A DNA stretch of 64,000 nucleotides from Labilithrix sp. (GTDB lineage: Bacteria; Myxococcota_A; Polyangia; Polyangiales; Polyangiaceae), in the NCBI GenBank assembly GCA_019637105.1, contig JAHBWF010000014.1:22317-86316 (forward strand), given 5' to 3'. The translations under genes and the position numbers were made by a program. Of the stretch, positions 1-64,000 are shown piece after piece. Below the pieces are notes generated by a model, which was given only the letters and a program-made list of their open reading frames with translations, searched no databases and had not been told where the DNA came from. The number at the start of each line of letters is the position of its first letter. Position 1 is the stretch's first letter.

Positions 1-695
1 CGTTCACGTGGAGGTCCGGGACCGGGCTCCCGGCGAGGAGGCCGCTCGCGCTGCCGTTCATCGCGGCGCGCATGATGATCCTGTCGACCACGGAGCCGTC
101 CGAGACGTACTCCGCGTAGTAGGCCGTGTCGTTCGAGGCGACGACGAAGATCTGCGGCTTGCTCGCGAGCCAGAACTTCTTCGCGCCGGCGAACGGCTCG
201 TCGAGGTCCGATCGCGAGGCGACGAAGTTCGAGTCGAGCGTCCACCAGTAGGCCTTGAGCCCGCCGGCCGCGAGCGAGAGGCCGGCGACCGCCTCGCCGA
301 CGTCCACGGTGGTCGGCGCGCTCCACGTCGCCTCGCGGCTCGGACGCGTCACGCGCCGCAGCTCCCACCGGCTCCCGGCGCTCGCGGTCCGCGTGTACTT
401 GAGGTAGTGGAGCTCGAGCTCGCCGGGCGACATCACCGCCGAGCGGACCGTGTCGGCGGTGGGCTCGAGCGCGGGCTCGAGGTCCGGCGGCCCGAACGGC
501 TTGGCGGGATCGCAACGCGCGGCGGACGGCGCGGGCCCGCCGTCGTCGGGAGGCCCCTCGCCGGCGCCGTCGTCGATCCCGGCCTCGCGCTCGGTGATCT
601 CCTTCGGCGGCGGCCCGTCGGTCGCGAGACCGCTCGTCTCCTCGCACGCCGCCGCGGCGAGCAGCGCGAACGTCGCCCCGGCGAGCCACCGCATT
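1..695 (-). CDS. Lipoprotein, partial (C-terminus beyond the window edge)
   Basis: The frame opens with an ATG at 695 and stays open to base 1, so the C-terminus is missing. The N-terminus MRWLAGATFALLAAAAC is a typical lipoprotein signal with the lipidated Cys at residue 17. A Gly/Asp/Pro-rich linker follows, then a region with short strand-like segments (LELHYLKYTR, LKAYWWTLDS, KPQIFVVASND, TAYYAEYVSDG) such as are seen in beta-propeller or repeat-type surface proteins. I do not recognise a named family. Strong G/C third-position bias supports it over the opposite-strand frames. Function unknown; probably an exported outer-membrane-anchored protein. Confidence 0.72.
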
Positions 696-731
696 CCCTC
701 AGTATGACGCGCCCCCTCGCGCTTGTCTCCT

Positions 732-820
732 CCTCCGCGGGCGCGCGGAGCCTCCGCGGCTCGACCTCCGCGGGCGCGCGGGCCTCCGCGGCTCGACCTC
801 CGCAGGCGCGCGGAGCGTCC
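732..820. repeat. Imperfect tandem repeat, about 33 bp x 2.7
   Basis: Between the partial lipoprotein gene and the hydrolase gene, a unit beginning CCTCCGCGGGCGCGCGG and ending GGCTCGA occurs at 732-764 and 765-796 (one base shorter), and a third truncated copy at 797-820 has one substitution (CCTCCGCAGG). It lies in the 186-bp intergenic stretch, where I see no gene. Confidence 0.75.
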
Positions 821-881
821 ACCCACGCCCCGCGGCCGGCTCCCGCGTCGGCGCGTCGGCGGGCCCGCCCCGCCCCTCCCG

Positions 882-1973
882 TCAGGAGCGCGCGCGGCGG
901 GGCGCGACGATCCCCTCGCGCTCGAGGAGCGCAGCCAGGGCACGAAAGGCGTCGGGGCGCCCGATCTGGAGCAGGTGGCCGCCGGCGATCGTGAGCATCT
1001 CGCAGCCGAAATGCCGCGCGAGGCGGGTCGCGTGGGCGAGCGGCGTGATCCGGTCGTACTCGGCCGCGACGACGAGCGCCCTCGAGTGAGGGACGCGGAG
1101 CGAGCGCGCCAGCGGGCTCACGATCCAGTTCGCGCGCTCGAGCGCGGCGTGCTGCTCGTCCGCCCGCGGTCCGTCGCCGAGGCGGCCTTGCTCGCGCGCG
1201 AAGTCCGCGATCGACGCGAGCGGGATCATCGGCACGACGAAGTCGACCTCGTCCGTCACCGTCGCCGTCAACGCCGCCGTGTAGCCGCCGAGGCTCATGC
1301 CCATCACGCCGACCTTCGGCGCGCCGCGCTCCCGGAGCCAGCGGACCAGCGTGCGGATGTCCGTCACCGCCTGCCGGAACCCCTCGTTCGTGAGCCGCGG
1401 ATCCGACGACGGGAACGCGGGCGCGCCCCGGTGCGCCCCCGCGCGCCCCGCGTGGAGCGGCAGCACGGGGAGCACGACGTCGAGGCCGCGCCGGAGGAGC
1501 CACTCGATCGGCCACGCGTTCTCCTCGAACAGCCACTGCCCCCCCATGTAGCCGTGGACCGCGAGGAGCGCCGGACGCGTCGTGACGGCGTCCGCGGCGC
1601 CGGCGAGGTAGAGGCGCGCGCGCGCGGTGCGGTTCTCGACCCGCGACAGATACCGCGCGGCGACGTCGGAGAGGAACGGCTCGAACGCGCTCGGCCACGC
1701 CGCCTCCCAGACGCCGTGCCGCACCCGCCGGAGCGCGAGCTCGGTCCGCGGCGGCGCCGGGAAGAACCGCGACGCGTCGGCGACGAGCGCGTCCCCCTCG
1801 TAGACGCGGTGGATCTCCGCCAGCGTGGCGATGCGCTCGTCGTGGGGCATCGCGTCCGCGCGCGCCCGCTCGTGACGACCGCGCGCCTGCATCGCCGCGA
1901 CCACGGCGCGATCGACGAGGCCGGCCGTGGAGCCGACGACGCGCATGGCGTGGAGGAACCGGCTCGAGGGCAC
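882..1973 (-). CDS. Alpha/beta hydrolase, 363 aa
   Basis: A serine hydrolase of the alpha/beta fold. Visible landmarks are an oxyanion-type VHGYMGG at 139-145, a nucleophile elbow GMSLGG with Ser227, an acid Asp307 in AEYDRITP and a His333 in GGHLL, in the right order and spacing. The N-terminal about 120 residues form an extra segment before the core, as in dienelactone-hydrolase or PHB-depolymerase-like relatives. No signal peptide is seen, so it is likely cytoplasmic. Substrate cannot be told from sequence. It is transcribed away from the monooxygenase gene at 2125, leaving 151 bp of shared upstream DNA. Confidence 0.85.
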   Translation of the reverse strand: MPSSRFLHAMRVVGSTAGLVDRAVVAAMQARGRHERARADAMPHDERIATLAEIHRVYEGDALVADASRFFPAPPRTELALRRVRHGVWEAAWPSAFEPFLSDVAARYLSRVENRTARARLYLAGAADAVTTRPALLAVHGYMGGQWLFEENAWPIEWLLRRGLDVVLPVLPLHAGRAGAHRGAPAFPSSDPRLTNEGFRQAVTDIRTLVRWLRERGAPKVGVMGMSLGGYTAALTATVTDEVDFVVPMIPLASIADFAREQGRLGDGPRADEQHAALERANWIVSPLARSLRVPHSRALVVAAEYDRITPLAHATRLARHFGCEMLTIAGGHLLQIGRPDAFRALAALLEREGIVAPRRARS

Positions 1974-2124
1974 GTCTCCAGCGTAGCGCCTCTTCGCGGC
2001 GCCGCCATGGGCTGCGACGCCGCGCCGTCGGGCGCTCTCGCGACGCAGACGAGCGCTCCAGCCCGACCGCGACCGTCGCGCCGAGGACGGCCCGGAGGCG
2101 CCCGCGATCGAGTAACCTGGGGCC

Positions 2125-3513
2125 GTGGTCCGCGAGCAACCGCGCCCTCCCGCTCACGTCGACCCCGCTCGCGCCGGCCCCGTCTGCCTCGTCGGCGCCG
2201 GCTCCTCGGGCATCACCGCCGCGAAGGCGCTCTTCGAGGCGAAGATCCCGTTCGACGGCTTCGAGACGAGCGATCGCGTCGGCGGCAACTGGGTCTTCGG
2301 CAACGCGAACGGCATGTCGTCCGCGTACGAGGGGCTCTACATCAACACGTCGCGCGAGCGCATGGCCTACTCGGACTTCCCGATGCCGCGCTCGTACCCC
2401 GACTTCCCCCACCACTCGCAGATCGCGCGCTACTTCGAGGACTACGTCGATCGCTTCGGCTTCCGGGGGGCGATCCGCTTCCGGACCACGGTGACGCACG
2501 TCGCGAAGGACCCCGGGGGACAGTGGCGCGTCCGGACCCGCCGCGCGGGCGCGAGCGAGGACGACGAGCGCACCTACCGGGCGGTGCTCGTCGCGAACGG
2601 CCACCACTGGGACCCGCTCCTCCCCGATCCGCCCTTCCCCGGCCGCTTCTCCGGCCGCGAGCTGCACGCGCACCACTACAAGTCGAAGGACGAGCTCCGC
2701 GGCAAGCGCGTCGTCGTCGTCGGCATGGGCAACAGCGCGATGGACATCGCGGTCGAGTCGTCCGAGGTCGCCGAGCGCACGTTCCTCTCCGGCCGCCGCG
2801 GCGTGCACGTGATCCCGAAGTACGCCTTCGGCCGCCCGATCGATCAGTTCTTCACGTCGGCGCGCCTGCCGTGGCGCGTGCGCCAGCGCATGGGCGAGGT
2901 GCTCCAGCGCCTCGCCGTCGGCGACATGGAGCGCTACGGCCTGCCGAAGCCGGATCACCGCCTCGGCGAGGCGCACCCGACGATCTCCGGGCGGATCCTC
3001 GATCGCCTCACCCACGGCGCCATCACGCCGAAGCCCGACGTCGCCGAGCTCGTGGGCGATCGCGTGCGCTTCGTCGACGGCTCGGTCGAGGCCGCCGACG
3101 TCGTCGTCTACTGCACCGGCTACAAGGTGACCTTCCCCTTCTTCGATCCCTCGTTCGTGTCGGCGAAGGACAACGACCTGCCGCTCTTCATGCGCGTCTT
3201 CCACCCCGACCACGAGGGGCTCGCGTTCGTCGGCCTCCTCCAGCCGCTCGGCGCGATCATGCCGCTCGCCGAGGCGCAAGGCCGATGGATCGCGCGCTGG
3301 CTGCTCGGCGACTACGCGCTGCCGCCGCCGGACGCGATGCGCGCGCACATGGCCGAGGAGCGGCGCCGGATGTTCGCCCGCTACGTGAGGTCGAAGCGGC
3401 ACACGATGCAGGTCGACTTCGACGACTACCTGCTCGAGCTCGAGCGTGAGCTCGAGCGAGGCGCCAAGCGCGCCGCGAAGACCGGGCGCGACGCGTCTTC
3501 GTTCTTCGGGTAA
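2125..3513 (+). CDS. Flavin-containing monooxygenase (FMO family), 462 aa
   Basis: FAD- and NADPH-dependent N- or S-oxygenating enzyme. The FAD Rossmann motif GAGSSG is at 24-29, the FMO fingerprint FxGxxxHxxxY is exact (FSGRELHAHHY, 175-185), the NADPH-binding GMGNSA is at 200-205 and the CTGY motif lies near 330. Length and domain order fit the family. The start is a GTG at 2125; the first about 18 residues precede the first strand. A DMATS-type prenyltransferase gene lies 6.4 kb away; in streptomycetes FMOs pair with indole prenyltransferases, but a link here is only conjecture. The substrate is unknown. Confidence 0.9.
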   Translation: MVREQPRPPAHVDPARAGPVCLVGAGSSGITAAKALFEAKIPFDGFETSDRVGGNWVFGNANGMSSAYEGLYINTSRERMAYSDFPMPRSYPDFPHHSQIARYFEDYVDRFGFRGAIRFRTTVTHVAKDPGGQWRVRTRRAGASEDDERTYRAVLVANGHHWDPLLPDPPFPGRFSGRELHAHHYKSKDELRGKRVVVVGMGNSAMDIAVESSEVAERTFLSGRRGVHVIPKYAFGRPIDQFFTSARLPWRVRQRMGEVLQRLAVGDMERYGLPKPDHRLGEAHPTISGRILDRLTHGAITPKPDVAELVGDRVRFVDGSVEAADVVVYCTGYKVTFPFFDPSFVSAKDNDLPLFMRVFHPDHEGLAFVGLLQPLGAIMPLAEAQGRWIARWLLGDYALPPPDAMRAHMAEERRRMFARYVRSKRHTMQVDFDDYLLELERELERGAKRAAKTGRDASSFFG

Positions 3514-3564
3514 CCTGATCGTCCGCTCTCCCGCGCCAGCGGCAGCCGCGCGGTCCGCCACCTT

Positions 3565-4212
3565 ATGAGCATCGTCCGCCGTCGACCGACCCGCCCACCT
3601 CCGCCCGCCGCCGCAGCACCGATGGTCTGGGCCTCCGAGATCGAGGCCCCCCGCGTCTCCGTCGCGTGGCTCTCACGCCCCCGCGTCGGTGAGATCGTGA
3701 GCGGCGACGCCGTCGTCGTCCGCCAGATCGGCGACGCGGTGCTCGTGGCGGTCATCGACGCCCTGGGCCACGGCCCGAAGGCCGCCGAGGTCGCCGACAG
3801 GTCGTCGGAGTTCTTCGAGAGCGTCGAGCTCACGGACGGCGCTCCGTCGCTCGTGCGCGGGTTGCACGAGCGCCTCCAGGGATCGCGCGGCGCCGCCGCG
3901 CTGATCGTCGTCGTCAGCCGCACCGGCGTCGAGGCGTGCAGCGTCGGCAACGTCGAGCTCCGCTCGGCCTCCGGCACCCTGCCCTTCGTGCTCACGCCCG
4001 GCGTCCTCGGCCTCCGCCTGCGCCATCCGAAGATCTGCTCCTCGCCCGGCTACCTCGCCGATCGCCTCGTGCTCTACTCCGACGGCATCTCGGGCCGCTT
4101 CGACCTGAAGACCCTGCGCGCGCACGCGCCGCCGGAGCTCGCGTCGCATATCTTCGCGTCGCACAGGCACGAGCACGACGACGCGACCGTCGTCGTCGTC
4201 GACGTCGCCTGA
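3565..4212 (+). CDS. RsbX-like PP2C/SpoIIE-fold Ser/Thr phosphatase
   Basis: Small stand-alone phosphatase of about 215 residues without a sensor domain. Metal-binding motifs of the SpoIIE/PP2C fold are visible: SGDAV with Asp48, the core IDALGHG with Asp65, YSDG late in the protein, and the C-terminal HDDATVVVVD. Size and layout match RsbX, which resets the stressosome by dephosphorylating RsbS and RsbR, rather than RsbU, which has an N-terminal regulatory region. The neighbourhood supports this: rsbR and rsbT homologues lie 1-3 kb downstream on the other strand and more beyond 11 kb. A Pro-rich N-terminal tail of about 20 residues may be mis-started; Met20 is an alternative. Confidence 0.82.
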   Translation: MSIVRRRPTRPPPPAAAAPMVWASEIEAPRVSVAWLSRPRVGEIVSGDAVVVRQIGDAVLVAVIDALGHGPKAAEVADRSSEFFESVELTDGAPSLVRGLHERLQGSRGAAALIVVVSRTGVEACSVGNVELRSASGTLPFVLTPGVLGLRLRHPKICSSPGYLADRLVLYSDGISGRFDLKTLRAHAPPELASHIFASHRHEHDDATVVVVDVA

Positions 4213-4249
4213 GCCGCGCGCCGCGATCCATCCTCGGCACGAGGCGGTC

Positions 4250-5047
4250 CTACGGCCACTCCGCGCTCCTGTATTTTCCGATGCCGAGCCAGTTCTTGTC
4301 GCAAGGGATCTGGAGGGTATGCATCGGGAAGCGGACGAGCGGATCGATGACTCTATCGCGATCGACCAACCGGAGCTTCGCCAGCACCTCCTCCACGACC
4401 GACGGCCCGCTCATCCCGATGGTCATCAGCCGCCGATTCGCATAGGCATCATCCGCGCGCGCCGGCACGCGCTTGGCTCCCCAAGAATCGTCGGGACTCC
4501 CGAACCCCTCTCTATAGTTCCGCGATATCGCGAGCGCGATATTGAAGACGATGAGGCTCTGCGGGCACGACGCCATCACCGCGTTCTGGGGCACGGAGTG
4601 GTTCGCCGCATGCCCCGAAGCGACCAGAAATCCGCGCGGCGACGACAGCTGGCCGAGGCGTGGCGCGAACGTGATGTTCCGGAGCGTCTGACCCCGCGTG
4701 CAGACGACGTCCGTATCGAGGTAGACGCCCCCCTCGGCGAAGAGGATGACGAGGCGGAGGACGTCGCTGGCGGCCGCGAAGTTGTTGAAGGGGCCGTTCA
4801 TCTCGCGGACGACGATCCCCTCGAGCACGCGCGGGACGACGAGCTCGTCGAGCGTCCTGATCCGATGAGCAAACGACGGGATGTCGTCGTTCATGGCCAA
4901 CGTGCCGGCAATCCGCATCGCCCTGTTCGTCCATAGGTTGACGACGTAGTCCGGGTTGCGAGCCGCCCAAAACGCGATATTGCGCAAGTACTTTCGCGGG
5001 AGGTTCTTGCCCATCCATATGAAGTGCAGTGACTTGGGGATCCGCAT
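4250..5047 (-). CDS. GT32-like glycosyltransferase with DXD motif
   Basis: The protein starts IPKSLHFIWMGKNLP, the sugar-nucleotide-binding opening of the OCH1 / Gly-transf_Sug family, and carries the SDVLRL helix (94-99) followed by GGVYLDTDV with the metal-binding Asp111-Thr-Asp113. It should transfer a hexose from a nucleotide sugar, probably in the cytoplasm; no signal or membrane segment is visible. GC and codon use are clearly lower than in the flanking genes (ATA, TTC/TTT and AAT-type codons are frequent, and the strand has several A/T runs), suggesting a different history. It sits alone between the RsbX-like gene and the rsbT/rsbR operon, with no other polysaccharide genes nearby. Confidence 0.83.
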   Translation of the reverse strand: MRIPKSLHFIWMGKNLPRKYLRNIAFWAARNPDYVVNLWTNRAMRIAGTLAMNDDIPSFAHRIRTLDELVVPRVLEGIVVREMNGPFNNFAAASDVLRLVILFAEGGVYLDTDVVCTRGQTLRNITFAPRLGQLSSPRGFLVASGHAANHSVPQNAVMASCPQSLIVFNIALAISRNYREGFGSPDDSWGAKRVPARADDAYANRRLMTIGMSGPSVVEEVLAKLRLVDRDRVIDPLVRFPMHTLQIPCDKNWLGIGKYRSAEWP

Positions 5048-5191
5048 CTCTCGCCTCCTCTTGAGGATACTGACGATGGTTGACCAGCACCGCGACGAGA
5101 CCTGCCGCCCCGGCTGCTCTCTACGACGCCGCGCGCCGCGAGGCTCGGCCCATCCGGGACCAGGGTAGATCGGCGGCGACGGCCGCGCGGA

Positions 5192-5767
5192 TCAGAAGAA
5201 CCCGGGGCTCGAGCCGCGGCGCGGCCGGCCCACGAAGCGCCGCACGACGATGCGCTTGCCGCCCTCGTGCGGGACGAGCTCGACGCTGTCGCTCAGGCGC
5301 GCCACCGCCCCGAGGCCCGCGCCGATCCCGCCGCGGCCGAAGACGCGGGCGGGATCGAGCTTTCCGTGGGTGTCGTAGCCGTCGCGGAGGCTGCCGGCGA
5401 GATCGAACGGCGGCGTCTCGTCCTCGGCGACGATCGTGATCCCCCGGAGGCGCCCTCCCACCGCGCGCGGCTCGTCGCGCTCCGTCAGCGAGAGATCGAT
5501 GTGCCCGCGCCGGCCGTACTTCAGGATGTTCGACGCGAGCTCCGACACGACGATCGCCAGCTCCTCGATCACCTCGCGCTCGAAGCCGATGCGCGTCGCG
5601 AAGGCGCGGAGGATGGTCCGCGCGGCGAAGACCGCGGACTCGTGCGCGACGACGCACCGGACGGACGCGGGCGCGTCCTTCATCGACGACGCGGGCTCGA
5701 GCCGCGAAGAGCGCCGTCCGCCGGAGCACGCCCTGAGCCCATCGTGAGGAGACATGCTAGCACTCAT
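5192..5767 (-). CDS. RsbT-like serine kinase / HATPase partner-switch protein
   Basis: GHKL-fold ATPase of the RsbT/RsbW class. The N box is EELAIVVSELASNILKYG, with the catalytic Glu and Mg-binding Asn, and a Gly-rich lid GRGGIGAGLGAV follows. It would bind ATP and phosphorylate STAS-domain proteins. The start is at 5767, preceded by GGGAGGACG as ribosome-binding site; an internal Met29 is possible and would remove a poorly conserved extension. It lies 28 bp downstream of the RsbR gene and is the last gene of a four-gene minus-strand operon, so RsbR is its likely partner. A second RsbT lies at 15105. Confidence 0.85.
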   Translation of the reverse strand: MSASMSPHDGLRACSGGRRSSRLEPASSMKDAPASVRCVVAHESAVFAARTILRAFATRIGFEREVIEELAIVVSELASNILKYGRRGHIDLSLTERDEPRAVGGRLRGITIVAEDETPPFDLAGSLRDGYDTHGKLDPARVFGRGGIGAGLGAVARLSDSVELVPHEGGKRIVVRRFVGRPRRGSSPGFF

Positions 5768-5795
5768 CGTCCTCCCGTCGGTCGCCGGCGCACGC

Positions 5796-6449
5796 TCAAC
5801 CCTCGCGCCCCGCCAGGCGCCAGTCGTCGCGGTGGATGTACTGCTCCACGTACCCTTGGAGGGCGTTCCGCATCGTGCGGTGCGTGACGACCCCCGAGAG
5901 ATCGACGCCCATGTGGATGATCGTCTGCGCGATCGCCGGGTTGATCCCGGTGAGGAGGCAGTTCGCGCCGAGGAGCCGGACCGCGCGCGCCATCCGGAGG
6001 AAGTGATCGGCGGTCCCCGTGTCCATCACCTGGATCCCCGTGATGTCGATGATGGCGCAGTCGGCCTTCTTGCTGACGATCGCGCTGAGGAGCGCCTCGG
6101 TCATCTCCGCGCTGCGCGTCGTGTCGAGCACGCCGACCACCGGGAGGCACAGCACCCCCTCCCAGACCTCGATGATCGGCGTCGAGAGCTCGCGGATCGC
6201 GGCGCGCTGCACCTCGATCATCGCCAGCTTCTCCTCGAGCTCGCGCTGGTAGGTCGCGCTGCGCTCGCGCTCGCGCCCGAGCGAGGCGATCATCTCGTTG
6301 ATACCGTCGAAGAGCGTGCTGATCGCGTGGTCCTGGGGCAGGTCGCTCTTCAGGCGGACGCTGTAGTCGCCGTCGCCCACGTCGGCGGCGACGAGCAGGA
6401 TGTCCGCGATGCGCTCGAGCATCTGCGAGGCGAGGATGGCGTCGGTCAT
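5796..6449 (-). CDS. RsbR-type stressosome protein (HAMP-like + STAS)
   Basis: 217 residues. Residues 15-60 resemble a HAMP helix pair, 65-88 form a coiled stalk (YQRELEEKLAMIEVQRAAIREL), and 89-200 are a STAS domain. The two phospho-threonine positions of Bacillus RsbR appear as Thr144 in VMDTGTADHF and Thr176 in IAQTIIHMG. The N-terminal module has no globin or PAS sensor, so input probably comes through protein contacts. The start is supported by GGAGG, 6 bases upstream, overlapping the stop of the preceding gene. Its STAS half is almost identical to the protein at 11955-12611 (see findings). Confidence 0.9.
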   Translation of the reverse strand: MTDAILASQMLERIADILLVAADVGDGDYSVRLKSDLPQDHAISTLFDGINEMIASLGRERERSATYQRELEEKLAMIEVQRAAIRELSTPIIEVWEGVLCLPVVGVLDTTRSAEMTEALLSAIVSKKADCAIIDITGIQVMDTGTADHFLRMARAVRLLGANCLLTGINPAIAQTIIHMGVDLSGVVTHRTMRNALQGYVEQYIHRDDWRLAGREG

Positions 6450-6455
6450 CGCGCG

Positions 6456-7025
6456 CTACCTCCAGGTCATGTCGAGGCGAACCTCGGCGGGGCAGGGTGT
6501 CGCGAGCGACCAGCCCGAGATCTTGAGCTCGACGTCCTTGGCGCCGACGGAGCGCAGCGCGAAGACGCCGAAGCCGCCGGCGACGGGCCCCGCGTGGAGG
6601 TACCCCTCGACGTCACGCAGGTGGGTGACGAGGTGACGCTCGTCGACCTGCTCCGTCTCCATCCGCCCGCACCGGTTGTCGCGCGCCCATAGATCGGGCG
6701 CCTTCTTGCAGAACACCGCGGGGGTCATCACGCGCATCAAGAGCTTGAGGAAGCTGTTGGTCGCGGCCTCGGCGATGAACGTGCCGCAGTTCCGCAGCGC
6801 GTCGTACGCCTTCGCCTCGTCGTTCGGGTGCAGCTTGGCGATGGCGTCGTAGAGCACGCTGATCGTCTTCAGCGGATACCACGCCATCTTGTCGTACGCG
6901 CTCCGCTCGCTGCTCACGTCGTCGGGGAGGGTCGAGTACATCCGTTCGCGATCCGCCTCTTTGAAGCTGTCGATGTAGTCCATACAGCCGAGGATCAGAT
7001 AACCCCGGATCACCTCTTGTCCCAT
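6456..7025 (-). CDS. Conserved protein, possibly of the DUF2378 / TIGR02265 myxobacterial family
   Basis: 189 residues starting at the ATG at 7025, which has an excellent Shine-Dalgarno GGAGGTG seven bases upstream; open sequence further upstream lies inside the next gene and should be ignored. The protein has an alpha-helical first part with WYPLKTISVLYDAI (49-62), a segment KLLMRVMTPAVFCKKAPDLW, and a beta-rich C-terminus (VAGGFGVFALRSVG, VELKISGW). WYPL followed by helices, then an SVGxxxxELKxxGW-like end recalls the Myxococcus paralogue family TIGR02265; I am not certain. It lies between the HMGR-like gene and rsbR with 6-22 bp gaps, so is cotranscribed with them. Confidence 0.72.
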   Translation of the reverse strand: MGQEVIRGYLILGCMDYIDSFKEADRERMYSTLPDDVSSERSAYDKMAWYPLKTISVLYDAIAKLHPNDEAKAYDALRNCGTFIAEAATNSFLKLLMRVMTPAVFCKKAPDLWARDNRCGRMETEQVDERHLVTHLRDVEGYLHAGPVAGGFGVFALRSVGAKDVELKISGWSLATPCPAEVRLDMTWR

Positions 7026-7047
7026 CCCTTCACCTCCAGATCCTCTC

Positions 7048-8238
7048 TCAGAGCTCCCGCGGCAGTCCGAAGGCGACCGCCGACAGCAATCCCGCGCACG
7101 CGGTCGCCTTCGCGAGCTCGCGCGCCCCGGGGGATCCCATGAGCCGGAGCGACATCCGCGCGAGGCGATGCGCTCGCAGCGTCCCGCCGACCGTCCCGAG
7201 CGCGAGCGGCAGCTCCAGGCGGCCGACGAGCGTGTCCGCCTCGAGCTCGAACGTCGCGAGCGGCCCGTAGCGCCCCGAGCGCGTCGCGTACGCGTGCGCC
7301 CCCGCGTGCACGGCCCGCCAGTCGTTGCCGGTGGCGACGACGACGGCGTCGACGCCATCCATCACGGCCTTGTTGAACGTCGCCGCGTGGTGCGGATCGA
7401 GGCGCGCGAGCTCCGTGTGCGCGACGAGGCGCCGGGCGATGTCCCCCACGTGATCGACGGGGACGCGGCACGTCGCGCGGGCGAGCCGGCGGTCGCACAG
7501 GTTCGACAGGATGCGCAGCCCGAGGCGCGCGCCCGCGAGGCGGGCGAGCGGCGCCCCGAGCGCCTCCGCCGCCTTGTTGACGAGGTTGGCGCCCATCGCA
7601 TCCACGCAGTCGATGATCACGTGGACCACGAGCATCGCGTCCTCGGGGCCGCCGAGGACGCGCACCTCGAGGTCGCGCGCGCCGCCGCCGCGCGCCCTGA
7701 GCGGGCCGAGGACGTCGTCGGCGACGCCGAGGAGCTCGGCCCGCGCCGCCGCGATCGCCCCCTCCGCCGCGGGGACGTCCGCGACCTCGACGAGCTGGAC
7801 CTGCGCGATCATCTCGGCCGCGGTCGCGTCCGCCACGAGGCCGCCCGCGCGATCGACGATCGACGCGGCGGCCGCGAGCCTCCCGACGTCCGCGGAGTCG
7901 GTGACGAGCGGGATCGACACGGCGCTGCCCGAGACGAGCACGCTCGGCAGGATCGAGTACGGGAGCGCGTAGACGCCGAGCGCGTTCTCGATGAACGCGT
8001 CGGCCGACGCGCGATCGAGGCCCGAGCCGTCGAGCGCCTGCTCGAGCTCCGCGAGCGGGACGTCGCTCGCCTGAGCGGCGCGGCGCTGGCGCTCGACGAC
8101 CGGCATCAGATCGACCGCGCCTCGGGTCGAACGCCGCCGGCGCCCGAGGCGACGGCGCGAGCTCCGCGGCGCTCCGCGGGCCCTTCGTCGCGGCGTCGAA
8201 CGCCTCTCTCGGACATCGAAGACATGAAGGTAGGACAA
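7048..8238 (-). CDS. HMG-CoA-reductase-like protein (class II), lacking the catalytic C-terminus
   Basis: Class II HMG-CoA reductase homology is clear: ENALGVYALP, DAMGANLVNKAAEAL, LRILSNLCDRRLARA, the catalytic-Lys motif FNKAVMDGVD and ATGNDWRAVHAGAHAY with its Asp, then GRYGPLATFELE. However the protein ends at GLPREL, about where the C-terminal domain with the catalytic His (GHM in Pseudomonas) should begin, and the catalytic-Glu motif (VEEPS) is replaced by TDSAD. An active enzyme therefore seems unlikely. The frame opens at a TTG (8238), but the first 44 residues are Arg-rich and unlike the family, so Met45 (8106) is the likelier start. It heads the operon with the 189-aa protein, RsbR and RsbT. 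Confidence 0.8.
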   Translation of the reverse strand: MSYLHVFDVRERRSTPRRRARGAPRSSRRRLGRRRRSTRGAVDLMPVVERQRRAAQASDVPLAELEQALDGSGLDRASADAFIENALGVYALPYSILPSVLVSGSAVSIPLVTDSADVGRLAAAASIVDRAGGLVADATAAEMIAQVQLVEVADVPAAEGAIAAARAELLGVADDVLGPLRARGGGARDLEVRVLGGPEDAMLVVHVIIDCVDAMGANLVNKAAEALGAPLARLAGARLGLRILSNLCDRRLARATCRVPVDHVGDIARRLVAHTELARLDPHHAATFNKAVMDGVDAVVVATGNDWRAVHAGAHAYATRSGRYGPLATFELEADTLVGRLELPLALGTVGGTLRAHRLARMSLRLMGSPGARELAKATACAGLLSAVAFGLPREL

Positions 8239-8507
8239 TCCTTTACTTGGTATTCGATTGGCAAATGATGAGGGCGCTTGTCGTTATCCTGATTCCGTTG
8301 TCTTTCAAATTAATAAGCTCGGCTTGACATCGGTCTCCAGGGCATTCATTCTGAACGAGACTCGCTAGAGTCCGGCCGAAGGCGCCCTGAGATGGGCAGA
8401 CCCCGGCACACGTCATTAGGCACGATCGGTATACACGACACCGATTGACCTAGCGTCATTTTTGTTCTGCGTGATGACGTGCGCATGAACCTGGATTGCC
8501 AACTTTC
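8239..8507. other. Intergenic low-GC patch with candidate promoter
   Basis: This 269-bp stretch between two divergent genes is the most A/T-rich part of the first 20 kb (for example TCTTTCAAATTAATAAGC). I see no gene beyond very short frames. It holds a TTGACA at 8324-8329 followed 17 bases later by CATTCT, a weak sigma-70-like pair pointing toward the FAD oxidoreductase gene. Confidence 0.5.
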
Positions 8508-9990
8508 ATGACCAAAGAAGCCACTGTTGCTCGCCGCAGGATTTTGCAGGGGATCGCGGCCGTCGCGGTCGTCGGCTTCGATCCCGTTCGAAGGACGTGG
8601 CTGACCGAGGCCGTGGCCGGTCGCCCCCTCACGCGACTGCCGCGCCTCGACGGGCAGCTCCTCACCGATCCGGGCTCGCTGGCCGCCGCCGGGCAGGACT
8701 TCGGCCGCTACGTCCGTCGCGCTCCGATCGCCGTGCTGAGGCCCGGCTCGATCAACGACGTCGTCGAGATGGTCCGCTACGCGAAGCAGCACAGGCTCCG
8801 GATCGCGATGCGCGGTCAGGGTCACACCACGCACGGGCAGGCGCAGGTCGAGGCGGGCATCGTCATCGACTCGTCGAGCCTCTCGAGCATCCAGGTCAAC
8901 GCGAGCGACGCGATCGTCGGCCCCGGCGCCACGTGGCGCGAGATCCTCGCGGCCACCCTCCCGCGCGGCCTCACCCCGCCGACGCTCCCGAACTTCATCG
9001 ACATCACGATCGGCGGAAACGTCGCCGGCGGGGGCATCGGCGGCGCCCGCACCGACACGGCTAGCGGTCGTCGACAACGTCCTTCGAGCTCGACGTCGTC
9101 ACGGACACGGGCAGCTGCGCCGTTGCTCGGCGACCCAGAACGCGGTCCTGTTCAACGCGGTCCTCGGCGGCCTGGGACAGTTCGGCATCGTCGTCCGCGC
9201 GCGCATCAAGCTCCTGCCCGCGAAGCAGCTCGCGCGCCTCTACATCCTGCAGTACCCCGACGTCGGAGCCTTCCTCGACGACGCGCGCGTCCTCGCGCTC
9301 GACGAGCGATTCGACCACCTCGAAGGGCAGATCAACGCCGACGCGACCGGCCAGTACGGCGCCGTGACGATGTTCGCGGTCAAGTACTACAACCCCAACG
9401 CCCCGCCCTCCGACGGGGCGCTCCTCGCGGGCCTCGATCACGACGGGCAGGAGATCCAGGACATCCCCTACGCCGCGTTCGTGCACCGGCTCGATCCGAT
9501 CATCGACATGATCAAGGCCGTCGGCGCCTGGGCGCTGCCGCACCCGTGGTTCGACATCTTCATGCCCGAGTCCACGGTCGAGACGTTCGTCGCCGAGACG
9601 CTCGCCACGATCACCGCCGAGGACACGGGCAACGGGAACGTGCTCCTCTACCCGCTCCGCCGGAGCAAGTTCAAGCGGCCGTTCCTCCGCGTCCCGCAGC
9701 AGAACGAGGTCTTCTACCTCTACGACGTCCTGCCGTTCGCGGCGCCGATCCCCGCCGCCGTCGACCAGTGGGTCGCGCGCAACACGGCGTGGCTCGCCCG
9801 CGGTCGCGACCTCGGCGGCAAGCGCTACAACATCGGCTCCGCCAACCTCACGCGTCAGGACTGGCGGAAGTACTTCTCGCCGGTCTGGCCGGCGGTGCTC
9901 CTCGCCAAGCTCGCCTTCGATCCGACGAACATCCTGACGCCCGGTCAAGGGATCTTCCCCTGGGGTAGGCCCGTCGACTGCGACGACTGA
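8508..9990 (+). pseudogene. Tat-exported FAD-binding oxidoreductase (cytokinin-dehydrogenase-like), frame disrupted
   Basis: The protein begins MTKEATVARRRILQGIAA, a twin-arginine signal. A PCMH-type FAD domain follows: MRGQGHTTHGQAQ (His-linked flavin motif), VGPGATWREIL, TIGGNVAGGGIGG. At about 9060 the frame breaks. The expected continuation (VVDNV, then ELDVVTDTG, then CSATQNAVLFNAVLGGLGQF) is found but spread over different frames: a shift near 9060, another near 9084 and another near 9112. From 9113 to 9990 a single frame gives the C-terminal substrate domain, ending FDPTNILTPGQGIFPWG. The rest is intact, so this is either a very young pseudogene or a local sequence error. Convergent with, and overlapping by 46 bp, the prenyltransferase gene. 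Confidence 0.8.
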
Positions 9991-11105
9991 CGGCGCGCGA
10001 CGCGGGCGGGGAGCGGCTGCTCCTCGCTCGCGGCCGCGGCCGCCGCGGCGAACAGCTCCGTCGCGACGTAGAACGTCAGGCGATCGGTGCCCGTGCGGAG
10101 CGAGACGTACGTGAGGAGCCCCGACGCCGCGTCGAGCTCGCGCGGCGCGAGGCTCTGGAGCGCGGCCTCGAAGACCGCCGGCGAGTGCCCGCGCGACTGC
10201 ATGTACGAGACGACGCGCTCGCGCGCGACGGCGTCGTTCGGCGCGTAGAACCGGATCGGGATCTGGATCGCGACCTCCTTCGGCGTCGGCTCCCCCTCGA
10301 CGAACGAGAGGTACGTGCAGAGCGGGAAGGTCTCGCTGGCCTCGCGCGCGCCGAGCATCGCGCGGCAGAACGCGGTGACCTCACCCTCCTCGTAACCGGG
10401 GCGGATGGCCGCCATGCGCTCGAGGTGCTCGACCGTCACGCCGCGCTGGTAGAAGTAGACCTTCACGCGCGCGGCGCCGCCGGCGGCGAGGTCGAGGGCG
10501 AAGTAGCGGATCTCGTCGTCGCTCGTCTGGCGTTGGACCGCCTCGAGGAGCGACGGCCACGCCGAGCCGAAGCCGAGCGTGCGCATCGCGGACTCGACGA
10601 GCTCGAAGGAGCGCTCCTTGCCGGCGATCTGCGGGTTGAAATAGGCCTTCACCTCCGGCGGGCCGGACAGGCGCGCGGCGTGCCAGAGCGCGAACCGCGC
10701 GCTCGCGACGTCGGGCAGGAAAATATCGCGCACCCGCTCGAAGCGGGTCAGGTCGCCCCCGTCTTCGGCCAGGCGCCGGGTCAACGCCAGCGCGGCGTCG
10801 CGCATGTCCGCGAGCGTCGGCGATCCGCCGGTCGTGCTCTGCGCTTCGACGAGGAACCGCACGCTGGGGGGCTCGTTCGGCGCGAGGGCGAGCGAGAACT
10901 CGTACGGCGAGTGATCGTCGCCGATGTCCGACGGCCACGCCGGCGCGCTCGGGATCTTCGCCGAGCCCCACGGGAGGAGCATCGCGTCGAGGCGCGAACG
11001 TGCTGAAGCCGGGCACGGAGTGTCGTAGACTGCGTGCCAGAGTCGTTCGAGCCGCTCCGACGCGAGCGCGTGATAGGTCGTGGATGAATCGTTGCTGCTA
11101 TTCAT
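9945..11105 (-). CDS. DMATS-type aromatic (indole) prenyltransferase, ABBA fold
   Basis: 386 residues from the ATG at 11105 (GAGG six bases upstream); a GTG at 11165 in frame would add 20 residues. Features of dimethylallyltryptophan synthases: PYEFSLAL, carrying the Glu that deprotonates the indole, followed by VRFLVE; VKAYFNPQ, matching the K-x-Y diphosphate shield; FALDLA; and RVKVYFYQRG, matching R-x-K-x-Y. The family transfers a dimethylallyl group to tryptophan or a Trp-derived peptide without a DDxxD motif and is cytosolic. Bacterial members are fewer than fungal ones. The C-terminus is antisense to the end of the FAD oxidoreductase gene. Acceptor and regiochemistry cannot be deduced. 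Confidence 0.85.
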   Translation of the reverse strand: MNSSNDSSTTYHALASERLERLWHAVYDTPCPASARSRLDAMLLPWGSAKIPSAPAWPSDIGDDHSPYEFSLALAPNEPPSVRFLVEAQSTTGGSPTLADMRDAALALTRRLAEDGGDLTRFERVRDIFLPDVASARFALWHAARLSGPPEVKAYFNPQIAGKERSFELVESAMRTLGFGSAWPSLLEAVQRQTSDDEIRYFALDLAAGGAARVKVYFYQRGVTVEHLERMAAIRPGYEEGEVTAFCRAMLGAREASETFPLCTYLSFVEGEPTPKEVAIQIPIRFYAPNDAVARERVVSYMQSRGHSPAVFEAALQSLAPRELDAASGLLTYVSLRTGTDRLTFYVATELFAAAAAAASEEQPLPARVARRQSSQSTGLPQGKIP

Positions 11106-11257
11106 CGCCGCCTCGTTCTTGAAGGTCTCGCCGCCGTGCGGTACGTGATCACCGGTGGCTTTCACCTTTTATCGCGCTCTCCCCGATTTCCCGCATCACC
11201 CCAAAAGGGTAAGCCGAACAATCTCCTTCGAGATAAATTCTTTTCCTCGGTGAGCGC

Positions 11258-11884
11258 GTGAAAGGAATCGTGGGAGGCGAGCTGACCTTTCTGATCGTCG
11301 AGGACGAGCGCCTCGTCGGGCTCGCGCTCTCGCGCATGTTCGCGAGCTTCGGCCGCGTCGAGGTGGTCACGACGCTCGACGCCGCCCGCAAGGTCCTCGA
11401 CGATCGCCGGTTCGACGCGCTGATCGTCGACATCAAGCTGCCGGACGGCTCCGGGTTCGACGTCGTCGCCTACGCGCGCGAGCGCTCCCCGGACACGGAG
11501 GCCCTCGTGCTGTCCGGGAGCGTCGACGCCGGCCGGCTCTCCACGGCCTTCACGCTCGGCGTGACGTACCTCGTCAAGCCCGCGTCCCACACGCAGCTCC
11601 AGGACTTCGCGAAGCGCACCCGCGCGCGCCGCCTGAAGCACTCGGGCTGGCTGCGGGGCGTCATCGCCATGTGGGTGGCCCGCTACGGGCTGACCCCCGC
11701 CGAGGAGGCCGTGCTGGCGCTCGCGATCGACGGGCGGCCGCGGCTGGAGATCGCAGAACGACGCGACGTCTCCCCGTCGACGCTGAAGAAGCAGGTGCAG
11801 TCGCTCCTCGCGAAGACGGGCGACGCGACGCTCGAGAGCGCCGCCAACCGCGCCCTCCGCGCCGCCCTCGAGGCCAAGCCCTGA
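11258..11884 (+). CDS. Response regulator with C-terminal helix-turn-helix
   Basis: About 208 residues from a GTG at 11258 (a second GTG lies four codons on). The receiver domain has the acidic pair VEDE, the phospho-acceptor Asp in LIVDIKLPDGSGF, the Ser switch in VLSGS and the Lys in YLVKPAS. The C-terminal about 60 residues (YGLTPAEEAVLALAIDGRPRLEIAERRDVSPSTLKKQVQSLLAKTG) form a LuxR/NarL-like helix-turn-helix, so the protein probably binds DNA. It lies first in the 11-19 kb signalling block, divergent from the prenyltransferase. No histidine kinase is adjacent; the CheA-like kinase at 17.8 kb is the closest candidate donor. Confidence 0.88.
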   Translation: MKGIVGGELTFLIVEDERLVGLALSRMFASFGRVEVVTTLDAARKVLDDRRFDALIVDIKLPDGSGFDVVAYARERSPDTEALVLSGSVDAGRLSTAFTLGVTYLVKPASHTQLQDFAKRTRARRLKHSGWLRGVIAMWVARYGLTPAEEAVLALAIDGRPRLEIAERRDVSPSTLKKQVQSLLAKTGDATLESAANRALRAALEAKP

Positions 11885-11954
11885 CCGGCCGCCTCCTCGG
11901 GATCGAGGAGACGCCGAACGGGTCGAGCGCGGCTCGCCCTTCCCGCTCGGTGGC

Positions 11955-12611
11955 TCAGCGGCCGTCGCTCTCGTCGTCCCGCTCGTCGAGGAACCGCTGG
12001 ATGTAACGCTGGAGCGCGTTGCGCATCGTGCGGTGCGTGACGATGCCGCTCAGATCGACGCCCATGTGGATGATCGTCTGGGCGATCGCCGGGTTGATCC
12101 CGGTGAGCAGGCAGCTCGCGCCGAGCAGGCGGACGGCGCGCGCCATCCGCAGGAAGTGGTCGGCGGTGCCGGTGTCCATCACCTGGATGCCGGTGATGTC
12201 GATGATCGCGCAGTCCGCCTTCTTCTCGACGATCGCGCTGAGGAGCGCCTCGGTCATCTCCGCGCTGCGCGTGCTGTCGAGGACGCCGACGACCGGGAGG
12301 CACAGGACGCCCTCCCAGACCTCGATGATCGGCGTGGACAGCTCGCGGATCGCCGCGCGCTGGACCTCGATCATCGCGAGCTTCTCCTCCAGCTCGCGCT
12401 GGTACGTCGCGCTCCGTTGCTGCTCCGCCGCGAGCGAGCCGATCATCTGGTTGATGCCCTCGTAGAGGGTCGAGACCGGGTGATCCGGGGGGAGATCGCT
12501 GCGCAGGCGCGTCGTGTAGTCGCCGCTCCCCACGTCGGCCACGACGAGGAGAACGTCGGCGATGCGCTCGAGCATCGGGTCGGCCAGCTCGTCCTCAGTC
12601 ACCCCGGCCAT
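11955..12611 (-). CDS. RsbR-type stressosome protein, second copy
   Basis: 218 residues with the same HAMP-like stalk and STAS architecture as the protein at 5796-6449. From about residue 65 to 200 the two match at nearly every position, including the phospho-Thr motifs VMDTGTADHF and IAQTIIHMG, whereas the N-terminal about 60 residues and the last 15 differ more. GGAGG precedes the start at 12611. The C-terminus is acidic (DERDDESDGR). It probably co-assembles with RsbS, encoded next to it on the same strand (12709-13158), and with either RsbT. Confidence 0.9.
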   Translation of the reverse strand: MAGVTEDELADPMLERIADVLLVVADVGSGDYTTRLRSDLPPDHPVSTLYEGINQMIGSLAAEQQRSATYQRELEEKLAMIEVQRAAIRELSTPIIEVWEGVLCLPVVGVLDSTRSAEMTEALLSAIVEKKADCAIIDITGIQVMDTGTADHFLRMARAVRLLGASCLLTGINPAIAQTIIHMGVDLSGIVTHRTMRNALQRYIQRFLDERDDESDGR

Positions 12612-12708
12612 GGCGGATCCTCCAGTGGGTCATCGGGCCCTCGAGCCTCGCATGCAACATCGTGGAAGCCAAGATTGTCTTCTGCCTTTCGAGCGCGGGC
12701 GCGCCGCG

Positions 12709-13158
12709 TTACTTGGGGTCCCGCGCGCCCTCCTTCGAGGGCCGGACGCGGCTACGCTTCGCCCCGCCGACGCCCGGCGTCGAGCGCTTTCCGTCGAGGC
12801 GGCCGATCCCGAGCGACTTGAAGGCCTCCTCCAGGGTGAGCGCCGTGCGGACCACGCTCATGTCGATGCCCATGGTCTGCAACGTGACGGCGACCTGGGC
12901 GTTCATCCCGCACATGATGCTGTGCGCGCCCATGAGGCGGGCCGACGCCGCGAGCCGTGAGAGGACGGCGCAGAGGTGGCTGTCGACCATCCATATGCCC
13001 GTCAGGTCGATGATGAGCCCCTCCGCGCCGGTGTCCCGTATGGTGTCGAGCACCTGATCGACGAGACGCTCGGCGATCGCGTCGCTGATCTCGCCCTGGA
13101 GCGGGACGAGGACGTGATTCCACACGTTGATCACGGGTAGGCGGTCGCTGTCGCTCAT
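12709..13158 (-). CDS. RsbS-like STAS-domain protein
   Basis: Single STAS domain of about 120 residues plus a basic C-terminal extension (KRSTPGVGGAKRSRVRPSKE), longer than typical RsbS. The phospho-serine motif of RsbS (VDS) is present as Ser60 in WMVDSHLC, preceded by IIDLTGI. The start at 13158 is set by GAGG upstream; the frame is open further upstream but that part has no conserved content. In stressosomes RsbS forms the scaffold with RsbR and sequesters RsbT until phosphorylated. It lies 97 bp upstream of the second RsbR on the same strand and is divergent from the Hpt gene. Confidence 0.88.
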   Translation of the reverse strand: MSDSDRLPVINVWNHVLVPLQGEISDAIAERLVDQVLDTIRDTGAEGLIIDLTGIWMVDSHLCAVLSRLAASARLMGAHSIMCGMNAQVAVTLQTMGIDMSVVRTALTLEEAFKSLGIGRLDGKRSTPGVGGAKRSRVRPSKEGARDPK

Positions 13159-13234
13159 GGATCCTCGCCGGCTACGTTCGCACGACTCGTACCGTCCCGT
13201 CGAGACGGCCGTTTCCTGTGATAAGGTGAGTTCC

Positions 13235-13516
13235 ATGGAATTGCGGGAAACGTTCCGTGCGCCGTTCCTGCAGATGGCCTGGCAGCGCCACAGCCGGATC
13301 ACCGAGCTCGTCGACCGTGGAGAGGTCGCCGAGCTCCGGTCGGCCGCGTCGGAGCTGCACTGCCTCTCGGGAGAGGCGAGCATGCTCGCCTACGAAGACG
13401 TGGCCGAGGTCGCGCGCGTGGCCGAGAAGGCCGCGCGGGAGAGCGACCACGGACGCCTCGTCGGGCTCGTCGCCGACCTGCGGGCGGCCATTCAAGCGGT
13501 GGAGAACGGCGGATGA
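13235..13516 (+). CDS. Hpt (histidine phosphotransfer) domain protein, 93 aa
   Basis: A four-helix Hpt protein with the motif LHCLSGEASML, where His42 is the likely phospho-acceptor (family pattern HxLKGxAxxLG). Start at the ATG at 13235, preceded by AAGGTGAG. The stop overlaps the next start (ATGA at 13513), so it is translationally coupled to the CheB-like gene. It could relay phosphate between the CheA-like kinase and one of the three receiver domains in this block. Confidence 0.85.
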   Translation: MELRETFRAPFLQMAWQRHSRITELVDRGEVAELRSAASELHCLSGEASMLAYEDVAEVARVAEKAARESDHGRLVGLVADLRAAIQAVENGG

Positions 13517-14613
13517 TCCGCGTCGTGATCGTCGACGACTCGTCGCTCTCGCGGATGATCCTGACCAAGATCCTCGAGGCCGACGGGGACATCAAGGTCG
13601 TGGGCGAGGCCGTGAACGGCTTCGAGGCCGTGCCGAAGATCCAGGAGCACAAGCCGGATCTCGTCACGATGGACATCGACATGCCGGGGCCGAACGGCCT
13701 CGAGACCATCCAGCGCGTGATGCACAGCTGCCCGGTGCCCATCCTCGTCGTCACCGGCGAGCGCCTCGGCCCCGAGTCGGACATCGGCTTCCGCGCGATC
13801 CAGCTCGGCGCGCTCGATTTCATGGCGAAGCCGTCGATCGGCGACACGCCGAGCATGACCCGCCTCCGGCGGCAGGTCCGGACGCTCGCGGGCGTGCCCG
13901 TCTTCCTCCACACCGACGAGCGCGACGATCAAGGGTCCACGCGCACGCCGCCCTTGCCCGAGGCGCCGCCGTTCTCGCTCGTCGCGATCGCGTCGGGCAC
14001 GGGCGGGCCGAAGGCCGTCGCCACGATCCTGCAGGCGCTGCCCGACGACTTCGGCGCGCCGATCGTGATCGTCCAGCAGATGCCGGAGAAGTTCGGCCCC
14101 GCGTTCGCCAAGTACCTCCAGGGCCTCACGCCCCTGCGGATCACGATGGTCGAGCCGATGCCGAAGGACTGCGTGCCCGGCGACGTGCTCATGTCCGGCT
14201 CCGACGACGCCCACGTGTACTTCCCGCGGCGCGGGGTCGTCGTCGGGATGCACGCCGAGCCGTACGCGATGCACCGCCCCTCGGCGACGGTCATGATGCG
14301 CTCGATCGCCGAGACGTACGGCCCCGACGCCGTCGGCGTCATCCTCTCGGGCTCGGGCGACGACGGGCTCGAGGGCCTCGCCGCGATGCGCGCCGCCGGC
14401 GCGCTCACGCTGGCGGAGAGCCCGAGCTCGGCGGCGATCGCGGAGCTCCCCGCGGCCGCGCTCAAGAGCGGCGCCGCCTCGCGCGCGCTCCCCGCCCAGA
14501 TGATCGCCAACTGCCTCATCAGCGCGATGACCGCGATGAACCGGAAGACGACGGCCCCGCCGAGCAGCGCCGCGCTGCTCGAGTACTCCCAGAACGACGA
14601 CGTCGGACGCTGA
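13513..14613 (+). CDS. CheB-like protein with receiver and inactive-looking methylesterase domain
   Basis: 366 residues. The receiver domain (1-125) keeps DD at 8-9, phospho-acceptor Asp54 (VTMDIDMPG), Thr81 and Lys107. A linker leads to a CheB methylesterase domain (about 155-345). The family motif GASTGGP, with the catalytic Ser just before TGG, reads IASGTGGP here: Gly162 stands at the Ser position and a Ser is one residue early. The catalytic-His motif QHMP reads QQMP (Gln189). The Asp is retained (GSGDDG, Asp284), as is the PGD loop. So the fold is kept but two of three catalytic residues are gone. Cotranscribed with the Hpt gene; a role as a phosphorylation-dependent binding protein is more likely than receptor demethylation. 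Confidence 0.88.
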   Translation: MIRVVIVDDSSLSRMILTKILEADGDIKVVGEAVNGFEAVPKIQEHKPDLVTMDIDMPGPNGLETIQRVMHSCPVPILVVTGERLGPESDIGFRAIQLGALDFMAKPSIGDTPSMTRLRRQVRTLAGVPVFLHTDERDDQGSTRTPPLPEAPPFSLVAIASGTGGPKAVATILQALPDDFGAPIVIVQQMPEKFGPAFAKYLQGLTPLRITMVEPMPKDCVPGDVLMSGSDDAHVYFPRRGVVVGMHAEPYAMHRPSATVMMRSIAETYGPDAVGVILSGSGDDGLEGLAAMRAAGALTLAESPSSAAIAELPAAALKSGAASRALPAQMIANCLISAMTAMNRKTTAPPSSAALLEYSQNDDVGR

Positions 14614-14628
14614 CCGGACGGAGACGAG

Positions 14629-15045
14629 CTACCCGTGCTTCTTCAGGAAAGGCGTCAGGCGATCGGCGAGCGTCGCGCCGTCCTTCGGGACCGCGCCGCG
14701 CGCGCCGCTCCGCCGGACCAGCGTCCCGACCTCCTCCTCCGCGCGATCGGAGAAGATCAGCACGGGGAGCGCGTCGACGTGCGGAGAGATCGCCGCGACG
14801 AGCTCCTCGTCGCTGACGCCGGGGTACGTCGCGTCGACGAGCAGCAGGTCGGGCTTCTCCCGCGCGACGGCCGCCTCGATGTCTCGAGGGTCGACGACGG
14901 TGCTCACCTCGAGACCGCGCGCCGAGAGCGCATGAACCACGACGGCGCGGACGATCGCGCTGTCATCGACGAGAAGGATCTTTTGCGTGGTCACTCTTCG
15001 ACGACGATACGCGAACCACTGCGCGTTGTGTTCTTGTCCCGTCAT
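14629..15045 (-). CDS. Single-domain response regulator (CheY-like)
   Basis: One receiver domain and no output domain: LLVDDSAIVR, phospho-acceptor Asp71 (LLLVDATYP), Ser in LIFSDR, Lys in AVPKDG. The first 17 residues may be untranslated; a GTG at 14994 begins just before QKILLVDD and gives a more usual length. It ends 15 bp from the convergent CheB-like gene and is divergent from rsbT at 15105. Probably a phosphate sink or protein-binding output for the CheA-like kinase. Confidence 0.87.
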   Translation of the reverse strand: MTGQEHNAQWFAYRRRRVTTQKILLVDDSAIVRAVVVHALSARGLEVSTVVDPRDIEAAVAREKPDLLLVDATYPGVSDEELVAAISPHVDALPVLIFSDRAEEEVGTLVRRSGARGAVPKDGATLADRLTPFLKKHG

Positions 15046-15104
15046 GACGCGAGCTCGCGGGGCGGGCGTCGCGCCCCCCGCGCGACGACGGCGGCGGTGA
15101 TCGG

Positions 15105-15515
15105 ATGACGACGACGGCGTCCGACGCGCTCGACATCGCGATCAAAATCGAGGGCGACATCGTCCGCGCTCGCGGGGCCGGGCGCGACATGTGCCGCGAG
15201 CTCGGGCTGAGCGAGATCAATCAGGTCAAGGTCGCGACCGCGATCAGCGAGCTCGCGCGCAACATCTTCACCTACGCGAAGACCGGGAACATCTCGCTCC
15301 GCCGGCTCTCGGCGCCGCGAGCCGGCATCGAGGTCGTCGCGACGGACAACGGTCCGGGGATCGCGGACGTGAAGCTCGTCCTCAGCGGCACCTACAAGTC
15401 GAAGACCGGGATGGGAAAGGGGCTCCTCGGCACGAAGCGGCTCGTGGATTTCTTCGAGATCGACAGCAGTCCCGAGCGCGGCACCCGCGTCGTCCTCCGC
15501 AAGTTCATCCGCTGA
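15105..15515 (+). CDS. rsbT: RsbT serine kinase
   Basis: 136 residues, the size of RsbT. N box VATAISELARNIFTY with Glu49 and Asn53, then DNGPGIAD (81-88), lid GMGKGLLGTKRLVDFFEIDS and the C-terminal RGTRVVLRKF. RsbT phosphorylates RsbS and RsbR, is released, and activates the RsbU phosphatase. The next gene (15516) begins directly after the stop codon and encodes exactly such a phosphatase, which strongly supports the role. The sequence is closer to classical RsbT than the other HATPase at 5192. Confidence 0.92.
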   Translation: MTTTASDALDIAIKIEGDIVRARGAGRDMCRELGLSEINQVKVATAISELARNIFTYAKTGNISLRRLSAPRAGIEVVATDNGPGIADVKLVLSGTYKSKTGMGKGLLGTKRLVDFFEIDSSPERGTRVVLRKFIR

Positions 15516-16841
15516 ATGAACGCGCTCGGGGAAGAAGAGGCAGGGCGTACCGGCGAGCTCGCGGCGAAGCTCCGGCGGCTCCGCGCGTTCGGCGCGCTGC
15601 GTCGGACCCTCCGCGTCACCGAGGACGCCACGGAGATCGCGGCCCTGGCGCGCCGCTTCGCGCTCGACGTCCTCGGCCTCGCGCGCTTCGCGATCTACTG
15701 CGCCGAGAAGGACGAGGCGCCGCTCGACCTCCTCGCGCCCGCGCCCGACGCGACCGGCCTCCCCGAGAGCATCGAGCGCACGGAGCCGCTCGTCGCCGAT
15801 CTCGAGACGTCCGCCGTCCTGCGCGACGCCGGGATCCTCGAGGCCTTCGCGGGCGAGCCCGGCGACCGGGTGGTGCTCGCGCTGCGCGGCTCGCCCGAGC
15901 AGCTGATCGGGATCGTCCTCGTCGCGGGGACGTCGCTCGACCAGGAGATGCTCGACGAGCTCGTCTTCGACGTCGAGAGCGCGCTCGCGGCCCGCATGAT
16001 CACGCGGCTCCGCGCCGAGGAGCTCGCGGTGCTCGAGATCCAGGAGCGTGAGCTCGTCGGGCTCCTGCGCGACGTCGAGGCCCGCGACGCGATCATCCAG
16101 CAGGACCTCGAGGAGGCCCGCCTCTTCCAGCGCAAGATGCTCGGCGAGCCTCCCGAGGTGCCCCACGCCTCCGTCGAGGTCGTCTATCAGCCGCTCGGGC
16201 TCGTCGGCGGCGACCTCTACGCGGTCTCGCTCGACGGCGACAAGCTTCGCCTCTTCGTCGCGGACGCCACGGGGCACGGGGTCCGCGCCTCGCTGACGAC
16301 GATGTTCATCAAGAGCGGCTACGAGGCCGTCCGCCACTCGGCCCCGGATCCGGCCCTCCTGCTGGCCGCGCTCAACGACACCATCGCACACACCTACCGG
16401 AGCGCGGAGATGCTCTTCTCGGCCGCCTGCGTCGACGTCGACCTGACGAGCGGCCGCGTGCTGGTGGCCTCGGCGGCGCACCCGGCCGTCTGCGTCGTCC
16501 GGGCGGGCGAGGCGACGTTCCTCGAGGGGGGCGGGGCCTTCCTCGGCCTCAGGGCCGGGATGAAGTACACGGTCAGCGAGACCTCCCTCGCGGACGGGGA
16601 CGCCGTGTACCTGTTCACCGACGGCTTCGTCGAGGCCCGGAAGCAGAACGAGCAGTTCGGCGAGGAGCGCCTCGAGGCGGTCATCCTCGACGCCCACCGG
16701 AGCGGCGGGCTGGCCGGCGAGCGGATCGTCGCGGCGGTGACCGAGTTCCTCGACGGCGGCGCCCTGGAGGACGACGGGACGGTCGTCGGCGTGCGGTTCC
16801 GGCGGTCCGGGGCCGGGGACCCGGGCGCCGAGGCGCCCTAA
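15516..16841 (+). CDS. RsbU-like PP2C phosphatase with N-terminal GAF-like sensor
   Basis: 441 residues. Residues about 25-180 look like a GAF domain; about 180-225 are a helical linker (ELAVLEIQERELVGLL) of the kind RsbT binds; the rest is a SpoIIE/PP2C phosphatase with VGGDLYAV, VADATGHG (Asp250), AHPAVCVV, LFTDGFVEA and the C-terminal DDGTVVGVRF. It would dephosphorylate a STAS-domain anti-anti-sigma protein. ATG follows the rsbT stop with no gap. No RsbV or sigma factor gene is in the window; the STAS-like protein at 17447 is the nearest possible substrate. Confidence 0.9.
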   Translation: MNALGEEEAGRTGELAAKLRRLRAFGALRRTLRVTEDATEIAALARRFALDVLGLARFAIYCAEKDEAPLDLLAPAPDATGLPESIERTEPLVADLETSAVLRDAGILEAFAGEPGDRVVLALRGSPEQLIGIVLVAGTSLDQEMLDELVFDVESALAARMITRLRAEELAVLEIQERELVGLLRDVEARDAIIQQDLEEARLFQRKMLGEPPEVPHASVEVVYQPLGLVGGDLYAVSLDGDKLRLFVADATGHGVRASLTTMFIKSGYEAVRHSAPDPALLLAALNDTIAHTYRSAEMLFSAACVDVDLTSGRVLVASAAHPAVCVVRAGEATFLEGGGAFLGLRAGMKYTVSETSLADGDAVYLFTDGFVEARKQNEQFGEERLEAVILDAHRSGGLAGERIVAAVTEFLDGGALEDDGTVVGVRFRRSGAGDPGAEAP

Positions 16842-16922
16842 TCCGTTGAAAATGTTGGAATCGCCTAATCGTCCCCGTCAGGGATGGTCATACGCCTCAT
16901 TGGCGGTTAGCATTCGAGCTGG

Positions 16923-17450
16923 ATGAGGGCCGAGTGTCCTGAGAGCGACGATGCCCTCTTCGAGCTGCGCTTCGCCCCGAGCGTCGCGCTCGTCTCGACG
17001 GTTCGTCGCTTCGTGAGCGATTTCTACGACGAGCTCCTCAAGGATCGCGACGCGAGCCACCGGCTCGGCATGGCGACCCACGAGATGCTCGAGAACGCGG
17101 TGCACTACTCGTCGGACCACCGCTCGGAGCTCGTGGTCTCGCTGCACCGCGTGAACGGCCAGTTCCTCGTCACGATCCGGACGACCAACCGCGCCACCGA
17201 CGAGCGCCTCTCCAAGGTCCGGCGGGCGCTCGACGAGGTCGTGACCGCGCCGGACCCGATGGACCTCTACAACCAGCTCGTTCGCCGAGCGGCCAAGCGC
17301 ACGGACGGCGGCTCCGGCCTCGGACTGCGTCGGATCCGCGCCGAGGCCGACCTGGCGCTCTCGTACTCGATCGAAGGCGACACCCTCGTCCTGACGGCGG
17401 AGGGTCGCTTCCCACCGCGCCCAGAACCGCAACTCACGGAGTCACGATGA
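16923..17450 (+). CDS. SiaB-like / anti-sigma-type HATPase kinase
   Basis: 175 residues: an N box ATHEMLENAVHYS, a beta segment (LVVSLHRVNGQFLVTIRTTN), a helical insert (DERLSKVRRALDEVVTAPDPMDLYNQLVRRA) and a lid GGSGLGLRRIRAEA. The long helical insert between N box and lid, ending in YxQLxR, is characteristic of the SiaB/DUF6272 kinases rather than RsbW. ATP-dependent phosphorylation of the next gene product is expected. It overlaps that gene by 4 bp (ATGA). An 81-bp gap separates it from the RsbU-like gene. Confidence 0.8.
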   Translation: MRAECPESDDALFELRFAPSVALVSTVRRFVSDFYDELLKDRDASHRLGMATHEMLENAVHYSSDHRSELVVSLHRVNGQFLVTIRTTNRATDERLSKVRRALDEVVTAPDPMDLYNQLVRRAAKRTDGGSGLGLRRIRAEADLALSYSIEGDTLVLTAEGRFPPRPEPQLTESR

Positions 17451-17848
17451 CCGCTGTCGACATCCCTCGCATCGACGCAAACGATCTGCGTGCCGCATCG
17501 AGCTACCTCGACGGCAACCTCTCGTTGCAGTTCGCGGGGAGCGCCGACTCGCGGTCTCAGGGGGCGATCGAGGCGATGCTCGGGCGCGTGCACGCCGAGG
17601 CGCTCCGTCTCGGCGTCCCCGAGGTGTCGGTCGACTTCCGCGACTGCGACTTCGTGAACTCCTCCTGCTTCAAGGCGTTCGTCGTCTGGCTCGAGCAGAT
17701 CCAGGAGCTCGAGACGGAGCAGCAGTACCGGCTCCGCTTCTACTCCGACGACACCAAGGCCTGGCAGAGGAGGAGCCTGCAGGCGCTCTCGTGCTTCGCG
17801 ATCGAGCTCGTCCACATCGAGTCGAAGCCCAATCGTGGCGGCAGTTGA
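17447..17848 (+). CDS. SiaC-like / STAS-like phosphoprotein
   Basis: 133 residues with VSVDFRDCDFVNSSCFKAF followed by VVWLEQIQELE and RLRFYSDD. The N-S-S-x-x-K pattern, then helix and a (W/F)Y-S/E-DD strand, resembles SiaC (DUF1987: FNTSSAK...WYYEEDD), the substrate of SiaB. A STAS-type anti-anti-sigma protein is the alternative. Ser68 or Ser69 (in VNSSC) is the likely phosphorylation site. It is coupled on both sides: ATGA overlap with the kinase gene upstream and a 14-bp overlap with cheA downstream. Confidence 0.75.
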   Translation: MTAVDIPRIDANDLRAASSYLDGNLSLQFAGSADSRSQGAIEAMLGRVHAEALRLGVPEVSVDFRDCDFVNSSCFKAFVVWLEQIQELETEQQYRLRFYSDDTKAWQRRSLQALSCFAIELVHIESKPNRGGS

Positions 17849-19349
17849 TCTCCCGACCAGCATCGTCGCCCAGTTCCGGGCTGCGAGCATCGAGCGTCTC
17901 GGGCGCATCGAGACCGCGTGGGCGGCGCTCACGCAGCGCGTCGGCACGGCGGAGGGCGAGCGCGACCTGTTCCACGACGTCCATACGCTGAAGGGCGAGG
18001 CGCGCCTCGTCGGGTTCGCGGACGTCGTCCTCATCACCCAGCGCCTCGAGGACCTCCTTTTGGCCGCGCGCCGCCGGCGCTACCGCGTGACGGAGGACGT
18101 CGACGTCCTCGCCACGATGGCGATCCAGTTCATCCGCATGCTGCTCCGGAAGCGCGCCGGCGCGTCCCAGGGCGGGATCGACATCAACGGCTTCCTCAAG
18201 CAGATCGACGAGGTCCTCGTCGAGTGGCCGCGGCAGTCGGAGACGCCCGACTCGAGCGGCGCGTACACGATGCGCCCGACGGAGGGCGGCAAGATCTCGC
18301 TCGCGGTGCGTCAGCGCCTCGGGAGCGCGGCGACCCAGGTGTACCTCGAGCTGCTCGCGTCCAACAGCCCGCGCCTCCGCCGCGCCTGGGAGATCCTCGC
18401 CGGCGAGCTCGCGCAGCTCGACGCGGTCGCGCTGATGCCGCTCGTGCGCCGTCACGCGGCCTCGGCGAAGGACCTGGCCGTCGAGCTCGGCAAGGAGATC
18501 GACGTCTCGATCGACGGGCCCGAGGTCAAGGTCGGCGTCGAGATCCTCGACACCATCCACGGCGCGCTCCTGCACACGCTCCGCAACGCCGTCGATCACG
18601 GGATCGAGGCGCCCGACGCCCGCGTCGCGGCGAACAAGCCCCGTCGCGGGAACATCGGCGTGCGCTTCGGCGTCGAGGGGGACTCGATCGGGCTGACCGT
18701 CCAGGACGACGGCGACGGCATCGATCTCGACGCCATTCGCCGCCGCGCCGAGAAGCTCGGGCTGCTCTCGCCGGAGGACGCCCTGGCCGCCCCGGACGCG
18801 ACCCTCCTCGATCTCGCCTTCGCCCCGGGCTTCTCGGTCCGCGAGTCGGTGAGCACCATCTCCGGGCGCGGGATCGGCCTCGACGCCGTGCGCGCGACCA
18901 TCGAGCGCCTCGGCGGGACGATCACGCTCGAGTCGAAGCGCCACGTCGGCGTCACCGTCGCGCTCCGGCTGCCGCTGTCGCGCCGCATCGTCGAGGTGCA
19001 TCGGCTGCCGTCGACGCAGCCGGGCCTGGTCTTCGCGGTCCCGACGACCTGGACCGTGCGGACCGAGCGACGCCCGGACGCGATCGATCCCGCCGCCTTG
19101 ATGGGCCACGGCCGCACGCACTCGGGCCACTCGTCCGCGACGCTCGCGTACCTCGTGCTCTCGCGCGACGGCGACGACTACCCCATCGTCGTCGGGGGCT
19201 CGGTCTCGCGCGTCGGCGCGGCGCGGCTCTGCCCGACGTCCCCCGACGACGGGCTCGAGGTCGTCACCATCGACGACGAGCCCGTCATCCTCATCCGCCC
19301 CGACACGTTCTTCCCGCCCGCCAGCAGCCGTCGCCCCGGCCCGAGCTGA
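17835..19349 (+). CDS. CheA-like histidine kinase
   Basis: 504 residues. N-terminal Hpt domain with HDVHTLKGEARLVG, then a linker, a short dimerisation region, and the CheA ATPase: HTLRNAVDHGIEAP (N box), DDGDGID (G1), FAPGFSVRE (F box), SGRGIGLDAV (G2), followed by a roughly 110-residue CheW-like end that is weakly conserved. No separate P2 domain is obvious, and it is shorter than E. coli CheA (654 aa). Cytosolic. No MCP or CheW gene is present in this window, so its activating input is unclear; it is translationally coupled to the SiaC/STAS-like gene, which may control it. Confidence 0.9.
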   Translation: MAAVDLPTSIVAQFRAASIERLGRIETAWAALTQRVGTAEGERDLFHDVHTLKGEARLVGFADVVLITQRLEDLLLAARRRRYRVTEDVDVLATMAIQFIRMLLRKRAGASQGGIDINGFLKQIDEVLVEWPRQSETPDSSGAYTMRPTEGGKISLAVRQRLGSAATQVYLELLASNSPRLRRAWEILAGELAQLDAVALMPLVRRHAASAKDLAVELGKEIDVSIDGPEVKVGVEILDTIHGALLHTLRNAVDHGIEAPDARVAANKPRRGNIGVRFGVEGDSIGLTVQDDGDGIDLDAIRRRAEKLGLLSPEDALAAPDATLLDLAFAPGFSVRESVSTISGRGIGLDAVRATIERLGGTITLESKRHVGVTVALRLPLSRRIVEVHRLPSTQPGLVFAVPTTWTVRTERRPDAIDPAALMGHGRTHSGHSSATLAYLVLSRDGDDYPIVVGGSVSRVGAARLCPTSPDDGLEVVTIDDEPVILIRPDTFFPPASSRRPGPS

Positions 19350-19400
19350 CCGCCGACGGCGAGGCGGCTCCGCGCGCGGACGAGGGGGCGCGGGCGCGCG

Positions 19401-19718
19401 TCAGAACACGTACGGGTTCGCGCCCGGGGTGACGAGCTTCGCCGCGTGGCCCTGGAGGCGAAACGAGCTGCCGCCGTGCTCGATGTGGACGCGCACCTCT
19501 TCCGTGCGGGAGACCTTCTCGTGCGGGCCGAGCATGACGATCACGCGCTCGGGCGAGTCGGGGGCGACGTCGAGCCCGACGAGGTGGCTCGCCGCGTCGA
19601 GGAGGAGCCGGGCGGGGAGGTCACCGTGGAGGTTCGGCCGGGTCGGCTCGGTCACGATGACGACGGTCGCGGTCGCGGGATCGTTCGCGTAGCTGGAGGC
19701 GGGCTGCTCGGGGAGCAT
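19401..19718 (-). CDS. Hypothetical protein, about 105 aa
   Basis: Small protein with strand-rich content (TATVVIVTEP, RVIVMLGPHEKVSRTEEVRVHIEHGG) and a helix RLLLDAASHLVGLDV. No family is recognised. I take the ATG at 19718; a GTG at 19760 would add 14 residues. It lies between the convergent cheA gene and the photolyase gene, on the photolyase strand and 70 bp downstream of it. Codon bias is typical of the window. Confidence 0.6.
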   Translation of the reverse strand: MLPEQPASSYANDPATATVVIVTEPTRPNLHGDLPARLLLDAASHLVGLDVAPDSPERVIVMLGPHEKVSRTEEVRVHIEHGGSSFRLQGHAAKLVTPGANPYVF

Positions 19719-19788
19719 GTCCGCATCGTAGGCAGCCTGCGGCCGCCGCGCCACGGTCACGTCGGAGCTTCGCCGCCCGGGCCGCCGA

Positions 19789-21213
19789 TCAGCCGAGGTG
19801 GCCCTTGACGGCCGCGAGGAAGCGCTGGCGGGCGAAGGCGTGATCGACGATCGGCCGGGCGTAGGTCTCGCCGAGCGCGACGCCGGCGCGCGCGAGCTCC
19901 GCCTCGGGCGCCTCCCACGGCTGGTGGATCCAGCGATCGCCGAGGGACGCGAGCTCCGGGAGCCACCTCCGGACGTAGTCGCCGCGCGCGTCGAACTTCT
20001 CCCCCTGGAGGACGGGGTTGAAGACGCGGAACCACGGCTGCGCGTCCACGCCGCAGCCGGTCGACCACTGCCAGCCGAGATCGTTCGAGGCCCAGTCGCC
20101 GTCCGTGAGGAAGCGCATGAAGTGCTCCTCGCCGCGGCGGAAATCGACGAGCAGGTGCTTGGCGAGGAAGCTCGCGGAGATCATGCGCGCGCGGTTGTGG
20201 ACGAAGCCCTCCGTGAGGAGCTGGCGCGCCGAGGCGTCGACGACGGGGTAGCCGGTCGTGCCCTCGACCCACGCGCGCCAGCCCGCCTCGTCCTCGCGCC
20301 AGGGGAACCGCCGCCACGCGCGCTTGAACGGCTCGGTGAGCACCTCCGGCCTGTGCTCGAGCACGTCGTACGCGAACTCGCGCCACACGAGCTCGTTGAG
20401 GTAGGCGCGGCGCGCCTTCGGGTGCTCCGCGAGCGCCTCCTCCGCGTGCCTCCAGACCGTGCGCGCGCTGAGCGTGCCGAACTTGAGGTCCTGCGAGACG
20501 CGGCTCGTCCCGGCCTCGCCCATGAGGTCGCGCCCGACGTCGTAGCGCGGGCCCGGGCCGCGGAGGAACGCGCGGAGGCGCGCGCGGGCCGCGGCCTCGC
20601 CGCCTCGAACGACGCGCGGGTTCGGCGTGACGCCGAGGTCCTCGGGGCTCGGCACCGCGACCTCGCGCGCGCCGAGCCGGCGCGGTAGCTTCGGGAGCGG
20701 CGGCAGCGATCGGGGCGCGCGCCTCGGCGCCTCGACCTCGACGGTCCTGGCGAACGCCCTCGCGTACGCCGTGAACACGGCGAACGGGGCCCCCGAGCCG
20801 GTGAGCAGCCCGCCCGGCGTCGCGAGCGTCTCGCCGTCGTAGAGGTCGAACGGGATCTCGGCGAGGGCCTTCGTCACGCGCCGATCGCGCTCCTTGCCGA
20901 TCGGCTCCGTCCAGCGATAGCCGACGACGCGATCGACCTCGAGCTCGCGCGCGAGCTCGGGCACGACCTCCGTGCTCTTGCCGCGGACGACGACGAGGCG
21001 GGAGCCGAGCTTCTCGATTGATCGCGCCAGCTCGGCGAGCGACTCGAGGAGGTACTGGATCCGGTGCGGGATCTCTCGCGCGCGCTCGGGCGCGAAGAAG
21101 TACGGATCGAGCACGAACAGCGGGATCGCCTCGCCGGCCGCGGCCGCCTCGGCGAGCGGCGCGTGGTCGGCGACGCGCAGGTCCTTGCCCCGAAACCAGA
21201 CGAGCGTGCGCAT
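19789..21213 (-). CDS. phrB: Deoxyribodipyrimidine photolyase (cryptochrome/photolyase family)
   Basis: 474 residues from the ATG at 21213. The N-terminal antenna-binding domain starts TLVWFRGKDLRVADHAPL, the family signature. The C-terminal FAD domain carries LNELVWREFAYDVL, a TGYPVVDASARQL segment, VHNRARMISASFLAKHLLVDFRRGEEHF and GWQWSTGCGVDAQPWFRVFNP, the most conserved photolyase block. It should repair cyclobutane pyrimidine dimers using blue light. It is divergent from the 213-aa protein at 21515 across a 300-bp region with a strong inverted repeat. The frame is open upstream of 21213 but non-homologous. Confidence 0.93.
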   Translation of the reverse strand: MRTLVWFRGKDLRVADHAPLAEAAAAGEAIPLFVLDPYFFAPERAREIPHRIQYLLESLAELARSIEKLGSRLVVVRGKSTEVVPELARELEVDRVVGYRWTEPIGKERDRRVTKALAEIPFDLYDGETLATPGGLLTGSGAPFAVFTAYARAFARTVEVEAPRRAPRSLPPLPKLPRRLGAREVAVPSPEDLGVTPNPRVVRGGEAAARARLRAFLRGPGPRYDVGRDLMGEAGTSRVSQDLKFGTLSARTVWRHAEEALAEHPKARRAYLNELVWREFAYDVLEHRPEVLTEPFKRAWRRFPWREDEAGWRAWVEGTTGYPVVDASARQLLTEGFVHNRARMISASFLAKHLLVDFRRGEEHFMRFLTDGDWASNDLGWQWSTGCGVDAQPWFRVFNPVLQGEKFDARGDYVRRWLPELASLGDRWIHQPWEAPEAELARAGVALGETYARPIVDHAFARQRFLAAVKGHLG

Positions 21214-21514
21214 GCCGGTCGAAGTTATACCGCCGCTCCTCCGCCCGGCTCGCGCTCGCCTCCGTCGCAGGGCCCGCGAGCCGCGGCGCGGACGCCGCTT
21301 TCTTTCGGGTGTGGAGAAATTTCTCTCTCCACACCCGGCGCCCTCCCCCGCGGCGCGCGGCGGCGCGCTCCTCGCGCGGTCGCCGACGCCGCGCCCGCTC
21401 GCCCCGCGGCGCGTCTCCACAAAGCCTGCACACGGGCGCCGCGAAGATCTCCACAGCTTGTCCGACCGCGACGGCTTGCGCGCGCGGCGAGCGGCCCGTA
21501 GAGCGCGGGGCACC
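21214..21514. promoter_or_regulatory. Divergent promoter region with inverted repeat and four TCTCCACA boxes
   Basis: A perfect 12-bp inverted repeat with an 8-base spacer lies at 21306-21337 (CGGGTGTGGAGA / TCTCCACACCCG). The octamer TCTCCACA forming its right half recurs in the same orientation at 21414-21421 and 21448-21455, giving four copies in 150 bp including the inverted one. It sits between the divergent phrB and the gene at 21515, so a repressor or activator site controlling one or both is likely. The octamer also resembles a degenerate DnaA box (TTATCCACA), an alternative reading. No gene is seen here. Confidence 0.55.
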
Positions 21515-22156
21515 ATGGAGCAGACGAACGTCGATCGCGCCCTCGCGGCGCTCGAAGAGCAGCACGCCGACGACCCCCAGCGCGCCAACGCGCTCCGTCT
21601 CACGCGTCGCTTCAAGTCGAGCTGGCTCGAGCTCGGCGAGGCGCTCACCGAGGTGAAGCGCCAGAGGACGTGGGAGCGGTGGGGCTACGACTCGTTCGAG
21701 ACGTACACGAAGACGGAGCTGAAGCTCCGCGCGGACACCGTGGAGAAGCTGACCGGCAGCTACATGTTCCTCCACAAGCGCGCGCCCGAGGTGCTCCGGC
21801 GCGATCCGCTCGAGGCGCTCCCGAGCTACCAGGCGATCGACTACCTGCGGCGCGTCGAGGAGAAGGCCGCCGAGGACGACACGATCCCCAAGGAGGCGCT
21901 CGTCGACGTGCGCAAGCAGATCCTCGACGACGGCGTGCCCGTCGCGAAGGTCGCGCGCCTCTACAACGACACGCTCTTCCCGGTGAGCGACGCCGCCAAG
22001 CGCGAGTCGAACCGGAAGGCGCTGAAGTCCGCCGCGACGAAGCTCCGCGATCTCCTCGCCGACTCGTCGGCGATCCCGACACGCCTCGCCGGCGCGCTCG
22101 GCGAAGCGCTCGACGAGCTCCTCGCCGAGCTGAGCGGAGAGGCCAAGGCGGCCTGA
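21515..22156 (+). CDS. Hypothetical helical protein, 213 aa
   Basis: Starts at the ATG at 21515; the frame is open far upstream but there overlaps phrB antisense. The protein is almost wholly helical, with FKSSWLELGEALTEVKRQRTWERWGYDSFETYTKTEL, recalling the YxSFxxYxxxEL region found in a group of myxobacterial proteins of unknown role, sometimes thought DNA-associated. It ends in an Ala/Leu/Glu-rich helix (LLADSSAIPTRLAGALGEAL). No enzyme motif. The TCTCCACA boxes upstream suggest tight regulation. Function unknown. Confidence 0.72.
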   Translation: MEQTNVDRALAALEEQHADDPQRANALRLTRRFKSSWLELGEALTEVKRQRTWERWGYDSFETYTKTELKLRADTVEKLTGSYMFLHKRAPEVLRRDPLEALPSYQAIDYLRRVEEKAAEDDTIPKEALVDVRKQILDDGVPVAKVARLYNDTLFPVSDAAKRESNRKALKSAATKLRDLLADSSAIPTRLAGALGEALDELLAELSGEAKAA

Positions 22157-22168
22157 AGCGGCGCCGGC

Positions 22169-22274
22169 GCGACGCCCGCGTCAGCGCACGGCGACGAGCG
22201 TCGCGACGACGGTGAGCAGGACGGCGACGCCCGCGTCAGCGCACGGCGACGAGCGTCGCGACGACGGTGAGCAG
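22169..22274. repeat. 55-bp tandem duplication
   Basis: Bases 22169-22219 (51 bp, from GCGACGCCCGCGTCAGCGCA) are repeated exactly at 22224-22274, a period of 55 bp. The second copy covers the stop codon and last codons of the small membrane-protein gene on the minus strand (LLTVVATLVAVR then stop), so the first copy is a duplicate of that gene's 3' end. Confidence 0.85.
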
Positions 22275-22553
22275 CACGAGCAGGACGGCGCCGCCGGCGA
22301 GCGCCGCGATGCGCGCGGCCCTGCCGGTCGTGGACGCGGGGCCGACGAGCGGCGGCGGAGCGCTCGGGCGCCACGGCTCCGACGAGGACTCGCGCGCCGG
22401 CGGCGGGCTCGAACGGATCCGCCGGCCCGATCCCTCGTCGAAGCCGGCCTCCTGCTCCTGGAGCAAGAGCTCGGCGGCGATCGAGGACATCGACTCGACC
22501 TTGCGCGTCGGGTTGTCGTGCGGGTCCGCGGGCAGGCGCTTCCTGACGTTCAT
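22236..22553 (-). CDS. Small tail-anchored membrane protein
   Basis: 105 residues: a polar N-terminus (MNVRKRLPADPHDNPTRKVES), a helical stretch AAELLLQEQEAG, a Pro/Ser-rich linker, and one C-terminal membrane segment (AARIAALAGGAVLLVLLTVVATLVAV) followed by Arg and stop. The topology suggests a cytoplasmic head anchored at the inner membrane by its tail. No family recognised. Its 3' end lies in the 55-bp duplicated unit. Confidence 0.6.
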   Translation of the reverse strand: MNVRKRLPADPHDNPTRKVESMSSIAAELLLQEQEAGFDEGSGRRIRSSPPPARESSSEPWRPSAPPPLVGPASTTGRAARIAALAGGAVLLVLLTVVATLVAVR

Positions 22554-22689
22554 CGACCGCCTCGAACTCTACACGACGCGCGCGACAAACCGATGGCGAA
22601 TGAGCCGGAGCGCGGGAAGTCCAGCCTCGCTGGACGGCGCGCCCACCCGCGCCGCCGCACACCGCGCGCCACCTACGTGTAGAGAACGG

Positions 22690-24492
22690 TCAGGGAAGCG
22701 TCAGCTCGAAGACGCTGATCGACGTCGGCGGGAGCTTCGCCTTGACGCTGGTCCCCTCGATCTTCGCCTCGCCGCTCGTCATCCCGGTGGGCGCCCCCGT
22801 GTAGACGAAGGAGCGCAGCCCCGACGGCGCCGCGCAGCCGTCGAGCGCGATGCTCGCGTCGAACGGGCGATCGGCGCTGAAGTTGATCGCGACGAGCACC
22901 CACTTCTTGCCGCTCTCGTCGCGCGACGCGTAGAGCGACGTGCCGCTCGGCGAGCTCGACGGGACGATCGTGTCGAGGAAGCGACCGCCCTCGCCGTCGT
23001 AGTTGCGGTAGGCGCGGAACGCCCAGTACGCCGGCCTCGGCTTCTTGGGGTACGTCCAGTAGAACGCGTGGCTGACGCCGTGGAGGGCGAAGCGACCGAG
23101 GGCCTCCGCGAGGGCCACCGCGCCCGCGGGGTGGTGCTCGGCGCCGAAGTTGTACTCGCCGATCTGGAAGCCGAGCCCGGGGTAGTTCTTCGCGATGAGC
23201 TCCTTCATCCGCGGGATCAGGTAGACGCGGCCGTTCTCGTTGTCGTCGACCCTCTGCTCGCCGATCCACGACTCGTCGACGTACTCGCGGTCCCAGAGCG
23301 AGCGCGTCGTCCGATAGCGGAGGTCGTTCGTCGCGCGGTCGGTGTTGCCGCCGCCGTCGCCGCCCTCCTCGTCGCCGTGCTGCACGCCGTCGGCCTGCGG
23401 GTAGATGTGGACGTCGAGCACGTCGAGCACGCGCACCCCCGTCTTCTTCTCGTGCTCGTAGAGCTTCTTCAGGTACCACGCGAGCAGCGGCTGGTCGTCG
23501 TGCGCGCGGCGATCGGGCTTGAGGCGGAAGCCCGCCTTCGCGTCCTTGCCGCTGTAGAAGTAGCCCGGCCACCCCCACTCCGCGGGGCCCGCGATGATCG
23601 CCTCGGGGTCGGCCTTGCGGACGGCGGTGCCGAACGCGATCGTCTTCTCGAGCAGCTCGTCGTACGTCATGCCCTCGGGGTGGACGTCGCGGTGGGTCGA
23701 GTCCCAGAGCGCGGGCTCGTTGTCGAGGATGTACTGGTAGACGACGCGCTTGCCGCGCTTCTGGTCGGCCGCCTTGATCTTGGCGACCCACGCGCCGACG
23801 TCCTCGGGCGTGATCCGCGTCTGCCACGCCGACGGATCCTTCGGCGGATCGAGCAGCGACTTTCCGTCGGGCTTCTTGCCGTTGCCGCAGTGGGCGCGGT
23901 GCGGATCGGTCTTGTCCTGGTCGGGGAACAGCTTCGTCGAGAACGCGCAGCTCTCGGTGTCCTTCGCGACCCAGCCCATCATCGGGACGGTGATCGCGGC
24001 GCGGCCGCCCCTGTCCGCGGCCTTGGCGACGAACTTCTCCCAGGAGTCGATCTCGATGTTCTCCCAGAACCAGTCGTTGGCGGTGCTCCAGGCGTTGCCG
24101 AGCTTCGGGTTGTAGCGCGACGTCGTGTTGCCGCCCCAGCGGTGCGCGGTGGCGCCGATGTCCTTGTCGGTGTCGGCCCACGCGATGCCGAAGATCGTCG
24201 GGCTCACCGGCTGCCCCGCGCTCTTGCACGTGACCGCCATCGGCGTCGCCGCCTTGATCTTGCCGCTCTTCGGGATGGGACCGCCGACCCGGCTGGCGAG
24301 CTCCTCGGTGATGACGCCCGCCGACGGGATCTTGGTCCCGTCGGCCGCCACGATGACCGGACCGCTGACCGCCGCGTCGCTCGCGGCCGCCGGCGTCTTC
24401 GACTCCTTCTTGGTGCAGCTGTCGCAGCCGACGACCGCGAGGGTCGCGAGGAGCGCGAGGGCGGAAGGTGCCGGGTGCGGGGCTCTCGTCAA
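22690..24492 (-). CDS. Glycoside hydrolase family 44 lipoprotein
   Basis: 600 residues. Signal with lipobox VVGCDSC (Cys23), then a linker, then a GH44 catalytic domain: RWGGNTTSRYNPK, YQYILDNEPALWDSTHRDVHP with the acid/base Glu, HIYPQAD, and FQIGEYNFGAEHH with the nucleophile Glu; the C-terminal about 90 residues form a beta-sandwich typical of the family. GH44 enzymes cleave beta-1,4-glucans (cellulose, xyloglucan). Cell-surface attachment fits predatory or cellulolytic myxobacteria. The start is a TTG overlapping the stop of the TolC-like gene (TTGA), so it is translationally coupled to it. Confidence 0.9.
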   Translation of the reverse strand: MTRAPHPAPSALALLATLAVVGCDSCTKKESKTPAAASDAAVSGPVIVAADGTKIPSAGVITEELASRVGGPIPKSGKIKAATPMAVTCKSAGQPVSPTIFGIAWADTDKDIGATAHRWGGNTTSRYNPKLGNAWSTANDWFWENIEIDSWEKFVAKAADRGGRAAITVPMMGWVAKDTESCAFSTKLFPDQDKTDPHRAHCGNGKKPDGKSLLDPPKDPSAWQTRITPEDVGAWVAKIKAADQKRGKRVVYQYILDNEPALWDSTHRDVHPEGMTYDELLEKTIAFGTAVRKADPEAIIAGPAEWGWPGYFYSGKDAKAGFRLKPDRRAHDDQPLLAWYLKKLYEHEKKTGVRVLDVLDVHIYPQADGVQHGDEEGGDGGGNTDRATNDLRYRTTRSLWDREYVDESWIGEQRVDDNENGRVYLIPRMKELIAKNYPGLGFQIGEYNFGAEHHPAGAVALAEALGRFALHGVSHAFYWTYPKKPRPAYWAFRAYRNYDGEGGRFLDTIVPSSSPSGTSLYASRDESGKKWVLVAINFSADRPFDASIALDGCAAPSGLRSFVYTGAPTGMTSGEAKIEGTSVKAKLPPTSISVFELTLP

Positions 24493-25748
24493 GGCAGGTC
24501 TCCGGTGAAGTTCACGAGGTCGGCGTACGCGCGCCAGGACGCCTCCAGGAGGTCGAGGCGGCGGGCCCGGGCGATCGCGAGGTCACGTCGAGCAAGCATC
24601 GCACGCGTCAGGTCGATCTTACCCGCTCGAAAACCGTCGACCGAGGCCTCCACGGCGCGCTCGAGCGCGGGGATCCCGTTCTTGTCGAGCTCCTCCAGCG
24701 CCTTGGTGACGGACTGGATCGCATCGCGGGCGGCACGGAGGCGCGCGTTCACGACGCCACGGAAGAGCTCGAGGCGGCGCGCCGCGTTGGTCCGACCGGC
24801 CTCGGCCCGCGCGATCTCGCCCTGGAACTTGCGGGTGACGGGCAGCGTAATGACCGCGCCGCCGCCGAAGCGCGCCTCTCCCTGGCTGCCGCGCCCGGCC
24901 AAAAGCTCGAACGACACCGCCGGGATCTTCTCGCGCTCGTAGCGCGCGATCGACGCGTCCCAGTAGGTCCGCTCCGCCGCGAGGCGCGAGACGATCGGCG
25001 CGCGGTCGACCACGCGAGCCACGTGGGCGTCGTCCCAAGGACCGCGGAGCGGCGGCGGCAGGAGGCTCGCGTTGGGCGGCGGCTTGTCGGGATCCGGGAG
25101 CGCCGTGAGCTGACCGAACCGCGCCCGCGAGTTCGCGACGCGCAGCTCGGCCTCCGCCCTCGACTGCACCCAGCGCGCGACCTCGGCCTCCGCGATGCTC
25201 TTCTCGTAGAGCGTCGTGTCCTTCGCGTCGAAGCGCCCCTGGAAGTACTTCGCCTCCTCGCGCGCCGTGGTCTCGCCGCTCTCGGCCTCCCTCACGCGCG
25301 ACGAGCTCACCACGTACTCGCCGTACGCCGCGACCACGTCGCCGGTCGCGATCGCGCGCGCGTCGACCAGGCCGATCTTCCTCCACTCGATGAGGCGCTC
25401 GGCCTCGTCGATGCGCTTGCCGCGTTGGCCCGCGACGTCGACGGGGAAGTACGTGAAGGTCAGCGCCTGGACCTGACGCCCCGCGCCCTCGTAGTTCGAG
25501 AAGGGACGGTCGACCTGGACGTCGGTGTACGGGTTGCCGAACGCGCTGGCGCGGGCGCCTGCGAGCTGACCGCGCGCCGCGCCGAGCTCGCCCTCGGCGT
25601 CGGCGACGACGACGGCCTGCACGCGCGCGCGCTGGATGGCGACCTCGAGGGTCGGGAACTCCGCGCGCGCCGCGGAGGCCATGAGCGTCAGCGCCCCGGC
25701 GACGAGGGAGGACGTGAGGCAACGGAAGACACGAAGAGCGGGCTTCAT
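24489..25748 (-). CDS. TolC-like outer-membrane efflux protein
   Basis: 419 residues with an Ala-rich cleavable signal (VAGALTLMASAARAEF) and an all-alpha/beta-barrel pattern of outer-membrane factors: long helices with AEARGQLAGARA-type content, periplasmic hairpin regions (YFQGRFDAKDTTLYEKSIAEAEVAR) and a late repeat of the same layout (FRGVVNARLRAARDAIQSVTKALEEL). It should form a trimeric export channel. No inner-membrane pump or adaptor gene is adjacent; its only operon partner is the GH44 lipoprotein gene, an unusual pairing. Confidence 0.85.
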   Translation of the reverse strand: MKPALRVFRCLTSSLVAGALTLMASAARAEFPTLEVAIQRARVQAVVVADAEGELGAARGQLAGARASAFGNPYTDVQVDRPFSNYEGAGRQVQALTFTYFPVDVAGQRGKRIDEAERLIEWRKIGLVDARAIATGDVVAAYGEYVVSSSRVREAESGETTAREEAKYFQGRFDAKDTTLYEKSIAEAEVARWVQSRAEAELRVANSRARFGQLTALPDPDKPPPNASLLPPPLRGPWDDAHVARVVDRAPIVSRLAAERTYWDASIARYEREKIPAVSFELLAGRGSQGEARFGGGAVITLPVTRKFQGEIARAEAGRTNAARRLELFRGVVNARLRAARDAIQSVTKALEELDKNGIPALERAVEASVDGFRAGKIDLTRAMLARRDLAIARARRLDLLEASWRAYADLVNFTGDLP

Positions 25749-25963
25749 GATGCGGCGCCCACTCTATCTCAGGAGTCGGCGCTTCCGTGGGGTCCCCGGC
25801 GGGGCGTTGCAACAAACCACGCGCTGTAGCCGCGCGTTCGCATTTCGTTGGACCTCCAACGATCTGACTCGCCGACGGCGGCGCGGCGGCGCGATCGACC
25901 GACCGCGGCGAGCGAGGACGCCGCGGCGCCATTTTTCCGTTGAGGCGAGGGCGCGGAGGCGCC

Positions 25964-26878
25964 ATGGTCCGGCCCATGCTGAACATCGACCTGTCGGGCA
26001 AGCGCGCGTTCGTGGCCGGCGTCGCGGACGACGGCGGCTTTGGCTTCGCCATCGCGAAGGCGCTCGCCGAGGCCGGCGCGTCGGTCTGCGTCGGCACCTG
26101 GCCGCCGGCGCTCGGCATCTTCCAGACGCTGCTCCGGCGCGGGAAGCTCGACGAGTCGCTGGCGATGCCCGGCGGCGGCAAGCTCGAGTTCGAGCGCGTC
26201 TACCCGCTCGACGCCGAGTTCGACACGTTCGAGGACATGCCGGAGGAGGTCCGCGAGAACAAGCGGTACAAGGAGCACGGCGACGTGAGCATCCAGGCCG
26301 CCGTCGAGCGGCTGAAGAAGGACTTCGGCGCGGAGCCCGCGGCGGGCGACGGCGTGCTCGACGTCGTCGTGCACTCGCTCGCGAACGGGCCCGAGGTGAA
26401 GAACGTCCTGCTCGAGACGAGCCGCAAGGGCTACCTCGGGGCGATCGGCGTCAGCGCGTACTCGATGATCTCGATGGTGCAGCGCTTCAGCCCGATCATG
26501 CGGAGGGGCGGCGCGTTCCTGTCGCTCTCGTACATGGCCGCCGAGCGCGTGATCCCCGGCTACGGCGGCGGCATGAGCTCCGCGAAGGCCGCGCTCGAGA
26601 GCGACACGCGCGTCCTCGCGTTCGAGGCCGGGCGCAAGTACGGCCACCGCGTCAACTGCATCAGCGCCGGCCCCCTCGCCTCGCGCGCCGCGAGCGCGAT
26701 CGGCTTCATCGGCGAGATGATCGAGTACACGAAGGCGAACGCCCCCCTGCCCGAGGCGCTCACCGCGCGCGAGGTCGGCGCGACGGCGGCGTTCCTCTGC
26801 TCGCCGCTCGCGAGCGGCATCACGGCGACGACGGTCTACGTCGACAAGGGCTACGCCGCGATGGGCAAGGCCCTCTAA
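25964..26878 (+). CDS. fabI: Enoyl-ACP reductase, plant-type FabI
   Basis: 304 residues from the ATG at 25964, chosen for GGAGG four bases upstream. NADH-binding start [30 protein letters not shown], then FPLDAEFD-like [17 protein letters not shown] with a long insertion, HSLANGPEV, the catalytic region SAYSMISM with Tyr, [24 protein letters not shown] with Tyr and Lys, and [15 protein letters not shown]. The insertion [23 protein letters not shown] is typical of plastid, algal and apicomplexan enzymes and some bacteria rather than E. coli FabI. It performs the last reduction in fatty-acid elongation. No other fab genes are adjacent. Confidence 0.9.
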
Positions 26879-26889
26879 ACGACCGCGAT

Positions 26890-26920
26890 GACCGAGCACG
26901 ACTTGGCATCGTGCTCGGTC
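26890..26920. terminator. Bidirectional hairpin terminator
   Basis: A perfect 12-bp stem GACCGAGCACGA / TCGTGCTCGGTC with a 7-base loop sits 11 bp after the fabI stop and just before the stop of the convergent lipoprotein gene. There is no long T run on either side. Confidence 0.8.
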
Positions 26921-26922
26921 CT

Positions 26923-27285
26923 TCAGCGGCAGGTGCCCGACGTGCACGTCAGCCCGGCGCAGCAGTCGTCGAGGCACAGCTCGTAGAGGCCGCGGCAGGT
27001 CGGGACGGGCTCGGCCGTGCCGCAGCGCCCGTGCACGCACTGCCCCGAGCAGCAGGACTCTGCGGCGTTGCACGTGAGCCCGTCGGCGTCGCAGCCCTTC
27101 GGCGCTTCGGAGTCGGGCGCCCCGGCCTCGGCGCCGACGGGGCCGCAGCGCGCCTCGCGGCAGATCATGCCCTCCGGGCAGTCCGTGTCGGCGTCGCACG
27201 CGCCCTCGGGCTCGTTGTCGCACGCGGCGCCGGTCGAGAGGACGAGCGCGCACGCGGACAGGACGACGAAGAGCCGGCGCTTCAC
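26923..27285 (-). CDS. Cys-rich lipoprotein
   Basis: About 120 residues from a GTG at 27285, preceded by GGTGGAGG. Signal KRRLFVVLSACALVLSTGAAC with the lipidated Cys, then three Cys-rich modules: CDADTDCPEGMICREARC, CDADGLTCNAAESCCSGQC, and CRGLYELCLDDCCAGLTCTSGTC. The modules resemble small disulfide-knot repeats (Dickkopf/colipase-like) common in myxobacterial surface proteins. Likely anchored in the outer membrane. Role unknown. Confidence 0.82.
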   Translation of the reverse strand: MKRRLFVVLSACALVLSTGAACDNEPEGACDADTDCPEGMICREARCGPVGAEAGAPDSEAPKGCDADGLTCNAAESCCSGQCVHGRCGTAEPVPTCRGLYELCLDDCCAGLTCTSGTCR

Positions 27286-27414
27286 GCCCCTCCACCTAGC
27301 ATCCAGCGCGGGCGGCGGCACTCCCGCCCGGCGGACGGATCGCGAGGCTCGTCGGATTCGAGCGCGAGGGGCGCGGGCGGGCCTACGCGATCGGGGCGCG
27401 GGCTCGAGGCGCGC

Positions 27415-28500
27415 TCAGGTCGGATCGCTGCAGCAGCGGAAGCCTTGCTGGTAGAAGACGTGCGACTCGTCGTGGGCCTTGGTGGCAGGGCGGCAGCGCG
27501 TGCGGACCGGCCCCCAGTAGCCGCCCTTCAGCACGCTCGGACGCTCGCCGGCGATCGAGGAGCGGGTCCACTCGTCGATGTTGCCGGTCATGTCGTAGAC
27601 GCCGAAGGGGCTCTTGCAGAGCGGGCGCGCGCCGCTCGGGTGCCCTTGCCACAGGCGGTCGAGCTCGTCCTTCGCCTTGTCGCCGCTGCGCGGCCGGAGC
27701 GCCGCGTCGTCGAACTGCTTCCACGGGCGGTCGTTGAGGCACGCCTCGGGATCGCGGACGTAGCCGTTCGGGTAGGGCTGCGCCTCCTCGCCCTCGCACG
27801 CGAACGTCCACTCGTCTTCGGTGCAGAGGCGCTTGCCCTCGGCCGCGCAGGCGTCGCGCGCCTCGTACCAGCTCACGAGGATGATCGGGTACTCGTCCTT
27901 CCGGTTCGGGTACTCGAACCGGTCGATGCAGAAACGGAGCGGCTGCGTCGGCAGGTCCTTCGACAGCCGGAGCCACTTGTCGCGATCGTACTCGGCGCAG
28001 CGCTGAGGCCACTTGCGATCGATCCAGTTGGTGCACGCCTGCATCTGGAGCTCGTCGAGCAAGAAGTGGCGCTTCATGTTGCCCGCGACCTCGATCATCC
28101 CCGGCGCGCACGCCCCGCGGTTCTTCTCGCGGGCGTCGGTCACGGCGCGCTCCTCGCCGGCGGGCCCGCGGATCTGCCAGTGGCGCCCCTGGACGAGCTG
28201 CCACTCGCGGGTCGCGGGCGCGTCGCTCGCGTCCACGCTCGCCGCGCCCGGCCCCGGCAAGAGCGACGGCGCGAGCCGATCGCCGATCGACGGCGGGCGC
28301 GGGGCGTCCGCGCCGACCCCCAAGGTCGAGGACGCGCGCGGCGGCTCCGTCCCCGCGCCGGCCGGCTTGTCGCCGCCGGAGGCGGACGACGTCGCGTCCT
28401 TCGACGCGATCCCGAGGAGGACTGCCACGACGAAGAGCCCGACGCGGCGCGCGGCGCGCGCGCGGAGCCCCCGCGGATGAACCAGGGAACCGAACTTCAT
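27415..28500 (-). CDS. Formylglycine-generating-enzyme-like (SUMF1 fold) protein, exported
   Basis: About 361 residues from the ATG at 28500. An N-terminal hydrophobic segment (RRVGLFVVAVLLGIASKDA) serves as signal or anchor, followed by a low-complexity linker and an FGE-sulfatase domain: MIEVAGNM, FCIDRFEYPNRKDEYPIILVSWYEARDACAAEGKRLCTEDEWTFACEG, SPFGVYDMTGNIDEW, VLKGGYWGP, RCRPATKAH, GFRCC. Many family members in myxobacteria are not sulfatase activators but surface or kinase-associated domains, and no sulfatase is nearby, so binding rather than catalysis is plausible. Confidence 0.85.
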   Translation of the reverse strand: MKFGSLVHPRGLRARAARRVGLFVVAVLLGIASKDATSSASGGDKPAGAGTEPPRASSTLGVGADAPRPPSIGDRLAPSLLPGPGAASVDASDAPATREWQLVQGRHWQIRGPAGEERAVTDAREKNRGACAPGMIEVAGNMKRHFLLDELQMQACTNWIDRKWPQRCAEYDRDKWLRLSKDLPTQPLRFCIDRFEYPNRKDEYPIILVSWYEARDACAAEGKRLCTEDEWTFACEGEEAQPYPNGYVRDPEACLNDRPWKQFDDAALRPRSGDKAKDELDRLWQGHPSGARPLCKSPFGVYDMTGNIDEWTRSSIAGERPSVLKGGYWGPVRTRCRPATKAHDESHVFYQQGFRCCSDPT

Positions 28501-28510
28501 CCCCATCACC

Positions 28511-28550
28511 GTTCGACGTTGATTGTGGACCCTTATTCTCGAACGTCGAG
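28511..28550. promoter_or_regulatory. Spaced inverted repeat in a divergent promoter region
   Basis: TCGACGTT at 28513-28520 and AACGTCGA at 28542-28549 form an inverted repeat separated by 21 bases, extending to 9 of 10 with flanking bases. The region to 28650 is markedly A/T-rich (TTCGACAAATATTCCAAACACA) and separates the FGE-like gene from the DUF4870 gene. Candidate operator; the binding protein is unknown. Confidence 0.45.
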
Positions 28551-28694
28551 CCCGCTTTCGACAAATATTCCAAACACATTTCGTTTTACCCTTGATGTAA
28601 TTCCGAGGCGCGCTGCGTCATCGGAACGAGGCGCCGGGAGGCGGCCGCGCGCGGCCGCGTGAAATTTCCGGCGGGCGCCGCGCGACCTCCTCCC

Positions 28695-29030
28695 ATGAGC
28701 ACGACGCCGAGCCTCCTCGCCCACCCCGGTCCCTCGCACAACGAACGCGTCGCCGCGGCGATCGCCCACGCGGGCACGTGCGTGGCGTGGTTCCTCGCGC
28801 CCCTCGTCGTCTACCTCGTCGAGCGCGATCGCTCCGCCTACGTGTCGCGCCAGGCGCTGCAGGCGCTCTTGTGGTCCGCGCTCGGCACGATCGTGAGCTT
28901 CGCCACGTGCGGCGTCGCGATCCCGCTCTTCCTCGCCGTGCACGTCTACGCGGCGTTCCAGGCGCTCGAGGGCCGCGACTTCGAGTACCCGCTCGTGGCG
29001 AGCGTCGACGCGAAGCTCGGCGTCGTGTGA
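28695..29030 (+). CDS. DUF4870 (Tic20-like) membrane protein
   Basis: 111 residues from the ATG at 28695. NERVAAAIAHAGTCVAWFLAPLVVYLVERD, then VSRQALQALLWSALGTIVSFATCGVAIPLFLAVHVYAAFQAL: the helix pairs and the QALQAL motif are those of DUF4870/Tic20-like small membrane proteins. Probably three inner-membrane helices. No role is established for the family. Confidence 0.85.
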   Translation: MSTTPSLLAHPGPSHNERVAAAIAHAGTCVAWFLAPLVVYLVERDRSAYVSRQALQALLWSALGTIVSFATCGVAIPLFLAVHVYAAFQALEGRDFEYPLVASVDAKLGVV

Positions 29031-29139
29031 GCGCGCGGTACTCGTGCACTGACCACGCGAGTGACCACGTCGTGATGTGCACCTCCCACGCGAGGGTCGT
29101 ACTTGAGGTCGGCTGCCCCTGCGCGATACCGTCGCGTGC

Positions 29140-29949
29140 ATGAAGGCAAACCTCGGGATCGCCAGTGTCCTCGCCGCCGCAGCGGCCGCCGTCGTCGCTT
29201 CTCCCTCGGACGCGCGCGCGGCGGGTCACGCCAACGGCTTCGGCGAAAAAGGGCAGCTCATCCTCAGCGCGGATCGCCTCGTGCCGGTGTTCAACTACGC
29301 GTCGTCCTCGGTCACGAGGACCGAGAACAACGTCGAGCTCACGCGCTCGCGGAGCGGGAGCGGGCTCTCGCTGCTCTTCGGCCGGAGCCTCGCGCACTCC
29401 GACGACCTCGCCGTCCCGGTCAACGTCCACACGATCCCGCGCGTCGCGTTCGACGTCACGATCATCCCCCAGCTCACGCTCGGCGCGGCGATCGCGTTCG
29501 GGTTCGGGCTCGGCGGCACGAACGAGAACGAGAACCTCCAGGGCACCACGAGGACGTCGCAGGAGTCCGACGCTCCGACCGCGACCGCGATCGGCCTCGC
29601 GCCGCGGGTGGGCTACATCCTGCCACTCGGCGACGTCTTCGCCTTCTGGCCGCGCGTCGGCTTCGGGTTCTACTCGGTCAGCGCGACGACCGAGCAGACC
29701 CAAGGCAACACGACCACCACCGTGCGCGGCACCGACACGCTCTTCTCGCTCGACCTCGACCCCCAGTTCGCGATCATCCCGCTCGAGCATTTCTTCATCC
29801 ACGTGGGGCCGGTGATCAACATCCCGATCTCGGGCAGCCGATCCGTCTCGTCGACGACGGGGGCGACGACGACGAGGCGCAGCGACGACGCCTCGCTCTT
29901 CAACCTCGGGGTCAGCGCTGGGCTCGGCGGCTGGCTCAACGTCTTCTGA
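29140..29949 (+). CDS. Outer-membrane beta-barrel protein
   Basis: 269 residues. Signal peptide LGIASVLAAAAAAVVASPSDARA, then alternating amphipathic strands (GLSLLFGRSL, RVAFDVTIIPQLTLGAAIAFGFGLG, GLAPRVGYILPLGDVFAFWPRVGFGFYSV, TLFSLDLDPQFAIIPLEHFFIHVGPVINIPI) ending LGGWLNVF with a terminal Phe, as barrels usually do. About 8-10 strands are expected. Substrate or partner unknown. Confidence 0.8.
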   Translation: MKANLGIASVLAAAAAAVVASPSDARAAGHANGFGEKGQLILSADRLVPVFNYASSSVTRTENNVELTRSRSGSGLSLLFGRSLAHSDDLAVPVNVHTIPRVAFDVTIIPQLTLGAAIAFGFGLGGTNENENLQGTTRTSQESDAPTATAIGLAPRVGYILPLGDVFAFWPRVGFGFYSVSATTEQTQGNTTTTVRGTDTLFSLDLDPQFAIIPLEHFFIHVGPVINIPISGSRSVSSTTGATTTRRSDDASLFNLGVSAGLGGWLNVF

Positions 29950-30153
29950 CGGGACGCGCGGCGTGCCTGCGGCGAATCGCGACGTCCGGTCGCAGCTCGC
30001 CTGGTGAGACCTCGCCCCAGGCGAGGAGCCGGCGCGACCTCACGCTTCTTTCCGCCGCCGCGACACCGCGGAACGGCTGAACCTGGGCTTGGTACACGAC
30101 GTGCTCTCGCGGAGGTGCGCGCCGTACCTGCGGTCGTGCGAAGGAGCTTTCTC

Positions 30154-31734
30154 ATGAAAGGGACCGGTCCGGAGGGGCGAGCGGTCTTGACGGCGAAGAC
30201 GCGCGGGGCGCAGCCGCTCGTCGAAGCCACGTCGTCGCGCCGGCCGTCTCCGCCGGGAGCCAACCGGATCGTTCCGAAGGCTCCGCATCCGGCGGCCGTC
30301 ATCCGTGCCCTCGCGCCCACGGTCGCGGAATGGATGGCGACGGATCCCCCGGCGTCGATCGTCGAGGAGCCATCGCGCCCGATGCGGCCCGACCCTCCCG
30401 TGAGCGCCGTCGTCGAGCGTCCCGTGGACGAGTCGCTGGCGTCGGTCGGCCTCAAGCCCGGCGACGTCGTCGATCGCACCTACCGCGTGGAGCGGACGCT
30501 CGGCATCGGCGGCATGGGTGTCGTCGCGCTCGCGCACGACGAGCGGCTCGACCGGAGGGTCGCGATCAAGCTGATCAAGCCCGAGCTCTTCGCGTTCCCC
30601 GAGATGCGGACGTTCTTCGACAACGAGGCGCGGGCGATGGCGCGCGTGTCGCACCCGAACGTGGTGCACGTCTACGCGTTCGGCGAGCACGGCTCGGTGC
30701 CGTACTTCGTGATGGAGTACGTCGAGGGACGCACCGTGGAGCACTGGCTCCGCGCGCGCCCCGCGGACACGCCGCCCGACCTCGACGAGGCCGTGCGCAT
30801 CCTCGATCAGGCGTGCCTCGGCGTGGAGGCGATCCACGCGTCGCAGACCGTGCACCGCGACATCAAGCCGTCCAACCTCCTGCTCGAGGACAGCGGTCGC
30901 GTCCGCGTCGGCGACCTCGGCGTCGCGCGCATCCTCGAGTCGGTCGAGAGCGCGAACGTCGTCGTCGGCAGCGCGCTCTACATGGCGCCCGAGGCGGCGC
31001 TCGCCGAAGAGGAGGGGCCGGATCTCGCCGACCGGCGCGACATCTACGCGCTCGGCTGCCTCGCCTACGAGCTGTTCACCGGCCGTCCGCCCTTCTTGGG
31101 GGCCACGGACATGAACGTGCTCTCGCAGCACGTCCTGCAGGATCCGGCGCCGCCGAGCACCCACCGGCCCGATCTCCCGCCCGGGTACGACGAGATCATC
31201 CTCCGCGCGATCGCGAAGGACCCGCACCGCCGCTACGCGTCGGTGGGCGCCTTCCGGCGCGCGCTCCTCGCCGAGCACGGCGGCACGCGCGAGCCCGAGC
31301 GCATCTTGATCGCCGACGACGATCCCGACTGGCGCACGATCATCGGCGAGTCGCTGCGCGCGCGCTTCCCCCACGCGCAGATCGATCAGGTCGGCGACGG
31401 CGTCGAGGCCCTGGCGGCGTTCGAGAGCCAGCCGTACTCGGTCGTCCTCGTCGATCTCGAGATGCCCGAGATCGACGGCGCGAAGCTGACCTTGCTGCTC
31501 CGATCGCTCGACGCGAGCCAGCGCACGCCCATCATCGTCCTCACGGCCGCGGGCGGCCCGCGCGAGTGGCAGCGGCTGTCGGCCATCGGCGCCGACGCGT
31601 TCCTCGTCAAGCCGGTGAACGCCGACGACGTCGAGCTCCTCATCCGGCGCACGCTCCGCTCGCGCCACGCGGGCCCGCCGTCGCAGGGCGAGATCCCGGC
31701 GTCGATCCCGCCCACGAAGAAGCCCACGGCCTGA
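30154..31734 (+). CDS. Ser/Thr protein kinase fused to a receiver domain
   Basis: 526 residues from the ATG at 30154, with AAGGAG six bases upstream. An unstructured N-terminus (1-105) precedes a Hanks-type kinase: GIGGMGVVALAHD (118-130), VAIKLIK with Lys139, VHRDIKPSNLLLE, VGDLGVARI and MAPEA. The magnesium motif is DLG instead of DFG. The C-terminal about 130 residues are a receiver domain: ILIADDDPDW, VVLVDLEMPEIDG with the phospho-Asp, VLTAAGG and FLVKPVN. No membrane segment. The fusion suggests that Asp phosphorylation modulates Ser/Thr kinase output, or the reverse. Confidence 0.9.
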   Translation: MKGTGPEGRAVLTAKTRGAQPLVEATSSRRPSPPGANRIVPKAPHPAAVIRALAPTVAEWMATDPPASIVEEPSRPMRPDPPVSAVVERPVDESLASVGLKPGDVVDRTYRVERTLGIGGMGVVALAHDERLDRRVAIKLIKPELFAFPEMRTFFDNEARAMARVSHPNVVHVYAFGEHGSVPYFVMEYVEGRTVEHWLRARPADTPPDLDEAVRILDQACLGVEAIHASQTVHRDIKPSNLLLEDSGRVRVGDLGVARILESVESANVVVGSALYMAPEAALAEEEGPDLADRRDIYALGCLAYELFTGRPPFLGATDMNVLSQHVLQDPAPPSTHRPDLPPGYDEIILRAIAKDPHRRYASVGAFRRALLAEHGGTREPERILIADDDPDWRTIIGESLRARFPHAQIDQVGDGVEALAAFESQPYSVVLVDLEMPEIDGAKLTLLLRSLDASQRTPIIVLTAAGGPREWQRLSAIGADAFLVKPVNADDVELLIRRTLRSRHAGPPSQGEIPASIPPTKKPTA

Positions 31735-31781
31735 CCCCGGCGTCCGCGGACACGCGGGCGCCGCCGCGCGGCCTGCCTCGA

Positions 31782-32372
31782 TCATCGCGCGAGCGCCCGC
31801 GCCGTCGCGCCCGCGATCTCCTCGCCCGCCGCGTCGAGCGCCCGGCCCATCGCCTCGACGATCCCCTCGAACCCCTGCGCGCCGGCGCGGACCGGGCGAT
31901 CCACGGTGAAGGTCCGCTCGAGGAGGGCGTCGCGATCGTCGTGGAGGACGACGCGGAGGCGGATCCGCGCGGCGGGCGCGCGGCCGCGGAGCTCCTCGAA
32001 GGCGAGCACCTCGACCTCGAGCACCGGCGCCGGGCCGCCGAGCGCGCGGCGCATCCCGCGGTCCTCGAACAACGCGCGGGCGAGCGCGCGGCGCACGTAG
32101 ACCTCGGGGCGCTCGGTCCACCGCTTGTCGTCGTAGTAGCCGACCTCGTAGGCGTCGTCGCGGTATGCGATCCTCTCGCGGAGGCTCGGCCCCGACGTCA
32201 CGCGCCCGAGCTCGACGGCCCGGCCGGCGCCCGCCGCCGCGCCGGCCGCAGCGCTCGTGAGGCGCGGGCGCGACGTCTCGGGATCGAACCAGCGGACGGC
32301 GAGGACGTCGCCCTTCGACGTGAGCGCGCAGCCCGCCAGCGTCGCCAGGAGCGCGATCGATCGCGGGGTCAT
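31782..32372 (-). CDS. ABC-type transport auxiliary lipoprotein (PqiC-like)
   Basis: About 196 residues from the ATG at 32372. The N-terminus PRSIALLATLAGCALTSKGD gives a lipobox Cys. The segment VRWFDPE, with ELGRVTSGPSLRERIAYRDDAYEVGYYDDKRWTERPEVYVRRALARALF, matches the family pattern (RxxLxxRIxYRxxxxExxYYxxxRWxxxP). These lipoproteins partner MlaD/PqiB-type lipid transporters at the outer membrane. No such transporter is adjacent. Confidence 0.8.
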   Translation of the reverse strand: MTPRSIALLATLAGCALTSKGDVLAVRWFDPETSRPRLTSAAAGAAAGAGRAVELGRVTSGPSLRERIAYRDDAYEVGYYDDKRWTERPEVYVRRALARALFEDRGMRRALGGPAPVLEVEVLAFEELRGRAPAARIRLRVVLHDDRDALLERTFTVDRPVRAGAQGFEGIVEAMGRALDAAGEEIAGATARALAR

Positions 32373-32468
32373 CGGAGCAAGCACGGCTCGGACCGGGCCC
32401 CGCGGCGCCCCGCTCCGCCGATCGGCGGTGAGGCGACGTGCACCACCGGAGCACGATCGCCGCACCCG

Positions 32469-33755
32469 TCACGTCGCGGGCGACGACCGCGCGGCGGAGG
32501 CCTGCTCCTCGCACGAAGGCGTGTTCGGCGACTCGGCGACGCAGGTCCCGGGGACGCCCCCGGCGCGCACCTCCCGCTCGTAGAGCCGGAAGGCGGCGAC
32601 GAACACGCTCATGATGATCGGCGCGATGATGAGCCCCGCGAGCCCGAAGACCTCGATGCCCCCGAGCAGCGCGATCAACGTGAGGAGGGGGTGGCCGTGA
32701 CGGCGACCGCCGACGATCCGCGGGCGGATGACGTAGTCCGCGAGGGACGTGATCACGAGGACGCCCCAGGCGACGAGGATGATGGCTCGGACCGGGTGGC
32801 CCTCCAGCAGGAGGTAGCCGGAGATCGGCACCCAGATGATGAGCGTGCCGATGACCGGGAGGAACGAGGCGAGCGCGGTGGCGGCGGCCCAGAGGAGCGG
32901 CTGCGGGACCCCGAGCGCCGCGTAGCCGATCCCTCCGAAGACGCCCTGGACGACGGCGGTCGCGATCGTCCCGATGAACGCCGTGCGCGCGACCTCGCGG
33001 GCCTCGACGAGGAGCGCGCGCGTGTGGCGCGGCTCGAGCGGCGCGATGCGCTCGATGCGCCGCGCGATCCCGGGCCCCTCGATCAGCACGTAGTACATCG
33101 TCATCAGCGCGACGACGAGGCCGAGCAGCGCCTCGCTCGTCGTCCGGACGACGACCGCGGTGGTGGCCGCCGCGAAGGTCGCGGCCGCTTCGAGCTCCCG
33201 CTGCGCCCACGCGTAGAGCTTCGCCGTATCGACGCCCAGGTTCGAGATGGCGTTCGCGGCGTGCGTCCCGACGACGCCCTCGAGGGATCCGGCGCTGCCC
33301 TGCTCGTTCAGGTGCGTGACGAGCTTCATGAGCTCGTTCGCCAGCGCGACGAGCACCGTCGACCCCGCGAACGCGACGAGGAGCCCCGCCGCCAGGGTCG
33401 TGAGCCCCGCCGCCCAGCTCGCGCGCCCGCCGAGCTTCCGGCAGAGGATCCGGTAGGGTCGATGCGCGGAGACGGCGAGGACGACGCCGAGCACGACGGC
33501 GATCCAGAGCGGAGCCGCGATGGTGGCGGCGCCGAGGAACGAGAGCAGCACCACCGCGACGAGGGCCCATTTGCGGGTCTTCACGACGTAGGGCGCAGCC
33601 TCCGGCAGCGACGGCGTCAGCGAGACGCTCGAGGCCGCGCGCGTCCGCGTCGTTCCGCTCGCCGGATGACTGCCCGAGTCGGGATGCTCCGCTCCTGCCA
33701 CCTGGAGACGAGAAGCAGCACCCGTGCCTCGGGTCGAGGCACGCGGTTGAGGCAC
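32469..33755 (-). CDS. AI-2E family transporter (permease)
   Basis: 428 residues with about eight hydrophobic helices: WALVAVVLLSFLGAATIAAPLWIAVVLGVVLAVSA, then a large soluble region, LLGLVVALMTMYYVLIEG, FIGTIATAVVQGVFGGIGYAALGVPQPLLWAAATALASFLPVIGTLIIWVPISGYLLLEG, and the YVIRPRIVGGR / HPLLTLIALLGGIEVFGLAGLIIAPII signature. Family substrates vary (autoinducer-2, Na+/H+). The start is a GTG at 33755 with a 55-residue polar extension; a later start is possible. It ends 97 bp upstream of the auxiliary lipoprotein gene on the same strand. Confidence 0.88.
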   Translation of the reverse strand: MPQPRASTRGTGAASRLQVAGAEHPDSGSHPASGTTRTRAASSVSLTPSLPEAAPYVVKTRKWALVAVVLLSFLGAATIAAPLWIAVVLGVVLAVSAHRPYRILCRKLGGRASWAAGLTTLAAGLLVAFAGSTVLVALANELMKLVTHLNEQGSAGSLEGVVGTHAANAISNLGVDTAKLYAWAQRELEAAATFAAATTAVVVRTTSEALLGLVVALMTMYYVLIEGPGIARRIERIAPLEPRHTRALLVEAREVARTAFIGTIATAVVQGVFGGIGYAALGVPQPLLWAAATALASFLPVIGTLIIWVPISGYLLLEGHPVRAIILVAWGVLVITSLADYVIRPRIVGGRRHGHPLLTLIALLGGIEVFGLAGLIIAPIIMSVFVAAFRLYEREVRAGGVPGTCVAESPNTPSCEEQASAARSSPAT

Positions 33756-33928
33756 TTCGCCTCACGACGCCGGACGCCTCCGACGACGCGCGGCGCGCCG
33801 GATCGGAGCGATCCCGACCCGTGCTCGCGCTGGGGACCGACGGCCGCTCGGCGCGGCACGACGGAGCCGCGCCGGCGCCCGCGACGCGGTGGCCGATGTA
33901 GCGAAAGCGTGCACCGGCTCTGGGGAGA

Positions 33929-34462
33929 TTGACGACTCCGGTGCCCGAGGATCATCATCGAAGGCTCGGTCGCGGCGTCGGTGGCGCGACTCGCTCACGA
34001 AGAGGAAGATCGTTGAATCGACGGAAGGGCGCACGGACGACCGGCGAGCCTCTCGCCAAGCAGAGCGGCAAGGTCCCACGCCATCGCGGTCGGCCGACGG
34101 CGAGCGAAGGCGACGCCGCGACGAGTCAGCTTCGCCGACGCTCCGAGCTCGCGGCCGAGCTCGAAGCGTCCCGCGTGGAGGTGCGCGCGCCTCCGCGCGA
34201 GCCCGGCTTCGTCGCCGACGAGCCTGCGGACGGCGTCCCCACGCCGCGGCCGCGCGTGCCGCTGGGCTGCGTACCGCGGCGCGTGATGGCCGAGCGGGAC
34301 CTGCTCGCCCTGCCGCTCGATCACCGCGCGGGGTTCGTGCTCGCGCACGTCGACGGGGAGACGAGCGTCCGGACGCTCATCGACGTGTGCGGGCTGCCGC
34401 ACGACGAGCTCGTCGACCTCGTCGCCGATCTCCTCGCGCTGCGCGTCATCGAGCTCGGTTGA
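33929..34462 (+). CDS. Hypothetical protein with C-terminal winged-helix-like myxobacterial module
   Basis: Up to 177 residues. The N-terminal half is Arg-rich low complexity. The C-terminal about 55 residues (ALPLDHRAGFVLAHVDGETSVRTLIDVCGLPHDELVDLVADLLALRVIEL) match a small module found in many myxobacterial proteins with the pattern FVLxxIDGxTSVxxLxxxxGLPxxEx...LxxLxxLGVI. The start is uncertain: a TTG at 34013 follows GAGGAAGATCG and is attractive. The stop is 3 bp from the stop of the convergent gene. Confidence 0.65.
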   Translation: MTTPVPEDHHRRLGRGVGGATRSRRGRSLNRRKGARTTGEPLAKQSGKVPRHRGRPTASEGDAATSQLRRRSELAAELEASRVEVRAPPREPGFVADEPADGVPTPRPRVPLGCVPRRVMAERDLLALPLDHRAGFVLAHVDGETSVRTLIDVCGLPHDELVDLVADLLALRVIELG

Positions 34463-34465
34463 GCT

Positions 34466-35527
34466 TCAGCGCGCGCCGCCCTTGCGCGACGACGACGGGA
34501 CCGGCGGCGGCTGGGCCTTCGGTTTGTCTTGCTTCGCGGTGTCCGCCTCGACGTCGCGGAACGACAGCGGCGCCTCGTCGGCGCTGAGCATCGTCCCCGA
34601 CTGCGCCGGCGCGACGCGCGCGTCGACGGCGGGCCAGCTCGCCCCCACGTTCACGTCCTCGGCGAGCGACGACATCATCGCGGCGCGGGCCTCGGCGAGC
34701 GGCCCGTCGGGCGCCGGCCGATCGGCGACGGGCGCGACGTCGATCCGCGGGGGGTCGAGGCCGGGGATCTCCGGGACGGCGACGTCGTCGCCCGAACCGC
34801 CGGGCATCTCCGTCGGCATCGCGTGCTGCGAGACGAGGCCGAGCTTCCGCGCGAGCGCGTCGAGCGCGAACAGGAGCGCCTCCTGCGAGGTCTTCGAGAG
34901 GATCGTCTCCCACCCGAGCGCGCCGACGAGGCCGGCCGGCGAGCCGTCCCCCGACTCGTGCACCTTGCGCATCCAGCCGATGATCTGATCCTTCGACAGC
35001 GTGTCGCAGAGCGTGTCGGTCCCTTTGAGCTTGCCGCCGCGCCCTTCGAGGTTGAGGAGGAACCAGCGATCGTCGAAGAGCCCGAGCTCGCGCCCGACCG
35101 CCAGCGCCTTCTGGATCGCCACGCCGGTGAGCTTGCCCGTGCGCCAGAACGACCACCAATCGGTCAGCGGCGTCCAGTCGACGAGGGTCTGCGCGTTGAC
35201 GCCCTCCTCGAAGGTGGCCTCGTCGACGTCGCCCGCCGCGAGCGCGTCGGCCACGACCTGACGGACCTTGTCGTCCGTGTCGCGGACGGCGGACTTCGCG
35301 CCGCGGATGCCCCAGCCCGAGATGATCGGGCCGCGGACCTCGGGAGGGATGTGGAGGAAGATCCGGTCGTCCGCCGCGCCGTCCGCCCGCGGGAAGAAGA
35401 AATCGACCATCTCACGCGCCGTACGGACCCGCCCGGCCTCGGTCCGTCGATGCTCCTCCATCGTCAGACAGAACCTCGAGACTGCGTTCTTGCGATCGTT
35501 GCGGACGTCGCCGGGAGCTCGCGCCAT
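34466..35527 (-). CDS. Hypothetical protein, 353 aa
   Basis: Starts at the ATG at 35527, which follows GGAGGAAGG with good spacing. Residues 25-240 are ordered-looking: MVDFFFPRADG, FLHIPPEVRGPIISGWGIRGAKSA, LVDWTPLTDWWSFWRTGKLTGVAIQKALAVGRELGLFDDRWFLLNLEGRGG, then helices (QEALLFALDALARKLGL). The rest is Pro/Ser/Ala-rich low complexity. No family is recognised, and no signal or membrane segment is seen. It shares a 317-bp divergent promoter region with the kinase at 35845. Confidence 0.75.
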   Translation of the reverse strand: MARAPGDVRNDRKNAVSRFCLTMEEHRRTEAGRVRTAREMVDFFFPRADGAADDRIFLHIPPEVRGPIISGWGIRGAKSAVRDTDDKVRQVVADALAAGDVDEATFEEGVNAQTLVDWTPLTDWWSFWRTGKLTGVAIQKALAVGRELGLFDDRWFLLNLEGRGGKLKGTDTLCDTLSKDQIIGWMRKVHESGDGSPAGLVGALGWETILSKTSQEALLFALDALARKLGLVSQHAMPTEMPGGSGDDVAVPEIPGLDPPRIDVAPVADRPAPDGPLAEARAAMMSSLAEDVNVGASWPAVDARVAPAQSGTMLSADEAPLSFRDVEADTAKQDKPKAQPPPVPSSSRKGGAR

Positions 35528-35844
35528 CAATGCCTTCCTCCGAATCGCGAAGCGAGCGACGAGGATACGCGTGTAGACAAACCGCAGGCAACGAGACGGC
35601 TTCGATTCGTTCGCGCGCCGACCTCGGACGATGTCTCACATCTCGTGACGCTTCACGCGCGCACGGCACAGCGTGAGCGCCCGCCAACCGGCCAGAACTC
35701 CCCGAGACACACCGCGTCAACCCCTGTGAGTCGGCGGATCCATCGCAACCGCGAAATGCGCATTTCACGAATGAAATGGGGACGATCCGCAGACCGGGCG
35801 ATTGACCGCGCGCGAGAGAGAGTGAGATCCTCTCCGTCGAGTCC
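35528..35844. promoter_or_regulatory. Divergent intergenic region with nested palindromes
   Basis: Contains the perfect 14-bp palindrome GAAATGCGCATTTC (35751-35764) and, sharing its right half, a second inverted repeat ATTTCA-CGAA-TGAAAT (35760-35775). The half-site GAAAT therefore occurs three times within 25 bp in alternating orientation, about 70 bp upstream of the kinase gene. No gene is seen in the region. A homodimeric regulator site is likely. Confidence 0.55.
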
Positions 35845-38442
35845 ATGCAGACGCTCCCCCCGGACGACTTCTTGCCGGTGCTGGTCGCGGACCTCGCGGA
35901 CGACGGCGCCCGAGAGGTCCTCGACGCCGCCGCGCTCCGTGGGGGCCGCGTCTGGGTCCCGCTCGAGACGGCTCCGGTCAACGCGACGGCGCACGTCCTC
36001 GAGGTGCACACGCCGCACGCGGAGCCGTTCTTCTACGTCGCTCACCCGCTCGGTCCGCCGACGGAAGACGGCTTCCCGCTCCGCATCGAGCCGATGCCCG
36101 ACGCGGAGGTGACGCACCCGCGCGCCGACGCGCCGCTCGCGGCCGGCGCGGCGACGGACGGCGGCGTCGTCCGGGGCCGGCGCTCGCAGACGAGCATGGC
36201 CCTCAGCGAGAGCCACACGAAGGACCTCTCGTACGTGGGGCCGCTGCCCACCGAGGACGGGCACGACTCGAAGATCGGCCGCGCGCTCGCCGGCGGCAAG
36301 CTCGTGATCGAGGAGCTCATCGGACGCGGGGGCGTGGGCGCGGTCTACAAGGCGCGCCACCGCGAGCTGATGATGCCCGTCGCGGTGAAGGTCCTCCACG
36401 AGTCGTTCCAGAGCGACATCGACTTCTGCCGCCGCTTCTACGCCGAGGCGCTCGCGGCGAGCCGCCTCGACCACCCGAACATCACGCGCGTCATCGACTT
36501 CGGGCAGGAGCCGGACGGGCAGCTCTACTTCGCGATGGAGTACCTCGACGGCGTCGAGCTCCGGACCGTGCTCGAGAGCGAGCGCAAGCTGCCCGGGACG
36601 CGCATCGCCGCGGTGATGATGCAGGTCTGCGCGGGCCTCTCGCACGCGCACGCGCGCGGGATCGTCCACCGCGACATCAAGCCCGAGAACCTCGTGCTCG
36701 TGCCGAGCCAGGACGACGACGGGCGGCCCATCGAGGTCGTCAAGGTGTGCGATTTCGGGATCGCGCTCCACCGCGCCGTCCCCGCCGAGGACGAGGGCGT
36801 CGTCGCCGGCACGCCCGAGTACATGTCGCCCGAGCAGTGTCGCTCCGACGATCTCGACGCGCGGAGCGACGTCTACGCCTGCGGCGTCGTCCTCTACGAG
36901 CTCGCCACCGGACAGGTGCCGTTCATCGCCGAGCGCCCCGCGCAGCTCTTGAACAAGCACCAGTACACGCCGCCGTTGCCTCCCTCGAAGATCGATCCGT
37001 CGGTCGATCCGCTGCTCGAGGCGATCATCATGAAGGCGCTGTCGAAGGAGCCCGCCGACCGCCAGCAGTCGATGCGCGAGCTCCGCGCGGCGCTGCGCGA
37101 GCTGCTCGACCCCATCATCGTCGAAGCGTCGCCGACCCCGCCCTCGATGCGCGAGCTGCCGTCGAGCGAGGACTTCGCGCCCGCCCCCCGCGGCAAGCTG
37201 CCGACGCTCCCCGACGACAACGGCTCCGGCGAGATGCTCACCGCGAAGACGGCGCACGACGACGCGCCCGCCTGGCTCGAGCGCGGCCCCGTCTACGCCA
37301 ACGCGCACGCGTCGCAGCCGGGCAACGTCGGCGCCGCGCCGGCCGACCCGACGCCGGACGGTCTCGTCCAGAACACGATCGCGTGGACGACGCGCCTCGC
37401 GCAGACCACCGATCCGAAGGCGTTCGCGCAGGCGGCGCAGAAGCTCGAGGGCGCCATCCGCGTGCTCGCCCAGCGAGGCGAGGTGGACACGCTCTGGCGC
37501 GTGTCGAGCACGATGGGCGGCGTCGCGTCCGAGGGCAGCGCGGCGGTCGGCTCGCGCGCGTGGTCCGCGACGAAGCTCCTGCGCGTCTTCGACGATCCGG
37601 CGATCCTCGTCCAGATCGCGGAGCAGCTCCTCCACGGGCCGGCCGAGGCGCGCGACAAGGCGCGGCGGCTGCTCGTCCACGGCGGCGTCGCGGGGGCGTA
37701 CGGCCTCTACGGCGCGCGCGTGAAGCTCGCGCGCGTCTCCGCCGTCCGCCCCCACTTCGTGACGGTGCTCAAGGACTTCGGCCCGAAGGCGTGGCCCGTG
37801 GTGAAGGCCGCGCTCGAGAAGATCTCCGCCACGGCGGCGCCGAACGCGGCGACGCTCGAGCTCGCGGAGGACCTGCTCCTCTGCGTCCCGGTCGTCGGGG
37901 ACGAGTCGGCCGGTCACGTCGTGCTCAAGTTCCTGCGCTGGCCGCACTCGGGCGTCTGCCGCGCGGCGGCGGCCTCGATCATCAAGCTCTGGGGCGATCG
38001 CGCCAAGCCCGTCTTCGTCGCGATGGTCCAGAGCAAGGAGGACGTCGTCCGCGTCGCCGGCATCGCCGGCCTCCGTCAGCTCCGCGCCATCGACGAGCAC
38101 CTCGTGCCGCGCCTCCAGGCCATCCTCACGCGCCGCGTGCCCGCGAGCGAAGAGGTGCGGGCCGCGGCCGCCCTCGCGCTCGGACACGCGTCGGACACCG
38201 CCCGCCAGCCGGCGGTCTCGCTGCTCGCGCAGCTCCTCACGCCGCAGCGCGACCAGCCCACGCCGGAGTCGTTCCGCTCGAACGGCGCGCTCTCGAAGCA
38301 GGACGCCGTGATCATCGCGATGGCCCGCTCGCTCCTCGCGGTCGGCGGCAAGCCGTACCGCGGCCTCGTCGCGGAGCGCGCGGAGCGGAGCCCCGAGCCG
38401 CTGCGCGCTCAGCTCCGCGGGCTGCTGACGCAGTCGGGCTGA
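35845..38442 (+). CDS. Ser/Thr protein kinase with C-terminal HEAT-like repeats
   Basis: 865 residues. A roughly 110-residue N-terminal domain of unknown type (possibly PilZ-like: REVLDAAALRGGRVWVPLE) precedes a Hanks-type kinase (about 150-430): GRGGVGAVYKARH, VAVKVLH with its Lys, VHRDIKPENLVL, VCDFGIAL, GTPEYMSPEQ. After a linker, about residues 500-860 are helical repeats with HEAT-like spacing (RVAGIAGLRQLRAIDEHLVPRL, EEVRAAAALALGHASD). No membrane helix, so it is cytosolic; the repeats likely bind partners. Ends 31 bp from the convergent lipoprotein pseudogene. Confidence 0.88.
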   Translation: MQTLPPDDFLPVLVADLADDGAREVLDAAALRGGRVWVPLETAPVNATAHVLEVHTPHAEPFFYVAHPLGPPTEDGFPLRIEPMPDAEVTHPRADAPLAAGAATDGGVVRGRRSQTSMALSESHTKDLSYVGPLPTEDGHDSKIGRALAGGKLVIEELIGRGGVGAVYKARHRELMMPVAVKVLHESFQSDIDFCRRFYAEALAASRLDHPNITRVIDFGQEPDGQLYFAMEYLDGVELRTVLESERKLPGTRIAAVMMQVCAGLSHAHARGIVHRDIKPENLVLVPSQDDDGRPIEVVKVCDFGIALHRAVPAEDEGVVAGTPEYMSPEQCRSDDLDARSDVYACGVVLYELATGQVPFIAERPAQLLNKHQYTPPLPPSKIDPSVDPLLEAIIMKALSKEPADRQQSMRELRAALRELLDPIIVEASPTPPSMRELPSSEDFAPAPRGKLPTLPDDNGSGEMLTAKTAHDDAPAWLERGPVYANAHASQPGNVGAAPADPTPDGLVQNTIAWTTRLAQTTDPKAFAQAAQKLEGAIRVLAQRGEVDTLWRVSSTMGGVASEGSAAVGSRAWSATKLLRVFDDPAILVQIAEQLLHGPAEARDKARRLLVHGGVAGAYGLYGARVKLARVSAVRPHFVTVLKDFGPKAWPVVKAALEKISATAAPNAATLELAEDLLLCVPVVGDESAGHVVLKFLRWPHSGVCRAAAASIIKLWGDRAKPVFVAMVQSKEDVVRVAGIAGLRQLRAIDEHLVPRLQAILTRRVPASEEVRAAAALALGHASDTARQPAVSLLAQLLTPQRDQPTPESFRSNGALSKQDAVIIAMARSLLAVGGKPYRGLVAERAERSPEPLRAQLRGLLTQSG

Positions 38443-38473
38443 CGGCGCGCGCGCCCCTCGGCGAACCGGGCGC

Positions 38474-39074
38474 TCAGGGGACGAGCGTGAAGATCTCCTG
38501 CCTGTCGCCGTCGTACAGGACGATCCCCGCGCTCGACGCCGTGTAGCCGTACGTCTCGGCCGGTCCGGTCGCGCACGTCGGCGTGAGCACGAGGCTCGTC
38601 TCGCGCGTCGTGTACGTCCCCGCCGTGAGCCGGTCGGCGCCGAGCCCGTCCGTCTCCGTCCCCTCGGCGCCGATGATCTTCGCGTGGGCCGCGGTGAGCC
38701 GCAGCTGCTTGCTGAAGATCTTCCCCGTGACCTGCTGGCGCGCGACGTCCTCGCCGCCGTCGACGATCGGCGCGACCCACACGTACGCCTCCGACAGGAC
38801 GTACGTGCCCGGCGCGATCGTCCCGCCGAGCGGCGGCGGCTGCTCTCCGGCGGTCCGGATCCCCATGGTTGCGCCCGCCTCCCGCTCCATCGCGCAGAGT
38901 GTCGCCGCCGTCGCCGGCGTCGTTCGGGGCGCCGGTCGGGCCCGAGGTGGGGACGGGCGCGCCGCTCGAGCCTCCGCCCTCGGTCACGGCGGGGTCGCCC
39001 CCTCCGCACGCGGCCGAGAGCGGAGCCGAGGCGACGCCGGCGACGAGGACGAAGAGCGCGGGGCGGCGCGGCAT
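38474..39074 (-). pseudogene. Small lipoprotein, second gene of cassette A, frameshifted
   Basis: The ATG at 39074 gives a signal PALFVLVAGVASAPLSAACGG with a lipobox Cys and a Gly/Asp-rich linker up to DAGDGGD. The frame then breaks near 38900: one extra base turns the expected GDLCAMEREAG into GDTLRDG. In the other frame the protein continues MEREAGATMGIRTAGEQ, PPLGGTIAPGTYVLSEAYVW to the stop at 38474. Alignment with the intact paralogue at 45297 (DLCDPAA, PLGGAIEPGTYVLTEVTRF) shows where the shift lies. Either a pseudogene or a one-base sequence error. It begins 2 bp after the stop of the 955-aa gene. Confidence 0.78.
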
Positions 39075-39076
39075 CG

Positions 39077-41944
39077 TCACTCCTGCGGGACGCAGCTGAA
39101 GAGCTGACGCCACTGGTAGAGGAGCGGCGCGACGACGCCGTTCGAGTGGAGCGTCATGTAGACGCGGAGCCACCGCCTCGACGGCTGCGACGGGCCGGGC
39201 GGATCGTTCTGGAGGTGATAGGAGATCGGCAGCGGATCGCCCGCCCCGTTCCTGTCCCACTGCCAGTCGAGGGGCCCGAGCGCCGGGCTGTTGATCGAGT
39301 CGGCCGTCCCGGCGCTCACCGTCGCCGGGGCGGCGGGCGGCGGCGCGGGGGGCAAGGACGCGGGATCGTCCGCCGTGGCCGCGCGGAACTCGATCGACGC
39401 GCCGGCCGCGACGCGCGCCTGCCACTGGAAGAGCTGCCACTGGACGCGGTGGCCGGACGGGCAGACGCCCTCGTAGTCGCGGACGAAGGTCTGGCTCGAC
39501 GGCGTGGGCGGCGGAGGAGGAGTCGGCGGCGGCGCCGGGGGCGCTCCGACGCACGCGGTGAGCTGGAAGAGCTGGTAGGCGAGCGCCTTCTCTTCGGCGG
39601 TGAGCGCCGGGCCCGGGTTGCCGGCGCCGAAGCCGGCGCACGCCCCGGGGAACCGGTTGGAGGCCGACGTGGTGTCGGTCGGCTGCCGCGACGCCGAGAC
39701 GTGCATCGCGTTGACGATCACGCGGCCGCAGGTGCTGGCGGCGCCGAGCGGCGTCTCGAACGAGAAGCTGAGCGAGTGGTTGCCGCCGGGCGTGGCCGCC
39801 CACTCGTCGGGCGCGGGCGCCGTCCAGGTCGAGAGCCCGCGGATGAACTCGGTCACGCCCGTCCCGGCCACGAGGTACTGCATCTTCGGCTGATCGAGCT
39901 GCACGTACGGCGGAGCGAACGCCGTCATGGCGTTGTTCGCCTGGAGGAAGTCGTAGAGCCCTTGCTGCTGCGCGTTCCCGTTGAGCACGCGCGCCTTCGA
40001 CGGCTCGTTGCCCCAGTTGTTCATGTTCGCGGTCGGCGCGTTGGTGGCGACGACCGCCGTGTCGTTCCACGGGGCCTGGCCGGCGCGCGTGATGCCGTTG
40101 GCGGCCCAGTGGTCGACGAAGAGGCGGCCGCCCTGGTCGGCGTACGCGGTCACGCGCGAGCGATCGCTGGTGGTTCCCGACGACATCCCGTTCCACGCGC
40201 CGGTGTTCGCGTCGCAGCTCCCCAGGACGGCGTCGTAGGCGTTGATGCGGCCGCCGGACTGCCAGAGCAGGCTGGCCGCGGGCGCGGAGGAGCCGAGCCC
40301 GGAGCTCGTGCTCGGCGGGTTGTACGCGGTGTCGGTCTGCATGCCCGTCGAGCGGTAGACGTGGAAGCGCTTCGGCGTCGTCGTCCAGTTCGCGGCGGTC
40401 GGGGCGACGAACTCGGAGTCGCTGACGCCGAGGCGTCGGAAGAGGCACTCGAGCGTCTCCTTCGAGCCGAGGACGAAGGCGAGCTTCGGCATCTTCACCG
40501 AGATGCCGTCCGCCATGTTCCGCGGCATCCTCGCGGCGCCCTCGGGGACCGCCGTCGTGCTGCACGCGGGGACGTCGCCGACGCTGAACTGCCTCCGCCA
40601 GCGCCCCGACTGGACGACGAGCGTCTGGTTCGGGCCCGGCACGGCGTTGTAGAGGGTGAAGGTCCCGTTCGGCGCCGTGTAGTCGAAGGCGAGCGCCGGT
40701 GACGCGACCGAGGCGCAGGTGTCGCACGCCGGCGGACCGGCCGCGGGGTTGTCGGAGAGCGCCACGAGCGGCCCGGCGGGTTGGTAGACGTGGATGCTGC
40801 TGAGCCGGAGGTTGTTGCCGTAGGGGTTGCCCGCGCTCTGGAAGCCGGACGGATCGTAGACCGTCCCGGTGATGCGGGTGTCGCACGCGCCGCACGCGGC
40901 GCAGCCGGGGGCGCCGTCGATCTTCGCCGCCGCCGCGTTGTTCCGGCAACGCGGCTCGGCGACGTCGCGCTGCCCCGCGTTGACGAGGGCCAAGGAGCTC
41001 CCGCCGAGCGAGCAGCCGAGGACGTTCGTGCACCGCCCGGGATCGAGGCCGGTCGGGCCGACGTCGACCGTGCAGTCCGCCGTCGGATAGCTCGCCGTGC
41101 AGCCGTCCTCGACCGCGTTCGTGATGTTGACGCCGAGGACCGTGTTGGGCGGGACGGGCGCGGAGCCGCGATTGCACACGGGGATGACGGGGACGCCCGC
41201 GGCGAACTCGCACGCGGCGCCGATCGTGAGGTCGACGCCGCCGGCCGTCGGATCGTAGTAGCCGTCGCCGCCGTTCCAGACGCACGTGCTCGACGCGACG
41301 TCGCACCGGAAGTCCTGCTGGCAGACGGAGTGATCGACGACGCCGCCGGGGGCGCACGCGGCGCCGTGCACGTTCACGGCGCCCGCGCACTGGGAGTCGC
41401 CGTCGGGAGCGCCGACGAACGTCCCCGGCCCGACCGCGCCGGAGACCGGGAGCGTCAGCCCGCCGTCGGCGAGGACGAAGCCGGGTCCCGCGTCGACCCC
41501 GATCGGATCGTCCGAGGTGACGTTGCAGTACGGGTCGCAGGCGTCGATCCCCGGGGGACACGGACCCGGCGCGCCGAGCGCCTGGACGCCGAGGCCCGAG
41601 CCGTCGGCGGTGCGAATCGGCAGAGACTTCCTGGTCACCTCGCCGTCGAGGCACTCGCCCCACGCGCCGTTCGGCTGGCACGTCCGCGTGCCCTCGAAGC
41701 ACCAGATGAAGTCGTTGTCTCCCTTGACCTTCTCGCCGCACGCGACGCTCGTCCCCGGCGACGGGCAAGGACACCCGGCGCGAGGGGTCGCGCACGTCGG
41801 CTCGTCGACGCCGTCTTCGCCAGGCTCCGCGGCGAGCGGGTTGCCGGTCCCACACGACGACGTCGCGAACAGCGTCGCGACGAAGACCGCGATCGAAGCG
41901 ACGCCCGCGCGCTTGGCAAACCTTCGCCAGGAGATCGACTCCAT
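39077..41944 (-). CDS. Large secreted Cys-rich protein, first gene of cassette A
   Basis: 955 residues. Signal peptide with lipobox-like TLFATSSCGTG. Cys-rich N-terminal part (CATPRAGCPCPSPGTSVACGEKVKGDNDFIWCFEGTRTC), then CDPYCNV, a VCNRGS segment, CAACGACDTRITGTVYDPSGFQSAG with a carboxypeptidase-regulatory-like fold, CDTCASV, a region with SGRWRRQFSVG, a middle module (GGRLFVDHWAANGITR) and a Pro-rich hinge (APPAPPPTPPPPPTPSS) before a beta-rich C-terminal module (CPSGHRVQWQLFQWQARVAAGASIEFRAAT). Probably a cell-surface adhesin or scaffold. Closely similar throughout to the protein at 42596. Confidence 0.85.
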   Translation of the reverse strand: MESISWRRFAKRAGVASIAVFVATLFATSSCGTGNPLAAEPGEDGVDEPTCATPRAGCPCPSPGTSVACGEKVKGDNDFIWCFEGTRTCQPNGAWGECLDGEVTRKSLPIRTADGSGLGVQALGAPGPCPPGIDACDPYCNVTSDDPIGVDAGPGFVLADGGLTLPVSGAVGPGTFVGAPDGDSQCAGAVNVHGAACAPGGVVDHSVCQQDFRCDVASSTCVWNGGDGYYDPTAGGVDLTIGAACEFAAGVPVIPVCNRGSAPVPPNTVLGVNITNAVEDGCTASYPTADCTVDVGPTGLDPGRCTNVLGCSLGGSSLALVNAGQRDVAEPRCRNNAAAAKIDGAPGCAACGACDTRITGTVYDPSGFQSAGNPYGNNLRLSSIHVYQPAGPLVALSDNPAAGPPACDTCASVASPALAFDYTAPNGTFTLYNAVPGPNQTLVVQSGRWRRQFSVGDVPACSTTAVPEGAARMPRNMADGISVKMPKLAFVLGSKETLECLFRRLGVSDSEFVAPTAANWTTTPKRFHVYRSTGMQTDTAYNPPSTSSGLGSSAPAASLLWQSGGRINAYDAVLGSCDANTGAWNGMSSGTTSDRSRVTAYADQGGRLFVDHWAANGITRAGQAPWNDTAVVATNAPTANMNNWGNEPSKARVLNGNAQQQGLYDFLQANNAMTAFAPPYVQLDQPKMQYLVAGTGVTEFIRGLSTWTAPAPDEWAATPGGNHSLSFSFETPLGAASTCGRVIVNAMHVSASRQPTDTTSASNRFPGACAGFGAGNPGPALTAEEKALAYQLFQLTACVGAPPAPPPTPPPPPTPSSQTFVRDYEGVCPSGHRVQWQLFQWQARVAAGASIEFRAATADDPASLPPAPPPAAPATVSAGTADSINSPALGPLDWQWDRNGAGDPLPISYHLQNDPPGPSQPSRRWLRVYMTLHSNGVVAPLLYQWRQLFSCVPQE

Positions 41945-42595
41945 CGCAGCCTCCTATCGACGTGCAACGACGCGCAGCTCGACGGCGGCGCACGGCGGCG
42001 CGCCAGGACCGCTCCGGCGGCCGCGCGAGACGGCGCGAAAGGAGCGCGCGCGCGGCCTCGGCTCGAACGCCGTCCGCGCGGACACGGGCGACGTCCGACC
42101 GGCGGCGCAGGACCGTCGTGAGCCGGGAACGACGGCCGCACCGCCCGCCCTGGACACGCCGCGTCCGCGACCCGGCTCACGCCCATGAGACGACGAAGCG
42201 TGCTTCACGAAGGCCCCCCTTGCGCTCGCGTGAATGTCGTGAATGTCGAGCTCGCGCCGCGTCGACGCCGTCGAGCTCTCAGGCGGTCTTCGAGACCGCC
42301 CGACGCGCTGCGAGTGGAGCAAGGCTCATTCCAGTCCGAGGGGTCAACGCTTCCTCAGGCCTTTCGAGCCGCCGCGCGGGTACCCAGCACGAAATCCTTT
42401 CATGGCTCTGACTTTCTTGCGGGCGCTCGGCGCGGGCGCGGGCGCGCCTCCTGGAATCGACCCCTCGTCGTTCGCCCGATTTCGTTCGATACGAGTCCGA
42501 AACACATGCCGAACGTTGGGGTGCTCTCGGCGGAACGGTCATTGCAGTGCGAGCCAGGTTGCGTTTGAAGACGGGCCGGGGGGCCGGAGTGATGC
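41945..42595. other. 651-bp divergent region between cassettes A and B
   Basis: No gene is supported: the open frames are Arg-rich and lack normal codon use. It must hold the promoters of both cassettes. A 9-bp direct repeat CGTGAATGT occurs twice in tandem at 42229-42246, and A/T-richer sequence appears from 42390 to 42560 before cassette B. Confidence 0.5.
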
Positions 42596-45295
42596 ATGCA
42601 ACTTTCGAAGGTCGCAGGTCCTGTCGGTCTTCTGGCCGCTATCGCGGGTATTGTCGTCGCGTGTAGCGCGGAAGATCCCTCGGCGGCGACCGAAGGCGAA
42701 ACGCTGCCCCCGGCCCACTCGGCGTCGTGCGCCACGCCGAACGAGGGATGCCCGTGCGACGATCCGGGCGCCGTCGTCGATTGCGGCAAGACCCTCGAGC
42801 GCTTCAACGACTACGTGCTCTGCGCCGCCGGAAAGCGGACGTGCGAAGGGGACCGCTGGGGCGAGTGCTCGGGCGACGGCGCGATCTCGACGAAGCACGT
42901 CCCGAGCCTGCGCTTCTCGGCGCTGCAAGGCGCGAGCACGAGCTGCGGGACCATCAACGCGTGCGATCCGTACTGCGTCGTCTACAGCGACGACCCGAGC
43001 GGGCTCAACCCCGAGGGCGGCCTCGCCGTCAACGACGCCGGGATGTACGTCGCGGCGTCCGGCGACGCGGCCGCCGTCCCGACGGGCGTGGTCACCACCG
43101 GCAACGGCGATCAGGGCTGCGGCGCCGCCAACCTCCACAGCGGGCCGTGCCACACGGGCGGTGTCATCGACCACTCGAGGTGCCAGCAGGACTTCCGCTG
43201 CAACGTGGCCACGAACACGTGCGTCTGGAACGGAGCGGCGGGCTACTACGACGCGACCGCCGGCGGCGTCGATCTCACGATCGGCGCCGCGTGCGAGTAC
43301 TCCGGCTCGGGCATCATCCCCGTCTGCAACCGCGGCTCGACGGCGGTGCCGGCGGGCACGACGATCGGCGTCAACATCCTCGCGTCCGCGCCCGCCGACT
43401 CGTGCGCGCCGATCGGGGCGCCGACCTGCTCGACGACCGCTCCCGCGGGCGGGCTCCAGCCCGGCCAGTGCATCAACCTCGCCGGGTGCCCGTTCACCGG
43501 CGCCGACAACGCCGCCGTCGTCAACGCCGGCGAGCGCGATATCGTCGAGGCGCCCAACCGTTGCCGGAACAACGCCGCGGCGGCGAAGAACCCGTTCGCT
43601 CCGGGCTGCGGCGTGTGCTCGACCTGCGACACGCGCGTCACCGGGAGGGTCTACGCGCCGAACGGCACGACGCCCCTCGCGGGGATCACCGTCTATCAGC
43701 CGGCCGGTCCGCTCACGACCTTCCCCAGCGGCGTCGCGTGCGACACGTGCGCGTCGCTCGGCTCGCCGATGATCTCGGCGGCGACGAGCGCCGCGGACGG
43801 CAGCTTCACGCTCTACAACGCGGCTCCGGGACCGAACCAGCTCGTCGTGCAGTCGGGCCGCTGGCGCCGGGCGGTCAGCTACACCGTGAACGCGTGCGCG
43901 ACCAACGCCGCCCCCGCGGCCTCGTCGCGCCTGCCGCAGACCCGCACCGAGGGCGACATCCCGAAGACCGCGTTCGTCCAGGGCAACCGCGAGGCCCTCG
44001 AGTGCACGCTCCTCAAGTTCGGCATCGCCAACTCGGAGATCTCGCGGCGCACCGGCACGAGCGACGCCCAGCGGATCCAGCTCTACCGCGTCAACTCGAG
44101 CACCGGCTCGTCGACGGGGATGACGACCACGGCGGGCCTCGCGCCCCACGCGAACGGCCTCTTCGGCTCGGCCGCCGTGCTCAACGAGTACTCCGTCGTC
44201 GTCCTCCCCTGCTCGATCGAGATGAAGGAAGCGTCGGGCGCCTACCAGACGGCGGCGAACAAGACGAACTTCGTCAACTGGCTCAACCGGGGCGGCCGCG
44301 CGTTCATGGACCACTGGCCGGGCGAGGCGTTCATCCACAACATCGCGGCGTTCGCCGGGACGACCACGTGGTCGTCGCCGCTGCCGAACAGCGCGCTGAG
44401 CACGATGCGCGGACGCGTGAACGCGACGACGCCGGCGCAGGTCCTCATGCGCGACTGGCTCGCGAACGTCGGCGGGTCGTCCGACTGGGGCGCCGGGTGG
44501 ATGCGGTCGGACGAGCCGTGGCGGCACGCGCTGAACCCCAACACGGCCAACACGACGGAGTGGCTGCGCGGTCTCTCGACCTACACGGCGATGACCGGCA
44601 ATCAGTGGACGTCGACGCCCGCCGGCAACATGTCCCTCAGCTACTCGTTCGAGACCCCGCTCACGACGGCGCCCGCGCCCGCGTGCCCGGTCGGCGCCGG
44701 CGGACGGGTCATCTACAACGGCATGCACGTCGCGCAGGCGCGCATCGCGGGGGGCGCGTACCCGTCGTCCACCAACGTCTTCCCCACCGCCTGTCAGAAC
44801 GGGCCCGGGCTCACGTCGGAGGAGCTCGCGCTCATGTACCAGTTCTTCCAGCTCACGGCGTGCGCCCTCGGCGGAGAGCCGCCGCCGCCGCCGCCCTCCC
44901 CTCCGCCGCCGCTCCCCACCGGCGTCGTGTTCACCCGCGACTACACCGCGAGCTGCCCGAGCGGCACGCGGCCGGTCTGGCAGCTGTTCCAGTGGCAGGC
45001 GACGATCCCGGCCGGCACGTCGATCGGCTTCCGGGCCGCCACCGCCGACACGATCGCGGGGCTGCCGGCGCCTCCCCCGCCCGGCGCGCCGGCGACGGCC
45101 GACATCGGCACGGCGAACGCGACGACCGCCGGCTGGACGAACGACACGAACACGGTCGACGTCAGCCTCTCCCAAGAGACGGGCTCGCGGTCGAGGGAGT
45201 ATCTCCGGGTCTACATGACCTTCAACACCACCGCGACGGTGTCCCCCGTCCTGGAGAGCTGGCGCCAGCTCTACGACTGCGTCCCCTCGGAGTGA
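42596..45295 (+). CDS. Large secreted Cys-rich lipoprotein, first gene of cassette B
   Basis: 899 residues. Lipobox VVACSAED (Cys23), then the same module order as the 955-aa protein: CATPNEGCPCDDPGAVVDCGKTLERFNDYVLC, CDPYCVVYSDDPSG, CRCNVATNTCVWNGAAGYYD-like region, VCNRGST, CGVCSTCDTRVTGRVYAPNG, CDTCASLGSP, VVQSGRWRRAVSY, GGRAFMDHWPGEAF, a Pro hinge (GEPPPPPPSPPPPLP) and the C-terminal CPSGTRPVWQLFQWQATIPAG module. CCGGAG precedes the ATG. Likely anchored at the outer membrane and exposed. No catalytic motif is recognised. Confidence 0.87.
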   Translation: MQLSKVAGPVGLLAAIAGIVVACSAEDPSAATEGETLPPAHSASCATPNEGCPCDDPGAVVDCGKTLERFNDYVLCAAGKRTCEGDRWGECSGDGAISTKHVPSLRFSALQGASTSCGTINACDPYCVVYSDDPSGLNPEGGLAVNDAGMYVAASGDAAAVPTGVVTTGNGDQGCGAANLHSGPCHTGGVIDHSRCQQDFRCNVATNTCVWNGAAGYYDATAGGVDLTIGAACEYSGSGIIPVCNRGSTAVPAGTTIGVNILASAPADSCAPIGAPTCSTTAPAGGLQPGQCINLAGCPFTGADNAAVVNAGERDIVEAPNRCRNNAAAAKNPFAPGCGVCSTCDTRVTGRVYAPNGTTPLAGITVYQPAGPLTTFPSGVACDTCASLGSPMISAATSAADGSFTLYNAAPGPNQLVVQSGRWRRAVSYTVNACATNAAPAASSRLPQTRTEGDIPKTAFVQGNREALECTLLKFGIANSEISRRTGTSDAQRIQLYRVNSSTGSSTGMTTTAGLAPHANGLFGSAAVLNEYSVVVLPCSIEMKEASGAYQTAANKTNFVNWLNRGGRAFMDHWPGEAFIHNIAAFAGTTTWSSPLPNSALSTMRGRVNATTPAQVLMRDWLANVGGSSDWGAGWMRSDEPWRHALNPNTANTTEWLRGLSTYTAMTGNQWTSTPAGNMSLSYSFETPLTTAPAPACPVGAGGRVIYNGMHVAQARIAGGAYPSSTNVFPTACQNGPGLTSEELALMYQFFQLTACALGGEPPPPPPSPPPPLPTGVVFTRDYTASCPSGTRPVWQLFQWQATIPAGTSIGFRAATADTIAGLPAPPPPGAPATADIGTANATTAGWTNDTNTVDVSLSQETGSRSREYLRVYMTFNTTATVSPVLESWRQLYDCVPSE

Positions 45296-45296
45296 C

Positions 45297-45947
45297 ATGA
45301 ACCGACGACGTGACCCCCGCCGACGATCCCTCCTCGCGACGCTGGCCTCGCTGTCGATCGCCCTGGCCGCCCCCGGCTGCTCCGACGATCGCCCCGGCGC
45401 GACCGGCGGCGGCTCGGTCCCTCCTCCCTCGGGCGGCGGCGCCCGCGACGGCGGCGCCGTCACGCCCGGCCCCGACGGCGGGCCCGCGGCCGATCTCTGC
45501 GATCCGGCGGCCATCGAGGTCGACGGCGAGGACGTCGCCGAGATCGTCGTTCGAGCCGAGACGCCTCCCGATCCTCTCGGCGGCGCGATCGAGCCGGGGA
45601 CGTACGTCTTGACGGAGGTGACGCGCTTCGCCGCCGGCGACGACGTCCGGGACGACGAAGACGGCGGCGGCGGCGGCGGGCCGGCGGCGTCGGACAAGCT
45701 GACGCGCAAGTCGCTCGTCGTCGCCGGAGACACCTACCGCTTCGGCGAGCGGGCCGGCACCGTGGGCGGCGACGTCGCGGCGACGCCCGCGCTCTCGGGC
45801 GGCACGTTCGAGGCCGGCGGGACGTCGGTGACCCTCACCGACTCCTGCCCGACGGTCGTGGCGCGGACGATCGGGTACACCGCGGTCGGCGCGACGCTCT
45901 CGCTCTACACGACCAAGGACCGCCGCGAGACGTACGTGCGGCGGTAG
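45297..45947 (+). CDS. Small lipoprotein, second gene of cassette B
   Basis: 216 residues, starting one base after the preceding stop (TGAcATG). Signal ATLASLSIALAAPGCSDD with lipobox Cys, a Gly/Asp/Pro-rich linker, then a beta-rich domain: DLCDPAAIEVDGEDV, LGGAIEPGTYVLTEVTRFAAGDD, TRKSLVVAGDTYRFGERA, GGTSVTLTDSCP, IGYTAVGATLSLYT. The intact paralogue of the frameshifted gene at 38474. Tight coupling suggests that the two lipoproteins act together at the cell surface. Confidence 0.85.
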   Translation: MNRRRDPRRRSLLATLASLSIALAAPGCSDDRPGATGGGSVPPPSGGGARDGGAVTPGPDGGPAADLCDPAAIEVDGEDVAEIVVRAETPPDPLGGAIEPGTYVLTEVTRFAAGDDVRDDEDGGGGGGPAASDKLTRKSLVVAGDTYRFGERAGTVGGDVAATPALSGGTFEAGGTSVTLTDSCPTVVARTIGYTAVGATLSLYTTKDRRETYVRR

Positions 45948-46008
45948 CCCGGCGCCGACACCCGGTTAACCTCCGCGCCGCGGCGCCGTTTCTTCCTCGG
46001 GAGAAACC

Positions 46009-46356
46009 ATGCGACGCCCGCGCCTCGTCTACACAAGCCTGTTCCTCGTGTCGTTCGCCGGGTGCGCCGCGGAGCGCCCGGACGTCGAGCGCGGGACGAA
46101 CGACTCGAACCTCGCCGACGATCCGCCGGTCGACGTCGGCGCGCAGAGCGTCGACGACACGACCGCCGACGCCGGCGTCTCCCCCTCGCGCTGCACGCCG
46201 GGCGCGGGCCGCGAGTGCAAGCAGACGTACTACGACGCCGACGGGCGCAAGCACTGCCCCGTCAGCACCCAGTACTGCCGCGCCGACGGTCTCGGCTGGC
46301 TCGCGTGCGGTCAGCCGCCCGAGCCGCCCGCGAGCGCCGATCCCGACGCCCCGTGA
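46009..46356 (+). CDS. Small secreted lipoprotein, 115 aa
   Basis: The ATG follows GGGAGAAACC. Signal RLVYTSLFLVSFAGCAAE with lipobox Cys19, an Asp-rich linker, and one small Cys-rich module (CTPGAGRECKQTYYDADGRKHCPVSTQYCRADGLGWLACG) with five Cys. Ends in a Pro/Ala tail. Follows cassette B by 61 bp on the same strand and may share its transcript. No family recognised. Confidence 0.8.
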   Translation: MRRPRLVYTSLFLVSFAGCAAERPDVERGTNDSNLADDPPVDVGAQSVDDTTADAGVSPSRCTPGAGRECKQTYYDADGRKHCPVSTQYCRADGLGWLACGQPPEPPASADPDAP

Positions 46357-46540
46357 GCCGGCGCCCCGGCATCGGACGGCGCGGGCCGACGCTCACCGAC
46401 GCTCGGAGGACGACGCCGCGCCCGAAAGCGCGCGGCAAGGAGAGGGTTCTGCCGAAAAGGAGAGTATGCTCTGATGAACGATCGTCGAGGGACGTAGCGT
46501 AGACCTACCGGATCCCGAATCTCGACGTCGGGGCGAGCGA

Positions 46541-48960
46541 ATGGCAGAGAACAAGGCGGGCGGCGGCGAGACGGGCGGCGACCTTCGGGCCGAGGCCTCC
46601 ATGGTGCGAGAGACCCCGGCGGGGAGGGCCTCGCGCCCGCCCGTCGCGGCGCGCCGCGATCCGCGGGCGGATCCGGACGACGAGCCGATCTCCGAGCGCG
46701 TGGACGTGGTCACGGTCGAGCGCAACGACCGCCAGAGCACGGTCGACACGCTCACGAACGCGGCGCTCACGCTCCGCCGCGAGCTGGCGAAGCTGCACCA
46801 GCAGGCCGCCGCCGTCGAGCGCACGATCGAGGACCAGCGACGCGAGCGGAGCGAGGCCTTCGAGCGCGTCGACATGGCGAACATGCGCGTCCAGGAGCTC
46901 GAGCAGAGGCTGGAGCTCGCGGACGACGAGAGCTCGAACCTGCGCCGCTTGCGCGACGCGGCCCTGGCGGATCTCCAGGCCGTCCGCGCCGAGCGCGACG
47001 ATCTCGCGCGCGCCATCGAGAACGCGAAGGGCGCGACCGAGGAGCTCGCGCGGACGCGCGCCGAGGCCGAGGCGCTCCGAAAGGCGCACGACGAGGCGCT
47101 CAAGGCCGCGGCGACGCGCGAGGCGGAGCTCGCGGAGATCCGCAAGCGCGAGCAGGTCGACGCGCAGAGGTTGAGCGCCGACGAGGCCGAGCTCCGCGCG
47201 CTGCGGGAGCGCCTGGAGCGCTCGAGCGCCGAGCTCGCGCAGGCGCGCGAGGAGGTCGCCCACGTCAAGTCCGAGGCCGCGCGGCTCCGGCTGGAGGTCG
47301 CCGCCGCGGCCGACGCGGCGGCGAAGAAGCTCGCCGAGGTCGAGCGTGAGCGAGGGGCCGCCAAGGACGACGTCGCGCGGCTCGAGAAGGCGCTCGGCGA
47401 GGCCCGGGGCAGCGCGGAGAAGCTCGCGGCCGTCGAGGGCGACCTCGCCGCGGCGCGGAGCGAGACGGCGGAGGCGCGCGAGGCGATCGGCCGGCTCGAG
47501 CGCGAGCTCGAAGACGCGCGCCGCGCGCGCGACGTGAACGTCGAGCGCGCGGGGATGGCCGAGCGCGAGCTCGAGGACGCGCGCAGGGACACCGTGCGCC
47601 TGCAGCGCGAGCTCGAGTCCGCGGTGGTCGCCTCCGCGAGCGCGAGCACGCGCGCCCTCGCCGCGGCGCGCGCGCGCGCGTTCGTCGAGGACAGCGTGAA
47701 GCAGCTCCGCGACGAGCTGACCTCGACGTTCGCGCGCTGGCGCTCGATGCCCCCGTCTTCGCCGCCGCCGGCGAACGAGGGCTCGGTCGCGCCGCCGACG
47801 CGCGTGGTGACGCCGCCCTCGCCGGCGGCGTCCGAGGCGCCGCCGCTGACCAAGCGCGGCGGCGCCGGGTCGACGTCCTTTCCTCCGCTGATGGCCGAGG
47901 CGCGGCCGCTCAGCATGCCGGCGCCCTCGCCGCTGCCGACGCCTCTGCTCGACGACGACTGGGCGGTCGATTCAGGGCCGCCGCCGGCCGCCGACGCGGC
48001 GGCCTCCGGAGACGCGCCGATCCCGGCCGCGGCGCCCGTGCCGTCGCTCTCCGCGCCTCCGACGGCGCCCTGCCAGGGTCGGAGGCGTCGACGCGCGGGT
48101 CCGCCGCCGCTGCCCGCGCGCCTGCCGCGGGTCACGCAGCCGTCGTTCCTGCCGGCCGTTTACCCGTCCGTGCCCTCGGCCGCGGGCGGTCACGCTCCCG
48201 CTGCCGGCAATTCGCTCGTGGCGCGGCTGCCCGAGCCGTCGTCGATCGTGCAGGATCCTTCCGAGGAGCGCGACGCTCATCGAGCACCTCGCCGACGCCG
48301 CCACGGCGCCGGAGGCCACGAAGCTCCCCGAACGCCCCGACTGGCTGCGAGGCCGGCCTCCGCTCGAGCTCCTGATGGCGCTCACGCACCTCGACTACGA
48401 CGTCGAGGCGCCCGTGTTCGAGCTCGCGCGCGCGTGGGACCGCGAGCCGATCTGCCGCGCGCTCATCGCCGCCCTCCGCGACGAGCCCGACGCCAGGCTC
48501 CGCGAGCACAGCGCGTGGCTGCTCAAGCACCTCGGCGCGCCGAGCGCGTGGCCCGCGCTGGCCGAGCTCGTGAGCAACGAGGCCGAGCCGCCGCCCGTGC
48601 GTCGATGGTTGCTCGAGGCGATCGAGCGCCTCGTCGCGAGCCGCGGGATCGGCTGGCGCGAGGTCGGCGATCTCGTCGCGCTGCTCGCGCGCCACCCGGA
48701 CTCCACGCTGCGCGACGGCGTGATCGGCGTCGTCTCCGCGCTCGAGCGCTCCGACGACAAGCGCCGCGTGCTCCTCGAGATCCTGCGGTCCGACGACGAC
48801 GAGATCGTGCTCGCGAGCGCCGTTCAAGCGCTCACGAGCGCGCTCCCCATCGAGCTCGACCCCGCCGTGACCGAGCGTCTGCTCGGCCACCCGAGCGCGC
48901 GGGTGCAGCGGAGCGTCGTCGAGTTCACGAGCGGTCGAAGATGCGCGCCGCGGCCACTGA
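46541..48960 (+). pseudogene. Coiled-coil protein with C-terminal HEAT-like region, frameshifted
   Basis: From the ATG at 46541, about 390 residues form a long coiled coil (LRRELAKLHQQAAAVERTIEDQRRERSEA and repeated Ala/Glu/Arg heptads), then a Pro/Ala-rich segment to EPSSIVQDPSEER near 48268. There the frame turns into meaningless Arg-rich sequence, while the neighbouring frame carries TLIEHLADAATAPEATKLPERPDWLRGR and HEAT-like repeats (LELLMALTHLDYDVEAP, REHSAWLLKHLGAPSAWPALAELV). One extra base at about 48270 explains it. The end is unsure: a further shift near 48930 would give AVEDARRGH and a stop at 48960. Either real disruption or sequence error. Confidence 0.65.
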
Positions 48961-49095
48961 AGCGGTATGGCGCCGCCGACGCGCACCGCCCGCCGCCGGC
49001 GGGCAGCACGAGCGCCACACCTGCGGCGGCCGCGGCGCGGCGCGCGACGGAGATCCGCTGCGGCGCCGGGCACGGCGCGTGGATGCTCCTCGAGC

Positions 49096-49563
49096 ATGAA
49101 GCGTATCCTCGTCGCCCTCGACTCCTCTCCCCGCGCGAAGGACGTGCTCGCCGCGGCGATCGATCTCGCGCGCCGCACGCAGTCGAAGGTGCGGCTGCTC
49201 CGCTGCGTCGGCCTGCCGCCCGAGCTCCCGGCGAACCTCTGGTCGCTCCCGCCCGCGCAGGTGACCGAGACCGTCCTCGCGAGCGCGAAGCGCGAGATCG
49301 AGGAGGCCGGCGCGTCCGTCCCGCCGGAGCTCCTGGACGGCGCGTACGCGCAGGTCGGCGTCGCGTGGGACGCGATCTGCTCGGCCGCGCGCGAGCACGA
49401 CGCCGACCTCATCGTCGTCGGCTCACACGGCTACGGGCTGCTCGATCGGCTGCTCGGCACGACGGCGGCCAAGGTCGTCAACCACGCGGACCGCTCCGTG
49501 CTGGTCGTGCGCTCGCCCGAGGCGGAGCCCGACCCCGAGGCGGAGCCCGACGCGAGCGCGTGA
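49096..49563 (+). CDS. Universal stress protein (UspA fold)
   Basis: 155 residues from the ATG at 49096. [25 protein letters not shown] opening, then [39 protein letters not shown], containing the ATP-binding G-x2-G-x9-G(S/T) type motif. Ends in a [12 protein letters not shown] tail. Cytosolic, probably ATP-binding; members modulate stress survival. The gene lies 135 bp after the disrupted coiled-coil/HEAT gene. Confidence 0.9.
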
Positions 49564-49578
49564 GCCGCGACACGCGCG

Positions 49579-50793
49579 TCACGCGTGGCGGACGCGCGGC
49601 GCGGCTTCGCGTTCGCGGACGAGCTGGCTGCGGAGCTGGAGCCAGCGGGCGACGTCCCGCTCGTAGAGCATCCCGACGAGCGTTCCGTGTTCGTCGAGCG
49701 CGGGGAGCTGGCCCACGCCCGTCGTGCCGAGCTTGCGGATCGCGACCGACAAGGGCTCGCCCGGCGTCGTCACGACGAGCGCCGGACGCGGCGTCATGAC
49801 GTCGCCCACCGTCTTCGTCTCCCAGTCCCGAGCGCGCAGCTTGCGGAGGTCGTCGAGCGAGACGATGCCGACGAAGACGCCGTTCTCGATCACGGGGTAC
49901 GCCGGCTCGTCGTGCCGCAAGAACCAGTCGTCGACCAGATCGCGGACGGCCATCCCCGGGCCCACCCAGGCGCCTTGGACCCGCATGAGGTGATCGACGT
50001 CGACGTTCGCGAGCGCCCGGTCCATCGCCGCGCCGCGCACGTGCGCGACGGCGACGCTGCGGAGGAAGAGCCCGATCAACGCGAGCCAGAGCCCCGACGT
50101 GAGGCCGCTGCCGAAGATCGGCACGCGCAGGCCGAGCGCCATCGCCGCTCCGATCGCCACGAAGAACCAGCCCACCGTCTGCCCGGCCGCGCCCGCGATG
50201 CGCGTCGCCCGGTCGAGGCTGCCCGTGATCTTCCACACGACGGCGCGGAGGACGCGGCCGCCGTCGAGCGGGAAGCCGGGGATCATGTTGAAGACGCCGA
50301 CGATGATGTTCACCGGGCCGAGCCAGACGAGCAAGGTCTCGATCGGCCCGAGCTGCGAGACGAGGCTCTCGGCCGAGCCGACGTCGTACGCTCGGAGGTT
50401 GATGAGGATCGAGCTGGCCACGACCATCGCCACGCCGAGCCCGATGCTGGCGATCGGACCGACGATCGCGATCAAGAGCTCGGCCCGAGGCGTCGGCGGC
50501 TCGCGCTCGATGTTCGAGACGCCGCCGAAGAGATGGAGCGTGATGTCCCGCACCGGGATGCCGTAGGCGAGCGCGACGACCGAGTGAGCGAGCTCGTGCA
50601 CGAGCACCGAGCCGAAGAAGAGGAGCGCCGCGACGAGCGCGACGAGGAGGCTCGTCCCGAACGCCCAGCTCGGGTGCCAGGTCGCGAAGAGGGACGTGAG
50701 GCTCCACGAGATGAGCACGAAGATGAAGAGCCAGCTCGGGTCGATGCGGAGCTCGATCCCGAAGAGACGCCCGATGCGGAGGCCGTTGCCCAT
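49579..50793 (-). CDS. Site-2 protease (M50) with CBS domain pair
   Basis: 404 residues from the ATG at 50793. Five to six membrane helices; the zinc motif HELAH is in SVLVHELAHSVVALAYGIPV and the second metal ligand in FNMIPGFPLDGGRVLRA. About residues 240-400 hold two CBS motifs: VDVDHLMRV, MAVRDLVDDW, PAYPVIENGVFVGIVSLDDLRKL and VGDVMTPRPALV, GQLPALDEHGTLVGMLYERDV. Intramembrane protease, probably cleaving a membrane-bound anti-sigma factor or similar; CBS domains may sense adenine nucleotides. Divergent from the 93-aa gene. Confidence 0.92.
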   Translation of the reverse strand: MGNGLRIGRLFGIELRIDPSWLFIFVLISWSLTSLFATWHPSWAFGTSLLVALVAALLFFGSVLVHELAHSVVALAYGIPVRDITLHLFGGVSNIEREPPTPRAELLIAIVGPIASIGLGVAMVVASSILINLRAYDVGSAESLVSQLGPIETLLVWLGPVNIIVGVFNMIPGFPLDGGRVLRAVVWKITGSLDRATRIAGAAGQTVGWFFVAIGAAMALGLRVPIFGSGLTSGLWLALIGLFLRSVAVAHVRGAAMDRALANVDVDHLMRVQGAWVGPGMAVRDLVDDWFLRHDEPAYPVIENGVFVGIVSLDDLRKLRARDWETKTVGDVMTPRPALVVTTPGEPLSVAIRKLGTTGVGQLPALDEHGTLVGMLYERDVARWLQLRSQLVREREAAPRVRHA

Positions 50794-51090
50794 GATCGCG
50801 GCCGCGCACGTCGTGTGCCACGGCGCTCGAGCGCGACCGCACGCCCGCGCGGGGTGCGAGCGGGGCGCAGACCGGACGCGCGTCGAGCACTCGCACGGTG
50901 TTGCTCCCCGCGACGGCCGCGCCTCGGCGGTGTGAAGACTCGCACGCCCCTCGACCGGGCGACGCCGCCCGCGTCGTCCTATCGAGGCGTTGCGTCGTGC
51001 CTCGACGTGGCACGCGTGCTGCACCTCGTTCTCTCGCCCGCACCGGGAATCAACGCGGGTCGCTTGTTGTCTTCACCAGGAGAGGCCGCG

Positions 51091-51372
51091 ATGTCGACGC
51101 CGAACCGAATCGTGCTGACGGACGCGCAGGGAGCCGAGCTGTTCTCCGGGGGCAGCCTGTTCTCCGAGCCCGCTCCGCCTACGCTCCGTCGTGAAGAGAC
51201 GGCGCGCGCCGCCCCGCGCGACGTTCACCTCGAACGCGAGGACGCGCGCGAGGAGCGCCGCGAGGACGAGGACGAGCCGGTGCCGGAGACCCTCCGCAGC
51301 AGCGTCCTCGTGCGCGTCCGCGAGCCGGTGAGCCGCCCCATCGTGATCGAAGAAGACCACCGCGCCGCATGA
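51091..51372 (+). CDS. Small acidic/basic-rich hypothetical protein, 93 aa
   Basis: ATG at 51091, 10 bases after CCAGGAGAGG. NRIVLTDAQGAELFSGGSLFSEP begins the protein, then a highly charged stretch (EREDAREERREDEDEPVPE) and a beta-like end (SSVLVRVREPVSRPIVIEEDH). No known family. No signal peptide. Followed 36 bp later by the YqeY gene on the same strand. Confidence 0.65.
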   Translation: MSTPNRIVLTDAQGAELFSGGSLFSEPAPPTLRREETARAAPRDVHLEREDAREERREDEDEPVPETLRSSVLVRVREPVSRPIVIEEDHRAA

Positions 51373-51408
51373 CGCCGCCGGGGCGAGCGCCCTAGCCCGA
51401 AACGTGCG

Positions 51409-51855
51409 ATGCTGGCCCCCGTGCTGGTCGACGACATCAAGAAGCAGATCACAGGGGCGATGAAGTCCGGCGACGCGATCGCGCGCGACGTCCTGCGCCT
51501 GGCGCTCTCGGAGATCCAGACCGCCGAGGCGCGGAAGAACGCGCCGGCGTCGGACGACGACGCGAGCAACGCCATCCGCAAGTTGATCAAGTCGAACGAA
51601 GAGACGCTCGCGCTCACGACGGACGCGACGCGCGCGGAGACCCTGCGCCGCGAGGTCGAGGTGCTCTCGGCGCTCCTCCCGAAGCAGCTCTCGGTGGACG
51701 AGATCGTGGCCGCGCTCGGGTCCGTGCACGACGCGATCAAGGCCGCGAAGGGAGACGGCCAGGCGACCGGCGTCGCCATGAAGCACCTGAAGGCGACCGG
51801 CGCGGCCGTCTCCGGCAACGACGTCGGCGCGGCGGTGAAGAAGATCCGCGGCTGA
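51409..51855 (+). CDS. yqeY: GatB/YqeY family protein
   Basis: 148 residues (a GTG at 51421 is an alternative start). LVDDIKKQITGAMKSGDAIARDVLRLALSEIQTAEARKN, the family's opening, then AIRKLIKSNEETLALTT, EVEVLSALLPKQLSVDEI and the QATGVAMKHLKATGAAVSGNDVGAAVKK tRNA-binding end. The family resembles the GatB tail and is widespread; cellular role not settled. Confidence 0.9.
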   Translation: MLAPVLVDDIKKQITGAMKSGDAIARDVLRLALSEIQTAEARKNAPASDDDASNAIRKLIKSNEETLALTTDATRAETLRREVEVLSALLPKQLSVDEIVAALGSVHDAIKAAKGDGQATGVAMKHLKATGAAVSGNDVGAAVKKIRG

Positions 51856-51913
51856 AGAACCGTCCAAATTCGAAACTGTCGACGCGCAGCGGAGCCACCG
51901 CGGAGGGTGAGGA

Positions 51914-51938
51914 CCCCGAAAACCGCGCTTTTTCGGGG
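51914..51938. terminator. Hairpin terminator between convergent genes
   Basis: CCCCGAAAA (51914-51922) pairs perfectly with TTTTCGGGG (51930-51938) around a 7-base loop, giving an A/T-capped stem that works on both strands. A second hairpin, AATCTGGCCAAGA / TCTTGGACAGATT with one mismatch, follows at 51980-52010. Both sit between the yqeY stop and the convergent DUF7009 gene. Confidence 0.7.
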
Positions 51939-52029
51939 GGCCGGGAGGGCGCGAGCGCTCCCGCGAGGACATCGAGAAGAATCTGGCCAAGAGACTTTCT
52001 TGGACAGATTCTGAGCCGCCGGCGTCGGC

Positions 52030-52398
52030 TCAGCAGGACGCGTTCGGGTTCGGAAACGCGTCGGCGTCGTCCTCGTGCGGTCGCGCCGTGAGGCACGCGA
52101 AGTCCTTCTCCACGAGGATGCGGAGCGTCCTGCCCTGCCCGACGTCCTGCGCGCCCTCGACGCCCACCGCGTCGCCGGTCGCCCACGCCCGCGCGACGTC
52201 CGCCGGGATCGCCACCTCGACGCGCGTCCCTGTCAGCTTGGCCGACAGCGTCGGCGCACCGACGACGATCGCGTAGGTGAGCGTCGAGCCCGGCCCGAAG
52301 CCGGTCGACTCCTCGACGCTCTGCCCCTCGGCGAGGGCGGTGACCTCGGCCTGGGTGAGGCGCAACCTGATCGAGTCGCCGCGGATCCGGAGCTTCAT
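52030..52398 (-). CDS. DUF7009-like small protein
   Basis: 122 residues from the ATG at 52398. It opens KLRIRGDSIRLRLTQAEV, typical of small proteins of unknown function (DUF7009), and continues LTYAIVVGAPTLSAKL, RVEVAIPADVARAWATGDAVGVEG and a final ILVEKDFACLTARPHEDDADAFPNPN. The start is 2 bases after the mobA stop, with a GTG alternative overlapping it; so it is cotranscribed with mobA. Function unknown. Confidence 0.75.
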   Translation of the reverse strand: MKLRIRGDSIRLRLTQAEVTALAEGQSVEESTGFGPGSTLTYAIVVGAPTLSAKLTGTRVEVAIPADVARAWATGDAVGVEGAQDVGQGRTLRILVEKDFACLTARPHEDDADAFPNPNASC

Positions 52399-52400
52399 GG

Positions 52401-52985
52401 TCACGTGCTGTCACGACTCCCGGCGGCGGGCAAGGTGTCCCAGTCGGTGAGCGTCGCTTCTTCGCCGGGCTCGAGCGCGAGAGCTCGAGCGCCGGCGGCG
52501 TCGAGCACCCGCTGGAGCCGCCGCTCGCCCCGCGCCGCGAGCGCGCGGGCGATCGGGAGGACCGCGGGCGCGTCGTAGCGCGCGAAGAGCGGCTCCCAGA
52601 CGGCGCGCCCCTTCTCGGGCGCCTCGCGGCGAGGCGCGACGACGGGGGCGCTCGGGGCGTCGACGAGGCGACGGACGAGCTCGCCGCGGAGGAACGGCAT
52701 GTCGCACGCGACGGCGAGCGCCGCGCGGTCTCCCGCGCGCTCCAGGAGCGCCAAGAGCCCGCCGAGGGGCCCCTCGGCCGCCGGATCGTCCAGGACGAGC
52801 TCGAGGCCGAGGCCGGCGTACGCCGGATGAGCTCCGACGAGGACGCACGTGGCCCCGGCCTCCTCGAGGATCCGGCGCGTGCGGAGCGCGATGGGCTCGC
52901 CGTCGGGCGCGGCGAGCAGGCCCTTCGCGACGCCGCCCATCCGGGAAGCGCGGCCGCCGACGAAGATGCCCGCGAGAAGGTGCAT
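52401..52985 (-). CDS. mobA: Molybdenum cofactor guanylyltransferase
   Basis: 194 residues. GIFVGGRASRMGGVAKGLLAAPDGEPI is the MobA nucleotide-binding loop (family GGxSxRMGxxK), followed by CVLVGAHPAY, LDDPAAEGPLGGLLALL, AVACDMPFLRGELVRRLV with the metal-binding CDMP, and WEPLFARYD. It attaches GMP to molybdopterin for enzymes of the DMSO-reductase type such as formate dehydrogenase. Divergent from fdhD with 55 bp between. A fairly short family member. Confidence 0.9.
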   Translation of the reverse strand: MHLLAGIFVGGRASRMGGVAKGLLAAPDGEPIALRTRRILEEAGATCVLVGAHPAYAGLGLELVLDDPAAEGPLGGLLALLERAGDRAALAVACDMPFLRGELVRRLVDAPSAPVVAPRREAPEKGRAVWEPLFARYDAPAVLPIARALAARGERRLQRVLDAAGARALALEPGEEATLTDWDTLPAAGSRDST

Positions 52986-53040
52986 GATGCAGGCGTCAGT
53001 GTAGCCGCCGCGGGCCGCGACGCCGCTATACTCGACGTCG

Positions 53041-53880
53041 ATGACGATGACGCGCGGCGCTCGTCCGGTCGACGTCGAGCGCCTCGCCGCGGGCGGGGCG
53101 GACGCGACCGCGCGCGAGGACGAGGTCGCGGTCGAGGAGCCGCTCGAGATCCGCATCTCCGGCGAGACCCTGGCGGTCACGATGCGCACGCCGGGGAGCG
53201 ACCGCGAGCTCGTGCTCGGGTTCCTCCTCGCCGAGGGCGTCATCGCCGGCGCAGGCGATGTCTCGAGCGTCGTCCACTGCGGCCGCGCGACCGACGAGGG
53301 GCGCGAGAACACGATCGACGTGACCCTCGCGCCCGGCGTGAAGCCGCCCGTCGACGCCGAGACCGGCATGCTCGCGCGGCGGGGCACGCTCGTGACCAGC
53401 GCCTGCGGCGTCTGCGGCCGGCGATCGATCGACGATCTGCTCGCGCGCGTCGCGCCGCTCCGCGCCGAAGGCCGCGTGGCGCGCGACGTCGTGGCCGGCG
53501 CGGTGAAGGGGCTCCGCGCTCGACAGCCGATCTTCGCGCGCACCGGCGGGTGCCACGCGGCGTCGCTCGTGGGCTTCGACGGCCGTCACGTCGCGACGTT
53601 CGAGGACGTCGGACGGCACAACGCGGTGGACAAGGTCACGGGGTCCCGCGTCCTCGCCGGGGCGGTGCCGCTCGCGGGGCACCTGCTCGTCGTGAGCGGC
53701 CGCTCGAGCTTCGAGATCGTGCAGAAGGCGCTCGCCGCGGGGATCCCGATGGTCGCCTCGGTCTCCGCGCCCTCCTCGCTCGCGGTCGATCTGGCGCGCC
53801 GCGCGAACGTCACGCTCGCCGGCTTCGTCCGCGACGGGTCGATGACGATCTACGCCGGCGACGAGCGCGTCGCGCCCTGA
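53041..53880 (+). CDS. fdhD: FdhD formate dehydrogenase accessory sulfurtransferase
   Basis: 279 residues. The family motifs EEPLEIRISGE, PGSDRELVLGFLLAEGVI, the sulfur-transfer SACGVCG with two Cys, TGGCHAASL, FEDVGRHNAVDK and VSGRSSFEIVQKA are all present. FdhD moves sulfur from IscS to the molybdenum of formate dehydrogenase. Divergent from mobA, a coherent pairing. No formate dehydrogenase genes occur in the window. ATG start at 53041, with a nearby in-frame Met3. Confidence 0.94.
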   Translation: MTMTRGARPVDVERLAAGGADATAREDEVAVEEPLEIRISGETLAVTMRTPGSDRELVLGFLLAEGVIAGAGDVSSVVHCGRATDEGRENTIDVTLAPGVKPPVDAETGMLARRGTLVTSACGVCGRRSIDDLLARVAPLRAEGRVARDVVAGAVKGLRARQPIFARTGGCHAASLVGFDGRHVATFEDVGRHNAVDKVTGSRVLAGAVPLAGHLLVVSGRSSFEIVQKALAAGIPMVASVSAPSSLAVDLARRANVTLAGFVRDGSMTIYAGDERVAP

Positions 53881-53916
53881 GGACGGGTCGGCGTCGGATC
53901 CGCGGATCGCGCCCGC

Positions 53917-55029
53917 TCACGCGGCGACGGGCGCGCGGTAGCGCTCGGCCTCGAAGTCCGCGAACGTGCCGAACGAGAAGCGGTCGGGGTGGGCGGCGAC
54001 GAACTCGAGGAACGGGCGCAAGCTTCGCTCGTTGTGGCTCGTGAAGGTCTTCGAGTGACCGATGAGCACGAACGGCAGCGGGGCGTCGGGGTGCCCGTAG
54101 CGCGCCTCGACGCGCCGGAGCCCGTCGATGAGCTGCTTGCCGGTGCACTGGTTGAAATCGACCTTCCACGGGTGCTGGCGGACGATCGCGCGCGCCAGCC
54201 CGCGCATCTTCCGGGCGAGCGAGCGCGGCGGACCGGCCGCGGGCGCCCCCGCCGGCGGATCGGCCACGGCGTCCGGGTCCGGGAGCGGGTTCAGCCGCTG
54301 CGCGATCACGCGGTAGACGCGGTTGGCGGTGAGGAACACCCAGAGCGGCTGCTGCTCGGTGTAGATCGGGAATTCGAAGAGCCGCCCCTCGGGGTCCCGC
54401 CGGCAGACGTCGTTCGGGTCGATCGGCCACGGGACCAGATCGCTGTGCGCGCCGGTGTAGTCGAACTTCACGAGGTCGTCGTAGACGCCGTACTTCCAGA
54501 CCGACGTGTCGATCCGGAAGCCCTCTTCGATCAACGCGCGCACGATGTTCGGCGACGGCTGCATCGACCAGTTCGCCGCGCGGAACGCGAAGCACTCGTA
54601 GTCCGGCTTGGCGACGCGGCACGTCTCCTCGAGCAGGCGCTTGCCGCGGCGGATCATCTCGCGGACGCGCTCGTACGGGAGGCTCGCGAGATCGTACTCC
54701 GCGTAGTCCTGCTTCCAGTACCCCTTGGCCTCGTCCCAGGTCGCGTTGAAGTACGACGAGTGGACGTGGAGCTGGACGTCGTGGCCGGTCTTCACGGCGC
54801 GCTGCATCTGCCGGGCGATGCCGCCCCAGTGGAAGCGGTCGTCCCCGGTCGTCTCCGCGTACTCCTTGAACTTCAGGATCTCGCCGACGTCCGCCATGAT
54901 CGTGAGCTTGCCGCCGTAGCGGTCGAGCTGATCGAGCATGCGCGTCGTCGGATCGACGACGAGGTCCTTGGGCGACCCCATACCGCTGCCGTGGATCTCG
55001 TAGTCCGAGGTGAAGAGCACCTTGTACAT
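53917..55029 (-). CDS. Polysaccharide-deacetylase-like protein
   Basis: 370 residues. YKVLFTSDYEIHGSG opens a NodB-like barrel with SDYE in the metal-Asp position, TIMADVGEI, TGHDVQLHVHSSYF with His pair, FRAANWSMQPSP and VLIGHSKTFTSHNERSL. This resembles a glycan deacetylase-like group often found in capsule or cell-wall gene clusters. No signal peptide is visible, so it may act in the cytoplasm. Convergent with fdhD. Confidence 0.7.
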   Translation of the reverse strand: MYKVLFTSDYEIHGSGMGSPKDLVVDPTTRMLDQLDRYGGKLTIMADVGEILKFKEYAETTGDDRFHWGGIARQMQRAVKTGHDVQLHVHSSYFNATWDEAKGYWKQDYAEYDLASLPYERVREMIRRGKRLLEETCRVAKPDYECFAFRAANWSMQPSPNIVRALIEEGFRIDTSVWKYGVYDDLVKFDYTGAHSDLVPWPIDPNDVCRRDPEGRLFEFPIYTEQQPLWVFLTANRVYRVIAQRLNPLPDPDAVADPPAGAPAAGPPRSLARKMRGLARAIVRQHPWKVDFNQCTGKQLIDGLRRVEARYGHPDAPLPFVLIGHSKTFTSHNERSLRPFLEFVAAHPDRFSFGTFADFEAERYRAPVAA

Positions 55030-55117
55030 GGATGGCCTTCGACGAGCGTACGCGACGGCGGACCGAGCGTCACCTCGCGCTTGCGGCGACGGCGCCGATG
55101 CGTCAGCGTTCTGGGAG

Positions 55118-55864
55118 GTGGCGCGGCTCGTTCAACATCTCACGGAGCCGCCGCACGAGTGCATCTACCTCCCGGAGATGCAGGCGTCGCTCGAGATCCG
55201 CCTCCAGGTCGACGTGAGCCCTCCCGAGCTCGAGGCGATGCTCGAGCGCGGATGGCGGCGCTTCGGCCCGATCTACTTCCGGCCCGCCTGCGCCGGCTGC
55301 CAGGAGTGCGTGACCTTGCGCCTGCGGCCGGAGGTCTTCCGTCCGAGCAAGAGCCAGCGCCGCGCGCGGAAGAACGCCGCGCGACTCACGCGCAGGGTCG
55401 GGCGCCCGATCATCGACGACGAGCGGCTCGCGCTCTACGCCCGCTGGCACGCGCAGCGCGAGCGGGCGCGCGGCTGGGCCGAGAGCCCGCTCGACGCCGA
55501 GCGCTACGCGTTCGACTTCGCGTTCCAGCACCCGTGCGTCCGCGAGGTGAGCTTCACCGACCCGGACGCCGGCGACCGGCTGGTCGGGCTCGGCATCGTC
55601 GACGACACCGGCGTCTCGCTCTCGGCGGTCTACTTCTTCTGGGATCCCGAGCACGCGCCGCCTTCGCTCGGCACGGCGCACGTGGTGATGCTCTGCGACG
55701 AGGCGCGACGGCTCGGGCGCTCGTTCGTCTACCTCGGCTACCGCGTCGCCGGCTGCGAGTCGCTCGCGTACAAGGGCCGCTACGGTCCGCACGAGCTGCT
55801 CGAGGGCCGCCCGTCGCCGCGAGCTCTGCCGGTGTGGCGCCCGGCGCCCGCGCGCGACGGCTGA
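55118..55864 (+). CDS. bpt: Aspartate/glutamate leucyltransferase (bacterial Bpt)
   Basis: About 248 residues. Start taken at a GTG at 55118 (GGGAGG upstream); the frame is open to 55010 but overlaps the deacetylase start. QHLTEPPHECIYLPEM, IYFRPACAGCQECVTLRL with its Cys cluster, FRPSKSQRRARK, PLDAERYAFDFAF, VSLSAVYFFWDPEHAPPSLGTAHVVMLCDEARRLG and YLGYRVAGCESLAYKGRYGPHELL are the hallmarks of the Bpt/Ate1 family. It adds Leu to N-terminal Asp or Glu, feeding ClpS-ClpAP proteolysis. Confidence 0.93.
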   Translation: MARLVQHLTEPPHECIYLPEMQASLEIRLQVDVSPPELEAMLERGWRRFGPIYFRPACAGCQECVTLRLRPEVFRPSKSQRRARKNAARLTRRVGRPIIDDERLALYARWHAQRERARGWAESPLDAERYAFDFAFQHPCVREVSFTDPDAGDRLVGLGIVDDTGVSLSAVYFFWDPEHAPPSLGTAHVVMLCDEARRLGRSFVYLGYRVAGCESLAYKGRYGPHELLEGRPSPRALPVWRPAPARDG

Positions 55865-55916
55865 CCGCGCGGAAGTGGGTTGCCGCCCCGCCGGCGCCGG
55901 ACGATGAAGGCGCGCC

Positions 55917-57323
55917 GTGGCGAGAGCGGTCGAGACCAAGAGCTTTTGGGCCACCGTCCGCGAGGCGCTCCGCGGCACGGAGCAGGAGCTCACGTCGATC
56001 CCGATCGAGCGCGCGGTGCTCCTGCTCGCGGTGCCGATGGTGCTCGAGATGTCGATGGAGTCGCTCTTCGCGGTCGTCGACATCTTCTTCGTCTCGAAGC
56101 TCGGGTCGGACGCCGTCGCCACGGTCGGGTTGACCGAGTCGATGCTCGCGCTCGTCTACGCGCTGGCGATGGGCCTCTCCGCGGGCGCGACGGCGATCGT
56201 CTCGCGGAGGACCGGCGAGCGGGACCTCGAGGGCGCGGCGACGGCGGCCGGTCAGGTCATCGTCGTGTCGCTCGCGTGCGCGGCGATCCTCGGCGCCGCC
56301 GGCGCGCTGCTCTCGCCCCGCCTCCTCGCCGCGATGGGCGCCGCCCCCGGCGTCGTCGCGGCCGGCTCCGGGTACACGGCGATCATGCTCGGAGGGAGCG
56401 TCACGATCTTCCTCCTCTTCGTCGTGAACGCGATCTTCAGGAGCGCGGGGGACGCCGCGATCGCGATGCGCTCGCTCTGGATCGCCAACGGGCTCAACAT
56501 CGCGCTCGCGCCGTGCTTCATCTTCGGCCTCGGGCCGTTCCCGCGGATGGGCGTCGCCGGGGCGGCCGTCGCGACGACGCTGAGCCGCGGCGCCGGCGTC
56601 GGCTACCAGCTGCTCATGCTCCGGCGCGGGCGCGGGCGGCTCGCGATGGGCGTGAGGCACCTCCGGCCGCGGCCGCGGGTGATCCTCGAGCTCTTCCGGC
56701 TCGCGTCGACCGCGAGCCTCCAGGTCCTGATCGAGACCGCGAGCTGGCTCGGGCTCGTCCGCATCCTCTCGGTCTACGGGAGCGCGGCGCTCGCCGGCTA
56801 CACGATCGCGATGCGCGTGGCGATCTTCGCCCTCTTGCCGTCGTGGGGCCTCGCCAACGCCGCGGCGACGCTCGTGGGGCAGAACCTGGGCGCCGGGTCG
56901 CCGGAGCGCGCGGAGCGATCGGTGACGAAGATCGCGCGGTACAACGTCGTCTTCCTCGGGGCCGTCGGCGTCGTGTTCGCGCTCGGGCCTCACCTGCTCG
57001 TGGGCCTCTTCACGGGCGACGCGGCGGTCGCCGCGTACGGGGCGGACTGCCTCCGCATCGTCGCGCTCGGATTCGTCGTCTTCGGCTACGGCATGGTGAT
57101 GGTGCAGGCGTTCAACGGCGCCGGCGACACCGTGACGCCGATGCTCGTGAACCTCGGCTGCTTCTGGCTCTTCAAGCTCCCCGTCGCCTACGCGCTCGCG
57201 ACGTGGCTCGGGCTCGGCCCGCGCGGCGTGTTCGTCGCGATCACGGCGGCCTACGCGGCGCAGTCGGTCGTCAGCGCCGCGCTGTTCCGCCGCGGGCGCT
57301 GGCAGACGAAGCGGATCGACTGA
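55917..57323 (+). CDS. MATE family efflux transporter
   Basis: 468 residues with twelve hydrophobic helices. Family pieces: AVLLLAVPMVLEMSMESLFAVVDIFFVSKLGSDAVATVGLTESM in the first repeat and SWGLANAAATLVGQNLGAGSPERAERS in the second. A cation-driven drug/toxin exporter at the inner membrane. Start is a GTG at 55917, 52 bp after bpt on the same strand. Substrate unknown. Confidence 0.92.
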   Translation: MARAVETKSFWATVREALRGTEQELTSIPIERAVLLLAVPMVLEMSMESLFAVVDIFFVSKLGSDAVATVGLTESMLALVYALAMGLSAGATAIVSRRTGERDLEGAATAAGQVIVVSLACAAILGAAGALLSPRLLAAMGAAPGVVAAGSGYTAIMLGGSVTIFLLFVVNAIFRSAGDAAIAMRSLWIANGLNIALAPCFIFGLGPFPRMGVAGAAVATTLSRGAGVGYQLLMLRRGRGRLAMGVRHLRPRPRVILELFRLASTASLQVLIETASWLGLVRILSVYGSAALAGYTIAMRVAIFALLPSWGLANAAATLVGQNLGAGSPERAERSVTKIARYNVVFLGAVGVVFALGPHLLVGLFTGDAAVAAYGADCLRIVALGFVVFGYGMVMVQAFNGAGDTVTPMLVNLGCFWLFKLPVAYALATWLGLGPRGVFVAITAAYAAQSVVSAALFRRGRWQTKRID

Positions 57324-57345
57324 CGGCGCGCGCGCCCGCGACGCG

Positions 57346-57843
57346 TCAGAGCTCGCCGTCTTCGGGCGGCGCCTGGATCGACACCGAGAGCGTCGACGGC
57401 TCGGAGAGCTCTCCGGCGCCCGACAGCAGCCGGACGGAGTAGCGGTTCAGCGCGCCGGGGCGGATCAGCTCGGGGGGGATGATGGCGTTGACCGACACGG
57501 ACGCCGGCGTGTCGCCCTGGCCGAACCGCTGCTCGACGAGGTACTCGCGGTCGACGCCGTCCTCGCTCCCGTCGTTCTGGAAGCGCACGAGCGCCTTCCA
57601 GACGAAGTGGTCCTCGGGGAGGCGGAAGGTCACGCCGAGCGTCATCGGGCACGCCCCTCCGGTCGAATCGGGGCTGCACAGGACGGTGTTGCGGACGCTG
57701 CCGCCCGCGACGGCAGGGCCGGTGACGCTGACGATCTGCGGGCGCGGCCCCGGCTCGGTCCAGCCGTCGCTCCGCGTGCACGCCCCGGAGAGGAGCGACG
57801 CGGCCGCGAGCGGCACGGCGACGAAAGCGGACCTCGAGCGCAC
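57346..57843 (-). CDS. Lipoprotein, about 165 aa
   Basis: Signal SAFVAVPLAAASLLSGACTRSD with a lipobox Cys22. The mature part is beta-rich (RPQIVSVTGPAVAGGSV, MTLGVTFRLPEDHFVWKALVRFQNDGSEDG, PASVSVNAIIPPELI, NRYSVRLLSGAGELSEPSTLSVSIQ) and suggests a small immunoglobulin-like or transthyretin-like domain. GTG start at 57843. Convergent with the MATE gene. Function unknown. Confidence 0.82.
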   Translation of the reverse strand: MRSRSAFVAVPLAAASLLSGACTRSDGWTEPGPRPQIVSVTGPAVAGGSVRNTVLCSPDSTGGACPMTLGVTFRLPEDHFVWKALVRFQNDGSEDGVDREYLVEQRFGQGDTPASVSVNAIIPPELIRPGALNRYSVRLLSGAGELSEPSTLSVSIQAPPEDGEL

Positions 57844-57909
57844 GCCCGGTGATTAGAGCGGCGCGGGCGCCGGCGCAAGCGGAACCCGCGGCGCGGGCGG
57901 CGGCGCCCG

Positions 57910-60900
57910 TCACTCGCGGACGAGCGGCTCCCGGAAGCGGACGAACTGCGCGATCATCGCCGCGAGGTCCCCCGACGCGTTCACGAGCTTCACGCCGAAG
58001 CCGGCCGGCGTGTCTTCGCCGAGGTGCTCCTGCACCCACGCGACCTGGCCCTGGCACTCCGCGCGGACGCCGCCGGGGAACGTGAGGCCGAACGCGAGGA
58101 TCGCGCCGAGCGGCGGGAGCTTCGCGTAGGTCGCGACGAAGAGCCCGCCGTGGCGGACGACGTCGTCGCCGTCGAGGCTCCGCCAGAACGTGCTCGGGCT
58201 CGACGCGTCGAGCGTGACGTCGAAGCGCGGCAGCGACGTCGACAACGTCGAGAGGCGCTGCTCGAGCCGCTTGACCGCGCCGACGAGCTCCTCGAGCCGC
58301 ATGTCGACGAGGCTCCCGGGCGGCGGGGGCGTCGTCGCGCCGGCGTGGCGCGGCAAGGGCGCCGGGCCGGGGAAGCTCGGGTTGGTCGGGCGCTGCTCCG
58401 GCGCCCGCGGCGGGAGGGTCCCGGACGGTCCGACGTAGCCCGGCTGCGGCTGCGCCTCCTGCGCGCGCTTGGCGAGCTCGGTCAGGCTCGCGATGACGCG
58501 CTGGAAGGCCGCCGTCTGCTCGCGGACGACGTTCACGACCGCGACGGCGGCCGCCGCGCTCCCGTCGTCGATCCGGAGCTCGACGCGGGGCGGCTTCGCG
58601 AGCGGCCGGAGCGCCTGCTGCATCCTCTCGAGCACCGGGGCGAGCGCCTCGGCGTCGCTCCCCTTGGCGGACGCCGCGGAGGTCGCGGCGATCGTCGCCT
58701 GGCCGATGGCCTCGCGGATCCGCTGCAGCTGCTCGTCGACGCCGGAGAGCGCGCCGGTCACGCGCGCGACCGGATCGTCGCCCTGCTTGCCCGAGCGGGA
58801 GACGCGGACGAACGCGTCCTTGATCTCCTTCCAGCGCGCGCGCTGCGCCTCCGTCATGCGCCCGCGGAGCTCGGCGAGCTTCAAGAGGTTCTGCTCGGCG
58901 CCGGTCGTCAAGGTCTGCGACTCGCTCGCGTAGTGGTCGTCGATGAGCTGCTCGAGCTCCTCGTCGTTCATCACCGAGACGATCTTCTCGGCGAGCTTGT
59001 TCATGTTGCGGTAGCTGCCCTGGAGCTTGAAGGGCGGCTCGGTCCGGTAGGCGTCTTCCTGCGACGCCGACTTGATGTACTCCTGGTTCACGTCGAGGAG
59101 CAGCGACTGGACCTTCGACATCCGCTGGAGGACGCCGAGGATCTCCTCGACCTCCGCTGCGGAGTAGCCGTGCGACAGCTCCGTCAGCGGGACGTCCTCG
59201 CCCTTCGCCATCCGGACGAGCTTCTGCACGTCGCCCGGATCGCGCGTCGCGAGCGGCGCCAGCGCGGCGTTCGACGTGAGCGAGTTCTCGATGTAGCTCG
59301 AGGCGAAGAGCTCCTCCTGCCCGCCGAGGATGTCGCCGAGGTTGTAGGTGTCGGCGCGGTTGGCCAGCATGTCGGGGATCTGGAAGCGCGCGCCCGACTC
59401 CGTGTAGGGGTTGCCCGCCATGACGACGCAGAACTTCTTCCCGCGGAGGTCGTACGTGCGGGTCTTGCCCTTCCACACGCCCTCGACGCGGCGCTGCCCG
59501 TCGCAGAGCGAGATGAACTTCTGGAGCAGCTCCGAGCTCGTGTGCTGGATGTCGTCGAGGTAGAGCATCACGTTGTTGCCCATCTCGAAGGCCAGGTTGA
59601 TCTTCTCGACCTCCTGGCGCGCGGTGCTGCTCTTCGCCTCGTTCGGGTCGAGCGACGTCACGTCGTGGCCGAGCGCCGGCCCGTTCACCTTCATGAACAC
59701 GAGGCCGAGCTTGCTGGCGACGTACTCCATGAGCGTCGTCTTGCCGTAGCCCGGCGGCGAGACGAGCAGCAGCATGCCCATGAGGTCGGTGCGCTTCTTG
59801 GCGCCGACGCTGCCGATCTGCTTGGCGAGGTTCGCGCCGACGAGCGGCAGGTACACGTTGTCGATCAGCCGGTTCCGGACGAACGACGTCAGGACGCGCG
59901 GGGCGAACTCGCTCATGCGGAGGCGCCGCCGCTCGCGCTCGACGATGTCGGCCTTCAGCTTACGGAACGCGCGGAAGCGCGGCGCGGCCTCCTCGATGAA
60001 CGGGACGACGCGCGCGAGCACCTCGTCGATCGCGACGTGCATCGCGCGGTTCTGGATCCGCGGGTGCGCGCCGAGCAGCCCGGTGACCTCGGCCTCGACG
60101 GTGGCCGCGCTCGGCTCGCGGTCGAGGCCTCCCCTCCCCGCCCCGCCCTCGGTGACGAGCATCACCGCGGCCTCTCGAACGAACGGGCGGACGTGCTCGA
60201 GCTTCTTCGTCGAGACGAACGCGTCGACGTACGCGACGGCGACGCCGAGGCGCTCCGCGGGGTGCGCCTCGAGCGTGCGGAGCTCGTCCTCGAAGGCGCG
60301 CCGGCTGCCGGCCTCGTCGAGGAACGACATCAGCCCGCGCCGGAGGCTGTCGGCGGCGGCGCTCGCGACGAGGCGCAGCTTCTCCTCCGCCAGCTCGAGG
60401 ACGAGGTAGCGCGCGGCGCTCGACACGTCGCCGCGCGTCGGCAGGAGCCCGAGCGCGCTCGCGTGCTCGGCGATCGGCCCCTCGAGCTCCCGCGCGAGCC
60501 CCGCCTGCGCCCCCGCGTGCTGCGTCTCGAGCCGGAGGCGCCCGAGGCTCCGCGCGCGCGCGTGGAGGACCTTCTTCGCGTCCGCGCCGAGGCTCGAGAG
60601 CCAGAGCTGCGCGATCGCGCGGGCGTCGGCGGCGAAGCGGAGGAGCCCCGCGCTCGCGCGGAGCGCCAGGAGCTTGTCCAGGATCAGCGCCGCGTCGGCG
60701 TCGTGGATGCCGCGCTCGTAGCCCTCGTCGAGGCGATCCTGGGCGTACGCGCGGACGTCCTCGACGAGCGTGCCGTCGCGCGACGCGTCGGTCAGCGCGT
60801 CGATCGTGAGGCCCGCCTTGCCCTCCTCGGCGTCGAGCAGCATCGACGTCGCGAGGAACTCGCCGCGGTAGACGTCGGACGACTCGTTCGGGAGCGTCCG

Positions 60901-63693
60901 GTCCCAGAGGTCCTTGGCCGCCGCGAGCTCGGCGTCGTCGATCTCCTCGAAGAAGTCGGTGCCGGTCACGTGCAGCGTCATCACGCCGTCGCGCGGGACG
61001 AGGACGAGCTCGAGCGGCTGCGTGTGGACGCTGAAGCGGTGCTCGCCGAGCTTGATGACGTCGCCCGCGCCGCCGTCGAAGAGGTCCGCCTTGTCGCGCA
61101 TGGCGCGGAGGGCGTCCTGCCGGGCCGACTTGATGCGCGACGCGACCTCGTCGGCGCGCACGCCGTCGCCGAGCTTCGAGAGCTCGGCCTGCACGTCGGC
61201 GAGCTTCAGCACCATCGCGTCCGACGCGAAGTACGCGTTCAGCTCGTCGGCCGTCTTGAAGGTCGCCGCGCGGCGCGCGACGCCCGAGAGGATGCGCTCG
61301 GCCGCCGTCATCAGGTTCTGCGCGCGGCGGTGCCGCTCGTCGAGGAGCTGCTGGCGCTTCGCCCCGATGGCGTCGTTGACCTCCTCGCGCTTCGCCGCGA
61401 GCTCCGCGGTGAACTCGTCGAGCTCGCCGAACTTGCCCTCGAGCTCCTCGAGGCCGAGGAGGAGCTTCGAGAGCTGCTCGTCGCACGCCTCCGGGGTGTC
61501 GCAGAGGGCGACCGCGCCGGTGACGGCTTGCCCGAAGAGCCGGAACTGCGCCGCGAACTCGGCGCGCGCCTCGTTCCCCGACGTCTCGCGCTTCTTCGCC
61601 TGCCACACGGCGCGCGCGCGGTTCTGGTGAGAGAACGCGGCGCTGACCCCCTCGAGGATCCGGGTGCGCGCGGTGGCGTCGTCGATCTTGAGCGATCCGG
61701 TGACCTCGGCGAGCAGCGTCAGCCCCTGATGGACGACGTCGAGCTCCTCGCCGAACGGCGCCAGCTCCGTCGCCTTGGTCGTCGCCTCGATCTTCTCGAC
61801 CGCGGCGTCGAGGCGATCGACGAGCGGCTTGAACGCGTCCTCCTTCAGGAAGAAGTCGACGCACGCCTCGCTCACCTCGTCGAAGCGCGCGACGAGCTCG
61901 TTCTCCAGGCGCGCGACCGCGTGGACGTCGACGCCGCGCAGGTCCTTCAGGCTGATGAGCTGCCCGCGCTGGTGGCGCAGGGTCGTCAGCGCGCGGAGGT
62001 AGTCCTCCACGACGTGGAGATCGTCGGGGCGGACGCGGACGAGCAGCTCCTTCTGCGCGGCCTCGGCGCCCGCGAGCGCCTCCTCGGCGCGGCGCTCGAT
62101 CGCCTCGACCTTGTCGAACTCGTCGAGGACGAGCTCGCCGGTCTTCTTGATGGCGTGGAGCGTCGACGCGAGGTCGCCCGCCTCGGCGTGGCCGAGCCAG
62201 TAGTGCGCGTCGATCGCGCGGGTCACGGCCGTGACGAGATCCTCGTAGGTCGCCCGCGAGGGGCGCTCGGTCGTCGCGAGGCGGCGGAGCGCGAGCGCGT
62301 CGGACACGCCGCGCACGAGGTCCGCGTTGCCGACCTTTCCGAGGTAGCTGCCGTCCGTGGGCTTGGCGGCCGCGTTCTCGACGGTGTTGAACGGCGTGCG
62401 CCAGATCTGGAGCGGGTGCACGCGCGTCGGCTCCGCGACGGAGCGGAAGATCGCCATCGTGCCGTCCGCGAAGAGGCTGTAGCCGTGGCACCGGATGGGC
62501 GTCGCCACGTCCTTGCGGATCAGGTTGTACGGGAGGAGCAGGTACTCGCCGTCTTCGCGGTGGTGGTAGACGTAGAGGACGTCCTCGCCGTTGGGCGACT
62601 TGATCACGCGCTCGAACTCGAGGTCGTCGCTCTGACCGTCGAAGATCTTGTGGTCGCCGCTCTGGAGGTAGTAGCCGCCCGGGAAGACGATCCCGTGGTC
62701 CTCCGGGAGCTCGTGGCAGGCCTGGCCGATCGCGTCGATGCGCGAGACGCGCTTCGCCCGCGAGTCGAACACGAGGTAGCGGTGCTTCTCCTCGCGGAAC
62801 GGCTTCACGCGGAGCAAGATCAGCTGGCCGACCTTCGCGTAGGCGATGTCGCCGTCGTCGAGCGTCTGGTTCGGATCGTCGACGGGCTCGCGATAGATCC
62901 CGCGTCCGTCCTTGGTGTTGTTCTCGATCTTGATCGTGAGATCGCCGCCGACGGTCTCGACGAAGCACTCGTCGAGGATCGAGACGTGGGGGTGCGGGCC
63001 CGGGACCTGATCGTCGCGCGTCGTCTGGGTCCACTCGAAATCGCGCTGCCTCGGCGGCTTCGCCTCCTCGTCGCCGCGCGCGTCCATGTACGCGACGCGG
63101 CCGGCGGCGTCGATCGACCAGCGGAGCACCTTGGCGTCGGTCGCGGCGCTGCCGATCTGCACCGTCGCGAGCAGGCGCGTATCGGTGCGCTTGAGCTGGA
63201 GGAGCCGAGCGTCCTTCGCGTACTTGAAGGTGTCGCGGAGCTCCTTCACGAAGGCGGCGTCGGCCAGGAAGGCGCCCGGGCCCTCGAACGGGAGCTCGCC
63301 GAGGTCCCACTCGTCCGAGCCGGGGTGCTTCGCGAACTTGTAGAACGCGAAGACGTCGCTCACGCCCGTCTCCGTCTTCAGGCCCATGAAGACTTGGAAG
63401 CCGAACAGCAGGTTGTCTCCGACGCTGACGACGTCCCGGGCGATGCAGTTGTGCTCCGTGCGGACGCGCTCGTTGGCGATCAGCGCGAGCTCGGCGCCGC
63501 CGAAGATCTTCTTCCGCTTCTCGTTGAGCGCCTCGGCCTTCGTCGCGAGCTCGGCGACCTGCTCGAGGAGGCGCTTCCGGATGACGTCGTAGCTCCCGCC
63601 CTCGAGCGTCTGCGCGGCGCTGGCGGCCCCGGCGTCGCCGTTTCCCGGCGGCGCTCCGTTCGTTGGGTTGCCGATCTCGATCTGCGAAGTCAT
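57910..63693 (-). CDS. DUF3686-type AAA+ ATPase (so-called DNA repair ATPase) with PilZ-like C-terminus
   Basis: 1927 residues. N-terminus with YDVIRKRLLEQVAELATKAEALNEKRKKIFGGAELALI, then a long DUF3686-type beta-rich region (VFAFYKFAKHPGSDEWDLGELPFEGPGAFLADAAF, YLVFDSRAKRVSRIDAIGQACHELPEDHGIVFPGGYYL), a long helical part, and an AAA+ module: VSPPGYGKTTLMEYVASKLG (Walker A), MLYLDDIQHTSSELLQKFISL (Walker B), GKKFCVVMAGNPYTESGARFQIPDMLANRADTYNLGD. The last about 110 residues (FDVTLDASSPSTFWRSL, GGLFVATYAKLPPLGAIL, GQVAWVQEHL, GFGVKLVNASGD) look like a PilZ domain, unusual for the family. Starts at 63693. Confidence 0.9.
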   Translation of the reverse strand: MTSQIEIGNPTNGAPPGNGDAGAASAAQTLEGGSYDVIRKRLLEQVAELATKAEALNEKRKKIFGGAELALIANERVRTEHNCIARDVVSVGDNLLFGFQVFMGLKTETGVSDVFAFYKFAKHPGSDEWDLGELPFEGPGAFLADAAFVKELRDTFKYAKDARLLQLKRTDTRLLATVQIGSAATDAKVLRWSIDAAGRVAYMDARGDEEAKPPRQRDFEWTQTTRDDQVPGPHPHVSILDECFVETVGGDLTIKIENNTKDGRGIYREPVDDPNQTLDDGDIAYAKVGQLILLRVKPFREEKHRYLVFDSRAKRVSRIDAIGQACHELPEDHGIVFPGGYYLQSGDHKIFDGQSDDLEFERVIKSPNGEDVLYVYHHREDGEYLLLPYNLIRKDVATPIRCHGYSLFADGTMAIFRSVAEPTRVHPLQIWRTPFNTVENAAAKPTDGSYLGKVGNADLVRGVSDALALRRLATTERPSRATYEDLVTAVTRAIDAHYWLGHAEAGDLASTLHAIKKTGELVLDEFDKVEAIERRAEEALAGAEAAQKELLVRVRPDDLHVVEDYLRALTTLRHQRGQLISLKDLRGVDVHAVARLENELVARFDEVSEACVDFFLKEDAFKPLVDRLDAAVEKIEATTKATELAPFGEELDVVHQGLTLLAEVTGSLKIDDATARTRILEGVSAAFSHQNRARAVWQAKKRETSGNEARAEFAAQFRLFGQAVTGAVALCDTPEACDEQLSKLLLGLEELEGKFGELDEFTAELAAKREEVNDAIGAKRQQLLDERHRRAQNLMTAAERILSGVARRAATFKTADELNAYFASDAMVLKLADVQAELSKLGDGVRADEVASRIKSARQDALRAMRDKADLFDGGAGDVIKLGEHRFSVHTQPLELVLVPRDGVMTLHVTGTDFFEEIDDAELAAAKDLWDRTLPNESSDVYRGEFLATSMLLDAEEGKAGLTIDALTDASRDGTLVEDVRAYAQDRLDEGYERGIHDADAALILDKLLALRASAGLLRFAADARAIAQLWLSSLGADAKKVLHARARSLGRLRLETQHAGAQAGLARELEGPIAEHASALGLLPTRGDVSSAARYLVLELAEEKLRLVASAAADSLRRGLMSFLDEAGSRRAFEDELRTLEAHPAERLGVAVAYVDAFVSTKKLEHVRPFVREAAVMLVTEGGAGRGGLDREPSAATVEAEVTGLLGAHPRIQNRAMHVAIDEVLARVVPFIEEAAPRFRAFRKLKADIVERERRRLRMSEFAPRVLTSFVRNRLIDNVYLPLVGANLAKQIGSVGAKKRTDLMGMLLLVSPPGYGKTTLMEYVASKLGLVFMKVNGPALGHDVTSLDPNEAKSSTARQEVEKINLAFEMGNNVMLYLDDIQHTSSELLQKFISLCDGQRRVEGVWKGKTRTYDLRGKKFCVVMAGNPYTESGARFQIPDMLANRADTYNLGDILGGQEELFASSYIENSLTSNAALAPLATRDPGDVQKLVRMAKGEDVPLTELSHGYSAAEVEEILGVLQRMSKVQSLLLDVNQEYIKSASQEDAYRTEPPFKLQGSYRNMNKLAEKIVSVMNDEELEQLIDDHYASESQTLTTGAEQNLLKLAELRGRMTEAQRARWKEIKDAFVRVSRSGKQGDDPVARVTGALSGVDEQLQRIREAIGQATIAATSAASAKGSDAEALAPVLERMQQALRPLAKPPRVELRIDDGSAAAAVAVVNVVREQTAAFQRVIASLTELAKRAQEAQPQPGYVGPSGTLPPRAPEQRPTNPSFPGPAPLPRHAGATTPPPPGSLVDMRLEELVGAVKRLEQRLSTLSTSLPRFDVTLDASSPSTFWRSLDGDDVVRHGGLFVATYAKLPPLGAILAFGLTFPGGVRAECQGQVAWVQEHLGEDTPAGFGVKLVNASGDLAAMIAQFVRFREPLVRE

Positions 63694-63846
63694 GGGGCGA
63701 TCCGTCCCGCGCGCCCGCGGACGGCCATCGTACCCGGATTTTTGCCTGATCCATATGGCGCCGTGGCGCCGCTTCGAGCGAGCGCCGGCCCGCGGCGACC
63801 GACGAGGTGGACGTCGTCCCGCCTCGGGCGGCGACGACGCTCGATC

Positions 63847-63888
63847 GAGGCGACGTCCTCCGCGCAGCGACGTCCGAGGCGACGTCCT
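63847..63888. repeat. Short direct repeat GAGGCGACGTCCT
   Basis: The 13-mer occurs at 63847-63859 and 63876-63888, 29 bp apart, each followed by a GCGCAGCG-type element, in the 195-bp stretch between two minus-strand genes. No gene is seen there. Confidence 0.5.
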
Positions 63889-64000
63889 TCAGCGCAGCGG
63901 CGTCGCGCGCTTCGGCTTACGCGCGCTCGTCGAGGCCCCGCGCTTCGCGCCCGTCGAGGCCCCGCGCTTCGCGCCCGTCGAGGCCCCGCGCTTCGCGCCC
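63889..64000 (-). CDS. C-terminal fragment of a Lys/Arg-rich repeat protein (5' end beyond window)
   Basis: On the minus strand an open frame enters from the window edge and stops at 63889. Its last 36 residues are three exact copies of GAKRGAST followed by SARKPKRATPLR. The basic, Ala/Ser/Thr-rich repeat recalls histone-H1-like tails. The DNA repeat is also exact (24 bp x 3), so an open reading frame could exist by chance, but the tail and stop are sensible. Only a fragment is visible. Confidence 0.55.
   Translation of the reverse strand, partial: GAKRGASTGAKRGASTGAKRGASTSARKPKRATPLR
63929..64000. repeat. 24-bp exact tandem repeat, three copies, running off the edge
   Basis: The unit GTCGAGGCCCCGCGCTTCGC+GCCC is at 63929-63952, 63953-63976 and 63977-64000 without a mismatch, and probably continues past the window. 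Confidence 0.95.

Follow-up and report, generated by a model that had tools for sequence, protein, structure and literature searches.

Within the window, that is, the whole 64,000-nucleotide stretch of Labilithrix DNA that was analysed, stressosome and chemosensory genes form one block whose core consists of a SiaB-like kinase, a SiaC-like STAS protein, a PP2C phosphatase and a CheA. We consider it likely, with a probability of roughly 0.58, that the block acts as a single cascade: the stressosome would set the phosphorylation state of SiaC and thereby control a receptor-less CheA. The signal would then probably pass from the stressosome to RsbT, RsbU, SiaC, CheA and finally the receivers. Stress would release RsbT from the RsbR/RsbS scaffold, and RsbT would bind and activate the RsbU-like phosphatase, which would take off the phosphate that the SiaB-like kinase places on SiaC. 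Unphosphorylated SiaC would bind the CheA dimer at its helical P1-P3 region and switch CheA on. CheA would then hand phosphate from His50 on to three receiver proteins (REC, REC-CheB and REC-HTH), possibly by way of the separate Hpt protein. The contact at P1-P3 is modelled on Pseudomonas SiaC, which binds the cyclase SiaD at its coiled-coil stalk (PMC8457831). Furthermore, RsbT has been reported to order the RsbU linker (PMC12143880), and CheS, a STAS protein, to bind CheA (PMC12654446). In other genera, a phosphatase with a HAMP or PAS domain would feed this back end in place of the stressosome. Whether these loci make up a myxobacterial pathway class is a more tentative matter, to which we give slightly less than an even chance: in such a class a SiaC-type switch protein would replace the receptor-CheW array, a Ser/Thr-phosphorylated STAS subunit would toggle a receptor-free CheA, and various sensors, including a whole stressosome, would plug in at the phosphatase.

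If the proposed cascade is true, Ser/Thr partner switching and CheA phosphotransfer, two large families, meet at a defined protein contact, and CheA can operate without receptors, CheW or methylation. The cascade would also account for a CheB whose active site is replaced and for the decay of P5, and stressosomes without a sigma factor would gain a concrete output that could be rebuilt from five purified proteins.

Layout and conservation of the block

An earlier note on this DNA had proposed that stressosome and chemosensory genes share one block, and all eleven genes it named, from the REC-HTH to the CheA gene, were confirmed by open reading frames, Pfam and modelling (Table 1). The block reaches beyond them to an RsbW/RsbT-like HATPase and a second RsbR.

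Table 1. Genes of the block, with the evidence for each assignment
Product	Position	Strand	Evidence
REC-HTH response regulator	11258..11884	+	Response_reg 50.5 bits; HTH (GerE/Sigma70_r4_2) only below Pfam cut-off
RsbR	11955..12611	-	STAS 49.2 bits; 85-97% identity in 4 genomes
RsbS	12709..13158	-	STAS 45.2 bits (longer ORF 12709-13383); 81-94% identity in 4 genomes
Hpt, single-domain	13235..13516	+	Hpt 29.0 bits; start inferred from conservation
REC-CheB, probably pseudo-methylesterase	13513..14613	+	CheB_methylest 143 bits; catalytic residues replaced
Single-domain receiver (CheY-like)	14629..14994	-	Response_reg 46.7 bits (ORF 14629-15045)
RsbT, stressosome switch kinase	15105..15515	+	HATPase_c 37.1 bits; 80-92% identity in 4 genomes
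RsbU/SiaA-like PP2C phosphatase, weak N-terminal GAF	15516..16841	+	SpoIIE 131.3 bits; GAF_3 17.7 bits, below cut-off
SiaB-like Ser/Thr kinase (HATPase)	16923..17450	+	HATPase_c_2 29.5 bits, above cut-off; DUF6272 26.5, just under
SiaC-like STAS protein	17447..17848	+	no Pfam match; STAS fold in structure model
CheA-type histidine kinase: P1 (His50), P3, P4, diverged P5; no P2	17835..19349	+	Hpt 40.2, HATPase_c 55.3 bits; no CheW match
RsbW/RsbT-like HATPase	5192..5683	-	HATPase_c_2 45.3 bits; 34% identity to RsbT
Second RsbR (short N-terminal part + STAS)	5796..6449	-	STAS 48.5 bits; RsbR profile 422 bits

By strand, the block contains two divergent pairs: RsbS-RsbR points away from Hpt-CheB, and REC from RsbT-RsbU-SiaB-SiaC-CheA. 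The block is therefore not one operon. The statement that CheA is fused into the partner-switching operon holds for operon membership, as judged from strand and spacing, and not for a fusion of proteins. The ORF coordinates agree with the ATGA overlaps that had been described at 13513 and 17447 (4 bp each) and with the 14-bp overlap at 17835.

The absence of receptor, CheW, CheR and sigma factor genes, likewise pointed out before, extends to the whole of the window's contig (C46), on which no MCP, CheW, CheR or Sigma70_r2 match was found; both contig ends are 33 kb or more away from the block. Thus, C46 gave no match for a sigma factor within or next to the operon, as in SigB/RsbV-RsbW systems, nor for the set of MCP, CheW and CheR genes encoded with the kinase that marks a canonical chemosensory cluster, and no normal Che cluster with MCP and CheW lies just outside the window. 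All four families are present elsewhere in the same draft genome, which has 58 Sigma70_r2 matches, none of them on C46. Among the eleven block genes, Pfam gave no GGDEF match.

The RST module is complete, the STAS proteins RsbR and RsbS being encoded together with the kinase RsbT, and alignments contain the RsbS 'VDS' and RsbR 'DT' motifs, which we take to be the site motifs. Assembly of a large RsbR-RsbS complex that holds RsbT is predicted. In the case of CheB, the family assignment was right, and alignment to 1a2o shows that catalytic residues are replaced, with Gly, Gln and Asp at the three positions of the Ser-His-Asp triad. Across the copies, Gly occupies the Ser-164 position in six of six and Gln the His-190 position in five of six (numbering as we assume it for the triad), while a Ser precedes the Ser-164 position by one residue in four of six; these counts leave out seven receiver-only rows of the 13-row alignment. 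The protein is thus probably a pseudo-methylesterase, and loss of catalytic residues is what one would expect of a system without methylated receptors. The Hpt protein keeps its His in 5/5 copies.

Ten of the eleven genes have the same order and strands in four relatives (G483, G484, G480 and G481), and therefore the arrangement is more than chance; none of the relatives with the block has its genes scattered, a point on which the earlier note had made its reading depend. Together with the genome of the window itself, 5 of 13 genomes of the genus keep this ten-gene order, with CheA identities of 94 to 66% across the four loci. The REC-HTH gene was present only in the G483 and G484 loci and was not found in those of G480 and G481. 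The 4-bp and 14-bp overlaps are identical in G483 and G480. In class searches of the 13 same-genus genomes, CheA and a close RsbT occurred jointly in six and neither occurred in seven, where matches with E 1e-20 to 1e-21 in G482, G486 and G487 were counted as not RsbT. The additional HATPase is 76% and 66% identical to its L136 and L137 copies, and lies beside RsbR also in G480 and G481. The hosts of the block are Labilithrix-type soil bacteria.

The SiaC-type switch and the CheA kinase

The SiaC-like protein has a predicted phosphorylation site at Ser72/Ser73 in the motif NSSCFK, and P. aeruginosa SiaC carries the motif NTSSIK with phospho-T68 (PMC7647112). Since a sequence search of solved structures gave no clear SiaC relative (best E 0.04), the assignment rests on the structure model; P. 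aeruginosa SiaC heads the VIA structural comparison of this model, and Foldseek ranks RsfB/SpoIIAA-type chains above SiaC. The same sequence search found no SiaB relative to E 1 and no RsbT relative to E 0.01. The block proteins also stay below the curated family cut-offs: the NCBIfam SiaA model gave 53.8 bits against the phosphatase (cut-off 700) and the SiaB model 19.9 bits against the SiaB-like kinase (cut-off 85), and the best superfamilies, slr1658 for the kinase (49.1 bits) and slr1659 for the SiaC-like protein (24.6 bits), did not reach their cut-offs of 100. The PP2C, the SiaB-type kinase and the SiaC-type phosphoprotein share one putative operon, as in the SiaABC switch, and the output slot after SiaC is taken by CheA, not by a SiaD-type diguanylate cyclase.

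A separate protein of the same genome has a SiaC domain fused to HisKA-HATPase-REC, and is one of 15 such fusions found in a database search. At loci elsewhere, SiaB-SiaC pairs often lack a CheA and are accompanied by Ser/Thr kinases or PP2Cs, which means that SiaC also has different outputs. SiaC matches came up in 7 of 282 phylum genomes with a single-sequence query and in 74 of 318 class genomes with a profile; of the latter, only part of the loci were examined.

The phospho-acceptor His and the ATP-site motifs of CheA are intact in the sequence, and His50 is invariant in 24/24 sequences, an alignment with 39 invariant columns. Residues 146..494 of the structure model align to 293..671 of CheA 1b3q, and P3 is assigned from this model only. 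In the VIA comparison no Hpt structure is among the rows for the N-terminal part, an absence that carries no weight. The P5/CheW domain is a core domain of CheA (PMC10782961). In the block CheA, P5 has no Pfam match, an hmmsearch comparison was without match, hhalign aligned 75 columns at a probability of 30%, and the alignments of the model to 1b3q and 2ch4 extend across P5. Mean identity to the window CheA is lowest for P5 (33%), against 50% for P4 and 58% for P1.

By its sequence, the block CheA is placed in a separate, mainly myxobacterial CheA clade. The tree, built from 69 of 73 rows (G447, G338, G485 and one G473 copy have no N-box pattern and were left out), contains a clade of 22 with modest support (82/13), which becomes 98/77 when a SAR324 CheA (L025) is added. 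G415, a normal CheA carrying a CheW domain, was taken out of the clade, and a second G483 match, a contig-end fragment, was not counted. Among the best 80 matches of a CheA alignment scan of genome contigs, only L017-L020 were clearly in the clade; the remaining 76, ordinary or distant relatives, were used as controls.

SiaC-CheA linkage and alternative readings

SiaC is the commonest neighbour of the CheA clade: it lies within 8 kb of CheA in 20 of 26 clade matches, a non-independent set with 5 Labilithrix-type members and 6 near-copies from Polyangium, and in 13 of the 26 it is co-oriented and at most 20 bp upstream. At the control loci (56/76 over 15 kb, 20/76 of 15 kb or shorter) SiaC was found in 0/76, most of these loci being outside Myxococcota, and the SiaC profile may have lower sensitivity there. 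The linkage counts were not taken from the gene caller, which gave no SiaC gene in some loci. SiaC-CheA contiguity occurs in three families (f1, f10 and f11) with the remaining locus content changed. An in-locus PP2C accompanies 17 and SiaB 16 of the 26 matches, and in 12 a receiver is fused to CheA or lies at most 200 bp away. No SiaC was found in the fetched loci of six of the 26; at G340, G341 and G342 the absence is probably real, because the loci are long enough. G485, an 88%-complete genome, gave no SiaC match, yet has RsbT-RsbU beside its clade CheA. SiaB and PP2C are both absent from the fetched loci of the SiaC-CheA pairs in G330 and one of G332.

What feeds the phosphatase varies. 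In the Labilithrix block it is RsbT with a possible GAF-PP2C, in Polyangium and G447 (one locus each scanned) a HAMP-PP2C, and in G473 and G382 a PAS-PP2C with V4R; the L153 phosphatase has no named N-terminal domain. The earlier note had left two directions open, and control of CheA by STAS/HATPase switching is the one favoured, because SiaC is the commonest clade neighbour while the phosphatase input varies, and because the same genome encodes a SiaC-histidine kinase fusion. No support was found for CheA feeding the stressosome, as the phosphatase has a weak GAF match and no receiver domain. A related reversal, in which a CheA with another driver would phosphorylate receivers that feed the partner switch, has a model in the Shewanella che1 locus, which contains crsR and crsA (PMC9855816). 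We regard it as rather unlikely here: neither the phosphatase nor the SiaB-like kinase has a receiver domain in Pfam, and the other four scanned and named phosphatases carry a HAMP or PAS input of their own, which places the phosphatase upstream.

It is also unlikely that two independent systems are mere neighbours, with the stressosome acting through SiaC on another target and CheA having its own input. The other partners of SiaB-SiaC and the clade members without SiaC would fit this, whereas the recurrent SiaC-CheA contiguity in changed surroundings, the difference between clade and control loci, and the conserved overlaps speak against it. That CheA is an ordinary chemosensory kinase served by MCP and CheW from elsewhere in the genome seems improbable. 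Such genes, and CheR, do exist on other contigs and the model retains a P5-like fold; however, P5 escapes Pfam and is the least conserved domain, the block CheB has lost catalytic residues, and C46 gave no match to any of the three families. Quite improbable is a SiaC that is a fixed subunit or inhibitor of CheA, with phosphorylation by SiaB being without effect or relieving inhibition. Three CheA-adjacent SiaC proteins (two in G332, one in G329) do have Ala at the Ser72 position, one of them lacking both Ser, so phospho-switching is not universal; against this, 17 of 20 CheA-linked SiaC proteins keep Ser/Thr there, and in 14 of these 17 cases SiaB and PP2C genes are both part of the locus.

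Relation to known systems

Related arrangements are already known, namely CheS, F7 stage-1 clusters and Vibrio stressosome loci. In the SiaABCD system of Pseudomonas aeruginosa, a PP2C and a HATPase kinase likewise go together with a phosphoprotein of STAS fold that has an N-[ST]-S motif, but its output is the cyclase SiaD, where here it would be CheA, with RsbT as the input (PMC7647112, PMC8457831). The earlier view, which put SigB or a cyclase at the end of known stressosomes, was too narrow, as RSTX modules beside HisKA/REC proteins have been published (PMC9237108). RSTX loci, e.g., of Vibrio vulnificus, likewise have stressosome genes beside histidine kinase and receiver genes and no SigB; their kinase is of the HisKA type and follows the module, whereas here an RsbU-SiaB-SiaC switch lies between and the kinase is of the CheA type (PMC9237108, PMC10014275). 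CheS of Sinorhizobium/Agrobacterium is STAS-only, binds CheA, as SiaC would do, and is encoded in a CheA cluster; that cluster, however, has MCP, CheR, CheB and CheD, and the part of the report consulted mentions no kinase/phosphatase pair for CheS (PMC12654446). An anti-sigma-factor antagonist is clustered with cheA in F7 stage-1 clusters, there together with a serine phosphatase (PMC7184735), and in Shewanella Che1-CrsRA (PMC9855816), but both clusters carry receptors, CheW, CheR and CheD (PMC7184735, PMC9855816). Among the open-licence PMC titles listed, we found no published stressosome-CheA or SiaC-CheA link; the available portion of a review on STAS-only proteins (PMC8256260) does not mention CheA, and that of PMC7522486 holds nothing relevant to either link.

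The outputs of RST modules were reportedly surveyed by Pane-Farre in 2005.

The block likewise has the RsbR, RsbS, RsbT and PP2C of the Bacillus subtilis RsbRST-RsbU system, and RsbT would activate the PP2C (for the RsbT-RsbU step, see PMC12143880). In contrast to B. subtilis, the contig has no sigma-factor match, and RsbT belongs to the output-gene operon, on the strand opposite to RsbS.

Gene content and conservation of the block

Contig C46, whose bases 22317-86316 form the window, belongs to a draft genome of 8.45 Mb that is 91.5% complete. The eleven genes that the earlier note had described as an interleaved stressosome and chemosensory block are all genuine ORFs with the domains it stated, and its three gene overlaps are borne out by the ORF coordinates. 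The absence of a receptor set could also be confirmed for C46: searches of the whole draft genome for CheW, MCP, CheR and sigma-70 region-2 gave no match on this contig, which extends for at least 33 kb on both sides of the block. All genome-wide matches (9 CheW, 3 MCP, 7 CheR and 58 sigma-70 region-2) are located on other contigs, of which C79 (MCP, CheW, CheR) and C271 (CheW, CheR) resemble chemosensory clusters of the ordinary kind. The strands alternate, in the layout REC-HTH (+), RsbS-RsbR (-), Hpt-CheB (+), REC (-) and RsbT-RsbU-SiaB-SiaC-CheA (+), where RsbU is a PP2C phosphatase, SiaB a SiaB-like HATPase kinase and SiaC a SiaC-like STAS protein. The block therefore comprises several transcription units and includes two divergent starts.

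The block is conserved as a unit. Its ten genes other than REC-HTH are kept in order and strand in four same-genus genomes (G483, G484, G480 and G481), with identities of 58-98%, and the REC-HTH gene is present in only two of these four (G483 and G484). Block-type CheA was found in 6 of the 13 same-genus genomes, the window's own counted, and a close RsbT in exactly these six; weaker RsbT-like matches occur in three of the other seven. In the sixth CheA-bearing genome, G485, RsbU-RsbT-REC adjoin CheA in another arrangement on a 3.1-kb contig, and a profile search found no SiaC match in that 88%-complete genome. Among the matches listed, the nearest named records come from Labilithrix sp. ACE_MYX5 (CheA 93%, compared over the 214 residues that its contig contains) and Myxococcales bacterium 68-20 (CheA 76%).

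The CheB copies of the block were aligned to CheB 1a2o, whose key residues we take to be the nucleophile Ser-164, His-190 and Asp-286. The Ser-164 position is Gly in all six copies and the His-190 position Gln in five, while Asp-286 is kept in all six. Methylesterase activity has likely been lost, and we consider this only likely because four of the six copies have a Ser one residue before the Ser-164 position. The receiver domain retains the usual acidic residues.

Of the five STAS matches in the genome, three are inside the window, namely RsbS and two RsbR; the others are on C35 and C1. Further features are collected in the table. At the position of the split cytokinin-dehydrogenase-like gene, G483 has a single open frame of 481 aa; the split gene is either a pseudogene or an assembly error.

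Features in the window and at related loci
Location	Strand	Feature
Window 5192-5683		HATPase related to the RsbT-like HATPases found beside RsbT in other genera
Window 6456-7025	-	189-aa protein adjoining the second RsbR; no Pfam or NCBIfam match
Window 8496-9990	+	FAD-linked cytokinin-dehydrogenase-like gene broken across two frames, one with FAD_binding_4 and one with Cytokin-bind
Window 9945-11165	-	Tryptophan dimethylallyltransferase-like gene (Trp_DMAT, 76.6 bits), adjoining the preceding gene, between the two RsbR genes
Window 11258-19349		Eleven-gene block
L163 (C102, window's own genome) 10951-12894	-	647-residue protein: N-terminal SiaC domain, then HisKA, HATPase, REC
L161 (G258) 2709-6924		NIT-HAMP-Hpt-HATPase kinase, then SiaB-SiaC-SiaB-PP2C
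L150 (G321) 3250-5070		CheA-clade member, receiver domain fused at C-terminus

SiaC as a neighbour of CheA

The CheA of the block belongs to a mainly myxobacterial clade, for which linkage was counted over 26 hits, with G415 removed. SiaC lies at most 20 bp upstream of CheA and co-oriented in 13 of these (the window and four genomes of its genus, three loci of G332, two of G473, and G329, G330 and G382), a contiguity that spans three families (f1, f10 and f11). At seven others, from six Polyangium-type genomes and G447, SiaC is encoded on the opposite strand at a distance of 5.9-7.6 kb, and at the remaining six it was not found, three of these being on contigs that are short or end there. SiaC is thus the usual neighbour of clade CheA, with the proviso that the counts are not independent events, because 5 of the 26 hits are Labilithrix-type and 6 are Polyangium near-copies. 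PP2C is present in 17 of the 26 loci and SiaB in 16; G330 and one G332 locus have the SiaC-CheA pair without SiaB or PP2C within the fetched locus. In 12 of the 26, a receiver gene is either no more than 200 bp from CheA or fused to it. None of 76 other CheA loci (1.33 Mb in total, with 56 longer than 15 kb), taken from the best 80 CheA matches listed, contained SiaC, SiaB or RsbT.

The SiaC-HisKA-HATPase-REC protein on C102 is one of 15 such fusions returned by database search, the query counted. These fusions suggest, without proving it, that SiaC acts directly on histidine kinases. Another SiaB-SiaC pair in the same genome (L164) is followed by a Ser/Thr kinase gene, so the association of SiaC with histidine kinases is not exclusive.

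The stressosome and a proposed cascade

RsbT (E at most 1e-15) is present in 120 of 318 genomes of the class. Of the 24 best RsbT loci of other genera, 23 have RsbR-RsbS adjoining RsbT and 23 have a further RsbT-like HATPase; SiaB, SiaC and block-type CheA were found in none of the 24, with about 1.5 kb per flank covered and CheA matches of at least 100 bits counted. Outside the window's genus the stressosome thus appears to be separate from SiaB, SiaC and CheA in the loci examined, among which RsbT is joined to clade CheA in this genus only.

The earlier note had proposed a hybrid pathway in which either STAS/HATPase switching controls CheA or CheA feeds the stressosome. This is partly supported, the favoured direction being from stressosome through SiaC to CheA. 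Two mechanistic precedents are described: activation of RsbU by RsbT works through the ordering of a helical linker in RsbU (PMC12143880), and SiaD is activated when unphosphorylated SiaC attaches to the coiled-coil stalk of SiaD (PMC8457831). By combination of the two, RsbT would be released upon stress, RsbU would take the phosphate off SiaC, and SiaC would bind the CheA dimer, which would phosphorylate receivers; we infer every step beyond gene content.

Neither a link between SiaC and a CheA clade without receptors nor one between a stressosome and CheA was found described among the open-licence papers listed. STAS proteins close to CheA have precedents: the STAS protein CheS binds CheA (PMC12654446), F7 stage-1 clusters contain antagonists and a serine phosphatase (PMC7184735), and the Shewanella che1 locus contains crsR and crsA (PMC9855816). 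Stressosomes adjoining HisKA/REC proteins are likewise described (PMC9237108).

Variable inputs to the switch

The phosphatase inputs vary between loci, with a constant back end. The phosphatase carries a HAMP domain in L142, the one Polyangium locus scanned, and in L138 (G447). HAMP-PP2C, SiaB and SiaC are preceded in L142 by co-oriented genes (cupredoxin-like, with weak porin and multihaem matches), and in L138 by co-oriented genes that encode c-type cytochromes together with a di-haem peroxidase, and it is possible that the switch is tied to extracellular electron transfer at these loci. PAS domains are present in the phosphatase of G473 and G382, with a V4R protein encoded nearby, and G473 has the co-oriented run PAS-PP2C, SiaC, CheA, CheB. 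The kinase of G258, which was not placed in the CheA clade, amounts to a fusion of receptor and CheA-like kinase, with no CheW match. In L240-L248 (G523-G528), units of SiaB, SiaC and a PP2C of about 825 aa stand in tandem, up to three consecutively.
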